This document shows positions 1 through 64,000 of a DNA stretch of 64,000 nucleotides, one piece after another. The stretch's first letter is position 1, and every line of letters starts with the position of its first letter. Under the pieces are notes generated by a model that saw only the letters and a list, made by a program, of their open reading frames with translations, had not been told where the DNA came from and did not search any database. The DNA comes from Thalassovita aquimarina. Its GTDB lineage: Bacteria > Pseudomonadota > Alphaproteobacteria > Rhodobacterales > Rhodobacteraceae. Both the position numbers and the translations under genes were made by a program. Location of the stretch: the NCBI RefSeq assembly GCF_018219815.1, contig NZ_JADMKU010000007.1, forward strand, positions 1-64,000. Direction: 5' to 3'.

Positions 1-73
1 CCTCGGCAGCGGCATGGATGCGCGCGACCATCGGCCGGTCGGTGAACAGGAATCCCAGATTGGCGGAAAACAT
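1..73 (-). CDS. Hydroxypyruvate isomerase-like TIM-barrel protein, 5' end only
   Basis: Only the first 24 codons are in the window; the gene runs off the left edge. The start at 73 has a GAGGA Shine-Dalgarno six bases upstream; in-frame ATGs at 85 and 88 lack one. The peptide begins MFSANLGFLFTDRPMVARI, which matches the usual N-terminus of the hydroxypyruvate isomerase / OtnI family (F-A-A-N-L-x-x-L-F-T-E-x-P). In four-carbon sugar-acid pathways these cofactor-free TIM barrels isomerise 2-oxo acids. The neighbouring acid-sugar kinase and PdxA2 genes fit that role. It is divergent from the Ldh-family gene and has a perfect palindromic operator directly upstream. The family call rests on a short peptide; the substrate is not determined. 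Confidence 0.6.
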   Translation of the reverse strand, partial: MFSANLGFLFTDRPMVARIHAAAE

Positions 74-88
74 TGGCGTCCTCATCAT

Positions 89-102
89 TTTGGTATACCA
101 AA
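89..102. promoter_or_regulatory. Palindromic operator TTTGGTATACCAAA
   Basis: A perfect 14-bp palindrome lies in the divergent promoter region, 15 bases upstream of the isomerase-like start. Its core TGGTATACCA recurs at 2973-2982 in front of the acid-sugar kinase operon. The form resembles sites bound by GntR-family regulators of the FCD class, but the binding protein is inferred. The regulator may be the GntR at 5605-6273 or one outside the window. Confidence 0.6.
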
Positions 103-224
103 CGAATGACCGTTTGCGCCAGTCCTGTCAATCGGGCCTGTCGACGTGACGAGTTGCAAACCGCGGCGAAGGGCTTGTCGACGACGCGTGCAGACAAAAA
201 AGCTGCATAACCTTGGAGGAGATC

Positions 225-1292
225 ATGGCACAAAACGAGACCGGGATCAGGCTGGCGCCGGAACCGCGCCTGGCGCAATTCTGTATCGATGTGCTGCTGG
301 CCACCGGTACCGACATGGCCACCGCCGAGGCGGCTTCGGGCGCGATGATGCACGGGTCAGTGCATGGCGTGGACAGCCACGGGGTTCGGTTGCTGGATCA
401 CTACGTAGGGGCCTTCAGGGGCGGGCGTCTGAACAAGTCCCCCGATCTGAAGCTGGAACGAACCCGCGGCGGCACCGCAATGCTGGACGCGGATCACGGT
501 CACGGCGCCCGCGCGACCTATGCCGCCATTGACCACGCCTGCCAGATGGCCGGCGAATGCGGCATCGCGGCGGTCGGCATCCGCAACAGTTCGCATTTCG
601 GCCCCGCAGGCGCCTATACGATGGCGGCGGCAAATCGGGGGATGCTGGCCCTGACGGTCTGCAATTCCGACAGTTTCGTGCGACTGCATGACGGCGCGTC
701 CCGCTTCCACGGCACCAACCCGATTTCGGTCGCGCTTCCCAGCGGAGAGGAAAACCCCTGGCTTCTCGACATGGCGACCAGCGCCGTGCCGTACAACCGC
801 GTCCTGCTTTACCGTTCGCTCGATCAGGAACTGCCCGAGGGCATCGCCTCGGATCATGAGGGCGTGGATACCACCGATCCCCATGCGGTCGAGATGCTTG
901 CACCGGTCGGGGGTGCTTTCGGCTTCAAGGGGGCCGGGCTTGGCGGTTTCGCAGAAATCCTGTCCGCGGTCATGACCGGGATGCGGCTGAGCCCCGACAT
1001 CCTGCCGATGGGTGGGCCGGACATGTCCAGCCCGCGCGAAATGGGCGCTTTCGTTATGGTGCTCGATCCCGACGCTTTTGCCGGGGCGGAACTGGTCCGG
1101 GCGGGGATGCAGCGGTATCTCGGCCTGCTGCGCGGGTCGCCCGCGCGTGAAGGTGCTCGGGTGATGGCCCCTGGTGACCGCGAATGGGACGTGGCGCGCC
1201 AGCGCCGCGCCGAGGGCATCCCGATCGATCCCGATACGGTGCAGGCTATGCGGGCGCTGGCGGACGAATACGGGCTGAGCGTGCCGTTCTGA
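225..1292 (+). CDS. Ldh-family (malate/L-lactate/ureidoglycolate-type) NAD(P)-dependent oxidoreductase
   Basis: 355 residues, a normal length for the Ldh_2 family, whose members (AllD, DlgD, YjmC, ComC, DpkA) reduce 2-oxo acids or cyclic imines with NAD(P)H. Visible family features are the N-terminal H-G-V-D-S-H-G-V-R block with the active-site histidine near 52, and N-S-S-H-F-G-P-A-G with a second conserved histidine at 124. The start at 225 is chosen because GGAGGAG lies four bases upstream; an upstream TTG at 213 would place that Shine-Dalgarno inside the gene. It is followed after 47 bases by a tartrate/malate dehydrogenase, so a role in hydroxy-acid metabolism is likely. An alternative is pyrroline-2-carboxylate reductase (DpkA subfamily), which the hydroxyproline genes nearby would need. 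The substrate cannot be read from sequence. Confidence 0.85.
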   Translation: MAQNETGIRLAPEPRLAQFCIDVLLATGTDMATAEAASGAMMHGSVHGVDSHGVRLLDHYVGAFRGGRLNKSPDLKLERTRGGTAMLDADHGHGARATYAAIDHACQMAGECGIAAVGIRNSSHFGPAGAYTMAAANRGMLALTVCNSDSFVRLHDGASRFHGTNPISVALPSGEENPWLLDMATSAVPYNRVLLYRSLDQELPEGIASDHEGVDTTDPHAVEMLAPVGGAFGFKGAGLGGFAEILSAVMTGMRLSPDILPMGGPDMSSPREMGAFVMVLDPDAFAGAELVRAGMQRYLGLLRGSPAREGARVMAPGDREWDVARQRRAEGIPIDPDTVQAMRALADEYGLSVPF

Positions 1293-1339
1293 AATCACCG
1301 GCAAGACAGGAAGACAGGGAAACGGAACAGGATTGAACG

Positions 1340-2404
1340 ATGACAAACGCATACCGTATCGCGGCTATCCCCGGCGACGGGATCGGGATCGAGGTGATCG
1401 AGGCCGGGCTTGAGGTGCTCGACGCGCTGTCGCGGCGGCTTGGGAGTTTCGCGCTCGATGTCGAAAACTTCGACTGGGGCTCTGACAGGTACAAGCGCGA
1501 GGGCCGCTTCATGCCTGAGGACGGCGCCCAGCAACTGCGCGGCTTCGACGCGATCCTGTTCGGCGCGGTGGGGGCGCCCGACGTGCCCGACCACCTCAGC
1601 CTCTGGGGGCTGCGGCTGGCGATCTGTCAGCCGCTCGACCAGTTCGCCAATGTCCGGCCGACCCGGATCTTGCCGGGCATCCAGAGCCCGCTGCGCGGCG
1701 TCGCGCCCGGCGATCTGGACTGGGTGATCGTGCGGGAAAATTCCGAGGGCGAATATGCCGGGCAGGGCGGGCGCAGTCATCGCGGCCTGCCGCACGAGAT
1801 CGCCACCGAGGTGTCGATCTTCACCCGCGCCGGGGTGGAGCGGATCATGCGCTTTGCCTTCGATCTGGCCCGCTCTCGGGAGCGCAAGCAACTGACCGTG
1901 GTGACCAAGTCGAACGCGCAGCGTTACGGCATGGTTCTGTGGGATGAAGTCGCCGCCGAGGTGGCCCAGGATTTCCCGGACGTGCAATGGGACAAGATGC
2001 TTGTCGACGCGATGACCGTGCGCATGACGCTGGACCCGGCGTCACTTGACACCATTGTCGCGTCCAACCTGCATGCGGACATCCTGTCCGACCTCGCCGC
2101 TGCTCTGGCCGGGTCCATCGGCATCGCGCCGACAGCCAACATCAATCCCGAACGCAACACGCCGTCGATGTTCGAACCGATCCACGGATCGGCCTTTGAC
2201 ATCACCGGCAAAGGGGTGGCCAACCCGGTGGGCACCTTCTGGAGCGCGGTAATGATGCTGGATCATCTGGGCGAAACCGAAGCGGCGGCGCGGTTGATGG
2301 CGGCGATCGAGAAGGTGACGGCGGCTCCCGCCTGCCACACGCCCGATCTGGGTGGCGCGGCAACCACGAGGGACGTCACCCGTGCCGTGATCGAGGCGCT
2401 GTAA
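1340..2404 (+). CDS. Tartrate / D-malate dehydrogenase (isocitrate/isopropylmalate dehydrogenase family)
   Basis: 354 residues. NAD-dependent oxidative decarboxylase of the beta-decarboxylating dehydrogenase family. The opening I-A-A-I-P-G-D-G-I-G is the family signature. The catalytic lysine block T-K-S-N-A-Q-R-Y-G-M, the metal-binding D-A-M-T-V-R-M-T-L-D-P segment and the C-terminal N-P-x-x-x-F-W-S motif follow the tartrate dehydrogenase / DmlA branch rather than LeuB or Icd. Members typically accept tartrate, D-malate and related 2-hydroxy diacids. It is co-directional with the upstream Ldh-family gene (47-base gap) and probably cotranscribed. The four-carbon acid kinase cluster downstream supports a role in C4 acid catabolism. 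The symbols ttuC and dmlA both fit; neither is certain. Confidence 0.85.
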   Translation: MTNAYRIAAIPGDGIGIEVIEAGLEVLDALSRRLGSFALDVENFDWGSDRYKREGRFMPEDGAQQLRGFDAILFGAVGAPDVPDHLSLWGLRLAICQPLDQFANVRPTRILPGIQSPLRGVAPGDLDWVIVRENSEGEYAGQGGRSHRGLPHEIATEVSIFTRAGVERIMRFAFDLARSRERKQLTVVTKSNAQRYGMVLWDEVAAEVAQDFPDVQWDKMLVDAMTVRMTLDPASLDTIVASNLHADILSDLAAALAGSIGIAPTANINPERNTPSMFEPIHGSAFDITGKGVANPVGTFWSAVMMLDHLGETEAAARLMAAIEKVTAAPACHTPDLGGAATTRDVTRAVIEAL

Positions 2405-3081
2405 TCCCCGAAGTTTCGTCACAGCTTTAGATGGTCACGTCAGATTGGATCGCCTCAAGGCAGGTAAGATGGTTTGCCAGCTTTCGCGCATGATCAAACA
2501 TTCTCTTATCAACGAACTGGAAACACCCTTGGTTGGTGCTTTCCCTACAGCCCTGCGAAAAGCTTGGAGGGAGCCCGATTTGCCTTCATAGGCCGAATTC
2601 CCGGAGGATCGGCCTAGGATGACGCACATGGCGCATACGCAATGGAAAGCGGAAGCGCCTGCAGCCATGAAAGCCGAACGGGCTGCGCAGCAGGCGAGAA
2701 AAAACTTTAAAAACAGGACCTAACCGTCTTCAATTGGCTCGAAGTGGAGACAGGGCACATCTTGGCCGGAAATATCGTCCCCTTCCGCTCGCGAGGCTGT
2801 GAAAATCCGAAAAACCCGGGGGTATCGGTTCAGTTCGGGAAAGAACTCTGGGCAGAGGTGTTACAGTCGTCCCAGCCATCGCTGAGCATTACCATGGGCG
2901 CATATGGGACGGCCATGTATGCATACCCAAACCGGCCACACAGGTGGGGCTGTTTTAACTTAACTATTATTTTGGTATACCATCTCATTTACACTCGCGA
3001 CCTCATACCGCTATATTCCCGTCGGACGGGCTCGAAACCGAAGACAGCACTTACTGAGCCCCTCTGACACTCGGAGTATAT
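2405..3081. other. Intergenic region with kinase-operon promoter; no convincing gene
   Basis: The 677 bases hold no reading frame with recognisable homology. A 107-codon frame (2744-3067) has no Shine-Dalgarno, an odd composition and overlaps the promoter area, so it is not called. Base composition at 2690-3010 is more AT-rich than the flanking genes. It includes an A-rich tract near 2700 and the TTTGGTATACCAT operator at 2971. The stretch at 2405-2720 may be decayed coding sequence but was not recognised. Confidence 0.5.
2973..2982. promoter_or_regulatory. Operator core TGGTATACCA upstream of kinase operon
   Basis: This is the same 10-bp palindromic core as at 91-100, here in the context TTTGGTATACCATC, about 100 bases before the DUF1537 kinase start. 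The flanks are AT-rich and promoter-like. The shared site suggests that the isomerase, dehydrogenase and kinase transcripts answer to one GntR-type regulator. Confidence 0.55.
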
Positions 3082-4293
3082 ATGCTGATCATTGCGGATG
3101 ATTATACCGGAGCCGCCGACGCCGCGGCTGGATTTGCGACGTGCGGTTTTTCAGCAATGATATTGTTGGATGGTCACGATGTGCAGACTGATTTCGAGGT
3201 CATCGCATTGGATTTGGACACTCGCCACCGGACGGCTGAGGAAGCTCATGAAAGAGTGCGCGAAGCGCTCGCTGATAACACGGCTGGACGTTCCGTGTTC
3301 AAAAAGATCGATTCTACGCTCAGGGGACAAATCGGCGCCGAATTGCGCGCGCTCTCGACCGCTGACAATGATCGTACCGCACCGATGCTCATCGCTCCGG
3401 CCGTTCCGGAGAATGATCGCGTGGTCATTGATGGCCGGGTATTCGTGCGTGGCGTGCCGCTGGAAGAAACGGATATCTGGCGCCATGAATGCGCCGCCTT
3501 CGGCGGCCAACTGCCCGCCCGGATGAGCGAACGGTTGTTGCTATCTGGCCTGCGTGCAGAAGAAATTCATCTGGGCAAGCTCCGTGAAGGTGCCCAGGCG
3601 TTGATGGCGCACTTGTTGGAGCGCAGGATCGCTGGTGTCGAGGCCGTCATTCTGGACACAGAAACGCCTGAGGACCTTTTAATCATAGCGGAAACCGCGA
3701 CCACTTTCGAGACGATGCCAGTATGCGTGGGCGCCGCCGGTTTGGCACGTGCCTTGAGTTGCCTGATGACACCACGCGAAGTGGACAAACCGGTTGCTCC
3801 TGCCACACCAGCGACACCGGTACTGATGGCGATCGCAAGCCAATCGAGGACCGCCCGCGCTCAGATCGAACACGTGGCAGCGCGTCCCGACGTGGCCATC
3901 ATCGAGATCGCCCGAGGCGTCGAAAGCTGCGTAGCGCGCGCCGCGGAATTGCTGGCAAAGGGGCGTCACGTCCTTCTCTATCCCCCTGCGGCCACGCAGG
4001 ATTGTCTCAGCCGGGATCATGCCGCCGCGATGTCCCAAGTTGTCGCAAAAACCGCCAGCCACGCCGGGGCGCTGATCGCGAGCGGCGGCGACACGGCACG
4101 GGCGTGTTTGCGGGCGCTCGGCTGCGACCGCATCAAGGTGGAAGGCGAACTCGCCCCGGGGGTGGTTCTTGGCCACCCGATCGACCGCCCGGACCTCCGC
4201 TTCGTGAGCAAGGCTGGCGATTTCGGCGAAGCCGACACACTTGCGACCTGCATCGACCAACTGACACTCCCATCACAAGGAAACGATTTATGA
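3082..4293 (+). CDS. Four-carbon acid sugar kinase (DUF1537 / OtnK-DtnK family)
   Basis: 403 residues. ATP-dependent kinase of the DUF1537 family, which phosphorylates C4 sugar acids such as D-threonate, L-threonate or D-erythronate. The N-terminal domain begins with the family signature I-I-A-D-D-Y-T-G-A-A-D (residues 3-13). The C-terminal nucleotide-binding domain carries A-S-G-G-D-T-A-R-A near residue 335. The stop overlaps the pdxA2 start (ATGA), so the two are translationally coupled. Kinase plus PdxA2 is the known D-threonate route: 4-phosphorylation, then oxidation and decarboxylation to dihydroxyacetone phosphate. D-threonate is therefore the first guess, but D-erythronate is possible because family members differ mainly in substrate. 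The operator core 100 bases upstream suggests GntR control. Confidence 0.88.
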   Translation: MLIIADDYTGAADAAAGFATCGFSAMILLDGHDVQTDFEVIALDLDTRHRTAEEAHERVREALADNTAGRSVFKKIDSTLRGQIGAELRALSTADNDRTAPMLIAPAVPENDRVVIDGRVFVRGVPLEETDIWRHECAAFGGQLPARMSERLLLSGLRAEEIHLGKLREGAQALMAHLLERRIAGVEAVILDTETPEDLLIIAETATTFETMPVCVGAAGLARALSCLMTPREVDKPVAPATPATPVLMAIASQSRTARAQIEHVAARPDVAIIEIARGVESCVARAAELLAKGRHVLLYPPAATQDCLSRDHAAAMSQVVAKTASHAGALIASGGDTARACLRALGCDRIKVEGELAPGVVLGHPIDRPDLRFVSKAGDFGEADTLATCIDQLTLPSQGNDL

Positions 4294-5288
4294 CCGACAT
4301 TCGTCCGATCATTGGCATCACGATGGGGGATCCCGCCGGCGTCGGCGCCGAAATCATCGTGAAGAGTTTCGAATCCGATCAGCTGCATACCCAGTGCCGG
4401 GCGCTGGTATTCGGTGACGCGGTGCGCCTGCGGGAAGCCTGCGAGATTGTCGGCAGCACGCAGAAGGTGCGGGCGATTTCCGATCCCGGTGAGGCAACTT
4501 TCGAACGGGGTGTGATCGACTGTGTCGATCTCAAGGTGATCGGCGCGGGAGTGGAATTCGGACACGTCCAGAGCATCTGCGGCGAAGCGGCCTTTCGCTA
4601 TGTCGAGCGCGCGGCGAAAGCTGCACTGGCCGGTGAAATCGGTGCGATCTGTACCGCGCCGTTGAACAAGGAAGCCCTGCACAAGGCCGGGCACATGTTC
4701 CCGGGGCACACCGAATTGCTGGCGCATCTGTGCGGTGTCGATGAAGTGTCGATGATGCTGACCGCGCCGGGCCTTCGCGTCATTCACGTGACGGTGCATA
4801 TCGGCCTGATCGACGCGATCAACAAGATCGAACCGGGTCTCGTCTTCCGCACCCTCGAACGGGCGCAGGTGACGCTGAACAAGATCGGGATCGCGCAGCC
4901 GCGTATCGCGGTTTGCGGGATCAATCCACATGCAGGGGAAAACGGCCTGTTCGGCAATCGCGAGGAGGAAACCAAGCTGGTGCCTGCGGTCGAAAAAGCG
5001 CAGGCAATGGGCTGGGACGTGAGTGGCCCACTTCCTGCCGATACATTGTTCTTCCGGGCGATACGCGGTGATTTCGACATCGTCGTCGCGATGTACCACG
5101 ATCAGGGCCATTGCCCGGTCAAAGTCCTTGGGATCGAGAGTGGCGTCAACATCACCGTCGGGCTGCCGGTTATCCGTACATCTGTCGATCACGGGACGGC
5201 TTTTGATATCGCGGGCACCGGCAGGGCTGATGAACGCAGCTTGCAGGAGGCGCTTCGTCAAGCTGCGGAACTCGCGTCGAAGGTCTGA
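4290..5288 (+). CDS. pdxA2: 4-phospho-D-threonate/erythronate 3-dehydrogenase, PdxA2
   Basis: 332 residues, PdxA family. It oxidises a 4-phosphorylated C4 sugar acid with NAD; the product decarboxylates spontaneously to dihydroxyacetone phosphate. The N-terminal I-G-I-T-M-G-D-P-A-G-V-G (8-19) is the family signature. Three metal-ligand histidines are in place: H170 (T-V-H-I-G), H214 (N-P-H-A-G-E-N-G) and H270 (Y-H-D-Q-G-H), equivalent to those of E. coli PdxA. The start overlaps the kinase stop by four bases and has AAGGAAA upstream. The kinase neighbour argues for the catabolic PdxA2 branch and against pyridoxal biosynthesis. Confidence 0.88.
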   Translation: MTDIRPIIGITMGDPAGVGAEIIVKSFESDQLHTQCRALVFGDAVRLREACEIVGSTQKVRAISDPGEATFERGVIDCVDLKVIGAGVEFGHVQSICGEAAFRYVERAAKAALAGEIGAICTAPLNKEALHKAGHMFPGHTELLAHLCGVDEVSMMLTAPGLRVIHVTVHIGLIDAINKIEPGLVFRTLERAQVTLNKIGIAQPRIAVCGINPHAGENGLFGNREEETKLVPAVEKAQAMGWDVSGPLPADTLFFRAIRGDFDIVVAMYHDQGHCPVKVLGIESGVNITVGLPVIRTSVDHGTAFDIAGTGRADERSLQEALRQAAELASKV

Positions 5289-5604
5289 GTGGGTGGCGTC
5301 AAGACAACCGACTTGTGTCGAGTTGGAGAGAGCGCAGCTTTGGACAATTAGTCAGGCAAGCGCGTCTCTGCAATCTCCAGAACTGTTAACCGTCGGCCAA
5401 CTTCTGGCCTATGTGGCCGGCTTCGTGAAAGGCTATTTCCGGGATTGGCGGCTGACCCGGCAAGAGGGATGTAGGCCGGGTATTGTTCCAGTTCAGGGAT
5501 GAAAGCAGTGCGGCGGTTGGAGCCGAGGGGGCGTTATCCGAAAGGCTGGCGCCGAGGCGATCACATTCAAGCCCCTTTGCATTTCGGCTGTTCGTCATCG
5601 CGCC
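5289..5604. other. Convergent intergenic region, nothing recognised
   Basis: This 316-base spacer lies between the convergent pdxA2 and gntR genes. No reading frame shows family resemblance, and no strong terminator stem with a T tract was found. Confidence 0.5.
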
Positions 5605-6273
5605 TCAACGACGCGACAGGCCGTTCAGGTGCTCCAGCAGCGATTTCTTGGCGCCCAGAATGTGCATGCGAGTGAGGGCGCTGGCCTCTTCGGCGTTACC
5701 CTTTTCGCAGGCTTCAAGGATCGCCATATGTTCACGGTTGGCGCGCTCCATCCCGTCCGACAGCACCAGCTGGGCGCGCAGATAGCGGTCGACGCGGTCC
5801 ATGGCGTTATCCACCGCCTCGAGGTGGTAGGGCAAATCACTGGCGTTATAGAGCGCGGAGTGGAATTCACGGTTCAGATCGCCCCAGGTCATCGGGTCGG
5901 AGGAGGCCGAGAACGCTTCGCAATAGCCGCGCGCCCGGCGCAACAGCTCTTCGGACATCTTGGGCACCGCCCGACGGATGATTTCCGCTTCGAGCAGCGC
6001 GCGGAAATCGAATATTTCGGCGGCCTCCTCGGGTTCCAGTCCGGCCACCACGGCGCCCTTGTAGCGCTGCGCCTTGACCAGCCCCTGTTCCTCGAGCCGC
6101 GAAATCGCTTCCCGCACAGGGATTCGGCTGGTGTTGAACAGCCGGGCGATTTCGTCCTGTCGCAGCGGCTCTCCCACCGCCAGGTCGCCTTCGATGATCG
6201 CCTTTCGCAGGGCGTCGAATACGATAGAGGAGGCCGAGGCCGTCTTGGAAATATCCACTGATTTCAACTTCAT
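5605..6273 (-). CDS. GntR-family (FCD/FadR subfamily) transcriptional regulator
   Basis: 222 residues. The N-terminal winged helix spans about residues 15-80, with the recognition segment L-R-Q-D-E-I-A-R-L-F-N-T-S-R-I-P-V-R-E-A. An all-alpha FCD ligand-binding domain follows (about 85-215), with the metal-binding pattern D-L-N-R-E-F-H-S-A-L and a later R-E-H-M. The start at 6273 has AGGAGG nine bases upstream. The gene is divergent from a ten-gene hydroxyproline uptake and catabolism operon, the normal arrangement for a local repressor. A palindrome in the shared promoter (6348-6359) is a likely target. The effector is probably hydroxyproline or a pathway intermediate, by inference from position. 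It could also act on the four-carbon acid genes on its other side. Confidence 0.88.
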   Translation of the reverse strand: MKLKSVDISKTASASSIVFDALRKAIIEGDLAVGEPLRQDEIARLFNTSRIPVREAISRLEEQGLVKAQRYKGAVVAGLEPEEAAEIFDFRALLEAEIIRRAVPKMSEELLRRARGYCEAFSASSDPMTWGDLNREFHSALYNASDLPYHLEAVDNAMDRVDRYLRAQLVLSDGMERANREHMAILEACEKGNAEEASALTRMHILGAKKSLLEHLNGLSRR

Positions 6274-6347
6274 TCAGGCATCCTCCTATATGCATCCCTA
6301 GCCGAGATTGCCGGCGAGATGAAGGGTTGTAATTTTTTATATTGTAA

Positions 6348-6359
6348 ATTGGATCCAAT
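6348..6359. promoter_or_regulatory. Palindrome ATTGGATCCAAT in gntR / hydroxyproline operon promoter
   Basis: A perfect 12-bp palindrome lies in the AT-rich divergent promoter between gntR and the solute-binding protein gene. Its form (TTGGANTCCAA-like) suits a dimeric FCD-type GntR repressor. The spacing allows control of both transcripts. Confidence 0.5.
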
Positions 6360-6412
6360 ATACGATAGGGAATTGAAAGTGCAAACGACGCATCACAAAA
6401 CGGGAGGATAAG

Positions 6413-7213
6413 ATGCTGAAGAAATGTCTGGCGCTTGGCGCGCTTACACTGGCGATAGCGGCCCCGGCCGGGGCGGACACGCTGGATGACGTGATCGATG
6501 CAGGCAAGCTGCGCTGCGGCGTGGTGCTGGATTTCCCGCCCATCGGCTACCGCGATGAAAACAACGAACCGGCGGGTTTCGATGTCGAATACTGCAAGGA
6601 CCTCGCCGCCGCGCTCGAGGTGGACTACGAAATCCTGCCGGTTACCTGGGCCGAGCGCCTGCCGGTGATCGTCACCGGGCGCGCCGACGTGGTGTTCGGC
6701 GGCACTTCGGATACGCTGGCCCGGGCCCGCACCGTGGGTTTCACGATCCCATACGCGATCTATTACTCGCAGGGGGTGGTCGGCAGCGACACCGGCATCA
6801 AGAGCTTTGAGGACATCCGTGGCAAGCGGGTGGCGGCGGCTGTGGGGACCATGCCCGAACAGGAATGGCTGAAAATCGCAGCGGAATGGGGCGAGGAGGA
6901 TCTCTACCAGGGCTACCAGTCCGAGAACGAGGTGTTCCTCGCGGTGGCGCAGGGCAAGGCCGATATCGGTCTGACCACCAATACCGCGGTGAAGCCGGTG
7001 ATCGAACAGTATGAAGGTTTGGAAGCCGGGCCACGGATGCCCTGGACCACAGATTACACCTCGGTCGTGGGCAAGCGCGAGGATGTGACCTGGCTGAATT
7101 TCCTCAACCTCTTCGTCACCCACCAGGTGCGTTCGGGCCGCTATCAGGAACACTGGGGCAAATATGTCGGCGGCGAAGCCCCCGAACTGCGCATTCCCGG
7201 CGTGATGTACTGA
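6413..7213 (+). CDS. ABC transporter substrate-binding protein, polar amino-acid family 3
   Basis: 266 residues. A Sec signal peptide ends about residue 21 (A-P-A-G-A then D-T-L). The mature part shows the family 3 pattern: L-R-C-G-V near the start, F-D-V-E-Y-C-K-D-L-A, a ligand-contact stretch around F-G-G-T-S-D-T-L, and A-D-I-G-L-T-T-N in the second lobe. It is the first gene of the operon and is preceded by GGGAGGATAAG. Two permeases and an ATPase follow, completing a HisJMPQ-type importer. Genes downstream degrade hydroxyproline, so hydroxyproline or its betaine is the probable ligand; this is inference from context. Confidence 0.88.
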   Translation: MLKKCLALGALTLAIAAPAGADTLDDVIDAGKLRCGVVLDFPPIGYRDENNEPAGFDVEYCKDLAAALEVDYEILPVTWAERLPVIVTGRADVVFGGTSDTLARARTVGFTIPYAIYYSQGVVGSDTGIKSFEDIRGKRVAAAVGTMPEQEWLKIAAEWGEEDLYQGYQSENEVFLAVAQGKADIGLTTNTAVKPVIEQYEGLEAGPRMPWTTDYTSVVGKREDVTWLNFLNLFVTHQVRSGRYQEHWGKYVGGEAPELRIPGVMY

Positions 7214-7227
7214 GCTTTCCCGATCAT

Positions 7228-7256
7228 GCCCCTGCGCGGACAGACCGGGCAGGGGC
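7228..7256 (+). terminator. Intra-operon GC-rich hairpin after the binding-protein gene
   Basis: An 8-bp perfect stem (GCCCCTGC / GCAGGGGC) encloses a 13-base loop, 15 bases after the binding-protein stop. No T tract follows. Such stems commonly stabilise or attenuate binding-protein mRNA relative to the downstream permease genes. Confidence 0.5.
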
Positions 7257-7274
7257 CCCTACAAGGGCCTTCGC

Positions 7275-7937
7275 ATGTTTGACTACAATTTCCACTGGCG
7301 ACCGGTGCTGAAAAGCCTGCCGGACCTGATCGAGGCCGGGATGGTCACGCTTCAGGTCGCGGTGCTGGCGATGGCGTGCGGCATCGTCATCGGGCTGGGG
7401 CTGGCCTTGATCAGGCTGCATATGCGCGGGCCGCTGCGCTGGTTCGCCTCGGCCTGGGTCGAACTGGCGCGCAACACTCCGGCGCTGTTTCAGCTGTTTT
7501 TCTTCGGCTTCGGATTGGGCGCCTTCGGCTGGCACCTGAGCCCCTACACGATCGTGCTGGCCGGGCTGACCTTCAACTGCGCCGGATACCTGGCGGAAAA
7601 TTTCCGCGGCGGTTTCCAGGCGGTGCCGGATACCCAGATACGGGCGGCGCGGTCGCTGGGCATGACATCGGTGCAGACCTATCTGCGCATCGTTATTCCG
7701 CAAGTGCTGCGCATTGTTTACCACCCGATCACCAACCAGATGGTGTGGGCGGTGCTGATGTCCTCGCTTGGCATGATGGTGGGCTTCCGAGAACTGTCGG
7801 GCGAAACCCAGTTCTTCGCGTCCCGCAGCTTCCGTATCTTCGAATATTTCGCGGTCACCGCGGTGATCTACTACGCGATCGTGAAGATCATCCTCGGCGC
7901 TTCGCGCCTGATGGCCCTGCGCCTGTTCCGCTACTGA
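7275..7937 (+). CDS. Amino-acid ABC transporter permease, HisM/GlnP type (1)
   Basis: 220 residues. Integral membrane permease with about five hydrophobic helices. The N-terminal stretch V-T-L-Q-V-A-V-L-A-M-A-C-G-I is typical of the HisMQ family. The coupling-loop (EAA) motif is seen as E-N-F-R-G-G-F-Q-A-V-P-D-T-Q-I-R-A-A-R-S-L-G-M-T. It pairs with the second permease, 12 bases downstream, to form a heterodimeric channel. The operon context implies uptake of hydroxyproline or a derivative. Confidence 0.88.
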   Translation: MFDYNFHWRPVLKSLPDLIEAGMVTLQVAVLAMACGIVIGLGLALIRLHMRGPLRWFASAWVELARNTPALFQLFFFGFGLGAFGWHLSPYTIVLAGLTFNCAGYLAENFRGGFQAVPDTQIRAARSLGMTSVQTYLRIVIPQVLRIVYHPITNQMVWAVLMSSLGMMVGFRELSGETQFFASRSFRIFEYFAVTAVIYYAIVKIILGASRLMALRLFRY

Positions 7938-7949
7938 GGGAGAGAGGAC

Positions 7950-8612
7950 ATGAACGACACCATACACTTCTTCAGCGGCTTCAGACCGGCGGACATGGTC
8001 TTCCTGGCCGAGGCCGCCTGGCGAACCTTGCTGGTTTATGGCGTCTCGATCTTTCTGGGTACGGTGATCGGCACGATCTGTGGCTGGCTGCTGTTTGAGG
8101 GCAGGCTGCTGGCCGCGGCAACGCTGAGCCCGGTGCTGGACATCTTCCGGTCGGTGCCGCTGATCATCCAACTGGTGCTTTTCTACAACTTCGCGCCAAT
8201 CGTTGGGCTGAATCTCGATCCCTTCGCCTCTGGCGTGGTGATCCTGACGGTGTACACCGCAGCGCTGGTTGCCAATGTGGCGCGCGGCGGGATCGAGGCG
8301 GTGGGCCGGCCGATGCGCCGCGCCGCGCGCAGCCTCGGCATGAGCTACTGGCAGGACCTGCGCTACGTGGTGTTGCCGATCGGCGGCCGGGCGGTGTTTC
8401 CGGCTTGGGTCGGGGTGGCTCTGGGGGTGATGAAGGACAGCGCACTGGTCTCCGTGCTGGGCTATGTCGAACTGCTGAAGGCCAGCCAGATCCTGATCAC
8501 CCGCACCCAGGAACCCTTCCTCATCCTGTCTCTTGCCGGCGCGTTCTATTTCGCGCTGTCCTATCCAATCTCGCGCTATGCCGCGAAACTCCAACAAAGG
8601 TGGGCGCAATGA
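7950..8612 (+). CDS. Amino-acid ABC transporter permease, HisM/GlnP type (2)
   Basis: 220 residues, the same length as its partner. The EAA loop reads A-N-V-A-R-G-G-I-E-A-V-G-R-P-M-R-R-A-A-R-S-L-G-M-S, and the N-terminal helix is preceded by a typical L-A-E-A-A-W-R-T-L-L. GGGAGAGAGG precedes the start. Its stop overlaps the ATPase start (ATGA). With the first permease it should form the membrane channel of the importer. Confidence 0.88.
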   Translation: MNDTIHFFSGFRPADMVFLAEAAWRTLLVYGVSIFLGTVIGTICGWLLFEGRLLAAATLSPVLDIFRSVPLIIQLVLFYNFAPIVGLNLDPFASGVVILTVYTAALVANVARGGIEAVGRPMRRAARSLGMSYWQDLRYVVLPIGGRAVFPAWVGVALGVMKDSALVSVLGYVELLKASQILITRTQEPFLILSLAGAFYFALSYPISRYAAKLQQRWAQ

Positions 8613-9331
8613 TTGAAATCCGCGATCTGCACAAGAAATTCGGCGCATTGCATGTGCTCAAAGGTATCGACCTGGAGGTTCAGAAAGGCGAAGTCCTGTC
8701 GGTGATCGGTGCTTCCGGATCGGGCAAGTCGACATTGCTTTACTGCATCAACGGGCTGGAGCCGATCCACCAGGGCCGCGTGGTGGTGGACGGCACCGAC
8801 GTCCACGCCAAGGGCACCGACGTGAACAAGCTGCGACAAAAACTGGGCATGGTGTTTCAGCAATGGAACAGTTTCCCGCATCTCACCGTGCTGGAAAACG
8901 TCGCTCTGGCGCCGCGCATCGTGCGCGGGCTGTCCATGGCCGAGGCGCGCGACGTGGCGGCGAAACAGCTGGGCCATGTCGGCCTCGGAGACAAGCTGAA
9001 TTCCTATCCAAACGCGCTGTCGGGCGGACAGCAGCAGCGGCTGGCAATCGCCCGCGCGCTGGCGATGGAACCCGACTACATGCTGTTCGACGAGGCGACC
9101 TCGGCGCTGGACCCGGAACTGGTGGGCGAGGTGCTCGATACGATGCGGCTGCTGGCCGAGGAGGGCATGACGATGATCTGTGTCACCCATGAAATGGGCT
9201 TTGCCCGCGATGTCAGTGACAGGGTCGCCTTTTTCCACCAGGGCACGATGGAGGAAATCGGCCCGCCGGCGCAGATATTCGGTGACGCGCAGTCGGAACA
9301 CACGCGCCGCTTTCTCGCCAACGTCCGCTAG
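8609..9331 (+). CDS. Amino-acid ABC transporter ATP-binding protein
   Basis: 240 residues, standard for the HisP/GlnQ family. Walker [10 protein letters not shown] is at about 35-43. The Q-loop segment V-F-Q-Q-W-N-S-F-P-H-L-T is typical of polar amino-acid ATPases. The signature L-S-G-G-Q-Q-Q-R, the Walker B M-L-F-D-E-A-T-S-A-L-D and the switch histidine C-V-T-H-E-M-G-F-A are all present. The start overlaps the permease stop, and the Shine-Dalgarno AAAGGTGG lies inside that gene. It energises import by the two permeases upstream. Confidence 0.92.
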   Translation: MIEIRDLHKKFGALHVLKGIDLEVQKGEVLSVIGASGSGKSTLLYCINGLEPIHQGRVVVDGTDVHAKGTDVNKLRQKLGMVFQQWNSFPHLTVLENVALAPRIVRGLSMAEARDVAAKQLGHVGLGDKLNSYPNALSGGQQQRLAIARALAMEPDYMLFDEATSALDPELVGEVLDTMRLLAEEGMTMICVTHEMGFARDVSDRVAFFHQGTMEEIGPPAQIFGDAQSEHTRRFLANVR

Positions 9332-9439
9332 GACTTCGAAATAGAAAAGCTGAAACAGCTCAGCGGGTTAGGCATGCAGCTCCCGCTGGCGATACCCCCG
9401 GTGCGCCGGGATAACGGGAACTCGACAAAGGAAAGCCCC

Positions 9440-10399
9440 ATGACCAAGAACATCTTCACCGGTACCATCCCGGCCCTCATGACCCCCTGCAAGCCGGACC
9501 GGAGCCCGGATTTCGACGCGCTTGTGCGCAAGGGACAGGAGTTGATCGCGGCGGGCATGTCGGCCGTGGTCTATTGCGGCTCGATGGGCGACTGGCCGCT
9601 GTTGACCGACGCGCAGCGCCAGCAAGGCGTGGCGCGGCTGGTCGAAGCCGGCTTGCCCACCATCGTCGGCACCGGTGCGATCAATTCGGCCAGTGCGGTG
9701 GACCATGCCGCCCATGCCGCCCGGGTCGGGGCGCAGGGGCTGATGGTCATCCCGCGGGTGCTGTCGCGCGGCACCGCGGTCACCGCGCAGCGCGCGCATT
9801 TCTCCGCCATCCTCAGCGCCGCACCCGACCTGCCGGCGGTGATCTACAACAGTCCCTACTATGGCTTCGCAACCCGCGCCGACCTGTTCTTCGAACTGCG
9901 CAATGAGCATCCGAACCTGATCGGCTTCAAGGAATTCGGCGGTGCCGAGGATCTGCGCTATGCCGCCGAGACCATCACCAGCAAGGACGACGGCGTGACG
10001 CTGATGATCGGTGTCGACACCACGGTTTACCACGGCTTCGTGAACTGCGGCGCCGGCGGGGCGATCACCGGCATCGGCAATGCGCTGCCCAAGGAAGTGC
10101 TGCATCTTGTGGCGCTGTGCCAGAACGCGGCGGCAGGCAATGCCGAGGCGCGTGTCAGGGCGCGCGAACTGGAGGAGGCGCTTGGCGTGCTGTCCTCCTT
10201 CGACGAGGGTGCGGACCTGGTGCTTTACTACAAGTACCTGATGGTGCTGAACGGCGATGCCGAATACGCGCTGCATTTCAACGAAGCCGATTGCCTGAGC
10301 GACAGCCAGCGCAACTATGCCGAGGCGCAGTACCGGCTGTTCCGCGACTGGTATGCGGACTGGTCGCGGCAGGGCGGGGTGGTTGCCGAATGCGCGTGA
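9440..10399 (+). CDS. Pyrroline-4-hydroxy-2-carboxylate deaminase (DHDPS/NAL family)
   Basis: 319 residues, class I aldolase fold of the dihydrodipicolinate synthase family. The Schiff-base lysine is K164 (L-I-G-F-K-E-F-G-G) and the catalytic tyrosine Y136 (V-I-Y-N-S-P-Y-Y-G); the Y-N-S-P-Y-Y-G variant is typical of the hydroxyproline-pathway deaminase. In that pathway it converts pyrroline-4-hydroxy-2-carboxylate to 2-oxoglutarate semialdehyde with loss of ammonia. The start at 9440 is chosen for AAAGGAAAG upstream; a longer frame from 9374 has none. It overlaps the epimerase gene by 10 bases. All four classical hydroxyproline enzymes are adjacent, which strongly supports the function. Confidence 0.85.
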   Translation: MTKNIFTGTIPALMTPCKPDRSPDFDALVRKGQELIAAGMSAVVYCGSMGDWPLLTDAQRQQGVARLVEAGLPTIVGTGAINSASAVDHAAHAARVGAQGLMVIPRVLSRGTAVTAQRAHFSAILSAAPDLPAVIYNSPYYGFATRADLFFELRNEHPNLIGFKEFGGAEDLRYAAETITSKDDGVTLMIGVDTTVYHGFVNCGAGGAITGIGNALPKEVLHLVALCQNAAAGNAEARVRARELEEALGVLSSFDEGADLVLYYKYLMVLNGDAEYALHFNEADCLSDSQRNYAEAQYRLFRDWYADWSRQGGVVAECA

Positions 10400-11322
10400 T
10401 CGACAGCCATACCGGCGGCGAACCGACGCGGTTGATCGTCGGGGGCGGCCCCGCCCTTGGCGCCGGTCCCCTCGCGGAGCGCGCCCTGCGGCTGGCGCGG
10501 CAACATGGCGATTTCTGCGCCTCCGTCCTTCTGGAACCGCGCGGTCATGACGCCGTGGTCGGGGCGCTGCTGGTGCCGGCCACAGTGCCGGACTGCGTGA
10601 CCGGGGTGATCTTTTTCAACCCGGTCGGCCCCTTGGGCATGTGCGGTCATGCCACCATCGGTACGGCTGTGACGCTGGCGCATCTGGGGCATATCGAACC
10701 GGGGTTGCACCGCATCGAAACCCCGGTGGGTGTGGTCGAGGTGGACCTGCACGACGCGAACACCGCCTCTGTCGTGAACGTCGAGAGCTACCGGTTGCAC
10801 AAGGACGTGACGGTCGATGTCGAAGGCCTTGGCCCGGTCACCGGCGATGTCGCCTGGGGCGGCAACTGGTTCTTCCTGACCGAGGATGCGCCGGTGGCGC
10901 TGGAGATCGCCAATATCGGGGCGCTGAGCGCGGCGGCACTCAAGGTGCGGCAGGCGTTGCAGGACGCTGGTATTACCGGGGCGGATGGCGCGTGGATCGA
11001 CCACGTCGAATTCACCGGCCCGGCCCGGTCCGCGGCAGCGCAGGGGCGCAACTTCGTGCTCTGCCCCGGCGGCGCCTACGACCGCTCGCCCTGCGGTACA
11101 GGCACATCCGCCAAGCTCGCCTGCCTGGCCGCCAACGGGCTGCTCGCCCCCGGCGAGGATTGGCTGCAGGAGAGCATCATCGGCAGCACCTATCGGCTGA
11201 GCTACCGGCCCGGCGTCAATGGCGGGATCGTCCCGACCGTCACCGGGCAGGCCTTCGTGACCGCGCAAGCCGAGCTGCTGTTCGACCCGGCGGACCCCTA
11301 CGCGCGGGGCATCCGCCCCTGA
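10390..11322 (+). CDS. 4-hydroxyproline 2-epimerase (proline racemase family, Cys/Cys)
   Basis: 310 residues. It interconverts trans-4-hydroxy-L-proline and cis-4-hydroxy-D-proline without cofactor, using two opposed thiols. Both are present: C85 in G-M-C-G-H-A-T-I-G and C235 in D-R-S-P-C-G-T-G-T-S-A. The Cys/Cys pair separates it from the dehydratase branches. The N-terminal I-D-S-H-T-G-G-E-P-T-R is the family signature. The start lies 10 bases inside the deaminase gene. Proline racemase activity is an alternative, but the pathway neighbours favour 4-hydroxyproline. Confidence 0.88.
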   Translation: MRVIDSHTGGEPTRLIVGGGPALGAGPLAERALRLARQHGDFCASVLLEPRGHDAVVGALLVPATVPDCVTGVIFFNPVGPLGMCGHATIGTAVTLAHLGHIEPGLHRIETPVGVVEVDLHDANTASVVNVESYRLHKDVTVDVEGLGPVTGDVAWGGNWFFLTEDAPVALEIANIGALSAAALKVRQALQDAGITGADGAWIDHVEFTGPARSAAAQGRNFVLCPGGAYDRSPCGTGTSAKLACLAANGLLAPGEDWLQESIIGSTYRLSYRPGVNGGIVPTVTGQAFVTAQAELLFDPADPYARGIRP

Positions 11323-11342
11323 CCCCAAATCGGAGAGACTTC

Positions 11343-12773
11343 ATGGAATTCAGAAACTACATCGGCGGGGAATGGCTGGAGACCACCGCCATCACTGCAA
11401 TCGTCAATCCCTCGGATATCAGCGACGTGCTCGGCCATGCCGCCCAGGCAACGGACGAGGACATGGATCGCGCCATCGCCGCCGCGCGGGATGCCGCGCC
11501 GCTCTGGGCCGCCACGACGCCGCAGCAGCGTTTCGACGTGCTGGATGCCGCCGGCAGCGAGCTTTTGGCCCGCAAGGAAGAGCTTGGCCGCCTACTGTCA
11601 CGCGAGGAGGGCAAGACCTTGGCCGAGGGCATCGGCGAGGTCGCCCGCGCCGGGCAGATATTCAAGTTCTTCGCCGGCGAGTGCCTGCGTCAGCGCGGCG
11701 ATCACCTCGCTTCCGTACGTCCGGGCATCGGTGTCGACGTCACCCGCGCGCCGGTCGGCGTCGTGGGGCTGATCACGCCGTGGAACTTCCCGATCGCGAT
11801 CCCCGCCTGGAAGATCGCGCCGGCGCTGGCCCATGGCAACGCGGTGATCCTGAAACCGGCCGAACTGGTGCCGGGCTGCGCCCATGCGCTGGTCGAGATT
11901 CTGTCGCGCACGGGCCTGCCCGCGGGTGTGGTCAACCTGGTGATCGGGCGTGGTTCGGAACTCGGCCCGCGGCTGATCGAGGACGCCCGGGTGAACGCGA
12001 TTTCCTTCACCGGCTCGGTGCCGACCGGGCGCGGCATCGCTGCGGCCTGCGGCGCGCGCCTGAAGAAGGTACAACTGGAAATGGGCGGCAAGAACCCGAT
12101 GGTGGTGCTCGATGACGCCGACCTCGGCGTCGCGGTGAAAGCCTGCCTCAACGGCGCCTTTTATTCCACCGGCCAGCGCTGCACCGCCTCGTCGCGGTTG
12201 GTGGTGACCGAAGGTATCCACGACCGTTTTGTCGCCGCGCTCATCGAGCGGATGCACGCGTTGAAGGTCGGCCACGCGCTGGATCCGGAGACGCAGATGG
12301 GACCGGCGGTGGACGCCCGCCAGCTTGACCAGAACCTGAGCTATCTCGACATCGCCGCAGCGGATGGCGGCGAGGTGATCGGCGGTGAACGCCTGGGCCG
12401 GGCAACGGAAGGCTTCTACATGGCCCCGGCGCTGGTCACTGGGACCGATGCCGCCATGCGGATCAACCGCGAGGAGGTCTTCGGCCCGGTCGCCTCTGTG
12501 ATCCGGGTGAAGGACTACGACGCGGCGCTTGCGGTGGCCAACGACACCGAATTCGGGCTCAGCGCCGGCATCTGCACCACCTCGCTGAAACACGCCACCC
12601 ATTTCAAGGCGCACGCGCAGGCGGGGATGGTGATGGTCAACCTGCCGACGGCGGGGGTGGACTACCACGTGCCCTTCGGCGGCACCAAGGGATCCAGCTT
12701 CGGGTCGCGCGAGCAGGGGACTTACGCCGCTGAGTTTTATACCACGGTGAAGACCGCCTACACCTTGGCCTGA
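11343..12773 (+). CDS. 2-Oxoglutarate semialdehyde dehydrogenase (ALDH superfamily)
   Basis: 476 residues. NAD(P)-dependent oxidation of 2-oxoglutarate semialdehyde to 2-oxoglutarate is the last step of hydroxyproline breakdown. The oxyanion-hole region P-W-N-F-P is at 146-150, the general base E246 in L-E-M-G-G-K-N-P, and the nucleophile C280 in G-Q-R-C-T-A-S-S-R. The C-terminal E-V-F-G-P-V block is present. GGAGAG precedes the start. By family alone the enzyme could be a succinate-semialdehyde or other aldehyde dehydrogenase; its place between the epimerase and the D-hydroxyproline oxidase supports the specific call. Confidence 0.85.
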   Translation: MEFRNYIGGEWLETTAITAIVNPSDISDVLGHAAQATDEDMDRAIAAARDAAPLWAATTPQQRFDVLDAAGSELLARKEELGRLLSREEGKTLAEGIGEVARAGQIFKFFAGECLRQRGDHLASVRPGIGVDVTRAPVGVVGLITPWNFPIAIPAWKIAPALAHGNAVILKPAELVPGCAHALVEILSRTGLPAGVVNLVIGRGSELGPRLIEDARVNAISFTGSVPTGRGIAAACGARLKKVQLEMGGKNPMVVLDDADLGVAVKACLNGAFYSTGQRCTASSRLVVTEGIHDRFVAALIERMHALKVGHALDPETQMGPAVDARQLDQNLSYLDIAAADGGEVIGGERLGRATEGFYMAPALVTGTDAAMRINREEVFGPVASVIRVKDYDAALAVANDTEFGLSAGICTTSLKHATHFKAHAQAGMVMVNLPTAGVDYHVPFGGTKGSSFGSREQGTYAAEFYTTVKTAYTLA

Positions 12774-12826
12774 TGTGGCAAACAGGGGCGCGGTACCTGC
12801 CGCACCCCCGGAAAAGGGATTTGCGC

Positions 12827-14068
12827 ATGACGACTTCGGAAATCACTGTCATCGGGGCCGGGATCATCGGCATCAGCTCGGCGCTCGCGCTGCAATCGTG
12901 CGGCCATGCGGTGACGGTGCTGGACCGCGAGGGCGTCGGCGCCGGCGCCTCCTCCGGCAACGCCGGGGCCTTCGCCTTCACCGATATCGTGCCGCTGGCG
13001 ACGCCCGGCATCATGCGTGAGGCGCCGAAATGGCTGCTCGATCCGTCGGGGCCGCTTTCTGTGCCTCCGGCCTACGCGCTGAAGATCGCGCCCTGGATGC
13101 TGCGCTTCTGGCGGGCCAGCTGGCGCGACCGCTACGCACGCTCGATGGCGGCGCAATCCAGCCTGATGGCACTCAGCCGTGCAGCGCTGGAGCGGCAGGT
13201 CAAGGGGGTCGACGGCGAGGCGCTGATGCAGCGCGAGGGGCAGTTGCAGCTTTACGAAGGCGAGGCCGAGTTCCGCGCCAGCCTGCCGACGTGGCAGTTG
13301 CGCGAGGCACATGGCATCCGCTTCGAGCTGCTGCAAAGCCCCGAGGCGATCGCCGAGATCCAGCCGGGCCTTGACCGGCGTTTCACCCATGCCGGTTTCA
13401 CGCCGGACTGGCTTAACACCTGCGATCCTGCGGCATGGTTGCGCCATCTGGCAGATCGTTTCGTCGCTCTCGGCGGGCGGATCGAGCAGGCCGAGGTCAC
13501 CGCCCTGGCGCAGGAGGGCGCGCGGGTGCGGCTGACTACCGGCTCGGGCGCGCACGCCGCCGACCGCGTTGTGGTGGCGGCGGGGGCCTGGTCGCATCAC
13601 CTGGCCCGCACCCTTGGCGACCGGCTGCCGCTGGAGACCGAGCGCGGATACAACACCACGCTGCCCGCCGGCGCCTTCGACCTGCGCACCCATCTCACCT
13701 TCGGCGGGCACGGCTTCGTCGTCAGCCGGATCAACGGCGGCGTGCGCGTCGGCGGGGCGGTGGAACTGGGCGGCCTCAGGCTGCCGCCGAACTACAAGCG
13801 CGCGCGGGTGCTCTTGGACAAGGCCGCCGAGTTCCTGCCCGGACTGAAGACCAGCGGCGGCACGCGATGGATGGGCTTCCGTCCCTCGATGCCTGACAGC
13901 CTGCCGGTGATCGGCGCCGCGCCACGCGCCGACCGGGTGATCTATGCCTTCGGCCACGGCCATCTTGGGCTGACCCAGGCCGCCGGCACCGCCGAGCTGG
14001 TGCGCGACCTCGTACGTCGCGGCATCCCCGAAATCAACCCGGCGCCTTTTGCGCCGACCCGTTTCTGA
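12827..14068 (+). CDS. FAD-dependent D-hydroxyproline dehydrogenase (DAO family)
   Basis: 413 residues. The N-terminal dinucleotide motif V-I-G-A-G-I-I-G is at 8-15, and [17 protein letters not shown] follows, the DadA-type pattern. The C-terminal [13 protein letters not shown] segment binds FAD. It should oxidise cis-4-hydroxy-D-proline to pyrroline-4-hydroxy-2-carboxylate, feeding the deaminase in the same operon. This single-subunit type is as in rhizobial HypO-like enzymes, not the heteromeric form. The start at 12827 follows GGAAAAGGGAT. General D-amino-acid dehydrogenase is the alternative. Confidence 0.85.
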
Positions 14069-14081
14069 GAAAGGACACCCA

Positions 14082-15185
14082 ATGAAAATCAGCGCCATCA
14101 ATGTCTACCAGGTCGACCTGCCGCTCAAGGAAGGCCGCTACAACTGGTCGAACGGCAATTTCGTCGAGGTCTTCGACAGCACCGTTGTCGAGATCCTCAC
14201 CGACGAGGGCCTGAAAGGTTATGCCGAATGCTGCCCGCTGGGTTCGGCCTACCTGCCGTCCTTCGCGTTGGGCGTGCGCGCCGGGTTGCAGGAACTGGCG
14301 CCGCATCTGATCGGACAGGACCCGCTGAACATCGGTGAAATCAACCGCGCCATGGATGCCGCCCTGCGCGGTCACCCCTACGCCAAGGCGCCGATCGACA
14401 TCGCCTGCTGGGACCTTCTGGGCAAGGCGACGGGGCAGCCGGTCCATACCCTGCTGGGCGGGGCGGCGCAGGATGACGTGGTGCTTTACCGCGCGATCAG
14501 CCAGGAAGATCCCGAAGTCATGGCGTGCAAGATCGAGGGCTATTCGGCGGAAGGCTATACCAAGTTCCAGCTCAAGGTCGGCGGCGATGCCAACGAAGAT
14601 ATCGAGCGCATCCACGCGACCCGCGCGGTGCTGAAATCCTCCGACCTGCTGGTGGCGGACGCCAACACCGGCTGGACCCGGCACGAGGCGGCCCGCGTCG
14701 TCGGTGCGATTTCCACGCTCGACGTCTATGTCGAACAGCCCTGCCTGACCTACGAGGAGAGCCTCTCGATCCGCCGCCGCACCGCGTTGCCCTTCGTCAT
14801 GGACGAGGTGATCGACGGGCCGAACATGCTGGTGCGCGGCATCGCCGAGGACGCGATGGACGTGATCAACCTGAAGATTTCCAAGGTCGGCGGGTTGAGC
14901 CGCGCCAAATTGATGCGCGACCTCTGTATCGCGCATGGCATCCCGATGACCATCGAGGACACCTGGGGCGGCGACATCACGACCGCCGCGATCGCCCACC
15001 TGGCGCGCTCGACCCCGGCGGAGTTCTGTTTCTCGGCCACCGACTTCAACAGCTATGGTACCGTCAAGATCGCCGATGGCGCGCCACAGCGGGTGAACGG
15101 GCGGATGACCGCAGCGGATCGTCCCGGGCTCGGCATCACGCCGGATTTCAACGCGTTGGGCGATCCCGTCGCCCGCTATTCCTGA
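14082..15185 (+). CDS. Enolase-superfamily enzyme: cis-3-hydroxyproline dehydratase or hydroxyproline-betaine epimerase type
   Basis: 367 residues, muconate-lactonizing subgroup of the enolase superfamily. Metal ligands are visible as D193 (V-A-D-A-N-T-G-W), E218 (V-E-Q-P-C) and D241 (V-M-D-E). Two acid/base lysines face each other at K165 (F-Q-L-K-V-G-G) and K265 ([10 protein letters not shown]). The arrangement, and E-Q-P-C followed by L-T-Y-E-E, resembles both the cis-3-hydroxy-L-proline dehydratase and the HpbD 4-hydroxyproline-betaine 2-epimerase families of marine alphaproteobacteria. It lies inside the hydroxyproline operon, 13 bases after the oxidase gene and 8 before a second proline-racemase-family gene. 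The exact reaction is open. Confidence 0.75.
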
Positions 15186-15193
15186 GGTGAAGC

Positions 15194-16219
15194 ATGCGCA
15201 GCAGCAAGACCATTCACGTGATTTCCTGCCACGCCGAGGGCGAGGTCGGCGATGTCATCGTCGGCGGCGTCGCCCCGCCCCCGGGCGAGACGCTGTGGGA
15301 CCAGCGCAGCTTCGTTGCGCAGGACGAGAGTCTGCGCAACTTCGTTCTGAACGAACCGCGCGGCGGTGTGTTCCGGCACGCCAACCTGCTGGTGCCGCCC
15401 AAACATCCCGAGGCCGACGCCGCCTTCATCATCATGGAACCCGAGGACACGCCGCCGATGTCGGGGTCGAATTCGATCTGCGTCTCCACCGTGCTGTTGG
15501 ACGGGGGCATCCTGCCGATGCAGGAGCCGGTGACCGAACTGGTGCTGGAGGCGCCCGGCGGGCTGGTGAAGGTGCGCGCCGAGTGCCGGAACGGCAAGGC
15601 CGAGCGGATCAGCGTGCAAAACCTGCCGAGTTTCGCCGACCGGCTGGACGCCAAGCTGGAAGTGGAGGGGATCGGCACCTTGACCGTGGACACCGCCTAT
15701 GGCGGCGACAGTTTCGTGGTGGTGGATGCTAGCGCACTGGGCTTTGCCATCGTCGAGGACGAGGCCGGCGACATCGCCCGGCTCGGGGTGCGGATCACCG
15801 ATGCCGCCAACGAACAGCTGGGCTTTTGCCACCCGGAAAACGCGGAGTGGGATCACATCTCGTTCTGCGCCTTCGCCGGACCGCTTGAGCAGACCGAAAC
15901 CGGGCTGACCGGGCGTTCTGCGGTGGCGATCCAGCCGGGCAAGGTGGACCGCTCGCCCACCGGGACCGCGGTGTCGGCGCGCATGGCGCTGATGGCGGCG
16001 CGCGGCCAGATGCAGGCCGGGCAGGAATTCCTTGCGACCTCGATCATCGGTTCGCAGTTCACCGGCAGGATCCTCGGCGAGACGCGGGTCGGCGGCCGTC
16101 CGGCGATCATACCGCAGATCAGCGGACGCGGATGGGTCACCGGTATCCACCAGCACATGCTGGACCCGGACGATCCCTGGCCCTGCGGCTACCGGCTGCG
16201 CGACACCTGGGGGGCGTGA
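15194..16219 (+). CDS. Proline racemase-family protein with Ser/Thr active-site pair (3-hydroxyproline dehydratase-like)
   Basis: 341 residues. The fold is that of the proline racemase family, but neither catalytic cysteine is present. The first position is S90 (P-M-S-G-S-N-S-I-C) and the second T256 ([12 protein letters not shown]). A threonine at the second site is characteristic of trans-3-hydroxy-L-proline dehydratases, where a single base removes the alpha proton and water leaves. A serine at the first site is found in some 3-hydroxyproline-specific branches. It is unlikely to be a two-thiol racemase. The product of a dehydratase would be pyrroline-2-carboxylate, which needs a reductase not obvious in this operon. 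It is the last gene of the hydroxyproline operon. Confidence 0.78.
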
Positions 16220-16559
16220 CGGTTTGGGAAAGGCGTTTGGGACTGCGCGAAACTCGATTGCTTCGTGTTGGCCTTTCACGGGTGGAATGGCGGCAGATCC
16301 ATCGATCCGAAGGTGTCACAAGAGAACGGACGTGATCAACCCCACCCAGGCGGTCCAGTATGAATGACGCCGCATATTTGCCCCTGGTTCCATCGGGACC
16401 AAGGGCATTGGTGCCTGTACGCCCTTGCCTTACTGCCCGAGCAAATGTGTTTTGATCCGCTCATATCCATATCCGATATGAATGCGCTGGAGGATTTCGT
16501 TCTGAATCTCTTCAACGGCCGTCTTGCGTTCGTTTTTCTCTGATGAGGCGATCGGATTA
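16220..16559. other. Intergenic region before TRAP remnant
   Basis: About 340 bases with no recognisable gene. The upstream part of the TRAP permease that the next fragment derives from was not found here in any frame. Confidence 0.4.
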
Positions 16560-16562
16560 TCC

Positions 16563-16949
16563 TCTATCGGCGCCGAATTCTCGGGGGTGGGCATCAAGGC
16601 TTTGTCGTTTCAGCGCTGTTTCAGCGCATTTGCCCGGCTGATGATGGGCATATTCATGGACCAGCTCGCGATCCTGTCTCTCGCGATGCCGCTGGCCTTC
16701 CCGACGGCGTTGGCACTCGACTACGATCCCGTTTCGTTCGGTATCGTTGTGACGAACACGGTGGAAATCGGCCTGCTGACACCGCCCTTGGGGCTCAAGG
16801 TGTATGTGGCCGCTGCTCAGACCGGTGTGCCGCTCTGCAAGATCTTCCGCGGGATCCTGCCATTCCTCGCGATGGAAATGCTGATTCTGCTTCTGCTGCT
16901 CTGTTTTCCGCAGATCACATTGTGGCTGCCAAGCCTGATGCTGCGCTGA
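16563..16949 (+). pseudogene. Remnant of a TRAP transporter large permease (DctM C-terminus)
   Basis: The frame ending at 16949 encodes only the last about 115 residues of a DctM protein. Recognisable blocks are G-I-F-M-D-Q-L-A-I-L, a Y-D-P-V-S-F-G-I-V-V-T-N-T-V-E-I-G-L segment, L-T-P-P-L-G-L-K-V-Y-V and a last helix ending L-W-L-P-S-L. A normal DctM has about 430 residues and eleven or more helices, so some 300 residues are missing. Nothing upstream continues the homology, and no DctP or DctQ is adjacent. It is a deletion remnant. The boundary on the left is approximate. Confidence 0.8.
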
Positions 16950-17064
16950 GGCGATGAAACGGCACAAGATATTCGGCCCGTTCCCCGATCCGTCCCGTGA
17001 CGCGAGAGGGAAGCGGCCACGTCCCGCACGTCCTTGACCTTCAATTCGTCGTTCGCTTCAAGCG

Positions 17065-17673
17065 TCAGTCGGCCTTCCGATATCCGCAGTTGGACTCCCC
17101 AAGATATCCGTAGACGGCCCGCTGCAACCGTTGCCGCAGCCCCTTGGTATCAGTTTCGCCCGTGATCGCAGCCGTGTTGATGATTGCATGGCAGATTGCG
17201 ACGATGTCGCGCGCCGCGTTCCGGTCTGCATGCGGGGCGTGCGCCCTGACGATATCCGTGATCGTGTCGGCCAGCCTTGTGGCAAGCTCCTGAGCCTCGG
17301 GGCCTATGTCCAGCGTCTGCTCGATATATTCCAGTTGCAGAGCAAGCCGGGGCCGCGCGAACTGATGTTCGAGACCGGCATCGATCAGCGCGTCGATTTT
17401 CGCCGCCGTGCCGGCCGCGCCGGCTGCGATCCGCTGCACGTCAGCAAGCAGATTTGACCGTTCCCGCCGGACCAGCGAGGCTAGGATCGCTTCCTTGTTC
17501 GGAAAATACTGATAGAGCGATCCGATGCTGACGCCAGCGCGCTCCGCGATGCGATTGGTGGTCAGGGTGTCCATCCGCTCGCCCTCGAGAATGCGAGCGG
17601 CGGCCTCTACGATGTCGGAGGCGGTGGCTTTCGCGCGCGCCTGGCGCCCTTGTTTTCTTGGTTCGATGTCCAC
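17065..17673 (-). CDS. TetR-family transcriptional regulator
   Basis: 202 residues with the GTG start at 17673, which has AGAGG seven bases upstream. A longer TTG start at 17715 would overlap the operator-like repeat. The N-terminal helix-turn-helix reads T-T-N-R-I-A-E-R-A-G-V-S-I-G-S-L-Y-Q-Y-F-P, a textbook TetR DNA-binding segment, and is followed by an all-helical ligand domain with no recognised specificity. The gene is divergent from a darcynin-family gene and an SDR gene. The 7-bp inverted repeat between them is a probable operator, so local repression of that pair is likely. Confidence 0.88.
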   Translation of the reverse strand: MDIEPRKQGRQARAKATASDIVEAAARILEGERMDTLTTNRIAERAGVSIGSLYQYFPNKEAILASLVRRERSNLLADVQRIAAGAAGTAAKIDALIDAGLEHQFARPRLALQLEYIEQTLDIGPEAQELATRLADTITDIVRAHAPHADRNAARDIVAICHAIINTAAITGETDTKGLRQRLQRAVYGYLGESNCGYRKAD

Positions 17674-17700
17674 CGGTGGCCTCTGCGTGGCAATGCGAGT

Positions 17701-17724
17701 TGTGAATGCGAGCAATTATTCACA
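17701..17724. promoter_or_regulatory. Inverted repeat TGTGAAT-N10-ATTCACA, probable TetR operator
   Basis: Perfect 7-bp arms are separated by 10 bases between the TetR GTG start and the darcynin gene 32 bases downstream. Size and position fit a TetR dimer site controlling both directions. Confidence 0.55.
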
Positions 17725-17755
17725 TTCTCTGACTGACTGCAATGAGGAGCCCATA

Positions 17756-18076
17756 ATGAAGCTCACAATTTTTCTTTTGTTGATGGCGAAGCCCGAGTGG
17801 TTGTCACTGGATCGTGCCGAGCGTGCCGAGATCGCGGACAAGGCCCTTGGCGCCGCGTTCGGCGACGGTACGGTCACGTTCCGTTTCTTCGATGCCGAAG
17901 CGTTCAACGCGCGGGTTTCCGACGTGGCGGTGATCGAAGCGGACACGCCACAGGCATACTACTTTGCGATGGAACGTCTGCGGGACACGCCGCTTCTGGC
18001 CAACCCCTATTATGAGATCGTCGAAATTGTCCCCGCATACGAGGACGGGTATCGGGAGTTCGAAAATGCGAACTGA
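17756..18076 (+). CDS. Darcynin-family protein of unknown function
   Basis: 106 residues. The protein matches my recollection of the darcynin family, small alpha/beta proteins with no established reaction. Conserved-looking blocks are the N-terminal T-I-F-L-L-L-M-A-K-P-E-W-L, a central R-F-F-D-A-E-A-F-N-A-R and the C-terminal Y-E-I-V-E-I-V-P-A-Y-E-D-G-Y. The ferredoxin-like pattern hints at a dimeric alpha-beta barrel, but this is inference. GAGGAG precedes the start. The last 11 bases overlap the SDR gene, so the two are translationally coupled. A divergent TetR gene suggests induction by a small molecule. Confidence 0.7.
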   Translation: MKLTIFLLLMAKPEWLSLDRAERAEIADKALGAAFGDGTVTFRFFDAEAFNARVSDVAVIEADTPQAYYFAMERLRDTPLLANPYYEIVEIVPAYEDGYREFENAN

Positions 18077-18824
18077 ACGGTCACGCCTTGATGGGGCGAC
18101 GGTCGTCCTGACCGGTGTATCACGCGGAATTGGTCGGGCGCTGTGCAAGCTGCTGATCGCCGAAGGGGCGACGGTCGCGGCCGTTGCGCGGGATGCGACA
18201 GCCCTCGCTGGGCTGCGGGACGCATTGGGCGATCGGGTCGTCCCTTTTGCCTGTGACCTGTCGAAGGTGGCGGCTCGCGACGAGTTGATCGATGCGGTGA
18301 CCGGGCGGTTCGGTTCCATTGACGGTCTGATCAACAATGCAGCCGTTCAAACCGAGATGTCCTTCACGTCCGGGAACGTGGGCGACATCGCGCAGAAATC
18401 GGCGCAAGAGATCGAAATCAATCTCACGGCGCCGGTGCACCTGGTGTCCCGGTTCTTGCCGATCATGTCCGGGCGCGCGGCGCCATTCATCGTCAACCTG
18501 ACATCAGGCCTAGCCATCGCGCCCAAGGAAGCGGCGCCGGTCTATTCAGGGACGAAAGCGGGTCTGCGAAGTTTCACCAAGGCCCTTCGGTATCAGGCAC
18601 AGTCCTCGTGCCCGGAGCTTTGTGTCACCGAAGTGATCATGGCTTTGGTCGATACCGACATGACCCGGGGCAGGGGCCGGGGCAAGATTTCCGCTGAGCG
18701 CGCAGCGGCTGAGATCGTTGAGGCCATCGTGGCAGGCAAGCACGAAGTCTGGGTCGCGAAAGCGAAAATGCTTCCAATCCTCGCGCGGGTGTCACCCGGT
18801 ATTCCAGAACGCCTGCTGCGATAG
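18066..18824 (+). CDS. Short-chain dehydrogenase/reductase (SDR)
   Basis: 252 residues, classical SDR. Cofactor motif T-G-V-S-R-G-I-G (about 16-23), L-I-N-N-A-A-V (N-N-A-A near 95), the catalytic serine in N-L-T-S-G and the Y-S-G-T-K-A-G active-site Tyr/Lys pair are present. The C-terminal tail V-A-K-A-K-M-L-P-I-L resembles DltE-like SDRs that carry an extra helix. The gene overlaps the darcynin gene upstream by 11 bases. The substrate is unknown; NAD(P)-dependent carbonyl/alcohol conversion is implied. Confidence 0.85.
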   Translation: MRTERSRLDGATVVLTGVSRGIGRALCKLLIAEGATVAAVARDATALAGLRDALGDRVVPFACDLSKVAARDELIDAVTGRFGSIDGLINNAAVQTEMSFTSGNVGDIAQKSAQEIEINLTAPVHLVSRFLPIMSGRAAPFIVNLTSGLAIAPKEAAPVYSGTKAGLRSFTKALRYQAQSSCPELCVTEVIMALVDTDMTRGRGRGKISAERAAAEIVEAIVAGKHEVWVAKAKMLPILARVSPGIPERLLR

Positions 18825-19100
18825 TGACAGTTCCCGGCAGCAATGTTCGCAATCCCTGCGTTGCGACGAATGCGCAGGAGGAGCTCAAGTTTGCCGTTCG
18901 CTGCGGAGCGTCCGCAAGTGCGTTCCATGGATGGAAGTGGACGTCGAAGGCGCATTTCGATCATCGACATCGCCGTCATGCTCAATGCGCTCTGCGCGTT
19001 GCATGTTGCACCGGATAAAAAAAGCGGTGCCGGATCCCGTCACCCGGTCGTGATACCCGGCTTCGATCCATGTGGTCGGGTATCCGCGGACGACGGCCGT

Positions 19101-20336
19101 TTAGTTGCCGGATACTTCGTTCAGGGAACGAGGTTCGATCTTCACGCCGGTTTCGATCGCGGCGCCAGGATAGGCGACGACCTGGTCGCCCGGGTCCACG
19201 CCGGCCAGCACCTCGGCCGTTTCACCCGACATGTGGCCGATCTCGACATAGCGCAGCGCGGCGCGGCCATCTTCCTCCACGAAGACGGCCCAGCGTTCAG
19301 CATGGCGAAAGAGCGCGCTTTGCGGGATCTGCAGAACGTCCTCGCCTGCCCATGTGACGATGCGCACAAAGACGCGGTACTGATCGCCCAGACCCTGCCG
19401 CTGCTCAGGCGGGGTGAGGAAGTCGAGCAGCAGGCGCACCCGCTGTTCCTCGATTCCCAGGGCCGAAACGCGGGCGAAGGCGGAAGGGTCGATCCGCCGC
19501 ACCTTCGCGTCGATAACACCCTTGCCGCCCCAGCGTTCGACATAGGCGCGCGCGCCGCGTTCGATTTCCACCGCATCGGTGGACAGCAGATCGACCTCGA
19601 TTTCGAGATCCGAGAGGTCGCCGATCTGCAGCAAGGTCGCACCGGCTTCGACCAGACGCGCGTTGATATCGACCACATCGAGGACGGTTCCGCCCTGCGG
19701 CGCGGTGATGCGCATGCAGCATTCGCCGGGTTCACCGTCTGGGTCGGGTGTCGTGGGGGCCGCAAGCTGGGCTTCCATCCGCACCTTCGTTGCCTTGCGC
19801 TGTTCCAGTTCGTAAAGCGCGACCTCGCGTTCGGCGCGGGCGGTTATGGCGCTTTGCTCGGCGTCTTCCAGCATCGTGATTGGCACGGCGCCGCGTTCGG
19901 CCAGCACACGATACCGTTCCAGCTCGGCCTCGAGATGGGCAAGCTGTGCGTCGCTGCGCGAGAGATTGGCCTTGGCCAGACGCACCGCGGCGGCGGCTTC
20001 CTCCACCGACACTTCCGCAAGGCGGCGGGCGCGCGCATCGAGAAAGGCGGGTTCGGCCGGCTGGATGATCGCCACGATGGTGCGGCCCTTTTCCACTTCG
20101 TCGCCCACGTCGACAGGGGACCGCAGCGTGTTTCCCGTCACCGGGGCGGTGACGGCCCATTTTTCGCGGACCTTCGTCACGCCTTCGCCCGACACGGTGA
20201 TTTCCATCGGCCCGCGCCGCGCTTCGGCCAGGTCGACGAGCACCGGCTTGGGCAGAAGCGCCCAGACAAGGCCCCCGAGAACGAGTGCGGCAAGCATGAT
20301 GCCTGCTATGATCCGGAACATGCGCATCTGGTTCAT
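19101..20336 (-). CDS. HlyD/MacA-like periplasmic adaptor (membrane fusion protein)
   Basis: 411 residues. A single N-terminal membrane anchor (about 8-26) is followed by a lipoyl-like half-motif G-E-G-V-T-K-V and a long helical hairpin (about 95-180, rich in A-E-L-E-R-Y-R-V-L-A-E-R). A second lipoyl/beta-barrel part follows with I-T-A-P-Q-G-G-T-V. It would link the ABC permease encoded just upstream on the same strand to an outer-membrane channel. No outer-membrane factor gene is in the window. The start overlaps the permease stop (ATGA). Two cysteines in P-G-E-C-C-M within the second lipoyl half are unusual. The transported substrate is unknown. Confidence 0.8.
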   Translation of the reverse strand: MNQMRMFRIIAGIMLAALVLGGLVWALLPKPVLVDLAEARRGPMEITVSGEGVTKVREKWAVTAPVTGNTLRSPVDVGDEVEKGRTIVAIIQPAEPAFLDARARRLAEVSVEEAAAAVRLAKANLSRSDAQLAHLEAELERYRVLAERGAVPITMLEDAEQSAITARAEREVALYELEQRKATKVRMEAQLAAPTTPDPDGEPGECCMRITAPQGGTVLDVVDINARLVEAGATLLQIGDLSDLEIEVDLLSTDAVEIERGARAYVERWGGKGVIDAKVRRIDPSAFARVSALGIEEQRVRLLLDFLTPPEQRQGLGDQYRVFVRIVTWAGEDVLQIPQSALFRHAERWAVFVEEDGRAALRYVEIGHMSGETAEVLAGVDPGDQVVAYPGAAIETGVKIEPRSLNEVSGN

Positions 20337-22696
20337 TCTTTCTGTTTCAATGCACTGACGATATCGATGTGGTCCAACCTGCGCCTGACGAACAGAACGG
20401 CGCCCAGGGCCGAGCCTATTACGATCAGGGCGGCCAGCGCAAAGGTGCGTTGGGTGACGACGACGGGGATGGTGACCACATCGGTGGAAAAGCCCTGTGC
20501 CATGAGCAGCGCGAAACCGTATCCGGCAACCCAGCCCACGGGAATGGCGAGAACGGTCAGCACCATCTGTTCGACCACCAGCACGTAGCCGACCTCGGAC
20601 CGGCGGAATCCCAGCACGCGCAGGCTTGCCAATTCATGGGCGCGTTCGGCAAGCTGGATGCGCGCAGCGTTGTAGACGACGCCGACGGTAATGAGCATCC
20701 CGAGCGTGGCGAAGATCACCGACATGGAGATCAGGCTTTCGTTGAGCGTATCGACGAATTCGTTGCGCACGTCCTGCCACAGGGTGAAACCCGCGATGGC
20801 AGGGGTTTCCTGCACCTTGGTCTGCAGATCGGTCAGCCGGTTCGTATCTATCGCGAGATGGATCATGTTGACCTGCGGTGCCTGCCGCAGCCGGTGAAAC
20901 AGCGTATCGCGGTCGAAATAGGCGTCCTGTCCGAGGCTCTGGCGGATCACCGAGGCGACGGGCACCCGCCAAGTTTCCCGCGGCGGACTCAGCAGGTCGA
21001 TGCGCAAGCTGTCGCCCGGGGCGACGCCCAGGCGCCGGGCCAGTTCCTCGGGCAGGACGACGCCCGCCGTGGAGGGCGTGATGACACGGCCTTCGCGATC
21101 GAGGATCTGGGTCAGCGTGGCGTCCGGCGCGCGGGCCTGAAGCGTTACCAGCCGCGTTTGCGTGCCGTTCACCAGCCGGATCGGAATGGCATAGATGCCT
21201 TCGGCCCGCAGCACGCCGGGAAGGTTGCCCGCGTCGATGACGGCGCGGTCGTTCAGGCTGCTGCTGAGGGTGAGAGTGGCATCCTGCCGGTTCGTTTCCT
21301 CGAACAGTTCCACCATGATCAGGTCGATCGCATCGAAGGTGAAGAACGACACCACCAGAACGGCGACCGACCCCGACACCCCGAACAATGTCACCGCCGC
21401 GCGCCCCGGCCAGCGGACGATCGAGCGGACGATCATCATCGTGGTCTGCCGCAGCGACAGCATTTCACCCAGGCTGTCGGCCCAGCCGCGTTGGAAGACG
21501 GGCGGCGCGGGCGGCGACATCGCCACCGCCGGGGCGAGGCGTACCGAGGCGCGCACCGCGCGCAGGGCGCCGAGGATCACGGCGGCAATGCCCAGTATGC
21601 CCGAGATCACCAGAGGCCCGGGGCCGGGGCGATACAGCAGCCAGGGAAAGCGGAAGAAATCGGTATACATCTCGGTCATCTCGTGACCCAGCCACCAGCC
21701 GAAGCCCCAGCCGATCAGGACGCCGAGGATGCCGATGCCTGCCGTCATCTTGAGGTAATGCAACGCGATCGTCCGGGTGGAGTAGCCCACCGCCTTGAAC
21801 AGCCCGATCTGCGCCCGGTCGAGCGCGACCAGACGGCCAAGGACCATGTTCACCAGGAAGGCCGACACGACGAGGAAGATCGGCGGCTGCACCGTGGCCA
21901 GGGCACCCAACTGCTTCAGTTCGCCGTCGATGAAGACATTCGATGTTTGCCGGTCGCGGCCGTAGGCGCCGGTGCCGCCATAGGGGGCGAGGATGCGGTC
22001 CACCGCGTCGATGACCGCGGCCTCGTTGGCGTCGCGCGACAGGCTGAGCGTCAGATCGTTGAACGCCCCTTCCAGGTCCTTGACCGGGGCGGCGGCGGTT
22101 TCGCGCATCCAGATCAGGCCGAAATGCCGGTCGTCCGGCATCAAGGCGCCCGCGCCGATCGTGTAGATGTACTCCGGCGACAGCACGATGCCGGTCACCA
22201 CCAGTTCGCGCTTGCGGCCGTTGAGGATGGCGCGGAACGTGTCGCCGGGCCTGAGGTTGTTGGCCTCGGCGAAGGGTTCGGAAATGGCGACCTCGTCCTG
22301 CTGCAGCGCCTCGGGCAATCGGCCGTGGCGGATCAGCGGCACGTTCAGGATAGCCCCGCCCGAGGCGGGCAGCGAAATCACCCGGGCAGAAGCCGGTTCG
22401 CGCATGTTTTCAAGGTCGAGAAGCGCGGTAAAGACGACGCGCCCTTCCACCCGCGCCACGCCGTCGATGCGGGCGATTTCGTCCAACACCTGTCTGGGCG
22501 CGCGGGTGAGGTTGGAGAAAACATCGGCGAAGCGGTGGCGTTCGTAATAGGCCGCGCGGGTTTCGGTCAGGGACCGCTGGGTCCCCGACGCAAGCGTCAT
22601 GACCATGATCCCGCAGGCCAGCACCAGCGCGATGGCAAGGCTCTGGGCCCAGATATGACGCAGATCGCGCAGCAATTTGAGGTCGAGCGCGCGCAT
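20333..22696 (-). CDS. FtsX/MacB-type ABC transporter permease
   Basis: 787 residues from the ATG at 22696; a GTG at 22699 is equally possible, since GAGGT lies 6-9 bases upstream. The protein has the duplicated-FtsX organisation: an N-terminal helix near 20-40, a large periplasmic domain, three helices around 280-390, a second N-type helix with another periplasmic domain, then three final helices near 660-780. It is the membrane part of a MacB/LolC-like exporter that acts on periplasmic substrates by mechanotransmission. It sits between its ATPase and its adaptor with four-base overlaps on both sides. Confidence 0.85.
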   Translation of the reverse strand: MRALDLKLLRDLRHIWAQSLAIALVLACGIMVMTLASGTQRSLTETRAAYYERHRFADVFSNLTRAPRQVLDEIARIDGVARVEGRVVFTALLDLENMREPASARVISLPASGGAILNVPLIRHGRLPEALQQDEVAISEPFAEANNLRPGDTFRAILNGRKRELVVTGIVLSPEYIYTIGAGALMPDDRHFGLIWMRETAAAPVKDLEGAFNDLTLSLSRDANEAAVIDAVDRILAPYGGTGAYGRDRQTSNVFIDGELKQLGALATVQPPIFLVVSAFLVNMVLGRLVALDRAQIGLFKAVGYSTRTIALHYLKMTAGIGILGVLIGWGFGWWLGHEMTEMYTDFFRFPWLLYRPGPGPLVISGILGIAAVILGALRAVRASVRLAPAVAMSPPAPPVFQRGWADSLGEMLSLRQTTMMIVRSIVRWPGRAAVTLFGVSGSVAVLVVSFFTFDAIDLIMVELFEETNRQDATLTLSSSLNDRAVIDAGNLPGVLRAEGIYAIPIRLVNGTQTRLVTLQARAPDATLTQILDREGRVITPSTAGVVLPEELARRLGVAPGDSLRIDLLSPPRETWRVPVASVIRQSLGQDAYFDRDTLFHRLRQAPQVNMIHLAIDTNRLTDLQTKVQETPAIAGFTLWQDVRNEFVDTLNESLISMSVIFATLGMLITVGVVYNAARIQLAERAHELASLRVLGFRRSEVGYVLVVEQMVLTVLAIPVGWVAGYGFALLMAQGFSTDVVTIPVVVTQRTFALAALIVIGSALGAVLFVRRRLDHIDIVSALKQKE

Positions 22697-23403
22697 CACC
22701 AGCTGACCTCGGACGGCGCGACGCGTTCGGCGTTTTCCTCGATATGCGAAATGCGGCCGTCGGCCATGTAGATGACGCGATGCGCGATCCGGCGGATGGC
22801 GGCGTTATGGGTGATCAGCGCGGTCGTCGTGCCGAGGCTGCGGTTGACCTCGATCAGGGCTTCAAGAACGGTGATGCCGGTCTTGCTGTCGAGCGCGCCT
22901 GTGGGTTCGTCGCAAAGCAGGATGTCGGGCCGCTTGGCGATGGCGCGGGCGATGGCGACGCGCTGCTGTTCGCCGCCCGAAAGTTCCGCCGGGAAATGCG
23001 ACATCCGGTCGGCAAGCCCCACGCGTTCGAGCGCCTCTTCGGGTGACATCGGGGTTTCGGCGATCTCGGTCACCAGCGCTACGTTTTCGCGCGCGGTGAG
23101 GCTGGGGACGAGGTTGTAGAACTGGAACACGAAGCCCACATGATCGCGCCGGAACTCGGTCAGGTCGCTGTCCGACAGGCCGCCGAGATCCTTGTCGCGG
23201 AAAAAGACGCGGCCCTCGGTGGGCCGGTCGAGCCCGCCGAGGATGTTGAGCAGGGTGGATTTACCGGAACCAGAGGCGCCCAGAAGCACCACGACCTCGC
23301 CCTCGAAAAGCGAAAGATCCACGCCGCGCAAGGCATGAACATCCACCGCGCCGGTGTGGTACACCTTGGTGATGCCTTCGGTTCTGAGAATGGACGTTTG
23401 CAT
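22696..23403 (-). CDS. MacB/LolD-type ABC transporter ATP-binding protein
   Basis: 235 residues. Walker [12 protein letters not shown] is at about 38-48. The signature [14 protein letters not shown], the Walker [14 protein letters not shown] and the switch histidine L-I-T-H-N all match the LolD/MacB branch (D-E-P-T-G-x-L-D is characteristic). It is the first gene of the three-gene exporter operon. An inverted repeat lies 14-35 bases upstream of the start and may be an operator. Confidence 0.92.
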
Positions 23404-23416
23404 CGGGCCGGGCTGA

Positions 23417-23438
23417 TTTCCTGTTTCGTTTCAGGAAA
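23417..23438. promoter_or_regulatory. Inverted repeat TTTCCTG-N8-CAGGAAA upstream of exporter operon
   Basis: Perfect 7-bp arms lie 14 bases upstream of the ATPase start, in position to act as an operator or leader hairpin. No regulator gene is adjacent on this side, so the binding protein is unknown. Confidence 0.45.
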
Positions 23439-23600
23439 ATCTAGGAGGTGTCGCTCTCCTCGGCATTGATCTGCCGCAAGGTGACCCCGGACCGTTTCGG
23501 CCTGCCGCTTGTCGGTTTCGAGCCGACTGGAAATCAACTGCTGATGTGATGGCGCGACGCAGGTACCCCCGTGTCCGCGCCATCCCACCATGAACCCCCG

Positions 23601-23846
23601 TCAGCCCCCCGCGAGCCGCCGCATCAGGAACACCTCGGCCCCTTCGGGCAGCTCGGCCGACCAGTCGTCCCGGTAGATGACCCCGTTGACAACCACGGCG
23701 ACCTGATTCCGGATCGGATCGCGCAGTCCCGGATACAGTTCCTCCAGCTTGCGCAAAAGCTCGCGGATGGTGCTCGCCTCGACGGCGAGCGTCTTTTGAT
23801 TGTCCGCAAGGGGCACGAGGCCGGCCCAGAGCGTCACGTGGACCAT
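23601..23846 (-). CDS. MoaD/ThiS-family sulfur carrier protein
   Basis: 81 residues, beta-grasp fold of the ubiquitin-like MoaD/ThiS family. It ends in L-A-G-G, the C-terminal diglycine that is adenylated and thiocarboxylated for sulfur transfer. The internal segments T-I-R-E-L-L-R-K-L, V-A-V-V-V-N-G and L-P-E-G-A-E-V-F-L-M also fit. The start overlaps the stop of the molybdenum hydroxylase large subunit (ATGA), so it is translationally coupled to that operon. A dedicated carrier at the end of a molybdoenzyme operon could supply dithiolene sulfur to the cofactor, or sulfur for another product; the general moaD is not in this window. A longer upstream frame is antisense shadow. Confidence 0.82.
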   Translation of the reverse strand: MVHVTLWAGLVPLADNQKTLAVEASTIRELLRKLEELYPGLRDPIRNQVAVVVNGVIYRDDWSAELPEGAEVFLMRRLAGG

Positions 23847-26110
23847 CAGGAACCTGTCTTGCGGTTCAACGCCGACAGTATGCGCGGCGGCGACATCGGA
23901 ATATGTGCCATGCGCACACCGACCGCGTTCGAAACCGCATTGGCGATGGCGGCCAGGGGCGGCACGATCGAGGTCTCGCCCACACCGCGCACACCGTAGG
24001 GGTGATTGGGGTTGGGTATCTCGAGGATTTGCGTGTCGATCATCGGCAAGTCCGAGCAAACCGGAATGCGGTAGTCGAGAAAACCCGGATTCTGCAGCCG
24101 GCCGTCGTCGCCATACACGTATTCTTCGTTCAAAGCCCATCCGATACCTTGTGCGGCTCCGCCCTGATACTGCCCTTCGACGTAGGACGGATGCACCGCC
24201 TTGCCAGCATCCTGGATCACCGTATAGCGCACAACGCGCGTCGATCCTGTTTCCGGGTCAACTTCGACATCGCAGATATGGGTGGCGAAGGACACGCCCG
24301 CGCCATCGGCCACCAGTTCGCTGTGCCCGGCGATGGGGCCGCCGGTATTGCCCGACTTGGCGGCGATGTCCTTGACCGACAGCGGGGCGAGGTTGCCGTA
24401 TTTCGTGCCCGCGGCATGTGCGTGCCCGTCTTTCCACTGGACGTCTTCCAGCGGAATGTCCCATGTTAGCGCCGCGCGCTTGCGCATGACTTCGATGGCG
24501 TTGCGCGCCGCGGAGATCGTCGCCATGGATGAGGAGAACGTGCCCCGGCTGCCGTCGGTCATGTCGTTGTAGCCAAGCGTCGCGGTGTCGGCGATGACGG
24601 CCTTGATATCCTGATAGTCGATGCCAAGTTCTTCTGCCGCGATCAGCGACAGCGAGGCGCGCGAGCCGCCCACATCCACCGTGCCCACCGCCAGCGTCAC
24701 CGTGCCATCGGAATTGATGTTCAGATCGGTGCAGGTCTGGCCGCCGAAATTGAACCAGAAGCCACAGGCCATGCCCCGGCCCTGATTCCGGCCCAGAGGC
24801 GCGCTCATGTGCGGATGGGCTTTTGCCGCCTCCAGCGTGGGACCAATGCCGATGGGGCCGTAGACCGGGCCGTAGGACGATCGCGTTCCTTCGCTGGCGG
24901 CATTCTGTATCCGAAGCTCTACCGCATCCATGCCGATTTCTTGTGCCAGTTCGTCAATCGCGCTTTCGACCGCGAAGGCCGCCATGGGGGCGGACGGGGC
25001 GCGATAGGCAGAAACCTTGGGTCGGTTGACGAGGACCTCGAACCCGACCGTCTTGACGTTTTCAAGGTCATAGCAGGCAAACGACGTCATCGCGCCCAGT
25101 TCGGCCCACATGTCGCCATAAGGCCCGTTCGTATAACGCAGCGTCGCGCTGGCGGCGGTGATCTTGCCGTCCTTGCGCGCGCCGATCTTGACGTCGATCG
25201 AGGTCGCGCTGGTCGGGCCGGAGGCGCGGAAAACCTCTTCGCGGGACATCACCAGCTTGACCGGGCGGCCTGCCTTGCGCGACAGCGCGAGCGCCACCGG
25301 TTCTGCCCAGACATGGGTCTTGCCGCCGAAGCCGCCGCCGATCTCGGACGAGGTGACCCGTAGCTTCGAGACCTCGAGCCCCAGGAGATCGGCGCAATTC
25401 TGGCGATAGACGAAATGCCCCTGCGTGCAGACCCAAAGGTCGGCGGTGCCATCGGGATTGCAGCTCGCCACGCAGGCATGCGGCTCGATATAGCCCTGAT
25501 GGGCCTGTTCGGTCTTGAAGCTGCGTTCGACGATAATATCCGCTTGCGCAAATCCGGCCTCGATGTCGCCGTGGCCGAACTCGGACCGGTTCGCGACGTT
25601 CGACGGCGCCTTGGGCGCGGGTTCGACACCGGTCGTGAACACCGTTTCATCGAGGATCGGCGCGTCCGGTTGCATCGCAGCGTCGACATCGACGACATGC
25701 GGCAGAACCTCGTAGTCCACTTCGATCAGTCCGAGCGCCTCTTTCGCGGCCTTTTCATCGATGGCGGCGACGGCGGCGACGGCATGACCGTCATAGCGCG
25801 CCTTGGTCCGCGCCATGCAATTGTCGAGTATCGCAAAGAGTGCCGCGTCGCCGTTCGTCAGGTCAGGCAGGTCGGCGGCGGTGATGATGGCCTTGACGCC
25901 CCTGACGGCCTCGGCGCGCGCCGTGTCAATCCGTTTGATCCGGGCGTGTGCATGGGGGCTGCGCAGCACGCGGGCCACCAGTTGGCCCGGCATGTTGAAA
26001 TCAGCGCCGTAGCGGGCGCGCCCGGTGACCTTGTCCACGCCATCGGGGCGCAGGGGGCGGGTGCCGACGGATTTGAATGCCTGCTTCTTGTAGGCCGCAT
26101 CGAAGCTCAT
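23846..26110 (-). CDS. Xanthine dehydrogenase-family molybdenum hydroxylase, large (Mo) subunit
   Basis: 754 residues, molybdopterin cytosine-dinucleotide-binding subunit of a three-part hydroxylase. The small first domain begins R-P-L-R-P-D-G-V-D-K-V-T-G-R-A-R-Y. The active-site loop reads A-Y-R-A-P-S-A-P, not the A-Y-x-C-S-F-R loop of form I CO dehydrogenase, so it is not a CODH. The catalytic glutamate lies in G-V-G-E-T-S near the C-terminus. The loop is closer to the aldehyde, purine and hydroxybenzoyl-CoA groups, and the substrate is undetermined. It overlaps the iron-sulfur subunit gene upstream and the MoaD-like gene downstream by about four bases each. The protein lacks a signal peptide and should be cytoplasmic. 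Confidence 0.88.
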   Translation of the reverse strand: MSFDAAYKKQAFKSVGTRPLRPDGVDKVTGRARYGADFNMPGQLVARVLRSPHAHARIKRIDTARAEAVRGVKAIITAADLPDLTNGDAALFAILDNCMARTKARYDGHAVAAVAAIDEKAAKEALGLIEVDYEVLPHVVDVDAAMQPDAPILDETVFTTGVEPAPKAPSNVANRSEFGHGDIEAGFAQADIIVERSFKTEQAHQGYIEPHACVASCNPDGTADLWVCTQGHFVYRQNCADLLGLEVSKLRVTSSEIGGGFGGKTHVWAEPVALALSRKAGRPVKLVMSREEVFRASGPTSATSIDVKIGARKDGKITAASATLRYTNGPYGDMWAELGAMTSFACYDLENVKTVGFEVLVNRPKVSAYRAPSAPMAAFAVESAIDELAQEIGMDAVELRIQNAASEGTRSSYGPVYGPIGIGPTLEAAKAHPHMSAPLGRNQGRGMACGFWFNFGGQTCTDLNINSDGTVTLAVGTVDVGGSRASLSLIAAEELGIDYQDIKAVIADTATLGYNDMTDGSRGTFSSSMATISAARNAIEVMRKRAALTWDIPLEDVQWKDGHAHAAGTKYGNLAPLSVKDIAAKSGNTGGPIAGHSELVADGAGVSFATHICDVEVDPETGSTRVVRYTVIQDAGKAVHPSYVEGQYQGGAAQGIGWALNEEYVYGDDGRLQNPGFLDYRIPVCSDLPMIDTQILEIPNPNHPYGVRGVGETSIVPPLAAIANAVSNAVGVRMAHIPMSPPRILSALNRKTGS

Positions 26111-26589
26111 GCTGATTCCCCCCTCATTTCGGTTGCGGCGGCCTGCACGGCGCGCACGATCTTGTCATAGCCGGTGCACCGGCACAGGTTGCCCGCGAGC
26201 CAGTACCTGATTTCCTCTTCGGTCGGGTCCGGGTTTTTATCCAGAAGCGCCTTTGCCGCCATCAGAAAGCCGGGCGTGCAGATGCCGCATTGCAGGGCTG
26301 CGTGTTCGATGAACTTGCTTTGCAACGGGTGCAGTTCGCTGCCGTTGGCCAGGCCCTCGATGGTTTCGATGGTACGGCCCTGGGCTTCGGCGCCGAGAAC
26401 CAGACAGGAACAGACCACCCGGCCATCCATAATGGTGCTGCAAGCGCCGCAATCGCCGGTGCCGCAGCCTTCCTTGGCGCCCATCAGGCCGAGCCGGTTG
26501 CGCAACACGTCCAGCAAGGTTTCATCAGGCTGGCACAGGAATTCGACATCATCGTCGTTGATCGTTGTGGAGACAGCTATCGAAGTCAT
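26107..26589 (-). CDS. Molybdenum hydroxylase [2Fe-2S] subunit (small)
   Basis: 160 residues. The plant-ferredoxin type cluster is bound by C42-x4-C47-x2-C50 and a fourth cysteine at 62 (G-C-G-T-G-D-C-G-A-C). The second cluster uses L-Q-C-G-I-C-T-P-G and L-C-R-C-T-G-Y. It passes electrons from the molybdenum centre to the FAD subunit. AGGAG lies seven bases upstream of the ATG at 26589; an adjacent ATG at 26592 is also possible. It overlaps the stop of the FAD subunit gene. Length and spacing are normal for CoxS/XdhC-type subunits. Confidence 0.9.
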   Translation of the reverse strand: MTSIAVSTTINDDDVEFLCQPDETLLDVLRNRLGLMGAKEGCGTGDCGACSTIMDGRVVCSCLVLGAEAQGRTIETIEGLANGSELHPLQSKFIEHAALQCGICTPGFLMAAKALLDKNPDPTEEEIRYWLAGNLCRCTGYDKIVRAVQAAATEMRGESA

Positions 26590-27449
26590 CATTTTTCTCC
26601 TGCGCGGGTGTAAGCGGTTTGCGCGGCGCGGCGCGCCAGCACCCCCGCGACCTGTTTTCTGAATTCCACGGTGCCGCGTTTGTCGTCGATCGGATTGCTG
26701 CCCGCGGAACATGCCGCCGCCAGCGCATTGAGCGCTGCATCCTCGAGACGGGTGCCGACAAGGGCACGCGCCCCGTCTTCCACCAGCATGACTTTCGGGC
26801 CGACCGCTCCGAGCGCGACACGCGCGGATTTGACCACGCCGTCGTCATCCAGCGACAGGCTGACCCCGGCACCGACAACCGCGATGTCCATTTCCGTGCG
26901 CGGGGTGAACCGCAGATAGGCATCGCCCGACCGCGCCGTCGGTTTGGGAAGGATCACCGACTCGATGATCTCGCCTTTTGCCAGCGATGTCTTTCCCGGG
27001 CCTGTGGGAATATCGAGGACCGCGGCCTCGCGGGTGCCGCCGGGGCCCGCGATCCTGACCTTCGCGTTCGCGGCCACGAGGGCGGGAACGCTGTCGGCGG
27101 CGGGCGATGCGTTGCACAAGTTACCCGAAACGGTGCAGCGCCCCTGGACTTGAGTCGAGCCGATCAGATTGGCTGCTTCCACCACGCCGGGCCAAGCGGC
27201 GGTGAGGGCTTCATGTTCGCCGAGCGCGGCGCATGGAACCGCGGCGCCAATAACGAATGCGTCCTCGGTTTCGGTCACCTCGCCCATACCGGCAATGGAT
27301 TTGATGTCGACGACAAGGTCGGCCTTGAAGTCGTCACTTTGCATTCTGACAAGCAGGTCGGTGCCGCCAGCGAGAACAAAGGCATTCTCGCTTGCCTCCG
27401 CCAACAAGGCCGTTGCATCCATCAACGTTTCGGGTCGTTCGTAGCGCAC
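26589..27449 (-). CDS. Molybdenum hydroxylase FAD-binding subunit (medium)
   Basis: 286 residues, CoxM-type. FAD-contact motifs are V-L-A-G-G-T-D-L-L-V (about 25-34) and T-V-S-G-N-L-C-N-A-S-P-A-A-D-S (about 105-119), diagnostic of the family. It is the first gene of the operon, which runs FAD, FeS, Mo, then the MoaD-like carrier. The promoter should lie in the spacer before the transposase remnant. Substrate specificity is set by the Mo subunit and is unknown. Confidence 0.9.
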   Translation of the reverse strand: MRYERPETLMDATALLAEASENAFVLAGGTDLLVRMQSDDFKADLVVDIKSIAGMGEVTETEDAFVIGAAVPCAALGEHEALTAAWPGVVEAANLIGSTQVQGRCTVSGNLCNASPAADSVPALVAANAKVRIAGPGGTREAAVLDIPTGPGKTSLAKGEIIESVILPKPTARSGDAYLRFTPRTEMDIAVVGAGVSLSLDDDGVVKSARVALGAVGPKVMLVEDGARALVGTRLEDAALNALAAACSAGSNPIDDKRGTVEFRKQVAGVLARRAAQTAYTRAGEK

Positions 27450-27936
27450 GGGGTTGAATCCTTCTTAACGATTTCTTGTCCGGGTTCGTCCCGGGCGGAT
27501 GGCAAGAGGATCAGACACAATGAGGGTCTTTCGCAAGTCAAAGACGAAATTTTTTCGTCGCCCGTCCTGATTTTACGCCGACAGCATAGCCGTGCGCCGT
27601 TTTGCATGCACCTGATCGGCGATCATCGAGCGGTGGCTTGGCATGGCGTTTCGGAAGGTGGGGCCGAAGGGGGCCATCTGTTCGTCGGTCAGCCAGAAGA
27701 TGTCGCTCTTCCCGCCGCCGATCTGCTTGGAAACTTGGATCGCGCGGGCGCGCTGACGCGAGGTCGACAAACGGGGGGCGAGTCCGGGAGCTATGTGATG
27801 GACTTGCGACTTTTCTGAGCATCCTTGCCGGAGGTGGGCCGGGGGGGGCGCAAGGTCCGAAATGGTAGGTGATGCATTCAAAGATTAATATATTATTTTC
27901 AATTGCTTAATTAAAAAATACCCAATCGGTTCACCT
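27450..27936. other. Intergenic region with transposase relic and AT-rich nos promoter
   Basis: This spacer separates the molybdenum hydroxylase operon (minus) from the nos operon (plus). It contains an IS5-type transposase relic (27613-27707) and then a markedly AT-rich stretch (about 27880-27930) in front of an FNR-type box. No intact gene is seen. Confidence 0.6.
27613..27707 (-). pseudogene. Frameshifted N-terminal relic of an IS5-family transposase
   Basis: One frame reads S-D-I-F-W-L-T-D-E-Q-M-A, the usual opening of IS5-group transposases of alphaproteobacteria. Homology then jumps to a neighbouring frame as L-R-P-H-L-P-K-R-H-A-K-P-P-L-D-D-R-R, which continues the same family pattern. 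Only about 30 codons survive, with at least one frameshift; the DDE catalytic part is absent. No terminal inverted repeats or target duplication could be identified. It marks an old insertion at the border of the nos cluster. Confidence 0.75.
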
Positions 27937-27950
27937 TTGATCCATGTCAA
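27937..27950. promoter_or_regulatory. FNR/Dnr-type box TTGATCCATGTCAA upstream of nosC
   Basis: TTGAT-N4-GTCAA matches the FNR/NnrR/Dnr consensus (TTGAT-N4-ATCAA) at nine of ten positions. It stands immediately after an AT-rich stretch and before nosC, where low-oxygen or nitric-oxide control of N2O reductase is expected. The box overlaps the most upstream possible nosC start codons, which argues for a downstream start. Confidence 0.75.
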
Positions 27951-27973
27951 TGACGCGGCGGGTCGGTAGGAGC

Positions 27974-28366
27974 ATGAATGCTCATATGAAATGCGTATTC
28001 AATCTTGTTGTGATGGCCTTGCTGACGACGACACTCGTTATCGCCGCAGCGAATGCGGGGTATGCGCGTGCCACTCATGAGCTTTCGACTGCCGGGAATC
28101 GGACCATCGTGATCTGCGGTTCGGCCGGGCAGGCTGAAACGATCACTCTGGATCGAAACGGCAACCCGATCGATGACCCGATCGAGGATTGTGTGCATTG
28201 TGCCGATTGCAGCCTCGTTCCCGTCATGGACCTGACGCGTTCCGCTATCAGCCCCCGGCCGGAAGGCTGTGCCCGCATCGTCTGGGCCGTGCCTGAGACC
28301 GCACCTGTCGTGCTGCGCGAGATCGAGTCCCCGTCCCGCGGCCCCCCAAACCAGAAAGTTGTGTGA
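27974..28366 (+). CDS. nosC: NosC-like small exported protein with CxxCxxC
   Basis: 130 residues. A hydrophobic segment (about 8-28) serves as signal or anchor. The exported part has C48 in I-V-I-C-G-S-A-G and a C73-x2-C76-x2-C79 motif (C-V-H-C-A-D-C). In Paracoccus-type nos clusters a similar CxxCxxC protein, NosC, precedes nosR; its function is unsettled. The gene ends two bases before the nosR ATG. The start is uncertain: ATGs at 27944 and 27950 overlap the FNR-type box, 27974 has AGGAG too close, and 27986 has it 13 bases away. The name is by position and motif. Confidence 0.7.
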   Translation: MNAHMKCVFNLVVMALLTTTLVIAAANAGYARATHELSTAGNRTIVICGSAGQAETITLDRNGNPIDDPIEDCVHCADCSLVPVMDLTRSAISPRPEGCARIVWAVPETAPVVLREIESPSRGPPNQKVV

Positions 28367-28368
28367 TA

Positions 28369-30594
28369 ATGCAGGTTTCCAACCTTGCCGTCTTGTGGCG
28401 GCTTCTATCGAGCTTACATCGGATCTGGGGCCTCCTGGCCCTCATCATCATCGGTTTCGCCAGCCCGGCGTCGGCCCAGACCGGCCAGAGCGTGCTGGCA
28501 CAGTATCTTCCTGAAATCGAACCCGGCGCGCTGGTCGAAGGCGCGGACGCATTCGGCCCGATCCGTGACGACGTGCCGGTCGCGCCGCTTCTGTCCGGCG
28601 GTGAACAGATCGGTCACGTTTTCGTCACCTCGGATTTCGTCGGCACGACTGGCTATTCCGGCAAGCCGATCCACACGATGGTCGCGGTGGACAATGACGC
28701 GGTTATCCTTGGCGTCGATCTGGTCAAGCATTCCGAACCCATCGTCCTGATCGGAATCCCCGACAGCAAGATCAAGAAAATGGCGGCCGACTTCCGCGGC
28801 CTGTCGCTTGTGGACGAAGCCGCGGCGGGTGGGTCTGGCCATGAGCTGGAAATCATTTCCGGCGCGACCGTGACGATCATGGTGATCGACGATTCGATCA
28901 TCCGGTCCGGGCTGAAGGTTGCGCGCGCCCTGGGTCTTGGCGGGCTTCGGGCCAAGGCGGAAACCGGCCCGAAATACGAGATAAACGAAGCGGCCAAGGC
29001 CGCGGACAGCTGGATGGCGATGGAAGGCGACGGCACGGTGCGCCGCCTGTCGCTGGACGTGGGCCAGATCAACGCCGCGTTCGAGGCAATGGATGATCCG
29101 CGCGCCGCTGCGCGCGCACTGACCGAACCGCCCGAGACGAATTTCATCGACATGCAGATGGCGCTCGTCTCGGTGCCGTCTATTGGCCGCGCCATTCTGG
29201 GCGAGGCGGATTACGGCAACCTCGAGGACTGGCTGGATGCCAGCGAACACGCGATCGCAGTGGTGGGCCGGGGGCTCTATTCCTTCAAGGGGTCCGGCTA
29301 CGTGCGTGGTGGCATTTTTGACCGGATCGTGCTGATCCAGGGGGACGTGTCGGTGCGTTTCCGTGACCGGGGCCACCGCCGCATGGGGACGATCCCCCTG
29401 GGCGACGCTCCGGAATTCACCGAGCGCGATCTGTTCAAGATCCCCGCGGATAGCGGCTTCGACCCGACCAAGCCGTTCCGGCTGCAACTTCTCGTGCAGC
29501 GCGAAGTCGCCGCGATCGAAAAGGTCTTCACCACCTTCGATCTGGGCTATCAGCTGCCCCAGAGCTTCCTGCGCCCGGTGGTTGCGGCGGTTGAAACGGC
29601 GGCGGCAACGGAGGCCGATCCGAGCGAACAGGCCGCGCAACAGGCGCTGTGGAAAAAGATCTGGGAAGACAAGACGCTGGAAATCGTCGTGTTGTCGACA
29701 ATGCTGGTGGTGCTGACGCTCGCCTTCTTCTTCCAGATACAGCTGACCCGCTCGGAGCGCGCAGTGAAGATTTTCCGCTACAGCTTCCTCACGATCACGC
29801 TGGTGTTCCTGGGGTGGTTTGCCAACGCGCAGCTTTCGGTGGTGAACCTCATGGCGCTGTTCGGTGCGCTGACCACGGATTTCAGCTGGCAGGCATTCCT
29901 GCTCGATCCGCTGACCTTCATCCTGTGGTTCTCGGTCGCGGCGGCGCTCTTGTTCTGGGGCAGGGGGGCCTATTGCGGCTGGCTGTGCCCGTTCGGCGCG
30001 TTGCAGGAATTGACCAACCACATCGCCCGCGCCCTGAGGGTGCCGCAGATCACCCTGCCTTGGGGGCTGCATGAGCGCCTCTGGCCGATCAAATACATGA
30101 TCTTCCTCGGCCTTTTCGGCGTCTCTCTTGCCTCGATCGAACAGGCGGAGCACTTGGCCGAAGTCGAGCCGTTCAAGACCGCCATCGTGCTCAATTTCGT
30201 GCGGGCCTGGCCCTTCGTGGCCTATGCCGCGGCGCTTCTGATCGCCGGGCTGTTCGTCGAACGCTTCTATTGTCGTTACCTTTGCCCGCTGGGCGCGGCG
30301 CTCGCTATTCCGGCCCGTCTGCGGATGTTCGACTGGCTCAAGCGGTATCGAGAATGCGGTTCGCCCTGCCAGGTATGCGCCAACGAATGCATGGTGCAGG
30401 CGATCCATCCGACCGGTGAAATCAACCCCAATGAATGCCTCAACTGCATGCATTGCCAGGTGCTCTACCAGTCCAAGACCAAGTGTCCCGTCGTCATCAA
30501 GAAGCTCAAACGAAAGGGCTCGAACTCCGACCCGAGCGCGTTCCTCAATGCGAGGAAAGGGCTCGAAAACCATCCTAATCTTCAGAAAAACTGA
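28369..30594 (+). CDS. nosR: NosR, membrane flavo-iron-sulfur protein of N2O reduction
   Basis: 741 residues from the ATG at 28369; a GTG at 28363 is possible. A signal/anchor helix (15-30) is followed by a periplasmic FMN-binding domain with the flavinylation motif I-S-G-A-T (T167 the likely attachment residue). A central membrane domain comes next, with several helices from about 445 to 650 carrying two C-x-x-x-C-P motifs (C-G-W-L-C-P-F-G and C-R-Y-L-C-P-L-G). The C-terminal cytoplasmic part has ferredoxin-type cysteines (C-G-S-P-C-Q-V-C and C-L-N-C-M-H-C). NosR is needed for nosZ expression and for electron delivery to NosZ. NosX downstream should attach its FMN. It is followed by nosZ after 12 bases. 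Confidence 0.95.
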   Translation: MQVSNLAVLWRLLSSLHRIWGLLALIIIGFASPASAQTGQSVLAQYLPEIEPGALVEGADAFGPIRDDVPVAPLLSGGEQIGHVFVTSDFVGTTGYSGKPIHTMVAVDNDAVILGVDLVKHSEPIVLIGIPDSKIKKMAADFRGLSLVDEAAAGGSGHELEIISGATVTIMVIDDSIIRSGLKVARALGLGGLRAKAETGPKYEINEAAKAADSWMAMEGDGTVRRLSLDVGQINAAFEAMDDPRAAARALTEPPETNFIDMQMALVSVPSIGRAILGEADYGNLEDWLDASEHAIAVVGRGLYSFKGSGYVRGGIFDRIVLIQGDVSVRFRDRGHRRMGTIPLGDAPEFTERDLFKIPADSGFDPTKPFRLQLLVQREVAAIEKVFTTFDLGYQLPQSFLRPVVAAVETAAATEADPSEQAAQQALWKKIWEDKTLEIVVLSTMLVVLTLAFFFQIQLTRSERAVKIFRYSFLTITLVFLGWFANAQLSVVNLMALFGALTTDFSWQAFLLDPLTFILWFSVAAALLFWGRGAYCGWLCPFGALQELTNHIARALRVPQITLPWGLHERLWPIKYMIFLGLFGVSLASIEQAEHLAEVEPFKTAIVLNFVRAWPFVAYAAALLIAGLFVERFYCRYLCPLGAALAIPARLRMFDWLKRYRECGSPCQVCANECMVQAIHPTGEINPNECLNCMHCQVLYQSKTKCPVVIKKLKRKGSNSDPSAFLNARKGLENHPNLQKN

Positions 30595-30606
30595 GAGGAG
30601 ACAGAG

Positions 30607-32550
30607 ATGTCAAAAACTGAGAAAAAAGGCATTAACCGCCGCGGTTTCATGGGCGCGACAGCGACCGGTGCGGCCCTGATGGGGACCGGCGGTGTACGGC
30701 TCGGTCTGCTTGGCGGGGCGGCTGCGGTGACCGCAGCGACCACGCCGGGCGCGGCGCTGGCGCAGACCGGCCATGCAAGCCCCGCACCGGGCGAGTTGGA
30801 CGAATATTACGGCTTCTGGTCCTCGGGCCAGAGCGGCGAGATGCGTATTCTCGGCGTGCCGTCGATGCGTGAACTGATGCGCGTGCCGGTGTTCAACCGC
30901 TGTTCGGCCACCGGTTGGGGGCAGACCAACGAAAGCCTGAAGATCCTGACCCAGGACATGCTGCCGGAAACCAAGGAATATCTGGCGGCACAGGGCAAGG
31001 TTGTCCATGACAACGGCGACCTTCACCACGTCCACATGTCCTTCACCGAAGGCAAGTACGATGGCCGCTACCTGTTCATGAACGACAAGGCCAACACCCG
31101 CGTCGCGCGGGTGCGCTGCGACGTGATGAAGCCCGACAAGATCATCGACATCCCGAACGCCAAGGCGATTCACGGTCTGCGCCCGCAGAAATGGCCGCGC
31201 ACCAACTATGTCTTCGCCAATGGCGAGGATGAAGTGCCGATGGTCAATGACGGCAAGATCCTGGACGAGCCGGACAAGTACGTGAACTTCTACACCGCGA
31301 TCGACGCGGATGAAATGAAGGTCGCGTGGCAGGTGATGGTGTCGGGCAACCTCGACAACACGGATGCGGATTACGACGGCAAATACGCCTTCTCGACGTC
31401 CTACAACTCGGAAATGGGGATGAACCTCGCCGAAATGATGGAAGCCGAGATGGACCACGTTGTGATCTTCAACATCAAGGAGATCGAGAAGGCGGTCGAG
31501 AACGGCGACTATACCGAACTGAACGGCGTGCCGGTGATCGACGGGCGCAAGGGGTCGAACAAGAACTACACCCGTTACGTCCCGATCCCGAACAGCCCGC
31601 ACGGCATCAACATGGCGCCCGACAAGATCCACCTTTGCGTGGCCGGGAAACTGTCGCCCACCGTTTCGGTGCTCGATGTGCGCAAGTTCGATGCCCTGTT
31701 CGAGGACGACAGCCTCGATCCGCGCTCGGTCGTCGTGGCCGAACCGGAACTGGGCCTTGGGCCGCTTCACACCTGTTTCGACGGCAAGGGCAACGCGTTC
31801 ACGACGCTGTTCCTCGACAGCCAGGTTGTGATGTGGAACATCGAAAACGCCGTGCGCGCCTATAACGGCGAAAGCGTGGACCCGATCCTGAACAAGCAGG
31901 ACGTCCACTATCAGCCGGGTCACAACTCGACCACCATGGGCGAAACGCTCGAGGCGGACGGCAAGTGGTATCTGTCGATGAACAAGTTCTCGAAAGACCG
32001 CTTCCTGAATGTCGGGCCGCTGAAACCGGAGAACGAACAGCTGTTCGCGATCGACGGGAGCGACATGACGCTGGTCCATGACGGGCCGACCTTTGCCGAA
32101 CCGCACGACTCGATCCTCGTGCACCGGTCGGTGGTAAACCCGAAATCGGTCTGGGACCGCAACGACCCGATGTGGGCCGATGCGCGGGCACAGGCCGAGG
32201 CCGACGGCATTGACCTCGACGACTGGCAGGACAGCGTGATCCGTGACGGCAACAAGGTGCGGATCTACATGTCCAGTCAGGCGCCGCAGTTCTCGCTCGA
32301 ACAGTTCACGGTGAAGCAAGGCGACGAGGTCACGGTCTACGTCACCAACCTCGACGATATCGACGACCTGACCCACGGCTTCACGCTGAACAACCACGGG
32401 GTCGCGATGGAAGTCGGGCCGCAGGCAACGGCGTCGGTCACCTTCACCGCGTCGAAACCGGGCGTCTACTGGTACTACTGCCAGTGGTTCTGCCATGCGC
32501 TGCACATGGAAATGCGCGGCCGCATGCTGGTGGAGCCGACCGGCGCATGA
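30607..32550 (+). CDS. nosZ: Nitrous-oxide reductase NosZ (clade I)
   Basis: 647 residues. The twin-arginine signal I-N-R-R-G-F-M-G-A (9-17) and a long hydrophobic stretch ending A-L-A-Q define a Tat-exported, clade I enzyme. The beta-propeller carries the histidines of the CuZ cluster, including D-L-H-H-V-H (H140, H141). The C-terminal cupredoxin domain holds the CuA ligands C625, C629, H633 and M636 in [12 protein letters not shown]. It reduces N2O to N2 in the periplasm. GAGAGGAGA precedes the start. Its stop overlaps nosD (ATGA). All visible copper ligands are intact, so the enzyme should be active. Confidence 0.97.
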
Positions 32551-33875
32551 TCCGTATCGTTCCCCTTCTCGCGGCGCTTGTGCTGATCGCTGCCCCGGCG
32601 ATTGCCGAACGTGTGACCATTGCTCCCGGCGAAGGCATGCTGGCGGCTGCGCTCGCCGCTGCCGGGGAGGGGGACGAGATCATCCTGTCACCGGGCCGTT
32701 ACGACGGCCCGGTGACGATCGACAAGTCGCTGACGCTGACCGGGCAGGCCGGCGCCGTAATCGATGCCCACGGTACCGGGTCCGTCGTTCTGGTGGATGC
32801 GCCGGATGCCACTGTGCGCGGTCTGCATCTGACCGGATCGGGGCGGGTGCACGAACCCATCGACGCAGGCGTAAAATTGACCCGGAGGGCGCACGGCGCG
32901 CGGATTCTGGACAACGTTTTGACCGGTAACCTTGTCGGCATCGACGTTCACGGCGCACGTAATGCCCTTGTCGAGGGCAACCGGATCCAGGGGCTGCGGT
33001 TGGCCCGGATGAACGACCGGGGAAACGGGATTTACATCTGGAACGCACCGGGTACCGAAGTGATCGGAAACGAGGTGCGCTACGGGCGCGACGGAATCTT
33101 TTCGAACGTGTCCAAACGCAATGTGTTTCGTGGCAACCTGTTTCGCGACCTGCGTTTCGCGGTCCACTACATGTACACGAACGACAGCGTGATCGAAGAC
33201 AATATCTCGATCGGAAATCACCTTGGTTTCGCGCTGATGTATTCCGACCGGATCACGGCCAAGAACAACATTTCGATCAACGATCGCGACCACGGCGTGA
33301 TGCTGAACTATACCAATCAATCCGACATCTTTGCGAATTTCGTGACCGGCGGGACTGGAAAATGTGCCTTCGTCTACAATTCGCACCGCAATATCATTGC
33401 GGAAAACAACTTCGTGGGTTGCGAAATAGGGGTACATTTCACAGCCGGGTCCGAACGCAACACCATCACCGGCAACGCGTTCGTCGGCAACCGGACGCAG
33501 GTGAAATACGTCGGGACCAGCGATGTGGAATGGAGCCACGAGGGGCGGGGCAACTACTGGTCCGATCATCCGGCCTTCGACCTCGATGGCGATGCGCGGG
33601 CCGATAGCGCCTATCGCCCCAACGATCTGATGGACCATATCCTGTGGTCCCAACCCGCCGCCAAGCTGTTGCTCGGCAGTCCCGCCGTGCAGCTTGTCCG
33701 TTGGAGCCAATCGCAATTTCCGGCCGCGCGAACCGGAGGCGTGGTGGACAGCCACCCGCTGACGACCGCACCGGTGCGGGAGGTCCCCGACACAATTGAA
33801 CGCATGGCCCAGGCGACCCCGCTTTGGGCCCAAGGAGAGAGCTATGACGATACTGACCCTCTCGAAGCTCACTAA
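32547..33875 (+). CDS. nosD: NosD, periplasmic copper-site assembly protein
   Basis: 442 residues. A signal peptide (about 1-20, ending P-A-I-A) is followed by a right-handed parallel beta-helix built of repeated G-N-x-I/V and N-x-I-x-x-N coils (about 75-340), the CASH-type fold of NosD. With NosF and NosY it forms the ABC-type machine that matures the CuZ site of NosZ. It overlaps nosZ by four bases and nosF by about 32. Length and repeat pattern are normal. Confidence 0.93.
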
Positions 33876-34734
33876 GACATATGGTGAGCGCCGGGTGCTG
33901 GACGAGGTGACGCTTTCGGTGGCCGCAGGAGAGCGTGTCGCGCTTCTGGGACACAACGGCGCTGGGAAGTCGACGCTGATGAAGCTGGTGCTCGGGCTGA
34001 TCCATCCGGACGGCGGCACGGCGGCGATCGCGGGCCATGCGCCAGGATCGGCGGTCGCCCGGGCGCTGACCGCTTACCTGCCGGAGAACGCGGCATTTCA
34101 TCCGGCGATCTCCGGGCGCGAGCAGATGCGCTATTATCTGCGGCTCAGGGGGCAGCCGGTGCGGCTGGCGGATGAGATTCTGGAAAAGGTGGGGCTGGGG
34201 GATGCCGCCGGGCGGCGCATCGGCACCTATTCCAAGGGAATGCGGCAGCGTGTCGGGCTGGCGCAGGCGCTGATCGGTGGCCCGCGTTTGATGATCCTCG
34301 ACGAACCGACCTCGGGGCTGGACCCGGTGTCGCGGCGCGAATTCTATGCGTTGCTCGATGAACTGGCGGCGAACGGTACGGCGATCTTGCTGTCGTCCCA
34401 CGCGCTGTCGGAACTGGAGGCCCGCACGGATCGGATGGTGATCCTGTCGCAGGGGCGGCAGGTGGCCGAGGGCACGCTCGCGGATTTGCGTGCCGAGGCC
34501 GCGCTTCCCCTGACCGTGCAGATCACGCCGCAGGCGGGGCAGGGGGCGGCGTTGCTCGACGTCTTCCCGGACGGCCGGCTGGTCGACCAGCGCGTGATGC
34601 TGACCTGCGCGCCGGCCGAAAAGCTGACCGTTCTGGAACGCATCGCGGCGCACCGCCCGCTGATCGCGGATTTCGATGTGCACGCTGCCACGCTCGACGA
34701 TCTGTATTCCCATATCAGCGGGAGGGCCGCGTGA
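33844..34734 (+). CDS. nosF: NosF, ABC ATPase for NosZ maturation
   Basis: 296 residues. Walker A is L-L-G-H-N-G-A-G-K-S-T (about 35-45), the signature is S-K-G-M-R-Q-R, and the Walker B is L-M-I-L-D-E-P-T-S-G-L-D. The switch histidine lies in L-L-S-S-H-A-L-S-E-L. The start at 33844 follows AAGGAGAGAG; a longer frame lacks a site. It works in the cytoplasm with the NosY permease and periplasmic NosD. The nosD 3' end overlaps its start and nosY begins at its stop. Confidence 0.94.
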   Translation: MTILTLSKLTKTYGERRVLDEVTLSVAAGERVALLGHNGAGKSTLMKLVLGLIHPDGGTAAIAGHAPGSAVARALTAYLPENAAFHPAISGREQMRYYLRLRGQPVRLADEILEKVGLGDAAGRRIGTYSKGMRQRVGLAQALIGGPRLMILDEPTSGLDPVSRREFYALLDELAANGTAILLSSHALSELEARTDRMVILSQGRQVAEGTLADLRAEAALPLTVQITPQAGQGAALLDVFPDGRLVDQRVMLTCAPAEKLTVLERIAAHRPLIADFDVHAATLDDLYSHISGRAA

Positions 34735-35561
34735 TGATTTCCCGTATCCTTGCCACCGCGCTGCTTGAATTCGCCATCGCCCGGCGCAATCGCTGGGTGA
34801 TCGTGTCTGTGGCGATGATGATGCTCTTCTCGCTGGTGCTTTCCGCCGCCGGAGCGGCTCCGGCCGGACAGATGGCGGTCGATCCATTGTCCGTCACGGT
34901 CGCCAGCCTGATTTCGCTTGCGGTCTATCTTGTCCCGCTGATCGCGCTGCTCATTTCCTTCGACACCATCGCGGGGGAAAGCGAGCGTGGCACGCTGGCA
35001 TTGAGCCTGACATATCCGTTGGCGCGGACCGAACTGCTGTTTGGCAAGCTCGTCGCGCAGCTTGGCGTTGTCACCATCGCGGTGTTCGCAGGCTATGCCG
35101 TCGCCGCCGTCGCTGCCTTTGCAAGCGGCGGTGCCGAAGCGGCACAAGGATTGCCCGCGCTTTGGCGGCTGGTCTGGACTTCGGTTCTTCTGGGGGCGGT
35201 TTTCCTGTCCCTGGGGCATGCCATGTCCTGCCTTGCGCGTCGGCCCTCGGGGGCGGCGGCCATGGCAATCGGTCTCTGGCTGGTGGCGATCGTGTTGTAC
35301 GATCTCGGGTTGCTGGCGGCGATCGTGGCGGATGACGGCGGAACGTTCACCACCGATGTCTTTCCTTGGGCGCTGGTCCTGAACCCGGCCGATGCCTTCC
35401 GCATCTTCAACCTCGCGGCCTCCGGCGCGGTGGATGCCGCCTCCGGCTTGTCGGGTGCTGCGTCCTCTATCGCGGTCTGGAAGCCGCTCGCCGCGATCCT
35501 GATCTGGCCGCTGGCAGCGGCGCTGCTGGCCAGGCTGTCTTTTCAAAGGGTGGTACCATGA
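34734..35561 (+). CDS. nosY: NosY, membrane permease of the NosDFY complex
   Basis: 275 residues from the ATG at 34734, with GGAGGG eight bases upstream; a GTG at 34731 would also work. Six hydrophobic helices are seen: near 20-40, 55-75, 105-130, 140-165, 170-195 and 245-265. The loop S-F-D-T-I-A-G-E-S-E-R-G-T-L is the ABC2-type coupling segment. It pairs with NosF and NosD for copper-sulfur site assembly of NosZ. The stop overlaps the nosL start. Confidence 0.93.
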   Translation: MISRILATALLEFAIARRNRWVIVSVAMMMLFSLVLSAAGAAPAGQMAVDPLSVTVASLISLAVYLVPLIALLISFDTIAGESERGTLALSLTYPLARTELLFGKLVAQLGVVTIAVFAGYAVAAVAAFASGGAEAAQGLPALWRLVWTSVLLGAVFLSLGHAMSCLARRPSGAAAMAIGLWLVAIVLYDLGLLAAIVADDGGTFTTDVFPWALVLNPADAFRIFNLAASGAVDAASGLSGAASSIAVWKPLAAILIWPLAAALLARLSFQRVVP

Positions 35562-36100
35562 AACGACTTCTTTTCTTTTCTCTTCTCGTTTTGGCCGCCT
35601 GCAAGGAAGACGTGGCGAACCTGCCCGCCCCGATCGACATAACCGAAGAGGCGCTTGGGTATTATTGCCAGATGGCGCTGGTCGAACATGACGGGCCGAA
35701 AGGACAGGCGCATCTGGACGGCATGCCCGCGCCGATCTTCTTCAGCCAGGTGCGCGATGTCATCGCCTATCTTCACATGCCGGAACAGAGCCATGCCGTG
35801 AAAGTGGCCTATGTGCAGGATATGACGCAGGCCGATTGGACCACGCCAGGCGACTGGATCCGGGCGGAGGAGGCGCTTTACGTCGCCGGGTCCGACGCGG
35901 TGGGGGGCATGGGGGCTGCCGAATTCGTGCCGTTTTCCGATCCAACAGCCGCCGAAGCGTTTGCCCGCGATCATGGCGGTCGGGTGCTGGCCTTTGCGGA
36001 CATCCGCGCCAAGGACGTGCTTGGGGCAAAGACGCCGGAAGCCGAGGCCGCATTTGCAACAGACGATATCAATGCCCGCCTGAAGGCGCTCGGGCAGTAA
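35558..36100 (+). CDS. nosL: NosL, outer-membrane lipoprotein copper chaperone
   Basis: 180 residues. The lipobox L-A-A-C places lipidated C15 after a 14-residue signal. The copper-binding motif C37-Q-M39 lies in G-Y-Y-C-Q-M-A-L-V-E-H-D-G-P-K-G-Q, the conserved NosL segment. It delivers Cu(I) for NosZ maturation. It is followed by nosX 12 bases downstream. No defects are visible. Confidence 0.94.
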   Translation: MKRLLFFSLLVLAACKEDVANLPAPIDITEEALGYYCQMALVEHDGPKGQAHLDGMPAPIFFSQVRDVIAYLHMPEQSHAVKVAYVQDMTQADWTTPGDWIRAEEALYVAGSDAVGGMGAAEFVPFSDPTAAEAFARDHGGRVLAFADIRAKDVLGAKTPEAEAAFATDDINARLKALGQ

Positions 36101-36112
36101 GGAGTGAAGTCC

Positions 36113-37027
36113 ATGCACATGAAACGACGCCGTTTTCTGAGCTTTGTATCCGCCGCCTGCCTGACTGCCGCCGCCGCGCCGGCATCAGCGTTTCGCTGGC
36201 AGGGTGTGGCACTGGGCGCTAAGGCGCAGATCGTGCTGGATCACCCCGAGGCCGAGCCCATCGCCGCCGCTGCGCGGGCCGAGATCGCACGGCTGGAGCA
36301 GATCTTCAGCTTGTATCGCCCCGACAGCGAAATCATGCGCCTGAACCGCAACGGGCGGCTTGAGGCGCCTTCATTCGAGATGCTCGAATGCCTGACGTTG
36401 GCGCGCCGGATACATGAGGTGACGGGCGGGCTGTTCGATCCGACCGTTCAGCCGCTTTGGCGATTGCTGGCCGAAGCAGCGGCGGCTGGCCGGATTCCCG
36501 AAGCCTCACCGCTCAAGGCCGCGCGCGCGCTGGTCGGGTTCGACCGTGTCGGAACCGAAGCCGGTCGGATTACGCTTGCTCCCGGTCAGGCGCTGACGCT
36601 GAACGGCATCGCGCAGGGCTTCATCGCGGACAAGGTTGCCGCGCTCTTGGCGGCGCGAGGTGTGAAGGATGTGCTGATCGACACCGGCGAAATCGTCGCG
36701 ATGGGGGCAGGCCGGGGCCATGACGGCTGGCCCGTCACCCTGCGGGGCGAGGACCGGGCCCGTCTCTGGCGCGACCGGGCGTTGGCCAGCTCCGCCACCT
36801 TCGGCACGGTAATGGATGAGGCCGGGCATCAGGGCCATATCCTTGCGCCCGAGGGGTCAGCGCAGGTCCCGACCGAGATCACGATCAGCGCGAAGAGCGC
36901 CGCCATGGCCGATGGTCTGTCCACCGCTCTCTGTCTTGTCGCCAACGAAGCGGAAGCGCGCAATCTGTTGCGTTCGGTCAAGCAGGCGCGGCTGGAGAGG
37001 TTTCTTCAGCGGGCCATGCCAGGTTAG
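36113..37027 (+). CDS. nosX: NosX, ApbE-type FAD:protein FMN transferase
   Basis: 304 residues. The N-terminus M-K-R-R-R-F-L-S-F-V-S carries a twin-arginine-like signal (R-R-R-F-L) ending about A-S-A. The ApbE fold is seen in F-S-L-Y-R-P-D-S-E, L-N-G-I-A-Q-G-F-I-A-D-K and L-I-D-T-G-E-I-V. It attaches FMN covalently to the threonine of NosR in the periplasm. TAAGGAG lies eight bases before the ATG at 36113. It is the last gene of the nos operon. Confidence 0.93.
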   Translation: MHMKRRRFLSFVSAACLTAAAAPASAFRWQGVALGAKAQIVLDHPEAEPIAAAARAEIARLEQIFSLYRPDSEIMRLNRNGRLEAPSFEMLECLTLARRIHEVTGGLFDPTVQPLWRLLAEAAAAGRIPEASPLKAARALVGFDRVGTEAGRITLAPGQALTLNGIAQGFIADKVAALLAARGVKDVLIDTGEIVAMGAGRGHDGWPVTLRGEDRARLWRDRALASSATFGTVMDEAGHQGHILAPEGSAQVPTEITISAKSAAMADGLSTALCLVANEAEARNLLRSVKQARLERFLQRAMPG

Positions 37028-37192
37028 ACCAATTCGCACCGGGTCGAGGTCCTTTCGCACCAAGACAAGCACAGGCGAACGTGTTGGAAAATTCCGCATT
37101 GCGGGACATAAAGCCGGAAAAGAGGTTTTTACTGTTCTTGCGGCGTCATCGGTGACACCTTGCTGCTGGGAATAATGCAAGGAGACAGCCTG

Positions 37193-39634
37193 ATGTCGGC
37201 ACTTCCGTCCTCGGCACGTGTGGTGATCATTGGTGGTGGCGTGGTTGGCGCTTCGGCTCTTTATCATCTGGCAAAGGCTGGCTGGCGCGATTGCGTGCTG
37301 CTGGAAAAGAATGAATTGACCGCGGGGTCGACATGGCATGCGGCGGGCAACGTCCCGACCTTTTCCTCCAGCTGGTCGATCATGAACATGCAGCGCTATT
37401 CGGCGGAACTTTACCGGCAGCTGGGCGACGCGGTGGATTACCCGATGAATTACCATGTCACCGGCTCCGTGCGCATCGGCCACAGCGCCGAGCGGCTGCA
37501 GGAATTCCAGCGCGTCAAGGCGATGGGGCGTCACCAGGGCATGAATCTGGAGGTGATGACCCCTGATGAGCTGCGCGCGGTCTATCCTTTCCTGGAAACC
37601 CACGATCTCAGCGGCGGGCTCTACGATCCCTATGACGGCGATATCGACCCGGCGCAGTTGACGCAGGCGTTGGCCAAGGGCGCGCGGATGGAAGGGGCGC
37701 ATGTCGAACGGTTCTGCCCCGTGACCGGAGCGCGGCGCGAGGGGGGCGAATGGATCCTCGAAACGCCCAAGGGCGAGATTCGCTGCGAATATGTGGTCAA
37801 TGCGGCCGGGTATTACGCGCAACAGGTCGGGCGGCTGTTTGGCCGCGAGGTGCCGATGATGGTGATGAGCCATCAATACCTGTTGTTCGACACGATCCCC
37901 GAGCTTGAAACATGGTCGCGCGATGCTGGGCACAAGCTGCCGCTGCTACGTGACGTGGACAGCTCCTATTACCTGCGGCAGGAAAAATACGGGCTCAACC
38001 TTGGCCCGTACGAGGGCAACTGCAAGGCGCATTGGGTGACGCCCGACGATCCCTTCCCCGAGGATTTCAGCTTCCAGCTCTACCCGGACGACCTGGACCG
38101 GCTGGAATGGCATATCGGCGATGCGATGGCCCGCGTGCCTTTGCTGGAACAGGCCAACCTGACCCGGGTGATCAATGGCCCGATCCCCTATACGCCCGAC
38201 GGCAACCCGCTGATCGGTCCGATGCCGGGGGTGCCGAACGCGTTCGAGGCCTGCGTCTTCACCTTCGGCATCTGCCAGGGCGGCGGCGCCGGCAAGGTGT
38301 TGGCCGAATGGATCACCGAAGGGGCGACCGAATGGGACATGTGGTCCTGCGATCCGCGCCGCTTCACCGGCTTCGAGGACCGCGAATATTGCATCGCCAA
38401 GGGGATGGAGGTCTATGGTCACGAATACGCCATGCATTTCCCGCATCATTTCTGGCCGGAAGGGCGCGACAAGAAATACGGGCCCCTGCATGACCGGATG
38501 GCGGCGGCTGGCGCGGTTTTCGGGGCTTGGAACGGCTGGGAACGGGCGGCATGGTTCGCGCGTCCCGGCGACGATACCAGCGAAGAGGGCGCCCGGACCT
38601 GGCGCCGCGACGGACCGTGGGCAGAGGCGATGGCCGAAGAATGCGCGGCGGTGCGCGATGCGGCGGGCGTTCTCGACCTGCCGGGATTTTCACGCTTCCG
38701 GCTGCGCGGCGCGGGAGCGGCTGACTGGCTTGAGCGGCAGATCACCGGGCGGGTGCCGAAGGTCGGACGCATCGGCCTTGGCTACTTCGCGGACGACACG
38801 GGCCGGATCGTCACCGAAATGTCGCTGGCCCGGCTGGCCGAGGATGAAATCTGGCTGATCACCGCCGCAACGGCGCAGCTGCATGACGAGGAATGGCTGC
38901 TGACGCAGTTGGAACCGGGGCTGGAGCTGACTGATGAAACCGATGACTGGTCCTGCCTGGTCGTCACCGGTCCCAAGAGCCGCGAAATCCTTGCCCCGCT
39001 GACAGATGGTGACCTGACCCTGCCGTGGCTGAGCGTGCAGGATGCCCGGATTGCGGGCACCGAGGCGATGTTGATGCGGGTGAGCTATGCCGGCGAACTG
39101 GGCTGGGAAATCCACGCGCGGTTTGACGACATGCCCGCCATCCATGGCGCGGTGGTGCAGGCGGGCGCGCCGTTGGGCCTGCGGCCGTTCGGCATGTTCG
39201 CGCTCGATTCCCTGCGGATCGAAAAGGGGTACCGGGCGTGGAAGCAGGACCTTTCGACCGATTACACCGTTCTCGAAGGCGGGCTGGGCCGGTTCGTCGA
39301 TTTCGGCAAGCCGGAGTTCCGCGGCAAGGCGGCGCTGCAGGCGCAGGACGCCAGCGGGGTCAGCAAACGCTTCGTCACGGTGAAAATCGAAGCCGAGGAG
39401 TTCGATCCGCCCTACATGGCCTCGCTGATCCATGAAGGCGAGGTCGTGGGGGAGCTGACATCCGCAGGCTGGGGACACAGGGTGCAGGCCTGTATCGGGC
39501 TGGGCATGTTGCGCGCCGATCTGGCGGAGCCGGGCACCGAACTGCAGGTCTCCGGTTATGGGCAAGCAAGCGCCGCCGTGGTGCTGCCTGACAAACCCGC
39601 ATGGGACCCCGACAACAGCCGCATCAGGGCGTGA
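37193..39634 (+). CDS. Dimethylglycine/sarcosine dehydrogenase-like FAD enzyme with GcvT domain
   Basis: 813 residues. The N-terminal DAO-type domain has the motif V-I-I-G-G-G-V-V-G (11-19) and A-G-S-T-W-H-A-A-G-N (about 44-53), the segment that carries the covalent-flavin histidine in this family. The C-terminal half (from about 430) is a GcvT/aminomethyltransferase-type tetrahydrofolate-binding region, with D-L-P-G-F-S-R-F, G-x-x-S-Y-A-G-E-L-G-W-E and C-terminal G-W-G-H-R. Such enzymes N-demethylate dimethylglycine, sarcosine or related N-methyl compounds and pass formaldehyde to folate. AAGGAG precedes the ATG at 37193. No betaine or glycine-cleavage gene is adjacent, and the exact substrate is unknown. 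Confidence 0.85.
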   Translation: MSALPSSARVVIIGGGVVGASALYHLAKAGWRDCVLLEKNELTAGSTWHAAGNVPTFSSSWSIMNMQRYSAELYRQLGDAVDYPMNYHVTGSVRIGHSAERLQEFQRVKAMGRHQGMNLEVMTPDELRAVYPFLETHDLSGGLYDPYDGDIDPAQLTQALAKGARMEGAHVERFCPVTGARREGGEWILETPKGEIRCEYVVNAAGYYAQQVGRLFGREVPMMVMSHQYLLFDTIPELETWSRDAGHKLPLLRDVDSSYYLRQEKYGLNLGPYEGNCKAHWVTPDDPFPEDFSFQLYPDDLDRLEWHIGDAMARVPLLEQANLTRVINGPIPYTPDGNPLIGPMPGVPNAFEACVFTFGICQGGGAGKVLAEWITEGATEWDMWSCDPRRFTGFEDREYCIAKGMEVYGHEYAMHFPHHFWPEGRDKKYGPLHDRMAAAGAVFGAWNGWERAAWFARPGDDTSEEGARTWRRDGPWAEAMAEECAAVRDAAGVLDLPGFSRFRLRGAGAADWLERQITGRVPKVGRIGLGYFADDTGRIVTEMSLARLAEDEIWLITAATAQLHDEEWLLTQLEPGLELTDETDDWSCLVVTGPKSREILAPLTDGDLTLPWLSVQDARIAGTEAMLMRVSYAGELGWEIHARFDDMPAIHGAVVQAGAPLGLRPFGMFALDSLRIEKGYRAWKQDLSTDYTVLEGGLGRFVDFGKPEFRGKAALQAQDASGVSKRFVTVKIEAEEFDPPYMASLIHEGEVVGELTSAGWGHRVQACIGLGMLRADLAEPGTELQVSGYGQASAAVVLPDKPAWDPDNSRIRA

Positions 39635-39680
39635 GGCGGAGAGATCGGCCGCAACAGCCCGTCGAGGTCATAATAAACAA

Positions 39681-39703
39681 CCTGCCCGGCTTGGCTGGGC
39701 AGG
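39681..39703. terminator. Bidirectional hairpin between convergent genes
   Basis: A 7-bp stem CCTGCCC / GGGCAGG with a 9-base loop lies 47 bases after the dehydrogenase stop and 52 before the SDR stop, flanked by an A-rich left side and a short T run on the right. It should terminate both. Confidence 0.6.
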
Positions 39704-39754
39704 TCCGTTTCCCGTGATCGCAAAAGGGTGGGGCGCCACGGGCGCCCGATCCCG

Positions 39755-40540
39755 TCAGCCCTTCGCGTGCCAGCCATTGTCGACATAGGTCGCGGTGCCG
39801 TTGACGAAACTCGCGTCGTCGGAAGCAAGGAAGACGACGGTATTGGCGACTTCTTCGGGATAACAAATGCGCCCCTGAGTGGCCGCCATGCCGCTGTCTT
39901 CCCATTCCTGGCCCGCCGCGTCCAGTTCGGCGATTTCCTTCAACCCGTGCGCAGTTTCCACGAAGCCGGGGCAGACCGCATTGCAGCGGATGCCGGCATC
40001 GCGATATTCGGTCGAAATGGTGCGCGACAGCTGCAGAACGGCCCCCTTGGACATGCAGTAGACGCTTTCCAGCGCATAGCCCAGTTCGGCCGCGATTGAC
40101 GAGGTGATCACGATCGAACCGCCGCCCGAAGCCGCCATTTCCTTCACCGCACGGCGGGTCACGAGGAAGGCCGATTTCACGTTCAGGTCCATCAGCCAGT
40201 CGTATTCTTCCTCGGTCGTTTCGTGCAGCGGCTTCACGATGATCGAACCGGCGTGGTTGAACAGCACGTTGTAGGGCCCGAAGGTGGCCACCGCCGCGTC
40301 GAAGGCGGCGTCGATCTGATCCGCCTTGGTCACGTCGCAGGCGAAGAAAGCGGCCCTGCCGCCGGCGTCCTGGATCATCCGGACGGTTTCCTGCCCGGCC
40401 TCTTCCTGAATGTCGAGGATCGACACGGTCGCGCCTTCGCGGGCGAAGGCCAGCGCCGTTGCCCGCCCCATCCCGGCCGCACCGCCTGTGATTACCGCGA
40501 CCTTGCCGTCGAGCCGTCCGGTTCGGATCTGATCAGTCAT
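39755..40540 (-). CDS. Short-chain dehydrogenase/reductase
   Basis: 261 residues. The cofactor motif T-G-G-A-A-G-M-G is at about 15-22. D-I-Q-E-E in the second strand suggests NAD(H) preference. The N-H-A-G, S-S-I-A and Y-C-M-S-K active-site blocks are present. The start at 40540 is preceded by GAGAGGGGAA on the minus strand. The substrate is unknown; it is a typical glucose/3-oxoacyl-reductase-like member. It is convergent to the dimethylglycine-dehydrogenase-like gene and shares a terminator with it. Confidence 0.85.
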   Translation of the reverse strand: MTDQIRTGRLDGKVAVITGGAAGMGRATALAFAREGATVSILDIQEEAGQETVRMIQDAGGRAAFFACDVTKADQIDAAFDAAVATFGPYNVLFNHAGSIIVKPLHETTEEEYDWLMDLNVKSAFLVTRRAVKEMAASGGGSIVITSSIAAELGYALESVYCMSKGAVLQLSRTISTEYRDAGIRCNAVCPGFVETAHGLKEIAELDAAGQEWEDSGMAATQGRICYPEEVANTVVFLASDDASFVNGTATYVDNGWHAKG

Positions 40541-40991
40541 GCTATTCCCCTCTCCATTGATATCTTTTCTCGCACCTTCGTTGATCAAGCAGTGCATGAC
40601 CGGCACCGAAGGTCAATAATTCCGTGGTCGGGACGCCAGGGAAGCCGGGTGAACGGCCCCGGATTGCTTGGAGGGTCGCCTTGTGCCGTTTACGTGAGGG
40701 GGAGGTTCAGGCCTCAGGATGCGGTTCGCCGGGCTTGACCGGAACGTCCGTTCCTCGGTGACACGCGTCTCTTCGTTCCCTGCCGCATTTGCTGAGGCGC
40801 AGACCAACCTTGATGCACAGACATGTGACTGGAGCAGGGTGCCGATGATCGGACGGTATGTTGTTCCGTACTCGGCACCTTTCGTCCCTTCCGATAGGGG
40901 GCTCTCGATAATGGCTGCCGCGGCGCGGATGGTGGGGACCCTGCCGAACGGGTTTTCATCGGTGGCAACCGCTGTCCTGCCTGGCGGCCCG
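40541..40991. other. Intergenic region, nothing recognised
   Basis: These 451 bases lie between the start of the SDR gene and the end of the LuxR-type gene, both on the minus strand. No frame shows family features or a good ribosome-binding site. It should contain the SDR promoter. Confidence 0.45.
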
Positions 40992-41798
40992 TTATTCGGG
41001 GGCGGTTTCCCCGAACTGGGCTTCGAACAGGACGAACGAGGTCATCTGCTGGGCCGATGAAACGCCCAGTTTGCGAAACGCGCGCTGTCGCAGGGTGCGT
41101 ACCGTATTTTCCGAAACAGACATGTTCAGCGCGGTGCCGGCGACCGTGAGGCCGGCCAGAATGGAGTCGCAGGCGGCTGCCTCGCGCGGGGACAGTTTGG
41201 AAAACCGGGGAAGCCCGCGTTCCTTCAGGCTGGACACCGAAACGCCCGGGCGGAACTGGAAAGCCTCGGATCCGACGATCCTGTGGCGCAGGGAAATCGC
41301 TTCGTGGGCGACCGGCAGAAGCGCTTCGAAGCCGCGCATTTCCTTCTGCGAAATCATGCCGTCGGCCTTGCTGCGCAGGAAAAAGGACAGGATCGCGTGA
41401 TCCCCCCTGCGGGTGGCAATCGACAGCTTCTCGCACATGCCCGCCCGGACATAGCGCGGAAAGCGCGGATCCGTTTCGGTCGGCGCGAAGCGGCTCAGCG
41501 TCGACGCCCGTTCGCTGGAGGCTTCGACCGCGGCCTGCAATTCGGCGAAGACATCGGGATTGGCGACGAAGTCGGTGCCGTCGCGGTGAAACCAGTAAGA
41601 CCCGATATCGCCGCTGCAGATCGAAAAGACGGCCTTTTTCCGTTGCACGCTGGTCCAGAAGTAGGCGCCGAAATTGCGGATCGGCCCGGCCTGCGAAACG
41701 AAGTCCAGGACGGAGGCGCCGAAATCCGGCGCTTCGACCTTTCTGAGCAATCTGGCAACGCCAAGGGCATCGAAGGCACTGATGAATTCGTCATCCAT
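40992..41798 (-). CDS. LuxR-type helix-turn-helix transcriptional regulator
   Basis: 268 residues from the ATG at 41798. The C-terminal 65 residues are a GerE/LuxR helix-turn-helix: L-S-P-R-E-A-A-A-C, then M-S-V-S-E-N-T-V-R-T-L-R-Q-R-A-F-R-K-L-G-V. The N-terminal 200 residues match no sensor domain I recognise; there is no receiver aspartate pattern or obvious autoinducer-binding signature. The longer frame to 42038 runs into the opposing gene. It is divergent from the dehalogenase fusion with 84 bases between the starts, the typical place for its activator. The effector may be the halogenated substrate, by inference. Confidence 0.8.
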   Translation of the reverse strand: MDDEFISAFDALGVARLLRKVEAPDFGASVLDFVSQAGPIRNFGAYFWTSVQRKKAVFSICSGDIGSYWFHRDGTDFVANPDVFAELQAAVEASSERASTLSRFAPTETDPRFPRYVRAGMCEKLSIATRRGDHAILSFFLRSKADGMISQKEMRGFEALLPVAHEAISLRHRIVGSEAFQFRPGVSVSSLKERGLPRFSKLSPREAAACDSILAGLTVAGTALNMSVSENTVRTLRQRAFRKLGVSSAQQMTSFVLFEAQFGETAPE

Positions 41799-41882
41799 AT
41801 GGATGACATACGCCACTTGCCAGCGCCGTGTAAAGGTCGCCCCGGTGCCGGGTTCCGGCGTAATATCTGGGAGGTTTTCTCT

Positions 41883-44800
41883 GTGACAAAGCTGTTTTCG
41901 ACCAAGTCGAGGCCCGTTCACCTCGGTCCCTTTCCGATGGAACGCATCCGGCGCACCGACCGGCATCCGGCGCTGGCGCAGGTCAGCACGCCCGCGGGGC
42001 CGGTCGCCGGTGAAAAACCGGCCCTTTCGATCGCCCATGCGATCAGTCGCTACCAGGCCATGCTCGACATCGTGCGCGACGGGCAGGTCATGGCCGAAAC
42101 ATCAGAAATCCCCGACGATCCGGTCGCGAGGGCAAATCACCTGAAGGCAGCGGGCTACTATTTCGACGCCACGATGATGGGCGTTTGCCGCATCGCGCCC
42201 GAACACTGGCTGGACGACCAGATCGAAAACCCGGCGACCGAGGGCATCCGCGATGAATTGCGCAAGGGCCAGCCCAAGGTCTTTTCCGGCGGCATCGACC
42301 AGATCTTTGCCGATATCGAAGCCGCCTCGCAACGCAAGCTGGAACCGGTGCGCCATCATACGCATGCGATCGCGGTCCTTGTCGAATACACCCGCGACAT
42401 AGCACCCGGCGAACCCGGCCATGACTGGATCGCTGGCACCCAGGCAGAGCGCGCGGCGCTTCTGACCTCGAACACGGCAATCCTGCTGGCCAATTACCTG
42501 CGCCTTCTGGGGCACGAGGCGCGGGCGCATTCGCTGTATGCGCGAGATGTCGATCTAAACCGGGTGGCGGTGTCCGCGGGGCTGGCGCAGATCGGGCAGG
42601 GCGGTATCGTCAACCCATTCCTGGGCGGCCGCTTCGGCCTGGCTGTGGTGACCACCACACTCGACATCGCGCCCGATCGGCCGATCGATCCGCATGCGAA
42701 GGCACCCGGCGGATTGAAATGGCGTCTGGGATATGGTTCGGGGCGGAGCAAGAAGACGGCGATCCCCTACGAGGGCCGGTCCTTCCACCTGGGACCATAC
42801 CCGTTTGAAAAACTCAAGCGCGTGGATCGTCCGACCACCTATATGGACGAAGAAAACATCCCGCGCCCCTCGAAACGCGCGGATTTCTTTGCCCGGACTC
42901 TTTACGGTGATCTTGGCAAACCGATGCAGGATGCGGCCCGCGGCGGCATGTATATCGGGAAAAACCCGATCGGCGCCTGCGCACGCCGGGCCCTCGGGGC
43001 ACTGTTGCTGCTGCAATATGGCGAAGCGCGCGGCCCGGTTTCCGACACGGTTTCCGATCCGGTCAAGAACAGCGACGACCTCAAGGCGGCGTCCTACTAC
43101 CTGTCCTGCGATGCGGTCGGCATGTCGCGCTGCCCCGACTGGGCCTATTATTCGCACAATGCCGGTGGCGAACCGCTCTCTCCGTATCACGGCAGCGCGA
43201 TTTCGCTGCTGTTCGATCAGGGGCATGAGACGATGGAGGGCGCGTCGGGCGATGACTGGATCAGCGGGGCGCAGTCGATGCGGGCTTACTTGCGCTTTTC
43301 CCTGATCGGCGGGGTGATCGCCGAGCATATCCGTCGCCTCGGCTATTCGGCGCGCGTCCATTCGGTGCTGGACAGCGAAGTCGTCCAGCCGCCGCTGGTT
43401 CTTCTGGCCGGGCTGGGCGAGGTCAGCCGGATCGGCGATGCCATCCTCAGCCCGTTCCTCGGGCCGCGCATCAAGTCCGGAACCGTCACCAGCTCGATAC
43501 CCATGGCGCATGACAAGCCGATCGATTTCGGAATGCAGAACTTTTGCGAAAGCTGCCTGAAATGTGCGCGGGAATGCCCTTCGGGGGCGATCTCGGCAGG
43601 GCCCAAGCTGATGTATAACGGCTATGAAATGTGGCGCTCGGACCCCGAGAAATGCACCCGCTATCGGATCACCAACGCGGCCGGCGCCATGTGCGGGCGC
43701 TGCATGAAGACCTGTCCGTGGAATTTCGAAGGACTGTTCACCGACAACGCCTTCCGCTGGATGGTGCAGAACCTGCCCGCCTCGGCCAAGAAACTGGCCG
43801 AGCTAGACGATATCCGCGGCCGCGGCACGATCAACCCGGTCAAGAAATGGTGGTGGGATCTGGTCATGAGCGACGAGGGGTCGCGCTTCGTGCTGGCCGA
43901 GGAAACCAACAAGAGGGAACTGCAACGCGATCTGAAGCTGAAATACGAAGACCAGACGCTTGCCGCCTATCCGGCGAACCTTATGCCGCAGCCGTGGCCG
44001 GTGGCGCAGCCGATCGACCGCGACAAGGGGGTCGAGGCTTATCGCGCGCTCATCAGCGCCGAGGAACACCAGCGGCGCAAGGCCGCCGGAGAAAAGGGTC
44101 TGGTGCCGGCCCGCAAGATCGTCAACGAAGAACCGCCGATGTTCCCGGTGGTGATCACCAAGCGGCAGGACCTGTCCAACAGTGTCGTCCTGTTCGAATT
44201 CGCGCGGCCCGACGGCACGCCGTTGCCCGAATGGGACGCCGGGGCGCATATCGATATCGTGGTCGCGCCGGAATACCTGCGGCAATATTCGCTGTCCGGC
44301 GATCCGGCCGACAACAGCCGCTATCAACTGGGCATTCAGCGCGAGGAAAAGGGCAAGGGCGGGTCGAAGCTGCTGCATCAGGTCTTCAAGGAAGGGCGCA
44401 CGATTTTCATATCGAAGCCGCACAACCATTTCCCGCTGGACGAAGATGCCGAACTGACCCTGCTGATGGGCGGCGGGATCGGGGTGACGCCGATGATCGC
44501 CATGGCCCACCGGCTGCACGCTCTGGGCAAGGACTTCGTGCTGCACTATTCGGCGCGTTCGCGCGAACAAAGCGGGTTCGCCAAAGTGCTGCAGGACATG
44601 CCTTGGGCGGAAAACGTGGCCTTCCATTTCTCGAGCGAAACCGGCCGGGCCGACCTTGATGAACTGATCCCGACGCACCGCCCCGGCATGAATCTTTATA
44701 CCTGCGGCGGCGATGCCTACATGGCGTCGATCTTTGAAACCGCCCGGCAAAAGGATTGGCCGGAAAACGACCTGTCGCGCGAATATTTCTCGGTTCCCGA

Positions 44801-45086
44801 ACAGCCGGACCGCGAGAACTTTGCGTTCGAAATCGAGTTGAAGAAATCGGGCCGCGTCATCGAGGTTCCGGCGGAAAAGTCGGCGACCGACGCGCTGGCC
44901 GAGGCCGGAATTCACGTTGATACCAAATGTTCCGACGGCATCTGCGGTGTTTGTGCCTGCAATCTGGTTTCGGGCGAGGTGGATCACCGCGACTTCGTTC
45001 TGTCTGCGGAGGAGCGGGAAAAGAAGGTGATCCCGTGCTGTTCGCGTGCGGCCGGAGAAGGTGCGCGTATCGTTCTCGACCTGTGA
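41883..45086 (+). CDS. Self-sufficient reductive dehalogenase: tandem RdhA modules fused to flavin/NAD/[2Fe-2S] reductase
   Basis: 1067 residues from the GTG at 41883 (GGGAGG eight bases upstream). Residues 1-290 and about 296-620 are two copies of the RdhA fold; the paired openings V-H-L-G-P-F-P-M-E-R and F-H-L-G-P-Y-P-F-E-K show the duplication. Only the second copy leads into ferredoxin motifs: C555-x2-C558-x2-C561-x3-C565-P, and C591 with C604-x2-C607-x3-C611-P. Residues about 750-1067 form a phthalate-dioxygenase-reductase module: flavin motif R-Q-Y-S-L-S (800-805), nucleotide motif G-G-G-I-G-V-T-P (863-870) and a [2Fe-2S] set C1016, C1021, C1024 and C1052 or C1053. There is no Tat signal and no RdhB anchor gene, so the protein is cytoplasmic and catabolic, using NAD(P)H. 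This matches the NpRdhA/BhbA type acting on halophenolic acids; the substrate here is unknown. It should need cobalamin. Confidence 0.9.
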   Translation: MTKLFSTKSRPVHLGPFPMERIRRTDRHPALAQVSTPAGPVAGEKPALSIAHAISRYQAMLDIVRDGQVMAETSEIPDDPVARANHLKAAGYYFDATMMGVCRIAPEHWLDDQIENPATEGIRDELRKGQPKVFSGGIDQIFADIEAASQRKLEPVRHHTHAIAVLVEYTRDIAPGEPGHDWIAGTQAERAALLTSNTAILLANYLRLLGHEARAHSLYARDVDLNRVAVSAGLAQIGQGGIVNPFLGGRFGLAVVTTTLDIAPDRPIDPHAKAPGGLKWRLGYGSGRSKKTAIPYEGRSFHLGPYPFEKLKRVDRPTTYMDEENIPRPSKRADFFARTLYGDLGKPMQDAARGGMYIGKNPIGACARRALGALLLLQYGEARGPVSDTVSDPVKNSDDLKAASYYLSCDAVGMSRCPDWAYYSHNAGGEPLSPYHGSAISLLFDQGHETMEGASGDDWISGAQSMRAYLRFSLIGGVIAEHIRRLGYSARVHSVLDSEVVQPPLVLLAGLGEVSRIGDAILSPFLGPRIKSGTVTSSIPMAHDKPIDFGMQNFCESCLKCARECPSGAISAGPKLMYNGYEMWRSDPEKCTRYRITNAAGAMCGRCMKTCPWNFEGLFTDNAFRWMVQNLPASAKKLAELDDIRGRGTINPVKKWWWDLVMSDEGSRFVLAEETNKRELQRDLKLKYEDQTLAAYPANLMPQPWPVAQPIDRDKGVEAYRALISAEEHQRRKAAGEKGLVPARKIVNEEPPMFPVVITKRQDLSNSVVLFEFARPDGTPLPEWDAGAHIDIVVAPEYLRQYSLSGDPADNSRYQLGIQREEKGKGGSKLLHQVFKEGRTIFISKPHNHFPLDEDAELTLLMGGGIGVTPMIAMAHRLHALGKDFVLHYSARSREQSGFAKVLQDMPWAENVAFHFSSETGRADLDELIPTHRPGMNLYTCGGDAYMASIFETARQKDWPENDLSREYFSVPEQPDRENFAFEIELKKSGRVIEVPAEKSATDALAEAGIHVDTKCSDGICGVCACNLVSGEVDHRDFVLSAEEREKKVIPCCSRAAGEGARIVLDL

Positions 45087-45171
45087 TTGCCGGGACTATC
45101 CGTTCGGCCCGTCCCGAGTACAGCCAGTTCTCGGGACGCGGTCGCATGGGGCAGGTCGCCTCATATGTCAG

Positions 45172-45414
45172 TCAATGATCGCAGTGGCTTTCTGCCGCTT
45201 GAGCCGGCGTCAATGCAGGCGATAAAAAACCGCGCGCTGTCGATCCCCAGATCCGGTTCTGGTCCTCTGCCGAAAGATGGCGGATGAGGTCGTCTGTCAG
45301 CGCAGCCCAGTTCGCGTAGTCGCCGGCAAGGTTCAGTACCGGCCAGTCCGAGCCCCACATCAGCCGGGCGGGGCCGTCCGAGCCGGTGATCTTCAAGAAG
45401 GCGACCAGCGCCAT
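45172..45414 (-). pseudogene. C-terminal remnant of an amidohydrolase-2 (L-fuconolactonase-like)
   Basis: About 60 codons carry the family C-terminus: G-P-A-R-L-M-W-G-S-D-W-P-V-L-N-L-A-G-D-Y, the active-site aspartate block of the amidohydrolase-2 family, followed by a helix and R-I-W-G-S-T-A-R-G-F. Upstream codons lose the similarity and no frame supplies the missing about 220 residues. The start region has no ribosome-binding site. It is therefore a decayed fragment lying just after the dehalogenase gene. Confidence 0.7.
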
Positions 45415-45525
45415 CGTTGGTCCGGACGACCTGATCGTGATCCCGCGCGGTTCGGAAAAGACCGACTGGGGATCGAGGGGCTGGGTGTTCAGCGCCAGGA
45501 CGTGATCGCGGACACCTGAACCGGG

Positions 45526-45559
45526 CCGCGCCGCCGCTTTGGTCGCGCGGCGCGGTTTT
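45526..45559 (+). terminator. Rho-independent terminator
   Basis: A 9-bp perfect GC stem CCGCGCCGC / GCGGCGCGG with a 12-base loop is followed at once by TTTT in the plus direction. It lies about 440 bases after the dehalogenase stop, past the amidohydrolase remnant, and is the first clear plus-strand terminator downstream of that gene. Confidence 0.65.
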
Positions 45560-45662
45560 CCTGTGGTTCAAGGGGCTGCCGTCTTGCTGAGCCTTCCCCC
45601 GGACAACCGGACATTGACGTAAGCGACGATCTGTTGTCCGCGGGTCTTGGATGAGATTGGGA

Positions 45663-46013
45663 TCAGGACGCGAAAGCCAGGGCATTCAGCAGCGCCGCAA
45701 GCAGGGCGTGCGGCAGCGTCGGGCCGCGTCCGATCCCAAGGTATGCGTCGTCGTCGCGCGTCGCGGAGCGTCTGAGCGAACATCTCCAGTGACCGTTCGG
45801 GAGCCGGGCGATCCCTTCCATCGACAGGGTCCACCCGGGCCGGATCGCATAGATCAGGGCCAGAACGCTGTCGGTCGATTCCAACTGCCCGCGCCCGATT
45901 TCCAGGTCATCGGAATGCTTCTGGATTTCGTCCATGACCCGATCGGCGAGGTCGTCCCCAAGAACGAAGGCCGCTTCCACCTCATGGGCGAGTTCGGCGA
46001 GTGTCTTATCCAT
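45663..46013 (-). CDS. Hypothetical protein, 116 residues
   Basis: Not recognised with confidence. The N-terminal half is helical and acidic (A-H-E-V-E-A-A-F-V-L-G-D-D-L-A-D-R-V). The C-terminal half contains a W-x-L-x-M strand, an R-D-D-D-A-Y turn and a helix ending L-L-A-A-L-L-N-A-L. The pattern resembles small alpha-beta ABA-sandwich proteins, but this is weak. It has a strong ribosome-binding site (GGGAGGAC) seven bases before the ATG at 46013. It is divergent from the PEP synthase gene, and the shared promoter has an FNR-type box, which suggests low-oxygen expression of both. Confidence 0.65.
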   Translation of the reverse strand: MDKTLAELAHEVEAAFVLGDDLADRVMDEIQKHSDDLEIGRGQLESTDSVLALIYAIRPGWTLSMEGIARLPNGHWRCSLRRSATRDDDAYLGIGRGPTLPHALLAALLNALAFAS

Positions 46014-46063
46014 TGCGTGTCCTCCCTTTGGGTTGAGACTGAACGTTGCGGCACGCTCTGGCT

Positions 46064-46077
46064 TTGACAGAGATCAA
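46064..46077. promoter_or_regulatory. FNR/Dnr-type box TTGACAGAGATCAA between the hypothetical gene and ppsA
   Basis: TTGAC-N4-ATCAA matches the FNR-type consensus at nine of ten positions. It is 51 bases before the hypothetical gene start and 59 before the ppsA start, so it could control either or both. It is the same motif class as at 27937 and 62305. Confidence 0.7.
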
Positions 46078-46135
46078 CGCCCGCAGGCGATGCCTCTCTA
46101 GGATGAAATGGGGCTGTCAGGAGCGGGGAATTGTT

Positions 46136-48520
46136 ATGCCGATTGATGACGAAGTTATTTTTTTCGAGAATCTGCGCCGCGGCGACGTGCCTGTTGTCGG
46201 TGGAAAGAATGCCTCGCTTGGCGAGATGGTACAGACACTTGGCGCGATGGGCATCCGGGTGCCGCCGGGATTTGCCACCACCGCGAACGCCTTTCGCCGC
46301 TACATTCAGGCAAACACGCTCGACGCGCTGATCACCGATACGCTGGCCGATTATGGCGACGGAAAGATCACGCTGCACAAGGCGGGCGAAATGATCCGCT
46401 CCGCGATCGTCGCGGGCAACTGGCCGGAGGAAACCGAAACCGCGATCCGACAAGCCTACCGGTCGCTTTCGGATCGGTCCGGCCAGCGCGACATCGCGGT
46501 CGCGGTCCGTTCCAGCGCCACCGCCGAGGACCTGCCGGATGCCAGCTTCGCCGGTCAGCAGGAAACCTTTCTGAACGTGACCGGCGAAGAAGACCTGCTG
46601 ATCGCCTGTCGCAAATGCTATGCCTCGTTGTTCACCGACCGCGCGATCACCTATCGCGAACTGAAGGGATTCGACCACATGCAGGTCGCCCTGTCGATCG
46701 GGGTGCAGCGGATGGTGCGGTCGGACATCGGCGGGGCGGGGGTGATGTTTTCGATCGATACCGAAACGGGATTTGACAAGGTCGTGCTGATCGACGCGGC
46801 TTGGGGGCTTGGCGAAAACATCGTGCAGGGCGCCGTCACGCCGGACGAATACCAGGTCTACAAGCCCTTCCTTGACCGCGACGGCCTGCGCCCGATCATC
46901 GAGAAGAAGCTCGGCGCCAAGGAAAAGAAAATGATCTATTCCGGGGCGGGCGCCGGCGATCCGGTGCGCAACGTTCCGACCTCGAAGGCCGAACGCGCGC
47001 GTTTCGTTCTGAGCGATGACGAGGTGCTGGATCTGGCCCGGCAGGCCGCCGTCATCGAAACCCATTACGGTCAGCCGATGGACATGGAATGGGCCAAGGA
47101 CGGCGTGACCGGCGAACTGTTCATCGTGCAGGCGCGCCCCGAAACGGTTCAGTCGCGCACCGCTGCGCAGACGTTCAAACGCTATTCCGTCGGCGCGCAC
47201 GGGGCGACGATCGTGACCGGGCTGTCGGTCGGGGAACAGGTCGCATCGGGGCATGTATGCCTGATCGAAACCGCCGAGGATATCGATCGTTTCGTCGATG
47301 GCGCGGTTCTGGTGACGTCCACGACCGATCCGGACTGGGTGCCGATCATGAAACGCGCCTCGGCCATCGTGACCGACCACGGCGGCCGGACCAGCCACGC
47401 TGCCATCGTCAGCCGGGAACTGTGCGTTCCGGCGCTCGTTGGGTGCGGCAACGCGACCTATGTTCTGCACGATCAGCAGGACGTCACTGTCAGTTGCGCC
47501 GAAGGCGATGTCGGCTATGTCTACGAAGGCCATGCCGAGGTCACCGTCGAGGATCTCGACATGGCGGAGGTGCCCGCGACGCGCACCAAGGTGATGCTGA
47601 ACATGGCCAATCCCGCGACGGCGGCCCGTTGGTGGCGCTTGCCGGCGGATGGCGTCGGGCTGGCGCGGATGGAATTCGTCATTACCAACACGATCCGGGT
47701 GCATCCCGAGGCCTTGCTGCACTTCGACGAAATTCAGCAGCCCGATGTCCGGGCCGAGATCGAGGAACTGACGCGCGGGTATGAGGACAAGACCGACTAC
47801 TTTGTCGACCGGCTCGCGCTCGGCCTGTCGCGGATCGCCGCCGTTGCCTATCCGAACCCGATGATCCTCAGGATGAGCGACTTCAAGACCAACGAATATG
47901 CCGACCTGCTGGGCGGGGCGCAGTTCGAACCGGAGGAAGCGAACCCGATGATCGGCTGGCGCGGCGCGTCGCGCTATTACGATCCCGCCTACCGGGACGG
48001 GTTCCGGCTGGAATGCCGCGCGATCCGCAAGCTGCGCGAGGTGATCGGGTTTGACAACGTGATGGTGATGATCCCGTTCTGCCGAACGCCGGAAGAGGCG
48101 GACCGAGTCATCGAGGTGATGCAGCAAGAGGGGCTTGAACGCGGCGCGAACGGGCTGCAGACCTACGTGATGTGCGAAATCCCCTCCAACGTGGTGCTGG
48201 CCGAGGAGTTCGCCAAACGGTTCGATGGCTTTTCGATCGGGTCGAACGACCTGACCCAACTCACATTGGGCATCGATCGCGACAGCGACAAGCTCGCCCC
48301 GCTGTTCGACGAGCGCCACGAGGCGGTGCAGTGGATGATCCGCACGGTGATCCGCAAGGCGCATGAAGCGGGGGCGAAGATCGGGCTGTGCGGGCAGGCG
48401 CCGTCGAACTATCCGGATTTCGCGCGGGTGCTGGTTGAGGCCGGGATCGATTCAATCTCGGTGGTGCCGGACAGTTTCGTCCAGGTGAAGAAACACGTCG
48501 CCGCGGCTGAAAACGGCTGA
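46136..48520 (+). CDS. ppsA: Phosphoenolpyruvate synthase
   Basis: 794 residues, the usual length. The enzyme makes PEP from pyruvate and ATP with release of AMP and phosphate, the entry to gluconeogenesis. The N-terminal pyruvate-phosphate-dikinase nucleotide domain opens with V-G-G-K-N-A-S-L-G-E-M. The swivelling domain has the phosphohistidine H421 in G-G-R-T-S-H-A-A-I-V-S-R-E. The C-terminal TIM barrel includes F-S-I-G-S-N-D-L-T-Q-L and the catalytic cysteine in K-I-G-L-C-G-Q-A-P-S. AGGAG precedes the start. The FNR-type box upstream suggests induction when oxygen is limiting. Confidence 0.95.
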   Translation: MPIDDEVIFFENLRRGDVPVVGGKNASLGEMVQTLGAMGIRVPPGFATTANAFRRYIQANTLDALITDTLADYGDGKITLHKAGEMIRSAIVAGNWPEETETAIRQAYRSLSDRSGQRDIAVAVRSSATAEDLPDASFAGQQETFLNVTGEEDLLIACRKCYASLFTDRAITYRELKGFDHMQVALSIGVQRMVRSDIGGAGVMFSIDTETGFDKVVLIDAAWGLGENIVQGAVTPDEYQVYKPFLDRDGLRPIIEKKLGAKEKKMIYSGAGAGDPVRNVPTSKAERARFVLSDDEVLDLARQAAVIETHYGQPMDMEWAKDGVTGELFIVQARPETVQSRTAAQTFKRYSVGAHGATIVTGLSVGEQVASGHVCLIETAEDIDRFVDGAVLVTSTTDPDWVPIMKRASAIVTDHGGRTSHAAIVSRELCVPALVGCGNATYVLHDQQDVTVSCAEGDVGYVYEGHAEVTVEDLDMAEVPATRTKVMLNMANPATAARWWRLPADGVGLARMEFVITNTIRVHPEALLHFDEIQQPDVRAEIEELTRGYEDKTDYFVDRLALGLSRIAAVAYPNPMILRMSDFKTNEYADLLGGAQFEPEEANPMIGWRGASRYYDPAYRDGFRLECRAIRKLREVIGFDNVMVMIPFCRTPEEADRVIEVMQQEGLERGANGLQTYVMCEIPSNVVLAEEFAKRFDGFSIGSNDLTQLTLGIDRDSDKLAPLFDERHEAVQWMIRTVIRKAHEAGAKIGLCGQAPSNYPDFARVLVEAGIDSISVVPDSFVQVKKHVAAAENG

Positions 48521-48539
48521 TCCGAAGGGCAGGGCGCAG

Positions 48540-48567
48540 GCGGGCCTGTCCATGGAAACAGGCCCGC
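48540..48567. terminator. Bidirectional terminator hairpin between ppsA and ABC permease
   Basis: A 10-bp perfect stem GCGGGCCTGT / ACAGGCCCGC with an 8-base loop sits between the convergent ppsA (stop 48520) and permease (stop 48578) genes. It should end transcription from both sides. Confidence 0.7.
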
Positions 48568-48577
48568 AACGCCGGTG

Positions 48578-49846
48578 TTATTCCTTCACGTAGGGCTTGC
48601 CGTCCGCGGCGGGCGGCCGGGCCCGGCCGATCAGGCCGGCAACGACGATGATCGTTGCGATATAGGGGGCCATGGACAGGAATTCCGACGGGATCGGCGT
48701 GTTCAGCAGCGCCAGCTTCTGCTGCAGCGAGTCGGCGAAACCGAACACCAGCGCCGCCATCAGCGCGCCGACCGGGTGCCAGCGGCCGAAGATCATCGCC
48801 GCCAGACCGATGAAGCCGCGCCCGCCGGTCATGTTTTCGTCGAACCGTCCGACCGACCCCAGGGTGAACCATGCGCCGCCGAACCCCGCCACCATGCCGC
48901 CAAGGGTGACGTGGATGTAGCGGGTGCGGTACACGTTGACGCCCAGCGTATCGGCGGCGCGGGGATGTTCCCCAACGGCCCTTGCGCGCAATCCGCTGCG
49001 GGTATGGAACAGGTAATAGGTCGCAAGCGTCACGAGGATCAGCGCGCCGTAGACGAAGATGTTCTGGTTGAACAGCATCGGCCCGATCACCGGGAGGTCG
49101 CCCAGCAGCGGGATCTTCACCGCCCGGAAAACCGGCGCGTTGTTCAGTTGGCGCAATTCGGAAAATACCTGCGAACTGACGTAACTCGTCACCCCGAGGA
49201 CGAACAGGTTGATGACCACGCCGGCGACGATCTGATCCATCCTGTAGGTCACCACCAGCGCGGCCAGGATGAAACCGAAAGCCCCGCCAACAAGCACCGC
49301 CGCGACCAATCCGCCCCAGCCGCCCAGCAGCGACCCGATCAGCGCCCCGGTGAAGGCGCCGGCCAGCAGCATCCCCTCGATCGCGATATTGACCACCGCG
49401 ACGCGTTCGCACAGCACCCCGGCCAAACCGCCAAGCGCGATCGGCATGGCGCGCACCACGGTGGCCTGCAACATGCCGGTCAGCGAAAACGATTTGCCCG
49501 CCGTCGCCCAGACCAGGAAGGCAAAGACCAGGATCGCCAGCCCGAAGCCCAGCGACAGCGAAGTCCAGCGCGTCCCGCCCCGGATCAGTTCCCGCGCGCC
49601 AAGAAAGGCCAGCAGCGCCGCCGCGACATAGGTGAACGGCCCCGCCGGAACCACCAGGTTGGGCAGCGCGAAAGGATCGGTCGGGCGTGACAGGCGGAAG
49701 GTTGCGTCGCCCGAAAGGCCCAGCCCGAAAACGAACACGACAAACAGCGCCAGAACGATCAGCAGGACGCCGATGATCCGGGATTGGCGCTGCTTGCTGG
49801 TTTCGATCTTCTGGGTGGCGATGGAAGTCTCGGTCACGTCGGTCAT
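48578..49846 (-). CDS. BMP-type ABC transporter permease (YufQ-like)
   Basis: 422 residues, BPD_transp_2 family. About nine hydrophobic helices are visible after an unusual long N-terminal part with three helices (about 25-45, 72-95, 105-125). The family block E-G-M-L-L-A-G-A-F-T-G-A and G-x-x-P-x-A-A-D-T-L-G-V-N-V are typical. It should pair with the upstream permease in a ribose/nucleoside-type importer. It is the last gene of a four-gene operon and overlaps the preceding gene by four bases. Confidence 0.88.
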   Translation of the reverse strand: MTDVTETSIATQKIETSKQRQSRIIGVLLIVLALFVVFVFGLGLSGDATFRLSRPTDPFALPNLVVPAGPFTYVAAALLAFLGARELIRGGTRWTSLSLGFGLAILVFAFLVWATAGKSFSLTGMLQATVVRAMPIALGGLAGVLCERVAVVNIAIEGMLLAGAFTGALIGSLLGGWGGLVAAVLVGGAFGFILAALVVTYRMDQIVAGVVINLFVLGVTSYVSSQVFSELRQLNNAPVFRAVKIPLLGDLPVIGPMLFNQNIFVYGALILVTLATYYLFHTRSGLRARAVGEHPRAADTLGVNVYRTRYIHVTLGGMVAGFGGAWFTLGSVGRFDENMTGGRGFIGLAAMIFGRWHPVGALMAALVFGFADSLQQKLALLNTPIPSEFLSMAPYIATIIVVAGLIGRARPPAADGKPYVKE

Positions 49847-50997
49847 TGCGACCCTCCAGCAGCTTTGTCGGATTTCCGGAATCCCCAGGGGAAGATCGCG
49901 CGCACCAGAAGAGGCGCGGCGATGAACACGATGATCAGGGCCTGGATGATCGCGATCAGGTCGATCGACACGCCCGCGTCCACCTGCATCTGTCGTCCTC
50001 CGGCCTCCAACCCGCCAAACAGCAGGCCGGCGAACAGGATGCCGACCGGGTGCGAGCGGCCAAGCAGGGCAAGCGCGATAGCGTCAAAGCCGATCCCGGC
50101 CGAAAAGCCGGGGCTCGCCCGGTCGAGCACGCCCAGAACCTGTGCCGCGCCCGCAAGCCCCGCCAGCGCCCCGGCGGTGCCCATGGCCGCGACGATCACG
50201 AGGCCCGATTTGATCCCCGCGTAGCGCGCCGCGTCCGGGTTTTCGCCGCTGGCGCGGAACGCGAAACCGATCTTCGAGCGGAACAGGATCCACCAGACAA
50301 GCGCGACCGCCGCGAGCATCAGGAACACTCCGGCATGGACGCGCAGATTGGGATCAAGCCAGTCCAGCAGGCGTGGCAGTTCCCCCGCGTCGGGCACCGA
50401 TTTCGAAATCGGATCGGACCGGCCTTCCTTCTGGATATACGGTTGCCGCAGCAGGTAGTTCAGAAGCTGGAACGAGATCAGGTTCAGCATGATCGTCGAA
50501 ATCACCTCATGCGCGCCGGTCGTTGCTTTCAGTATCCCCGCGATAGAGGCATAAAGCGCCCCCACTACCGCGCCGGCGAGCAGCGAAAGCGGCATCAGCA
50601 GCAGGAAAGGCAGGCCGTCGAAGGTGAATGAAAACACCACCGCCGCCGTGCCGCCCAGCAGAAGCTGCCCCTCGGCCCCGATATTGAACAGCCCGGTCCG
50701 GAAGCCGAGCCCGAGGCCGAGCCCCGCCAGCACCAGCGGGATCGCCGCCGTGATCGTTTCCGAAAGGGCGTTGACGGACCCCACCGATCCCTTGGCCAGC
50801 GCCACGAAACTTTTACCGATCGTCGCCAGATCGACCCCCGTGGCGAACATGATCACGGCCCCCAGGATCAGCGCCACGATCACCGCGAAGACCGGCACGA
50901 TCACCAAATCCTCGAAATCCTGATGCCCGCGCGTGGCGCGCTTGAGAAGCGCGCGGCCGGAATCGTCCAGAGCGCGTTTTCCGATCGACGTCGTCAT
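49843..50997 (-). CDS. BMP-type ABC transporter permease (YufP-like)
   Basis: 384 residues, BPD_transp_2 family with about nine helices. F-N-I-G-A-E-G-Q-L-L-L-G is the classical signature, followed by the S-G-E-N-P-D-A-A-R-Y-A-G-I coupling segment. With the second permease and the ATPase it forms a purine-nucleoside-like importer. Four-base overlaps link it to both neighbours. Confidence 0.9.
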   Translation of the reverse strand: MTTSIGKRALDDSGRALLKRATRGHQDFEDLVIVPVFAVIVALILGAVIMFATGVDLATIGKSFVALAKGSVGSVNALSETITAAIPLVLAGLGLGLGFRTGLFNIGAEGQLLLGGTAAVVFSFTFDGLPFLLLMPLSLLAGAVVGALYASIAGILKATTGAHEVISTIMLNLISFQLLNYLLRQPYIQKEGRSDPISKSVPDAGELPRLLDWLDPNLRVHAGVFLMLAAVALVWWILFRSKIGFAFRASGENPDAARYAGIKSGLVIVAAMGTAGALAGLAGAAQVLGVLDRASPGFSAGIGFDAIALALLGRSHPVGILFAGLLFGGLEAGGRQMQVDAGVSIDLIAIIQALIIVFIAAPLLVRAIFPWGFRKSDKAAGGSQ

Positions 50998-52517
50998 GCC
51001 GCCGTACCCCCCGTTGCCCCGGCCATCGCCAGACCGATCGCGTTGCGATCGGCCGTGCCGCCGGTATTGTCGAATTCGGCCACGATCCGGCCCTTGAACA
51101 TCACCAGTATCCGGTCGGACAGCGCCATGATCTCGTCCAGTTCGGACGACACGATTAGAACCCCGTCGCCTTCGTCGCGGCTGCCGATCAGGCGTTTATG
51201 GATGTATTCGATCGATCCCACGTCCAATCCCCGCGTCGGCTGCGCCGCGATCACCAGCTTGGTTTCGCGTTCGAGTTCTCGCGCCACCACCATCTTTTGC
51301 TGATTGCCGCCCGACAGTTTGCCCGCCTGAAGGAAAACGCTCGGCGTGCGGATGTCGAAATCGACGCAGAAGGCGGCGGCGGTTTCTGCCACATGGGGCC
51401 AGTCGATCGCGCCTCCGTGGGCATATTCCTCGTCGTAATAGGAATTCAAAACCATGTTTTCGGCGATGGAGAAATTTCCGATCATGCCGGATTTGTGGCG
51501 GTCCTCCGGGATATGCGCCATGCCGCGGCGGTGGCGGTCGCGCACCGAAGCGCGGGTAATGTCGTCGCCATCGAACAGAATGGTTCCCGAAGGCGGGTGT
51601 TTCAGCCCCGTGATCGCTTCGACCAGGGCGGTCTGGCCGTTGCCCTGCACCCCGGCAATGCCCACGACTTCACCGGAATTCACCGTCAGGCTCACGTGAT
51701 CGACCGCGACCTCGTCATTTTCGCGCGTCACCACCAGATCCTTGATGTCGAGCATCGGCTTGCCCGGCGCGGCCGGGGCCTTGTCGACTGTGAAGCTGAC
51801 GGGACGGCCCACCATCATTTCGGCAAGCTGCGCCTCGGTCAGTTCGTGGGGGTCGCCTTCGCCGGTGATGCGCCCGCCGCGCAGCACGCTGATGCGGTCG
51901 GAAATCTCGAGGATCTCGTGCAACTTGTGGGTAATGAACACGATCGCCTTGCCGGCGTCGCGCAGCGATTTCACGATGTCGAAGAAATCCTCGACCTCCT
52001 GCGGTGTCAGAACGGCGGTGGGTTCGTCGAGGATCAGTACATCGGCCGATCGAAACAGTACCTTGAGGATTTCGACCCGCTGCTGGATACCCACCGGCAA
52101 GTCCTCGATCAGCGCGTCGGGGTCGACCTCGAGCCCGTATTTGTCGTTGATTTCGCGGACCTGCGCGCGCGCGGTGTTCAGGTCGAGGTGATCGAACCGG
52201 CCGGTCGGTTCGACGCCCAGCACCACGTTTTCTGCGACGGTGAATACCGGGACCAGCATGAAATGCTGGTGGACCATGCCGATGCCCGCGGCGATGGAGG
52301 CGCCCGGCCCGTCGAACGCCACCGGTTTGCCGTCGATCAGGATTTCGCCTTCGTCCTGATGATACAGTCCGCAAAGCACGTTCATCAGGGTGGATTTCCC
52401 GGCGCCGTTTTCGCCCAGCAGGCCCAGAACCTCGCCGCCCTTTATTTTCAGATTCACCGCGTCATTGGCCACCACCGGGCCGAAACGCTTGGTAATTCCC
52501 TTCAACTCGACATCCAT
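50994..52517 (-). CDS. BMP-type ABC transporter ATP-binding protein with two ATPase domains
   Basis: 507 residues with two ABC domains, as in RbsA/YufO. The first has Walker A G-L-L-G-E-N-G-A-G-K-S-T and Walker B V-L-I-L-D-E-P-T-A-V-L-T. The second has a degenerate Walker A (G-V-Q-G-N-G-Q-T), the signature L-S-G-G-N-Q-Q-K-M-V-V-A-R-E-L and A-Q-P-T-R-G-L-D-V-G-S-I-E. The second-domain degeneracy is normal for this family. It powers nucleoside-type uptake with the two permeases downstream. Confidence 0.92.
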   Translation of the reverse strand: MDVELKGITKRFGPVVANDAVNLKIKGGEVLGLLGENGAGKSTLMNVLCGLYHQDEGEILIDGKPVAFDGPGASIAAGIGMVHQHFMLVPVFTVAENVVLGVEPTGRFDHLDLNTARAQVREINDKYGLEVDPDALIEDLPVGIQQRVEILKVLFRSADVLILDEPTAVLTPQEVEDFFDIVKSLRDAGKAIVFITHKLHEILEISDRISVLRGGRITGEGDPHELTEAQLAEMMVGRPVSFTVDKAPAAPGKPMLDIKDLVVTRENDEVAVDHVSLTVNSGEVVGIAGVQGNGQTALVEAITGLKHPPSGTILFDGDDITRASVRDRHRRGMAHIPEDRHKSGMIGNFSIAENMVLNSYYDEEYAHGGAIDWPHVAETAAAFCVDFDIRTPSVFLQAGKLSGGNQQKMVVARELERETKLVIAAQPTRGLDVGSIEYIHKRLIGSRDEGDGVLIVSSELDEIMALSDRILVMFKGRIVAEFDNTGGTADRNAIGLAMAGATGGTAA

Positions 52518-52588
52518 CGATTCCGCTCCCTGCCCGAAGGGGACCGGCGCGTCCTGCCGCGAAACAGGCGCGCCGGGTTGTCCTGGTG

Positions 52589-53617
52589 TCAGTTCCCGAC
52601 TTTGATGGAACCGTCGATGATGCCCTGCCGGATCGTTTCGACCTCGGCCTTCAGTTCATCGGGGATCATGTCTTCCATGTCATGATAGGGGGCAAGGTCG
52701 ACACCGCCGTTTTCCAGCGTCCCGACGATCAATCCGCCCTCGAAGTCGCCGTTCATCGTCGTTTCGATGACCTGGTAGACGGTCGAATCCATGCGCTTCA
52801 TGATCGAGGTGAGATAGACGTGCTTCTTCGCCGGGTCGGTCAGGTAAAGGTCCGCGTCCACGCCGATGATCTTGAGCGCGTCGGTGCCCAGTTCGTCCGC
52901 TAGCGCGGCAGAACCGAGCCCGACAGGGCCCGCCACCGGCAGCACGATGTCGGCACCTTCGTCATAGAGGTTTTGCGCATAGGCACGCCCGTCGTCGAGC
53001 GATTCGAAGTTGTTGGTGAACAGCCCTTCGCGGCTTTCCGGATTCCAGCCCAGAACCTGTACGCTGGTGCCTTTCTGTTCGTTGTAATACCCGACCCCGG
53101 CAGCGAAACCGTCCATGAAAATGGTCACCGGCGGGATGTTAATGCCGCCGAAGGTGCCGACGATCCCGGTCTTGCTCATCCCCGCCGAGAGGTACCCGGC
53201 CAGGAAGGCAGCCTGGTCCGTTGCGTAGACCTGCCCCAGGACGTTCGGGATGGTCGGATCATAGGCGAAGTCCACGATCGAAAATTTCTGATCCGGGTTG
53301 GCCTTGGCCGCGTTCGCGGTGGCGTCGCCCAGCAGGAAACCGATGGTGAAGATGACGTCGCACTGGCCGCCCAGCAGCGAATTGACGTTCGCCTCGTAAT
53401 CGGATTCGGCTTGCGATTCGAGGTAACGGCCCTCGATCCCAAGTTTTTCCTGAGCGTCCACCACGCCTTGCCACGCGGTCTGGTTGAAACTGTTGTCGTC
53501 AATTCCGCCGGTGTCGGTGACCTGGCAGGCCGTGAAGGCCGAGGCGGCGGTCATCGTCGCGAAAAGAAACGCCGAGGCGGTCATGCCGCGCATGAATTGT
53601 CGTGTGAAAGAGGTCAT
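52589..53617 (-). CDS. BMP-family substrate-binding protein
   Basis: 342 residues. The signal peptide (about 1-27) ends A-S-A. The mature N-terminus C-Q-V-T-D-T-G-G-I-D-D-N-S-F-N-Q-T-A is the basic-membrane-protein family signature. Y-D-P-T-I-P-N-V-L-G and I-G-V-D-A-D are further family blocks. Such proteins bind purine nucleosides or related compounds. GGGAGAGAAA precedes the start. It is first in its operon, with the ATPase and two permeases following on the same strand. Confidence 0.92.
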   Translation of the reverse strand: MTSFTRQFMRGMTASAFLFATMTAASAFTACQVTDTGGIDDNSFNQTAWQGVVDAQEKLGIEGRYLESQAESDYEANVNSLLGGQCDVIFTIGFLLGDATANAAKANPDQKFSIVDFAYDPTIPNVLGQVYATDQAAFLAGYLSAGMSKTGIVGTFGGINIPPVTIFMDGFAAGVGYYNEQKGTSVQVLGWNPESREGLFTNNFESLDDGRAYAQNLYDEGADIVLPVAGPVGLGSAALADELGTDALKIIGVDADLYLTDPAKKHVYLTSIMKRMDSTVYQVIETTMNGDFEGGLIVGTLENGGVDLAPYHDMEDMIPDELKAEVETIRQGIIDGSIKVGN

Positions 53618-54113
53618 TGTATTTCTCTCCCTGTTGAAAAACGGGCGGTGCGTTCGCTCCGCAATTTCGCAAATCGGGATTTCTCCCTTTGAATTGGCAC
53701 CTTGGCCGCGATTTTTGGATCTTTGAACTAAGAGTAAAATAACTAAAGGCGCTTGTGTCGATTCAAGTCAACCGCCCTCTCTCTCGCAGTTGCAGCATGG
53801 TGGCGCGTTCAAGTTGCGGACGGGGCACCGACAAAGGGGGAGCACACAGGAAACCCGGCCACAACAAAACTGGATGTTTCAGCGGCCCGATAATCGTCGG
53901 CCAAATTCGTCCGATACACGAAAATCGTGATCGCGGCGAAATTCGGCGGTCAGAGGTTGATCCGGCCGTCTGGCGTGCCGTTCTGCACCGTCGCTCCGGC
54001 GGGAATTCGGGGCTGTTGCAGTAGGGGCTCTTCCCCCGGTCGGCGTCAGACCGGGAGGGGCGGTCCCGGTCAAACCGGGACCCGGTTGTCGGGCCCGCCT
54101 TTTGTCGTGGGGC
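53618..54113. other. Intergenic region with BMP-operon promoter and TRAP terminator
   Basis: About 495 bases between two minus-strand operons. The segment near 53700-53750 is AT-rich and should hold the BMP-operon promoter. The hairpin at 54062-54082 ends the TRAP operon. The middle part shows no recognisable gene. Confidence 0.5.
54062..54082 (-). terminator. GC-rich hairpin after dctM
   Basis: A 9-bp perfect stem GGTCCCGGT / ACCGGGACC with a 3-base loop lies 32 bases beyond the dctM stop. A closely similar GC palindrome lies at 57031-57048 on the other side of the TRAP genes. Confidence 0.6.
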
Positions 54114-55415
54114 TTAAAACAGAAGCCCGGGAAGCCAGAGGACAAGCGCCGGAAACGCGACGAGAACGGCAAGGCGCAGGATGTCGGCAAGGATGAAGGG
54201 GAAAATCCCGCGCACCACGGTCGATTGCGGCACCCCCTGCGACGCGGCCTGAACCACGAACAGGTTCATCCCGACGGGCGGCGTGATCAGGCCGATTTCG
54301 GCCACGGTGACGACGATGATGCCGAACCAGACGAGATCGAATCCGAGATCGAGCGCCACCGGCGCGAGGATCGGCACCGTCATCAGCACGACAGAAAGCG
54401 AATCCATGAAGCAGCCGAGGATGATGTAGAACACCAGGATCATCAGCATGACCACCAAGGGCGTGACGCCCGCCTGTTCGATCAGGCCGATAAGCATCTG
54501 CGGCAGGCCGGTGGATTCAAGGAAGAAATTGAACAGCGACGCGCCGATCAGGATGAAGAAGATCATGCCCGAAAGCCCGGCGATTTCGAAAACGGCGCTG
54601 CGCAGTACCTGTCTGTTGAGTTCACCCGAAAACAGTGCGAGGGCGAAGGCGCCGACCGCGCCGACTGCCGCCGCTTCGGTTGGCGAAAAGAGCCCGGTGA
54701 AGATACCGCCGATGACGACGACGAAAAGCAGCACGACCGGCCAGGTCGTCTTGAGCGCCTCGATCCGCTCGCGGGCGCTCAGCCGCGGCGTGGTCGGGGC
54801 CAGGTCCGGCTTGAGCGAAACGCGGCCAAGGATCGCAAGGCCGTAGAAGACGGCGCCCAGAATGCCGGGGATCAGGGCGGCGACGAACAGTTTACCGACC
54901 GAACTTTGCGTCAGCAGCCCGTAGATCACCAGAAGGATCGAGGGCGGGATCAGAACGCCAAGGGTGCCGCCGGCCGCGACCGTTGCCGTGGACAGCGACG
55001 GGGCATAGCCGTGCCGCTTCATTTCGGGCAGGGCGACGCGCCCGATCGTGGCGACGGTGGCAAGCGAACTGCCGCAGATCGCGCCGAACATGGCGCAGGC
55101 CCCGATGGTGGTGACCGCCAGACCGCCGCGGCGGTGACCGACAAAGCTGTTGATCGCGGTGAACAGCGCGCGCGACAGGCCCGCATGCGCCGCAAACACC
55201 CCCATCGCCACGAACAGCGGGATGACGCTGAAGGAATAGGGGAAGACTGAATCATACGGGGTCGATCCGAGGATGAAGGAAATGCCGCCCCAGTCCCCCA
55301 GATAGATGGCGCCGATGATCCCCGCGATTGCCATCGCGACGGCAACCGGCACCCCGAGACCGATGAGAAACAACGCACCGAGAAAGCCCAGCACTCCGAC
55401 AAGCGCGTCAGACAT
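54114..55415 (-). CDS. TRAP transporter large permease, DctM family
   Basis: 433 residues with about twelve hydrophobic helices spread along the length. Family blocks seen are G-x-P-V-A-V-A-M-A near the N-terminus, G-T-L-G-V-L-I-P-P-S-I (about 175), and the C-terminal F-G-I-I-V-V-T-V-A-E-I-G-L-I-T-P-P-V-G-M-N-L. It is the ion-coupled transport subunit. It overlaps dctQ by eight bases and is last in the TRAP operon. The gene is intact, unlike the DctM remnant near 16.6 kb. Confidence 0.93.
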   Translation of the reverse strand: MSDALVGVLGFLGALFLIGLGVPVAVAMAIAGIIGAIYLGDWGGISFILGSTPYDSVFPYSFSVIPLFVAMGVFAAHAGLSRALFTAINSFVGHRRGGLAVTTIGACAMFGAICGSSLATVATIGRVALPEMKRHGYAPSLSTATVAAGGTLGVLIPPSILLVIYGLLTQSSVGKLFVAALIPGILGAVFYGLAILGRVSLKPDLAPTTPRLSARERIEALKTTWPVVLLFVVVIGGIFTGLFSPTEAAAVGAVGAFALALFSGELNRQVLRSAVFEIAGLSGMIFFILIGASLFNFFLESTGLPQMLIGLIEQAGVTPLVVMLMILVFYIILGCFMDSLSVVLMTVPILAPVALDLGFDLVWFGIIVVTVAEIGLITPPVGMNLFVVQAASQGVPQSTVVRGIFPFILADILRLAVLVAFPALVLWLPGLLF

Positions 55416-55893
55416 GATGTGCGCTCCTTTGCGACGAAAAGAATTCCAGGACCACCGCGACGAGCGACAGGCCCAGCCCGGTCAGAAGCGGGTACCAGTA
55501 ATATTCGATCGGGATGCCCAGCTGCTGCGACTTGTCGCCGAACATGGTGCGCACGCTGAAGGTCTGAAACGCATACCACAGCATCAGCCCGATCAGCGCG
55601 AGCGTGCCCGCGCCGATCACCCCGCCGGCAACGCGCCGGATGCGGCGCGGCATCGCCATGAGGATGAAATCGACCCCGACATGGGCGCCGGTGAGAAAGG
55701 CATAGGGAATGACAAGCCAGGTGCCGGTCACCACGAAAAGCTGAACCATCTCGACCACGCCGGCGACCGGCAATCCGATCGTGCGGCCGATGATGTCGGC
55801 CACCGTCACCAGCGCGGCACAGCCATAGGACAGAACGCCCAGTCCCGCGATGACGCCGATGATCGCTCTTAAAATGTCCGCTAACCTTGTCAT
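55408..55893 (-). CDS. TRAP transporter small permease, DctQ family
   Basis: 161 residues. Four helices are visible: about 8-30, 50-70, 88-110 and 130-152. E-M-V-Q-L-F-V-V-T-G-T-W is a typical DctQ block. The start at 55893 has AGGAG eight bases upstream, whereas a frame start at 55923 has no site. It pairs with DctM, which overlaps it by eight bases. The substrate-binding DctP gene is upstream on the same strand, 68 bases away. Confidence 0.85.
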   Translation of the reverse strand: MTRLADILRAIIGVIAGLGVLSYGCAALVTVADIIGRTIGLPVAGVVEMVQLFVVTGTWLVIPYAFLTGAHVGVDFILMAMPRRIRRVAGGVIGAGTLALIGLMLWYAFQTFSVRTMFGDKSQQLGIPIEYYWYPLLTGLGLSLVAVVLEFFSSQRSAHHV

Positions 55894-55961
55894 GGAAACC
55901 ACTCCTGCAGCGGGGCCGGCCACGCGTGAAACGCGGGCCGGCCCCTTCCGATCGTGTCGGG

Positions 55962-56990
55962 TTATTGTTGCGCTTCGAACTCTGCGACCTTCGCGACCAT
56001 CTGGTCATAGATGTCGCGTGCGTTTTCCACGCCGTCGGCTTCGAGCTTGGCAAGGTAGTCGTCGATCACCGGCGCCAGCGCTGCACGCCATTCGGCGCGC
56101 TCGGCATCGCTGAGTTCGGTGATCTCGTGGCCTGCGGCGACCGCCTGATCATGGCCGGGCTTGTCCCAGGCATCCCACCAGTCGCCGAACTTGCCGACCA
56201 GGTTGTCGCCCGAAGCCGCGTCGACGCAGGCCTGCGCCTTGTCGCTCAGCTTACTGTAGGACCGTTCGTTCATGACGAAGAAGAACGAAACCGTGTAGGC
56301 GCCAAGGTCGAGGTGATGGCCCAGAACTTCGTTCAGCCCGAAGGAATTGACCGGGTCCCAGGGGAACACTGTGCCGTCGATCACCCCGCGCTGAAGGTTT
56401 TCGTACACCGCGCCCGGGGGCAGGCCCTGGGGATCGGCGCCAAGATGGGACAGCATGTCCGAAATCGCCGGGCTGGGCGTGCGGATGCGCAGGCCCTTGA
56501 GGTCTTCCATCGTCTTCACCGGCTTGTCCGCGGTGTGCAGTAGTCCGCCGTTATGGGCGTGCAGCGCCAGCACGTGCAGCCCCTTGTATTCCTCGGCAAG
56601 CGGCCCTTGCAGCAGGTCCCACAGCGCATAGGTCGCGGCCCCCGCATCGTCGGTCAGGAACGGCAGGTCGATGATCGAGGTGCGCGGGAAACGCCCGCGC
56701 GGAATGCCGTGCAGCCCGTGCGCGATGTCCACGACACCGGCCATGACCTGTTCCTGCTGGCGCGCGACATGGCCCAGCTGTGAACCCGCGGCGGAGATTT
56801 CAAAGGTCACTTCGCCGTCGGTGCATTCGGTGATCTGTTCGGTCCACGGCACGATGAAATCCTTGTGGATGCCATGGACCGGCGGCAGGAAATGGCTGAG
56901 CTTCAGCTTGGTTTCCGCCTGCGCGCCGGTTGCGGTCAACATGGTTGCCGCCAGCCCGAGCGCCGTGAAGGTTGATTTCAGTTTTTGCAT
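55962..56990 (-). CDS. TRAP transporter solute-binding protein, DctP family
   Basis: 342 residues. The signal peptide ends at about 25 (T-G-A-Q-A then E-T-K-L-K-L-S-H-F-L-P-P). The DctP fold is shown by L-K-G-L-R-I-R-T-P, the segment that usually includes the carboxylate-binding arginine. V-I-D-G-T-V-F-P-W follows. TRAP systems of this type import organic acids. The ligand is unknown, but the adjacent P450 operon suggests an aromatic or branched carboxylate; this is inference. Confidence 0.9.
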   Translation of the reverse strand: MQKLKSTFTALGLAATMLTATGAQAETKLKLSHFLPPVHGIHKDFIVPWTEQITECTDGEVTFEISAAGSQLGHVARQQEQVMAGVVDIAHGLHGIPRGRFPRTSIIDLPFLTDDAGAATYALWDLLQGPLAEEYKGLHVLALHAHNGGLLHTADKPVKTMEDLKGLRIRTPSPAISDMLSHLGADPQGLPPGAVYENLQRGVIDGTVFPWDPVNSFGLNEVLGHHLDLGAYTVSFFFVMNERSYSKLSDKAQACVDAASGDNLVGKFGDWWDAWDKPGHDQAVAAGHEITELSDAERAEWRAALAPVIDDYLAKLEADGVENARDIYDQMVAKVAEFEAQQ

Positions 56991-57030
56991 AGAGGCCTCC
57001 CTTAGTCTCTTGTGCGATGATAGGGGCGGG

Positions 57031-57048
57031 CCCGGTTCGCGAACCGGG
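57031..57048 (-). terminator. GC palindrome between P450 and dctP
   Basis: A perfect 18-bp palindrome (CCCGGTTCG / CGAACCGGG) lies 66 bases after the P450 stop and upstream of dctP. It can fold as a terminator stem; a related stem lies at 54062. Confidence 0.5.
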
Positions 57049-57113
57049 ACCCGTCGGTGATGGGTAATTTCGGTGATCTGCCCGGGACGTTCCGGGGCCG
57101 GGGGTGAAGCGTC

Positions 57114-59423
57114 CTACAACGCCAGCACGATCCGGTTGCCCTTGGCGCGCGAACAGCAGGTCATGATGCGTTCGCCGCTGGCGCGTTCCTGTTTCGTCAG
57201 CACCTTGTCGCGGTGATCGATATCGCCTTCGATGACCCGCGCTTCGCAGGTGCCGCACAGGCCCTCGCCGCAATCGAGCGGCATATCGACCCCGGCAGAG
57301 CGCAGCGCCTCGTAGAGCGTCTGATCGGCGGCGACAGGAACCGTCAGGCCGCTATCGGCAAGCTCGGCCTCGAAAGCATGTTCGACGCTGGGGTCCAGCG
57401 CGCCCGCACCACCCGAGAAATGTTCGTAATGCAGCGTGCCTTCCGGCCAGCGATCGGACAGGTCTTCCAGCGCGTCGAGCATCCGTTCCGGGCCACAGGC
57501 ATAGACCTGTGTCCCGTCGGGCAGATCGGCAAGCGTCCGGTCCAGGTCGAGCCGTGATCCGTCGGCGCTCAGGTGCAGCGACAGGGCGCCCGCGTGATCG
57601 CGCTCGACCCGGTCCAGCAGCGGCAGCGCGGATTGCAGTTTGGCGCAGAAATGCAGCCGGTAGGGTTTGCCAAGCGCCTTGAGCCTGTCGGCCATCGCGA
57701 CGATCGGGGTGATCCCGATGCCGCCCGCGATCAGCACGTAGCTGGAAGCGTCTTCGTCGAGCTTGAAATGGTTGCGCGGCCCGGCGATCTGGACGCTGTC
57801 ACCGGCCTTGAGCGTATCGCAGAAATGCTTCGATCCGTCGCGTCCGTCCTCTTCGCGCAGGATCGCGACTTCATAGCTGCTCGTATCATTCGCATCGCCG
57901 CACAGAGAGTATTTGCGGCGAAAACCGCCATCGACCAGGTCGATATGCGACCCGGCCGTGAAGGCCGGCAGCGGACGCCCGCGCGGGTCTTGCAGGACGA
58001 TGTGTTTCACGCCGTCGCCGGTATCGGAGACCGCGCGCACCGTCACCCGGCGCAGGATATCATCCTTGACCGGCGCGCCGATCGCGAAGGACAGGGATTT
58101 GTCGAGGATCGCCGGATCGCGGCGTTCGGGATTTTGCGCCGGGTCCCATTCGACATGCAGCGAGGCCGGCCCGCGGAACGAGATGTTCACGAGGTTTTCG
58201 AATTTCTGCCCGGGTTTCAGCCGCATATGCGGCAGGCGCCGGGTGAATTCCTCGAGGAACACGCGCATTTCCATCCGGCCGATATTCTTGCCCATGCACT
58301 GATGCGCGCCGTAACCGAAGGTCATGTGTTCCGAGGCATTGTCCCGGTAGATGTCGAAATCGTCGGCGTTTTCCCAGTGCCGCGGGTCCTTGTTGGCGCT
58401 GGCCTGCACCAGCAGAAGGCGGCCGCCTTCGGGAATTTCGACGCCGCCGACGGCGGTGTCCGCGGTTGCGATGCGGCGCCAGGCCACGATCGATCCGGCG
58501 ACGCGCAGGCATTCTTCGACCGCACTGGGGATCAGTGCCGGGTTCTGGCACAGCTCGTCCCAGGCTTCGGGATTGCTGAGCAAGGTCCAGAACGCGTTCG
58601 CCGTCGCGTTCGAGGTGGTTTCGTGCGCCGCCGCCAGGATCGCCATCATCATCGAGCGCAGGTAGCTTTCCGGCACGATGTCGGGGTGCTTGAAATGCTG
58701 GCGCACGGTTTCGTACATCCAGCCTTCGCCGTCGGGATTGGCGATCATCCGGTCCAGGATGCGGTTCGCCGTCTGCCAGAAGCGACCAACGTTTTCTGCG
58801 ATTTCCAGCTGTTCCTCGGGCGTCGGGCGGCCCCAGGTGTTCAGCGTGTGCGCCACCGCGAATTCGCGCAGTTCGCTGGCGTCGTCTTCGGAGACGCCAA
58901 GGAAATGCAGCGCCACCGTCAACGGGATTTCATAGAAGATATCGGAGACCAGATCGGCATGGCCGCGGTCAATGAAGCGATCCATGTATCGCCGCGTCAG
59001 CGCGCGCACCGCCGGTTCGTGCTTGGCCAGGTTTTCCGGCAGGAAATCATCCAGCAGCAGCCGGCGCCGGGCCATGTGATCGGGTTCGTCTTCGTTCACC
59101 ATGGTCCGTTGCATCGCGTAGCCGTATTTTTGCAGGATGCTCTGCGCCTCGGGGGTGGACGGCGTCATTTTCTCGAGCGCGACCGCGGGCGAAAACAGGA
59201 TGTTGTCGCGGAAGACCGACTTGATGTCCTCATAGCGCGTCACCACCCAATAGCCGATTTCCGGGCTGTAGAAGACCGGTTCTTCCTCGCGCGCCCAACG
59301 CAGCGCTTCGGCCGGGTCGATCTGATACTCCCCCTCGAACGGGTTGAAGGCAGAAGCGCGTGCCGAAACCGGGCATCCGGTGGGTGAAGTTGCGTCTGTG
59401 GCAATAGGGCATTGTCCCGCCAT
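57114..59423 (-). CDS. Self-sufficient cytochrome P450, CYP116B-like (P450-FMN/NAD-[2Fe-2S] fusion)
   Basis: 769 residues, close to the usual CYP116B length. Residues 1-430 are the P450: I-helix A-A-A-H-E-T-T-S (264-271), ExxR at E304-R307, and heme loop F-G-Y-G-A-H-Q-C with C376. The reductase follows: flavin motif R-K-Y-S-L-C (503-508), nucleotide motif A-G-G-I-G-I-T-P (566-573) and C-G-P-E (643-646). The C-terminal [2Fe-2S] domain has C718, C723, C726 and C756 or C757. It should hydroxylate, dealkylate or epoxidise an organic substrate using NAD(P)H with no partner protein. GGAGG precedes the start at 59423; longer frames lack a site. An IclR gene is divergent and a TRAP importer lies downstream. 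Confidence 0.93.
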   Translation of the reverse strand: MAGQCPIATDATSPTGCPVSARASAFNPFEGEYQIDPAEALRWAREEEPVFYSPEIGYWVVTRYEDIKSVFRDNILFSPAVALEKMTPSTPEAQSILQKYGYAMQRTMVNEDEPDHMARRRLLLDDFLPENLAKHEPAVRALTRRYMDRFIDRGHADLVSDIFYEIPLTVALHFLGVSEDDASELREFAVAHTLNTWGRPTPEEQLEIAENVGRFWQTANRILDRMIANPDGEGWMYETVRQHFKHPDIVPESYLRSMMMAILAAAHETTSNATANAFWTLLSNPEAWDELCQNPALIPSAVEECLRVAGSIVAWRRIATADTAVGGVEIPEGGRLLLVQASANKDPRHWENADDFDIYRDNASEHMTFGYGAHQCMGKNIGRMEMRVFLEEFTRRLPHMRLKPGQKFENLVNISFRGPASLHVEWDPAQNPERRDPAILDKSLSFAIGAPVKDDILRRVTVRAVSDTGDGVKHIVLQDPRGRPLPAFTAGSHIDLVDGGFRRKYSLCGDANDTSSYEVAILREEDGRDGSKHFCDTLKAGDSVQIAGPRNHFKLDEDASSYVLIAGGIGITPIVAMADRLKALGKPYRLHFCAKLQSALPLLDRVERDHAGALSLHLSADGSRLDLDRTLADLPDGTQVYACGPERMLDALEDLSDRWPEGTLHYEHFSGGAGALDPSVEHAFEAELADSGLTVPVAADQTLYEALRSAGVDMPLDCGEGLCGTCEARVIEGDIDHRDKVLTKQERASGERIMTCCSRAKGNRIVLAL

Positions 59424-59521
59424 GGTGATCCTCCCAACTGCGCGCGGGGCGCGCGGCGCTGTCGTTTGCCGCTTTCGGCACTTTTTACCTCTAAAAGCGT
59501 CGAACGGCATAAATTTACTTT

Positions 59522-59543
59522 TATCGCACACTATGTTGCGATA
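59522..59543. promoter_or_regulatory. Inverted repeat TATCGCA-N8-TGCGATA, probable IclR operator
   Basis: Perfect 7-bp arms sit in the middle of the divergent promoter between the P450 and IclR genes, within an AT-rich segment. Placement and symmetry fit an IclR-type dimer site. Confidence 0.5.
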
Positions 59544-59627
59544 TTGTTAACTTGTGTCCGATTCGACGCCTTCCGTCAACTCCGATGGGCGGCAGGGGAT
59601 TGGCGCAGGCAGCAGGAGAATGCGCGG

Positions 59628-60314
59628 ATGGCGACGCTTCAGACATTGGATCGGGGCATTAAGGCCTTGTTTCTCATCGGCTCTTCCGAGGACGGTCTGA
59701 CCGTCGGCGAACTGGCCAAGGAACTTGGCGTTGACCGGGCCATCGCCTACCGAGTGGTTTCGACGCTGGAGGAAAACGGCCTCGTGTCGCGGCTGAAGCA
59801 GGGGCGGCTGTTTCTTGGCGCCGGGATTTTGCAGCTCGAGGCGCGGTTCCTGCCGCAGTTGCGCAGCCTGGCTGCCATAGAGTTGCAGGCGTTGGCGGAC
59901 GCGGCGCAGGCGACGGCGTTCCTGTCGATGGCGGATGGCGATGATGGTGTGGCAATCGCGGTTGCCGAACACAGCACCGATTTCCTGCGCGTCAGCTATC
60001 GGGTCGGCAGCCGCCACCCGCTGAGCCGCGGCGCCGCCGGGATCGCGATCCTGTCCGGGCGGCCCGCCAAACCCGGCGACAGCGAAGAGGTGCGACAGGC
60101 GCGGGCCGATGGATACAGCGTGACGCACGGTGCCCTGCAAAAAGGCGCGGTGGGCGTTGCCGCGCCGCTTGCCCCGATTGACAGGACCGGACGCCCGATC
60201 GAATGTTCGATCGGGGTCGTGGCGATGGAAGACCTTGATGTCGACCTCGCGGCGTCTCTGGTCGTGGCCCATGCGCGCGACCTCAGCCGCGCGCTCACGG
60301 GCGGCGGCGCATAG
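59628..60314 (+). CDS. IclR-family transcriptional regulator
   Basis: 228 residues. The N-terminal winged helix reads L-T-V-G-E-L-A-K-E-L-G-V-D-R-A-I-A-Y-R-V-V-S-T-L-E-E-N-G-L split over about 23-52, an IclR pattern. The C-terminal effector domain has the H-P-L-S-R-G-A-A-G-I-A-I-L block typical of the family. The start at 59628 has AGGAGA upstream; longer frames run into the opposing gene. It is divergent from the P450 gene and precedes an OYE gene, so it may control either or both. The effector is unknown. Confidence 0.85.
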   Translation: MATLQTLDRGIKALFLIGSSEDGLTVGELAKELGVDRAIAYRVVSTLEENGLVSRLKQGRLFLGAGILQLEARFLPQLRSLAAIELQALADAAQATAFLSMADGDDGVAIAVAEHSTDFLRVSYRVGSRHPLSRGAAGIAILSGRPAKPGDSEEVRQARADGYSVTHGALQKGAVGVAAPLAPIDRTGRPIECSIGVVAMEDLDVDLAASLVVAHARDLSRALTGGGA

Positions 60315-60455
60315 GGACGCGGGAAAAACCGGGGCTAAACAAAGCAGGCGGGACGGGGTGAGGGCCCCGGCGCCTTGTGTTTGGACGCTGCGTGACTGTT
60401 GAGAACGCGGACTGCCGCAGTTAGCGTTTGCTTCGACATGCTGGAGGATACTACC

Positions 60456-61610
60456 TTGACCAATACGCCGACCCTTTTTCGCCCGATGACCCTGCGCGGG
60501 CTGACCCTGCGCAACCGGATCGTGATTTCGCCCATGTGCCAGTACACCGCGCATGAAGGCCACCTCGAGGACTGGCACATCGTCCATCTGGGGCGCTTCG
60601 CCACCGGCGGTGCCGGCGTGGTGTTCACCGAGGCCACGGCGGTGCAGAAATCCGGCCGCATCACGCATGGATGTGCCGGTCTTTGGGACGACAGTCAGAT
60701 CCCCGGCCACGCGCGGATCGCCCAGTTCGTGCGGCGCAACGGCGCGGTTCCGGCGGTTCAGCTGGGCCATGCCGGCCGCAAGTCGGGCATGCAGCGCCCG
60801 TGGTTCGGCAACGGGCCGCTGAACGACGACGATTTCGCGCGCGGTGACATGCCCTGGACGCCGGTTGGCCCGTCCGCCATTCCCGTCGCCGAGGGCTGGC
60901 CGGTGCCGCATGAACTGAGCGTGTCGGAGATCGCCGACCTGATCGAAGACTACGCCGCCGCCGCGCGCCGCGCGCTGGCCGCGGGCTACCAGATCGCCGA
61001 GGTGCACGGCGCGCATGGCTACCTGATCCACAGCTTCCTGTCGCCGCTGTCGAACAAGCGCGACGATGCCTATGGCGGCGATCTTGCCGGTCGCATGCGG
61101 CTGGCGCTGGAAGTGACCGAGGCGGTGCGCGCGGTGTGGCCCGATGACCTGCCGCTGTTCTTTCGCACCTCGGCGGTCGATGGCGACCCCGAGGGCTGGA
61201 CGCTGGACGACACCGTCGTTCTGGCGCGCGAACTGAAGGCGCGCGGGGTCGACGTGATGGATTGTTCTTCCAGCGGTATCGCCGGTGCGGCGACCGCAGG
61301 GGGCAAGCAGAAGCGGCAACCGGGGTTCCAGGTGCCCTACGCGACGCGGGTGCGGCAGGATGCCGAAATGGCCGCCATGGCCGTCGGCCTGATCACCCAT
61401 CCCGAACAGGCCGAGGCGATCGTGGCCGAGGGGCGCGCCGATCTGGTCGCGATCGGACGGGAAGCCCTGGTCGACCCGTCCTGGCCGCTGCACGCGGCGA
61501 CGGTGCTGGGCCATGATGTCGAGTTCAGGACCTGGCCGGAACAATACGGCTGGTGGCTTGCAGGCAGGCAGCGCACCTCGGATTTCTATCAGCCCGCCGA
61601 CCGCGACTGA
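60456..61610 (+). CDS. Old yellow enzyme family NADH:flavin oxidoreductase (YqjM-like)
   Basis: 384 residues from the TTG at 60456, which has GGAGG eight bases upstream; an ATG at 60438 lies before that site and is less likely. The FMN TIM barrel opens with L-F-R-P-M-T-L-R-G-L-T-L-R-N-R. The YqjM-type redox cysteine is C28 in S-P-M-C-Q-Y. The substrate-binding pair is H184 and H187 in E-V-H-G-A-H-G-Y-L. D-R-A-like C-terminal blocks and the I-G-R-E-A phosphate site are present. It should reduce activated C=C bonds of enals, enones or nitro compounds. It is co-directional with iclR, 142 bases downstream. Confidence 0.88.
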   Translation: MTNTPTLFRPMTLRGLTLRNRIVISPMCQYTAHEGHLEDWHIVHLGRFATGGAGVVFTEATAVQKSGRITHGCAGLWDDSQIPGHARIAQFVRRNGAVPAVQLGHAGRKSGMQRPWFGNGPLNDDDFARGDMPWTPVGPSAIPVAEGWPVPHELSVSEIADLIEDYAAAARRALAAGYQIAEVHGAHGYLIHSFLSPLSNKRDDAYGGDLAGRMRLALEVTEAVRAVWPDDLPLFFRTSAVDGDPEGWTLDDTVVLARELKARGVDVMDCSSSGIAGAATAGGKQKRQPGFQVPYATRVRQDAEMAAMAVGLITHPEQAEAIVAEGRADLVAIGREALVDPSWPLHAATVLGHDVEFRTWPEQYGWWLAGRQRTSDFYQPADRD

Positions 61611-61630
61611 TCCGGTTCGCGCTTGGTGCT

Positions 61631-61662
61631 GCGGGTGTCTGAGGTTCAGGCCGGACACCCGC
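61631..61662. terminator. Hairpin between convergent OYE and nsrR-like genes
   Basis: A 9-bp perfect stem GCGGGTGTC / GACACCCGC with a 14-base loop begins 21 bases after the OYE stop. There is no T tract. It should act on the OYE transcript. Confidence 0.55.
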
Positions 61663-61778
61663 TTGGCGAACTGCGGGTGCGATCATATCCGACCCGCGAC
61701 CTGTTCGGTTACCCGTTGCCTTATTCCGGTCTGATCCGTGAAACCCTGCGGCAAGGCCCGGCCGGTGCGGAGCAGGGG

Positions 61779-62255
61779 TCATTGCCGAGCGGATTCGGCA
61801 ATGCAGCGTGCGGGCGGTTCGGGCTGCATGGCAAGCAGATCGATCAGCCCGCAGTTGCCGCGCACCAGGTCTTCCAGCGTGACCATGTCAAGTTCGTGAT
61901 AAAACGCTTCGACCGCGCGCTGCACATAGCCCCGCAGGCGACAGGTCTCGGTCAGTGGGCAGGTGTTGTTTTCGGTGTCGAAACATTCTGCAAAGGGGAT
62001 GTCGGCTTCGAACAAACGGAACACGGCGCCGATCGAAACCTGATCCGCCTGCCGCGCCAGCCGCAACCCGCCGGAGCGCCCGCGCAAGGTGCTGAGATAG
62101 CCCTCGGCATGCAGCCGCTGGACCACGACCGCAACGTGGTGGGCCGAGGAATTGCAGATTCCCGCGATTTCCGCCGTCCGGATCAACCGGTCGGGGTTAG
62201 CAGCGCAGGCCATCAGCACCCGCGCAGCCAGGTTTGTCCGTGTCGTCAGTCGCAT
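61779..62255 (-). CDS. Rrf2-family iron-sulfur regulator, NsrR-like
   Basis: 158 residues. The N-terminal winged helix begins M-R-L-T-T-R-T-N-L-A-A-R, and R-G-R-S-G-G-L-R-L-A is the conserved wing. Three cysteines, C91, C99 and C105 (spacing x7, x5), form the cluster-binding motif of NsrR/RirA proteins. The tail V-T-L-E-D-L-V is NsrR-like. Residue 8 is Asn, not the Asp ligand of characterised NsrR, a feature shared with RirA-type members. In a denitrifier it most likely senses nitric oxide through a [4Fe-4S] cluster; iron sensing is the alternative. GAGG precedes the start at 62255. An FNR-type box lies 50 bases upstream. Confidence 0.8.
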   Translation of the reverse strand: MRLTTRTNLAARVLMACAANPDRLIRTAEIAGICNSSAHHVAVVVQRLHAEGYLSTLRGRSGGLRLARQADQVSIGAVFRLFEADIPFAECFDTENNTCPLTETCRLRGYVQRAVEAFYHELDMVTLEDLVRGNCGLIDLLAMQPEPPARCIAESARQ

Positions 62256-62304
62256 TGGCGCTCCTCTTTGGCGGGATTTCTTATGCCAAAAATGCGAAAA
62301 TACC

Positions 62305-62318
62305 TTGAGCCAGGTCAA
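62305..62318. promoter_or_regulatory. FNR/Dnr-type box TTGAGCCAGGTCAA upstream of nsrR-like gene
   Basis: The conserved TTGA-N6-TCAA core is present, about 50 bases before the nsrR-like start. It implies that the regulator is itself induced at low oxygen or by nitric oxide. Confidence 0.65.
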
Positions 62319-62538
62319 ATCGACGCTGGCAGGTGCTTGCCTGGTGGCTGCATTGCGACTTGGATTTGCCGCATTTTGCCGACAACCGACATTTCCCGCT
62401 GGGATCATGCCCCGCGCCGTGAAAAGGTCTGGATCGCGCGGTTGGCTTCGCGGTGCCGGTCTATACCGTGCAATCGCTGATTTCGTCGCCGTCCTCGGGC
62501 AAGAAGCGGACCGCGCGCGAAACGCGCTGAAGCGGGCA

Positions 62539-62554
62539 GGGGGCTTCGGCCCCC
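62539..62554 (-). terminator. UUCG-loop hairpin after rpiR
   Basis: GGGGGC / GCCCCC with a TTCG tetraloop lies 38 bases beyond the rpiR stop. It is very stable as RNA but lacks a T tract. Confidence 0.55.
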
Positions 62555-62591
62555 GGGGCGAGACAAGGCCGGGCCCGCAAGGGGCCGTGCC

Positions 62592-63464
62592 TCAGCCTGG
62601 TTTGCGGAACAGGCGGGTCAGGTCGAACAGTTCGTCCAGCCGGTCGAACCTTTCGCGCGTTTCCGGCCAGCGTTGTTCCTGTGCCGCCGCGATCAGGGCT
62701 TCCAGTAGCATCATCGTCGACACGTTCGAATCCCAGGCCGACGGGATTTCCACCCAGCAGTTGAAGCTGTGGGTGGCGACCGAGGTGATCGGGCTGGACC
62801 ACTGGTCGGTGATCAGAACCACGTTGATGCCGCGTTCGGCCGCCATTTCGGCAAGCCGTTGCAGGTTGGTTTCATAGCGCCGGATGTCGAACACCAGCAG
62901 CGTGTCGCCCTTTTCCATGTCCAGCAGGTAATGCGGCCAGGTGGCCGAGGACGAGGTCAGATGCGTGACCTTGGGCCGGACCGCCTGAAAATGGGTGAAG
63001 GCATAATCGGCAAGCGCCCGGGTGATGCGGCCGCCGACGACGTAAAGCGGGTGGCTGCTGTCGGCCAGCAGCCGTGCCGCGGCATCGAATCCTTCGCTGT
63101 CGACATTCGAAAAGGTGGTTTCGATATTGCGCGTCACGGCCTTGGCGAAGCGGTTGAGCAGATGCGATTCCGGCGCTTCGGAGGCCCAGTTCGCCCGCCG
63201 CTCGGTCGGACCCGATACCTTGGCCTGCAATTCCTTCAGCAATGCCTGGTGGAACTGCGGATAGCCCTTGAAGCCCAGTTTCTGCACCATCCGGGCGATG
63301 GTCGGGGTCGAAACGCCCGATTGCTCCGCCACGATGGTGATCGAGGCCAGCCCCGCCGCCGGGTAGTTTTCCAGCAGGGCATTGGCGAATTTGCGCTCTG
63401 ACTGGGTCAGCGTGCTGTATTGCGCTCGGATCAGTTCTCGGACGGTGGCGGTGGGGTGGTTCAA
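62592..63464 (-). CDS. RpiR/MurR-family transcriptional regulator (HTH-SIS)
   Basis: 290 residues. The N-terminal HTH_6 domain (about 1-80) includes L-T-Q-S-E-R-K-F-A and S-G-V-S-T-P-T-I-A-R-M-V-Q-K-L-G-F-K-G-Y. The C-terminal SIS domain (about 125-255) begins V-G-G-R-I-T-R and includes L-L-V-F-D-I-R-R-Y, which differs from the usual sugar-phosphate loop. It is divergent from an N-formylglutamate amidohydrolase gene and likely controls that operon, probably in amino-acid or purine-derivative catabolism rather than sugar metabolism. The ligand is unknown. Confidence 0.88.
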   Translation of the reverse strand: MNHPTATVRELIRAQYSTLTQSERKFANALLENYPAAGLASITIVAEQSGVSTPTIARMVQKLGFKGYPQFHQALLKELQAKVSGPTERRANWASEAPESHLLNRFAKAVTRNIETTFSNVDSEGFDAAARLLADSSHPLYVVGGRITRALADYAFTHFQAVRPKVTHLTSSSATWPHYLLDMEKGDTLLVFDIRRYETNLQRLAEMAAERGINVVLITDQWSSPITSVATHSFNCWVEIPSAWDSNVSTMMLLEALIAAAQEQRWPETRERFDRLDELFDLTRLFRKPG

Positions 63465-63580
63465 GATCTCTTCCTGTGTGGGACGTCTATTTCTTCAGCA
63501 TGCAAAGCGGTGGCGCAAGGGCATTTCGGATTCTATGTCGATCATGTGTGAAGAGATATTGACACAAACATAACCGGTGT

Positions 63581-63593
63581 GAAAAGAATTTTC
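63581..63593. promoter_or_regulatory. Possible RpiR site GAAAAGAATTTTC
   Basis: GAAAA-N3-TTTTC lies 18 bases before the amidohydrolase start, in the divergent spacer. RpiR regulators often bind GAAA/TTTC inverted repeats of this size. The repeat is short and could be chance. Confidence 0.35.
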
Positions 63594-63611
63594 CAAAACA
63601 GGGAGTGAGAG

Positions 63612-64000
63612 ATGCTGAACAATCAGCATGGCGCGGAAGAAAGCGCGGTCGAGGTGATCAATCCCACCGGCCGGGGCGGCGTGTTGCTTATCTGCGAACA
63701 CGCTTCCAGCGAAATACCCGCGCGTTATGGCGATCTCGGGCTGCGGCCCGAATGGCGGCAAAGTCATGCCGCATGGGACCCCGGTGCGCTTGCGCTGTCG
63801 AAAGCGCTCAGCGCCGCGCTGGACGCGCCGATCGTCGCCAGCCGGGTGTCGCGACTCGTGTACGACTGCAACCGCCCGCCGGAAGCCGAAAGCGCCATGC
63901 CGGTGCGCTCTGAAGTCGTCGAGGTGCCGGGCAATGTCGGGCTGACCGAGGCGCAACGCAAAGAGCGGACCGACAGTATCTATCGCCCGTTCTGCGCCGC
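63612..64000 (+). CDS. N-formylglutamate amidohydrolase family protein, 5' part
   Basis: The first about 129 codons are present; the gene continues past the right edge. Family blocks are L-I-C-E-H-A-S-S-E-I-P (about 27-37), W-D-P-G-A-L-A-L (about 55) and S-R-V-S-R-L-V-Y-D-C-N-R-P. The N-terminal E-H and later W-D residues are the expected zinc-site region. Members hydrolyse N-formyl amino acids, as in histidine degradation, but many family proteins act elsewhere. A GGGAGTGAGAG site precedes the ATG. It is divergent from the RpiR gene. No hut genes are in view. Confidence 0.82.
   Translation, partial: MLNNQHGAEESAVEVINPTGRGGVLLICEHASSEIPARYGDLGLRPEWRQSHAAWDPGALALSKALSAALDAPIVASRVSRLVYDCNRPPEAESAMPVRSEVVEVPGNVGLTEAQRKERTDSIYRPFCA

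Follow-up and report, generated by a model that had tools for sequence, protein, structure and literature searches.

The gene at 41883..45086 (plus strand) very probably specifies a reductive dehalogenase of the BhbA/JtRdhA class, a self-sufficient catabolic enzyme of the cytoplasm. The gene product, a fusion of 1067 amino acids that joins a reductive dehalogenase (RdhA) to a reductase module of the phthalate dioxygenase reductase (PDOR) type, was assigned from domain matches, residues and a tree. It lies in a stretch of 64,000 nucleotides from Thalassovita aquimarina, the whole of which is called the window below. We consider it well supported that what is new here is another member within a known enzyme class and not an oddity. 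By analogy with its relatives, the enzyme probably strips bromine or iodine off phenols, making them usable as food; that the nearby P450 set might act on its product is the less expected part.

Reading frame, domains and residues

The rdhA-PDOR gene is a single open frame that runs from GTG 41883 to the stop at 45084-45086 with all 1067 codons intact, and a good ribosome-binding sequence (ggagg) stands 8 bases before the GTG. The longest open reading frame in this frame opens at 41283; however, the match of most full-length relatives begins at residues 1-6 counted from 41883, therefore 41883 is the right start, as the sequence-only reading had proposed.

Four parts follow one another on the plus strand. 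Residues ~1-290 (41883..42752) form a vestigial duplicate of the cobalamin-binding domain without catalytic function, recognised by alignment with the N-terminal half of NpRdhA (38.2% identity over 233 positions). The catalytic cobalamin domain occupies residues ~291-545 (42753..43517) and contains F336, G462, S465, M466, Y469 and K531; the alignment then places two [4Fe-4S] cysteine sets and R595 at residues 555-611 (43545..43715). The PDOR module, with flavin and nucleotide domains followed by a plant-type [2Fe-2S] domain, covers residues ~746-1067 (44118..45083) according to phmmer, Pfam and Foldseek.

The matches of the protein to NpRdhA and to PDOR are far above chance level. Against PDB sequences, phmmer found NpRdhA (4ras/6zxu, E ~1e-161, residues 3-108 and 158-725), the CYP116B structure 6kbh (E 3.9e-60, residues 758-1060) and phthalate dioxygenase reductase 2pia (E 1.8e-56, residues 755-1067). 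The NCBIfam reductive dehalogenase model TIGR02486 scored 194.8 bits (cut-off 160.35), and Fer4_7, Fer4_16, FAD_binding_6 and Fer2 exceeded their Pfam cut-offs; PF13486 was absent from the matches at E <= 0.01 in a scan that had no positive control. Thus the order read initially from the letters (RdhA modules, two ferredoxin-type cysteine sets, then a flavin, nucleotide and [2Fe-2S] reductase, all in one frame) was confirmed by phmmer, NCBIfam and the alignment. Structure prediction, which had been proposed as a check, agrees: with the AlphaFold2 model, Foldseek ranked NpRdhA first (1.1e-42), followed by CYP116B (3.2e-30) and PDOR 2pia (3.3e-28), though the confidence of the model, built from 12 alignment rows, is low (mean pLDDT 65, and below 50 over long parts of the catalytic core) and it is too weak to measure the pocket.

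Residues were compared in an alignment of 47 rows. Of these, 34 came from family genomes that have a homologue (33 out of 151 such genomes); the rest were NpRdhA, 7 loci of named genomes and 5 loci of plasmids. Rows shorter than 950 residues and second copies of genes under other locus ids were excluded, as were L001 and L002 (the same genes as the window gene and L045) and L012-L015 (incomplete or non-full-length fusions). Each of the [4Fe-4S] cysteines 555/558/561/565 and 591/604/607/611 is kept in 47/47 rows, and the [2Fe-2S] cysteines 1016/1021/1024/1052 are kept in all 46 rows that extend that far. The six tested active-site residues of NpRdhA (F291, S422, M423, Y426, K488 and R552), whose roles we take from the available parts of PMC7565698 and PMC10463259, correspond to F336, S465, M466, Y469, K531 and R595 and are identical in the window enzyme and in all 47 rows; they include the catalytic Tyr, Lys and Arg (Y469, K531, R595), on which the sequence-only reading had staked its assignment. 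Among the eleven pocket or catalytic positions named for NpRdhA, these six (catalytic or binding) are invariant.

In the window enzyme, Gly462 takes the place of NpRdhA A419, which lies in the pocket for the second bromine, and only this row of the 47 has glycine there. The remaining 10 rows of the window clade and L062 have valine at this position, and the BhbA pair has serine; the 32 mainstream rows divide into 21 with valine, 9 with cysteine and 2 with serine. As PMC7565698 reports in the part available, a bulky substitution at A419 moved the preference of NpRdhA to a mono-halogenated substrate; hence the pocket with Gly462 is probably larger, and a wider place for the second ortho group would be expected.

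Class assignment and proposed mechanism

The enzyme had been placed among soluble catabolic dehalogenases of the NpRdhA/BhbA type. The catabolic group is upheld by the matches and the tree; NpRdhA, however, has no reductase, and the true counterparts are BhbA and JtRdhA. NpRdhA of Nitratireductor pacificus (4ras), 42.9% identical to the window enzyme over 666 positions, shares the catalytic and vestigial domains and the six tested residues, but lacks the PDOR module and differs at pocket positions 310, 311, 419 and 452. BhbA, which Comamonas sp. 7D-2 carries on plasmid pBHB, is 49.6% identical over 1060 positions and agrees in length, domain order and tested residues, although it belongs to a different clade and its gene adjoins protocatechuate 4,5-dioxygenase genes, none of which occurs among the scanned neighbours in the window. 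JtRdhA of Jhaorihella thermophila, which has been produced in E. coli with btuCEDFB and for which NADPH-driven debromination is published, is likened here by description and not by sequence identity: the available text of PMC10463259 gives it vestigial and catalytic cobalamin domains, two [4Fe-4S] clusters, no Tat signal, a fused FMN/[2Fe-2S] PDOR and equivalents of Y426/K488/R552. The same text mentions minor conservative changes near its second bromine site, where the window enzyme has glycine at the A419 position. The C-terminal PDOR is also of the type found in the self-sufficient P450s of the CYP116B group (6kbh, 6laa; OhpA), with the difference that a haem P450 precedes it there and RdhA precedes it here.

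We propose that NAD(P)H would pass a hydride to the flavin of the PDOR module (FMN in JtRdhA), from which electrons would travel one at a time, first to the [2Fe-2S] cluster of the module, then to the two [4Fe-4S] clusters and finally to cobalamin. The cobalt would take the ortho-halogen off a bound phenol whose hydroxyl would be held by Ser465, Lys531 and Arg595, and the proton would be supplied by Tyr469, with Lys531. The halide would be released and the dehalogenated phenol would become a carbon source, while the step itself would conserve no energy. We infer the cofactors, the electron path and the preferences for halogen and substrate from the characterised relatives. The catabolic RdhAs characterised so far are ortho-halophenol-specific according to the available part of PMC10463259, and the most likely substrates are brominated or iodinated ortho-halophenols. 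Considering that the identity to BhbA, the closest characterised enzyme compared by sequence, is just 50%, the substrate could differ from that of BhbA.

Profile matches above cut-off were obtained in the genome for a CobN-type cobaltochelatase, PobA and the homogentisate dioxygenase HmgA (C3:29895-31163). The search for corrinoid synthesis genes suggested earlier thus has a positive answer in CobN, which by itself does not prove corrinoid synthesis. No match to PcaG, the alpha subunit of protocatechuate 3,4-dioxygenase, was found in the genome; some aromatic routes are therefore incomplete, and this dioxygenase was rejected as an outlet. No corrinoid or other riboswitch family of Rfam reached its gathering score within the window.

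A respiratory enzyme that conserves energy with an organohalide as terminal electron acceptor would share the RDH family and the two [4Fe-4S] sets, and a respiratory nos cluster (28363-37027: R, Z, D, ABC ATPase, a frame with no NCBIfam match, L and ApbE-like) is close to rdhA. Nevertheless, we find this identity scarcely credible and have rejected it. A motif scan found no RRxF[LK] Tat motif; RR occurs just once before residue 61, at 23, and is not accompanied by a hydrophobic stretch; and a simple hydropathy scan detected no transmembrane stretch. No rdhB-like frame (40-250 codons with two hydrophobic stretches) was found within 36900-50100 by a crude scan that had no positive control. The lack of a Tat signal and of an rdhB neighbour, noticed at the outset, is thus borne out by these simple scans. 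Moreover, the protein carries a fused PDOR, and its best matches and tree neighbours are catabolic enzymes. The sequence-only reading had also set the enzyme in the context of N2O respiration, and this connection was dropped as mere co-location: RdhA and NosZ occur together in 38/394 family genomes, which is chance (hypergeometric P 0.43 with 151 RdhA genomes; 0.36 with the 148 listed), and lie within 25 kb of each other in 2/38, namely in this genome and in G257.

Neighbouring genes and the P450 set

Upstream of rdhA there are a divergent LuxR-type gene, an SDR gene and a gene similar to sarcosine/dimethylglycine dehydrogenases; ppsA and a BMP-type ABC transporter are located downstream. The LuxR-type (GerE) gene, a candidate regulator by profile match (40992..41816, minus strand; start uncertain, 41795 or 41816), has a 39% identical homologue (E 1e-8) divergent to rdhA in L056 (genome G193) and in no other of the RdhA loci compared, many of which had just 1.5 kb of flank. 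MarR genes adjoin RdhA in L048, L007, L062 and L063; we therefore rejected a shared regulator across these loci. None of 14 window proteins compared with the RdhA loci, many again with 1.5 kb flanks, is generally kept beside RdhA, and the P450 matches in this comparison are mostly to RdhA's own reductase module.

An IclR-CYP116B-TRAP set is found 9-15 kb downstream of rdhA (54114-60314). On the minus strand it consists of a self-sufficient CYP116B P450 with its PDOR (57114..59423, start uncertain, the open frame reaching 59531), a TRAP substrate-binding protein (55962..56990), a small permease, DctQ (55408..55923, start uncertain), and a large permease, DctM (54114..55415); an IclR-type regulator (59412..60314, plus strand, real start probably about 59628) is divergent from the P450. 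The P450 matches 6kbh over residues 38-804 (E 0), and its PDOR module and that of RdhA are 40% identical. The set is present in the same order or content in 6/8 other P450 loci (L046 and L068-L072), with the TRAP genes some 10 kb from the P450 in L071; a Sulfitobacter plasmid carries a P450-TRAP set together with a helix-turn-helix gene, and at the P450 loci of G110 and G143 the TRAP families of the window were not found.

In the part of PMC8449657 available, the CYP116B P450 encoded by ohpA, which forms an operon with ohpT beside the IclR-type ohpR, converts 2-hydroxyphenylacetate to homogentisate, Pseudomonas putida KT2440 supplied with ohpA can grow on 2-hydroxyphenylacetate, and Cupriavidus metallidurans CH34 likewise uses this compound. 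The window set resembles it in having an IclR gene, a transport protein and a CYP116B; the OhpA-type features seen are the CYP116B with PDOR, the adjoining IclR and transport genes, and HmgA in the genome. It is tempting to regard the window P450 as an OhpA-like candidate for the next step after RdhA. A joint route to homogentisate is suggested by this analogy, in which RdhA would debrominate 3-halo-2-hydroxyphenylacetate, the P450 would produce homogentisate and HmgA would open the ring. It would be a pathway added to the best explanation, not a replacement for it, and we hold it to be rather unlikely.

The agreement in content with ohpR-ohpT-ohpA, the presence of HmgA and the ortho-halophenol specificity of the characterised enzymes speak for this route, as does L046, which groups RdhA, TRAP, IclR and P450 and comes from the genome whose RdhA is the nearest to the window enzyme within the family. 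RdhA and P450 lie within 25 kb in 4/10 genomes that have both (start-to-start distances of 7.6-22.2 kb, this genome included), P450 and NosZ in 0/8; with this genome excluded, the comparison is 3/9 versus 1/44 control pairs (Fisher P 0.013). However, the 25-kb limit was picked post hoc, when the data had already been seen, and contig breaks, which separate many pairs, weaken the comparison: the pairs share a contig in 6/10 (RdhA-P450), 7/38 (RdhA-NosZ) and 2/8 (P450-NosZ) cases, and among same-contig pairs, this genome again excluded, the ratio is 3/5 versus 1/7 (P 0.15). A binomial figure of 5e-6 overstates the linkage, since it assumes random placement and counts the window itself. Distances were drawn from 148/151 RdhA genomes, the other three (G033, G160, G269) having no NosZ or P450 matches. 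Co-occurrence is non-significant (RdhA in 10/18 P450 genomes, P 0.10). The TRAP protein occurs with no RdhA match in 4/8 genomes (G048, G092, G138, G288), which argues that the P450-TRAP set has a job of its own. Further, G110 and G143 show none of the window's TRAP families; the RdhA of G143 belongs to another clade (L033), that of G110 is 55% identical and is not among the tree rows, and the window P450 shares just 54.6% identity with the P450 of C. metallidurans CH34. Open-access literature on reductive dehalogenases with P450 and PDOR led to the JtRdhA work, and with 2-hydroxyphenylacetic acid to work on Dehalococcoidia.

A catabolic island, where RdhA would dehalogenate halogenated 2-hydroxyphenylacetate imported by TRAP and CYP116B would then make homogentisate, would fit Gly462, but appears decidedly improbable to us. 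If it existed, a reductive and an oxidative enzyme, each a single polypeptide powered by a PDOR module of the same kind, would work one after the other, and Gly462 would give the pocket a place for the acetate side chain or for iodine replacing the second bromine. The P450 neighbour in any case points to a concrete candidate substrate of a natural type for the dehalogenase.

Distribution in the family and the second copy

The sequence-only reading had counted the catabolic group as small and had rated the gene the strongest candidate for unusual biology in the window. Neither judgement held: an RdhA homologue is present in 151/394 sampled family genomes (E <= 1e-100), mostly at full length among the matches listed, and most catabolic RdhAs have a fused reductase according to the available part of PMC10463259. 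Judged by named relatives, the sampled family is probably the Rhodobacteraceae taken broadly. A sample of the phylum contains RdhA in 18/398 genomes, this one included; 15/18 are from the same family, and in two of the three outside it the match ends before the PDOR module.

Two copies were found in 3/151 family genomes, this one included, with at most two candidates scored per genome. The second copy here (C55:207949-211146; 54.9% identity to the window enzyme over 1060 positions) adjoins a PreA gene, recO and a PreT-like gene, the best matches of the latter being below cut-off. In a tree of 46 rows, BhbA (L059) and the enzyme of Nitratireductor sp. OM-1 (L061) served as the root. The second copy groups in this tree with a same-genus relative (G076) in the mainstream clade, and the window enzyme falls into a separate minority clade of 11 rows (support 100/99). 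The hosts of this clade are scattered, with a Burkholderiaceae bin as well as Pararhodobacter aggregans among them, a pattern that suggests spread of the clade by horizontal transfer. The P. aggregans RDase A0A2T7UTL8 was taken not to be the L007 protein: judged by description it is apparently shorter, considering that a Roseobacter enzyme 72.2% identical to it has its Fe-S motifs at residues 283-345, as stated in the available part of PMC13101508.

One could presume that dehalogenation is carried out by the mainstream copy and that the window copy is a duplicate in the course of divergence or decay, as the branch of the window copy is long (0.76) and it deviates at 12 columns (including one insertion) that at least 44/45 relatives keep. 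We consider this very unlikely. The frame of 1067 codons is unbroken, the catalytic and cluster residues are retained, and the separate, supported clade implies that the window copy is not a recent duplicate.

We believe that the window gene encodes a self-sufficient catabolic dehalogenase whose significance lies mainly at the level of the family. Reductive dehalogenases with a fused NAD(P)H-driven reductase are nothing out of the ordinary there, and with homologues in 151/394 genomes it may be common in the family to gain carbon by dehalogenation in the cytoplasm; the window copy represents a second clade and has an unusual residue in its pocket.

Regulator divergent from rdhA

The LuxR-type regulator gene (window 40992-41816), in which GerE is the sole domain recognised, is divergent from rdhA, the gene of the reductive dehalogenase-PDOR fusion. 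A 39% homologue of this regulator is likewise divergent from an rdhA in locus L056.

Transport and P450 genes of the window

The best matches of the BMP-type ABC transporter set (48578-53617) are models of putative vitamin B6 transporters, at scores below the cut-off. The gene content of the IclR-CYP116B-TRAP set (54114-60314) is that of the ohpR-ohpT-ohpA operon for 2-hydroxyphenylacetate, as described in PMC8449657. Its TRAP protein has matches in 8 of the 394 family genomes, the source genome counted (E <= 1e-110), and 7 of these 8 loci were taken into the comparison. The IclR gene is adjoined by a gene for an NADPH dehydrogenase of the Old-yellow-enzyme family (60399-61610).

Relatives of the fusion gene

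The genome has a second rdhA-PDOR copy (L045, C55:207949-211146), the neighbours of which are PreA, a PreT-like gene and recO; this layout is common to the same-genus genome G076 (L050). An alphaproteobacterial MAG carries an RdhA homologue (L013:8001-9977, 42%) whose matching frame has 711 codons and stops close to where the RdhA part ends; this homologue may be a relative without the fusion.
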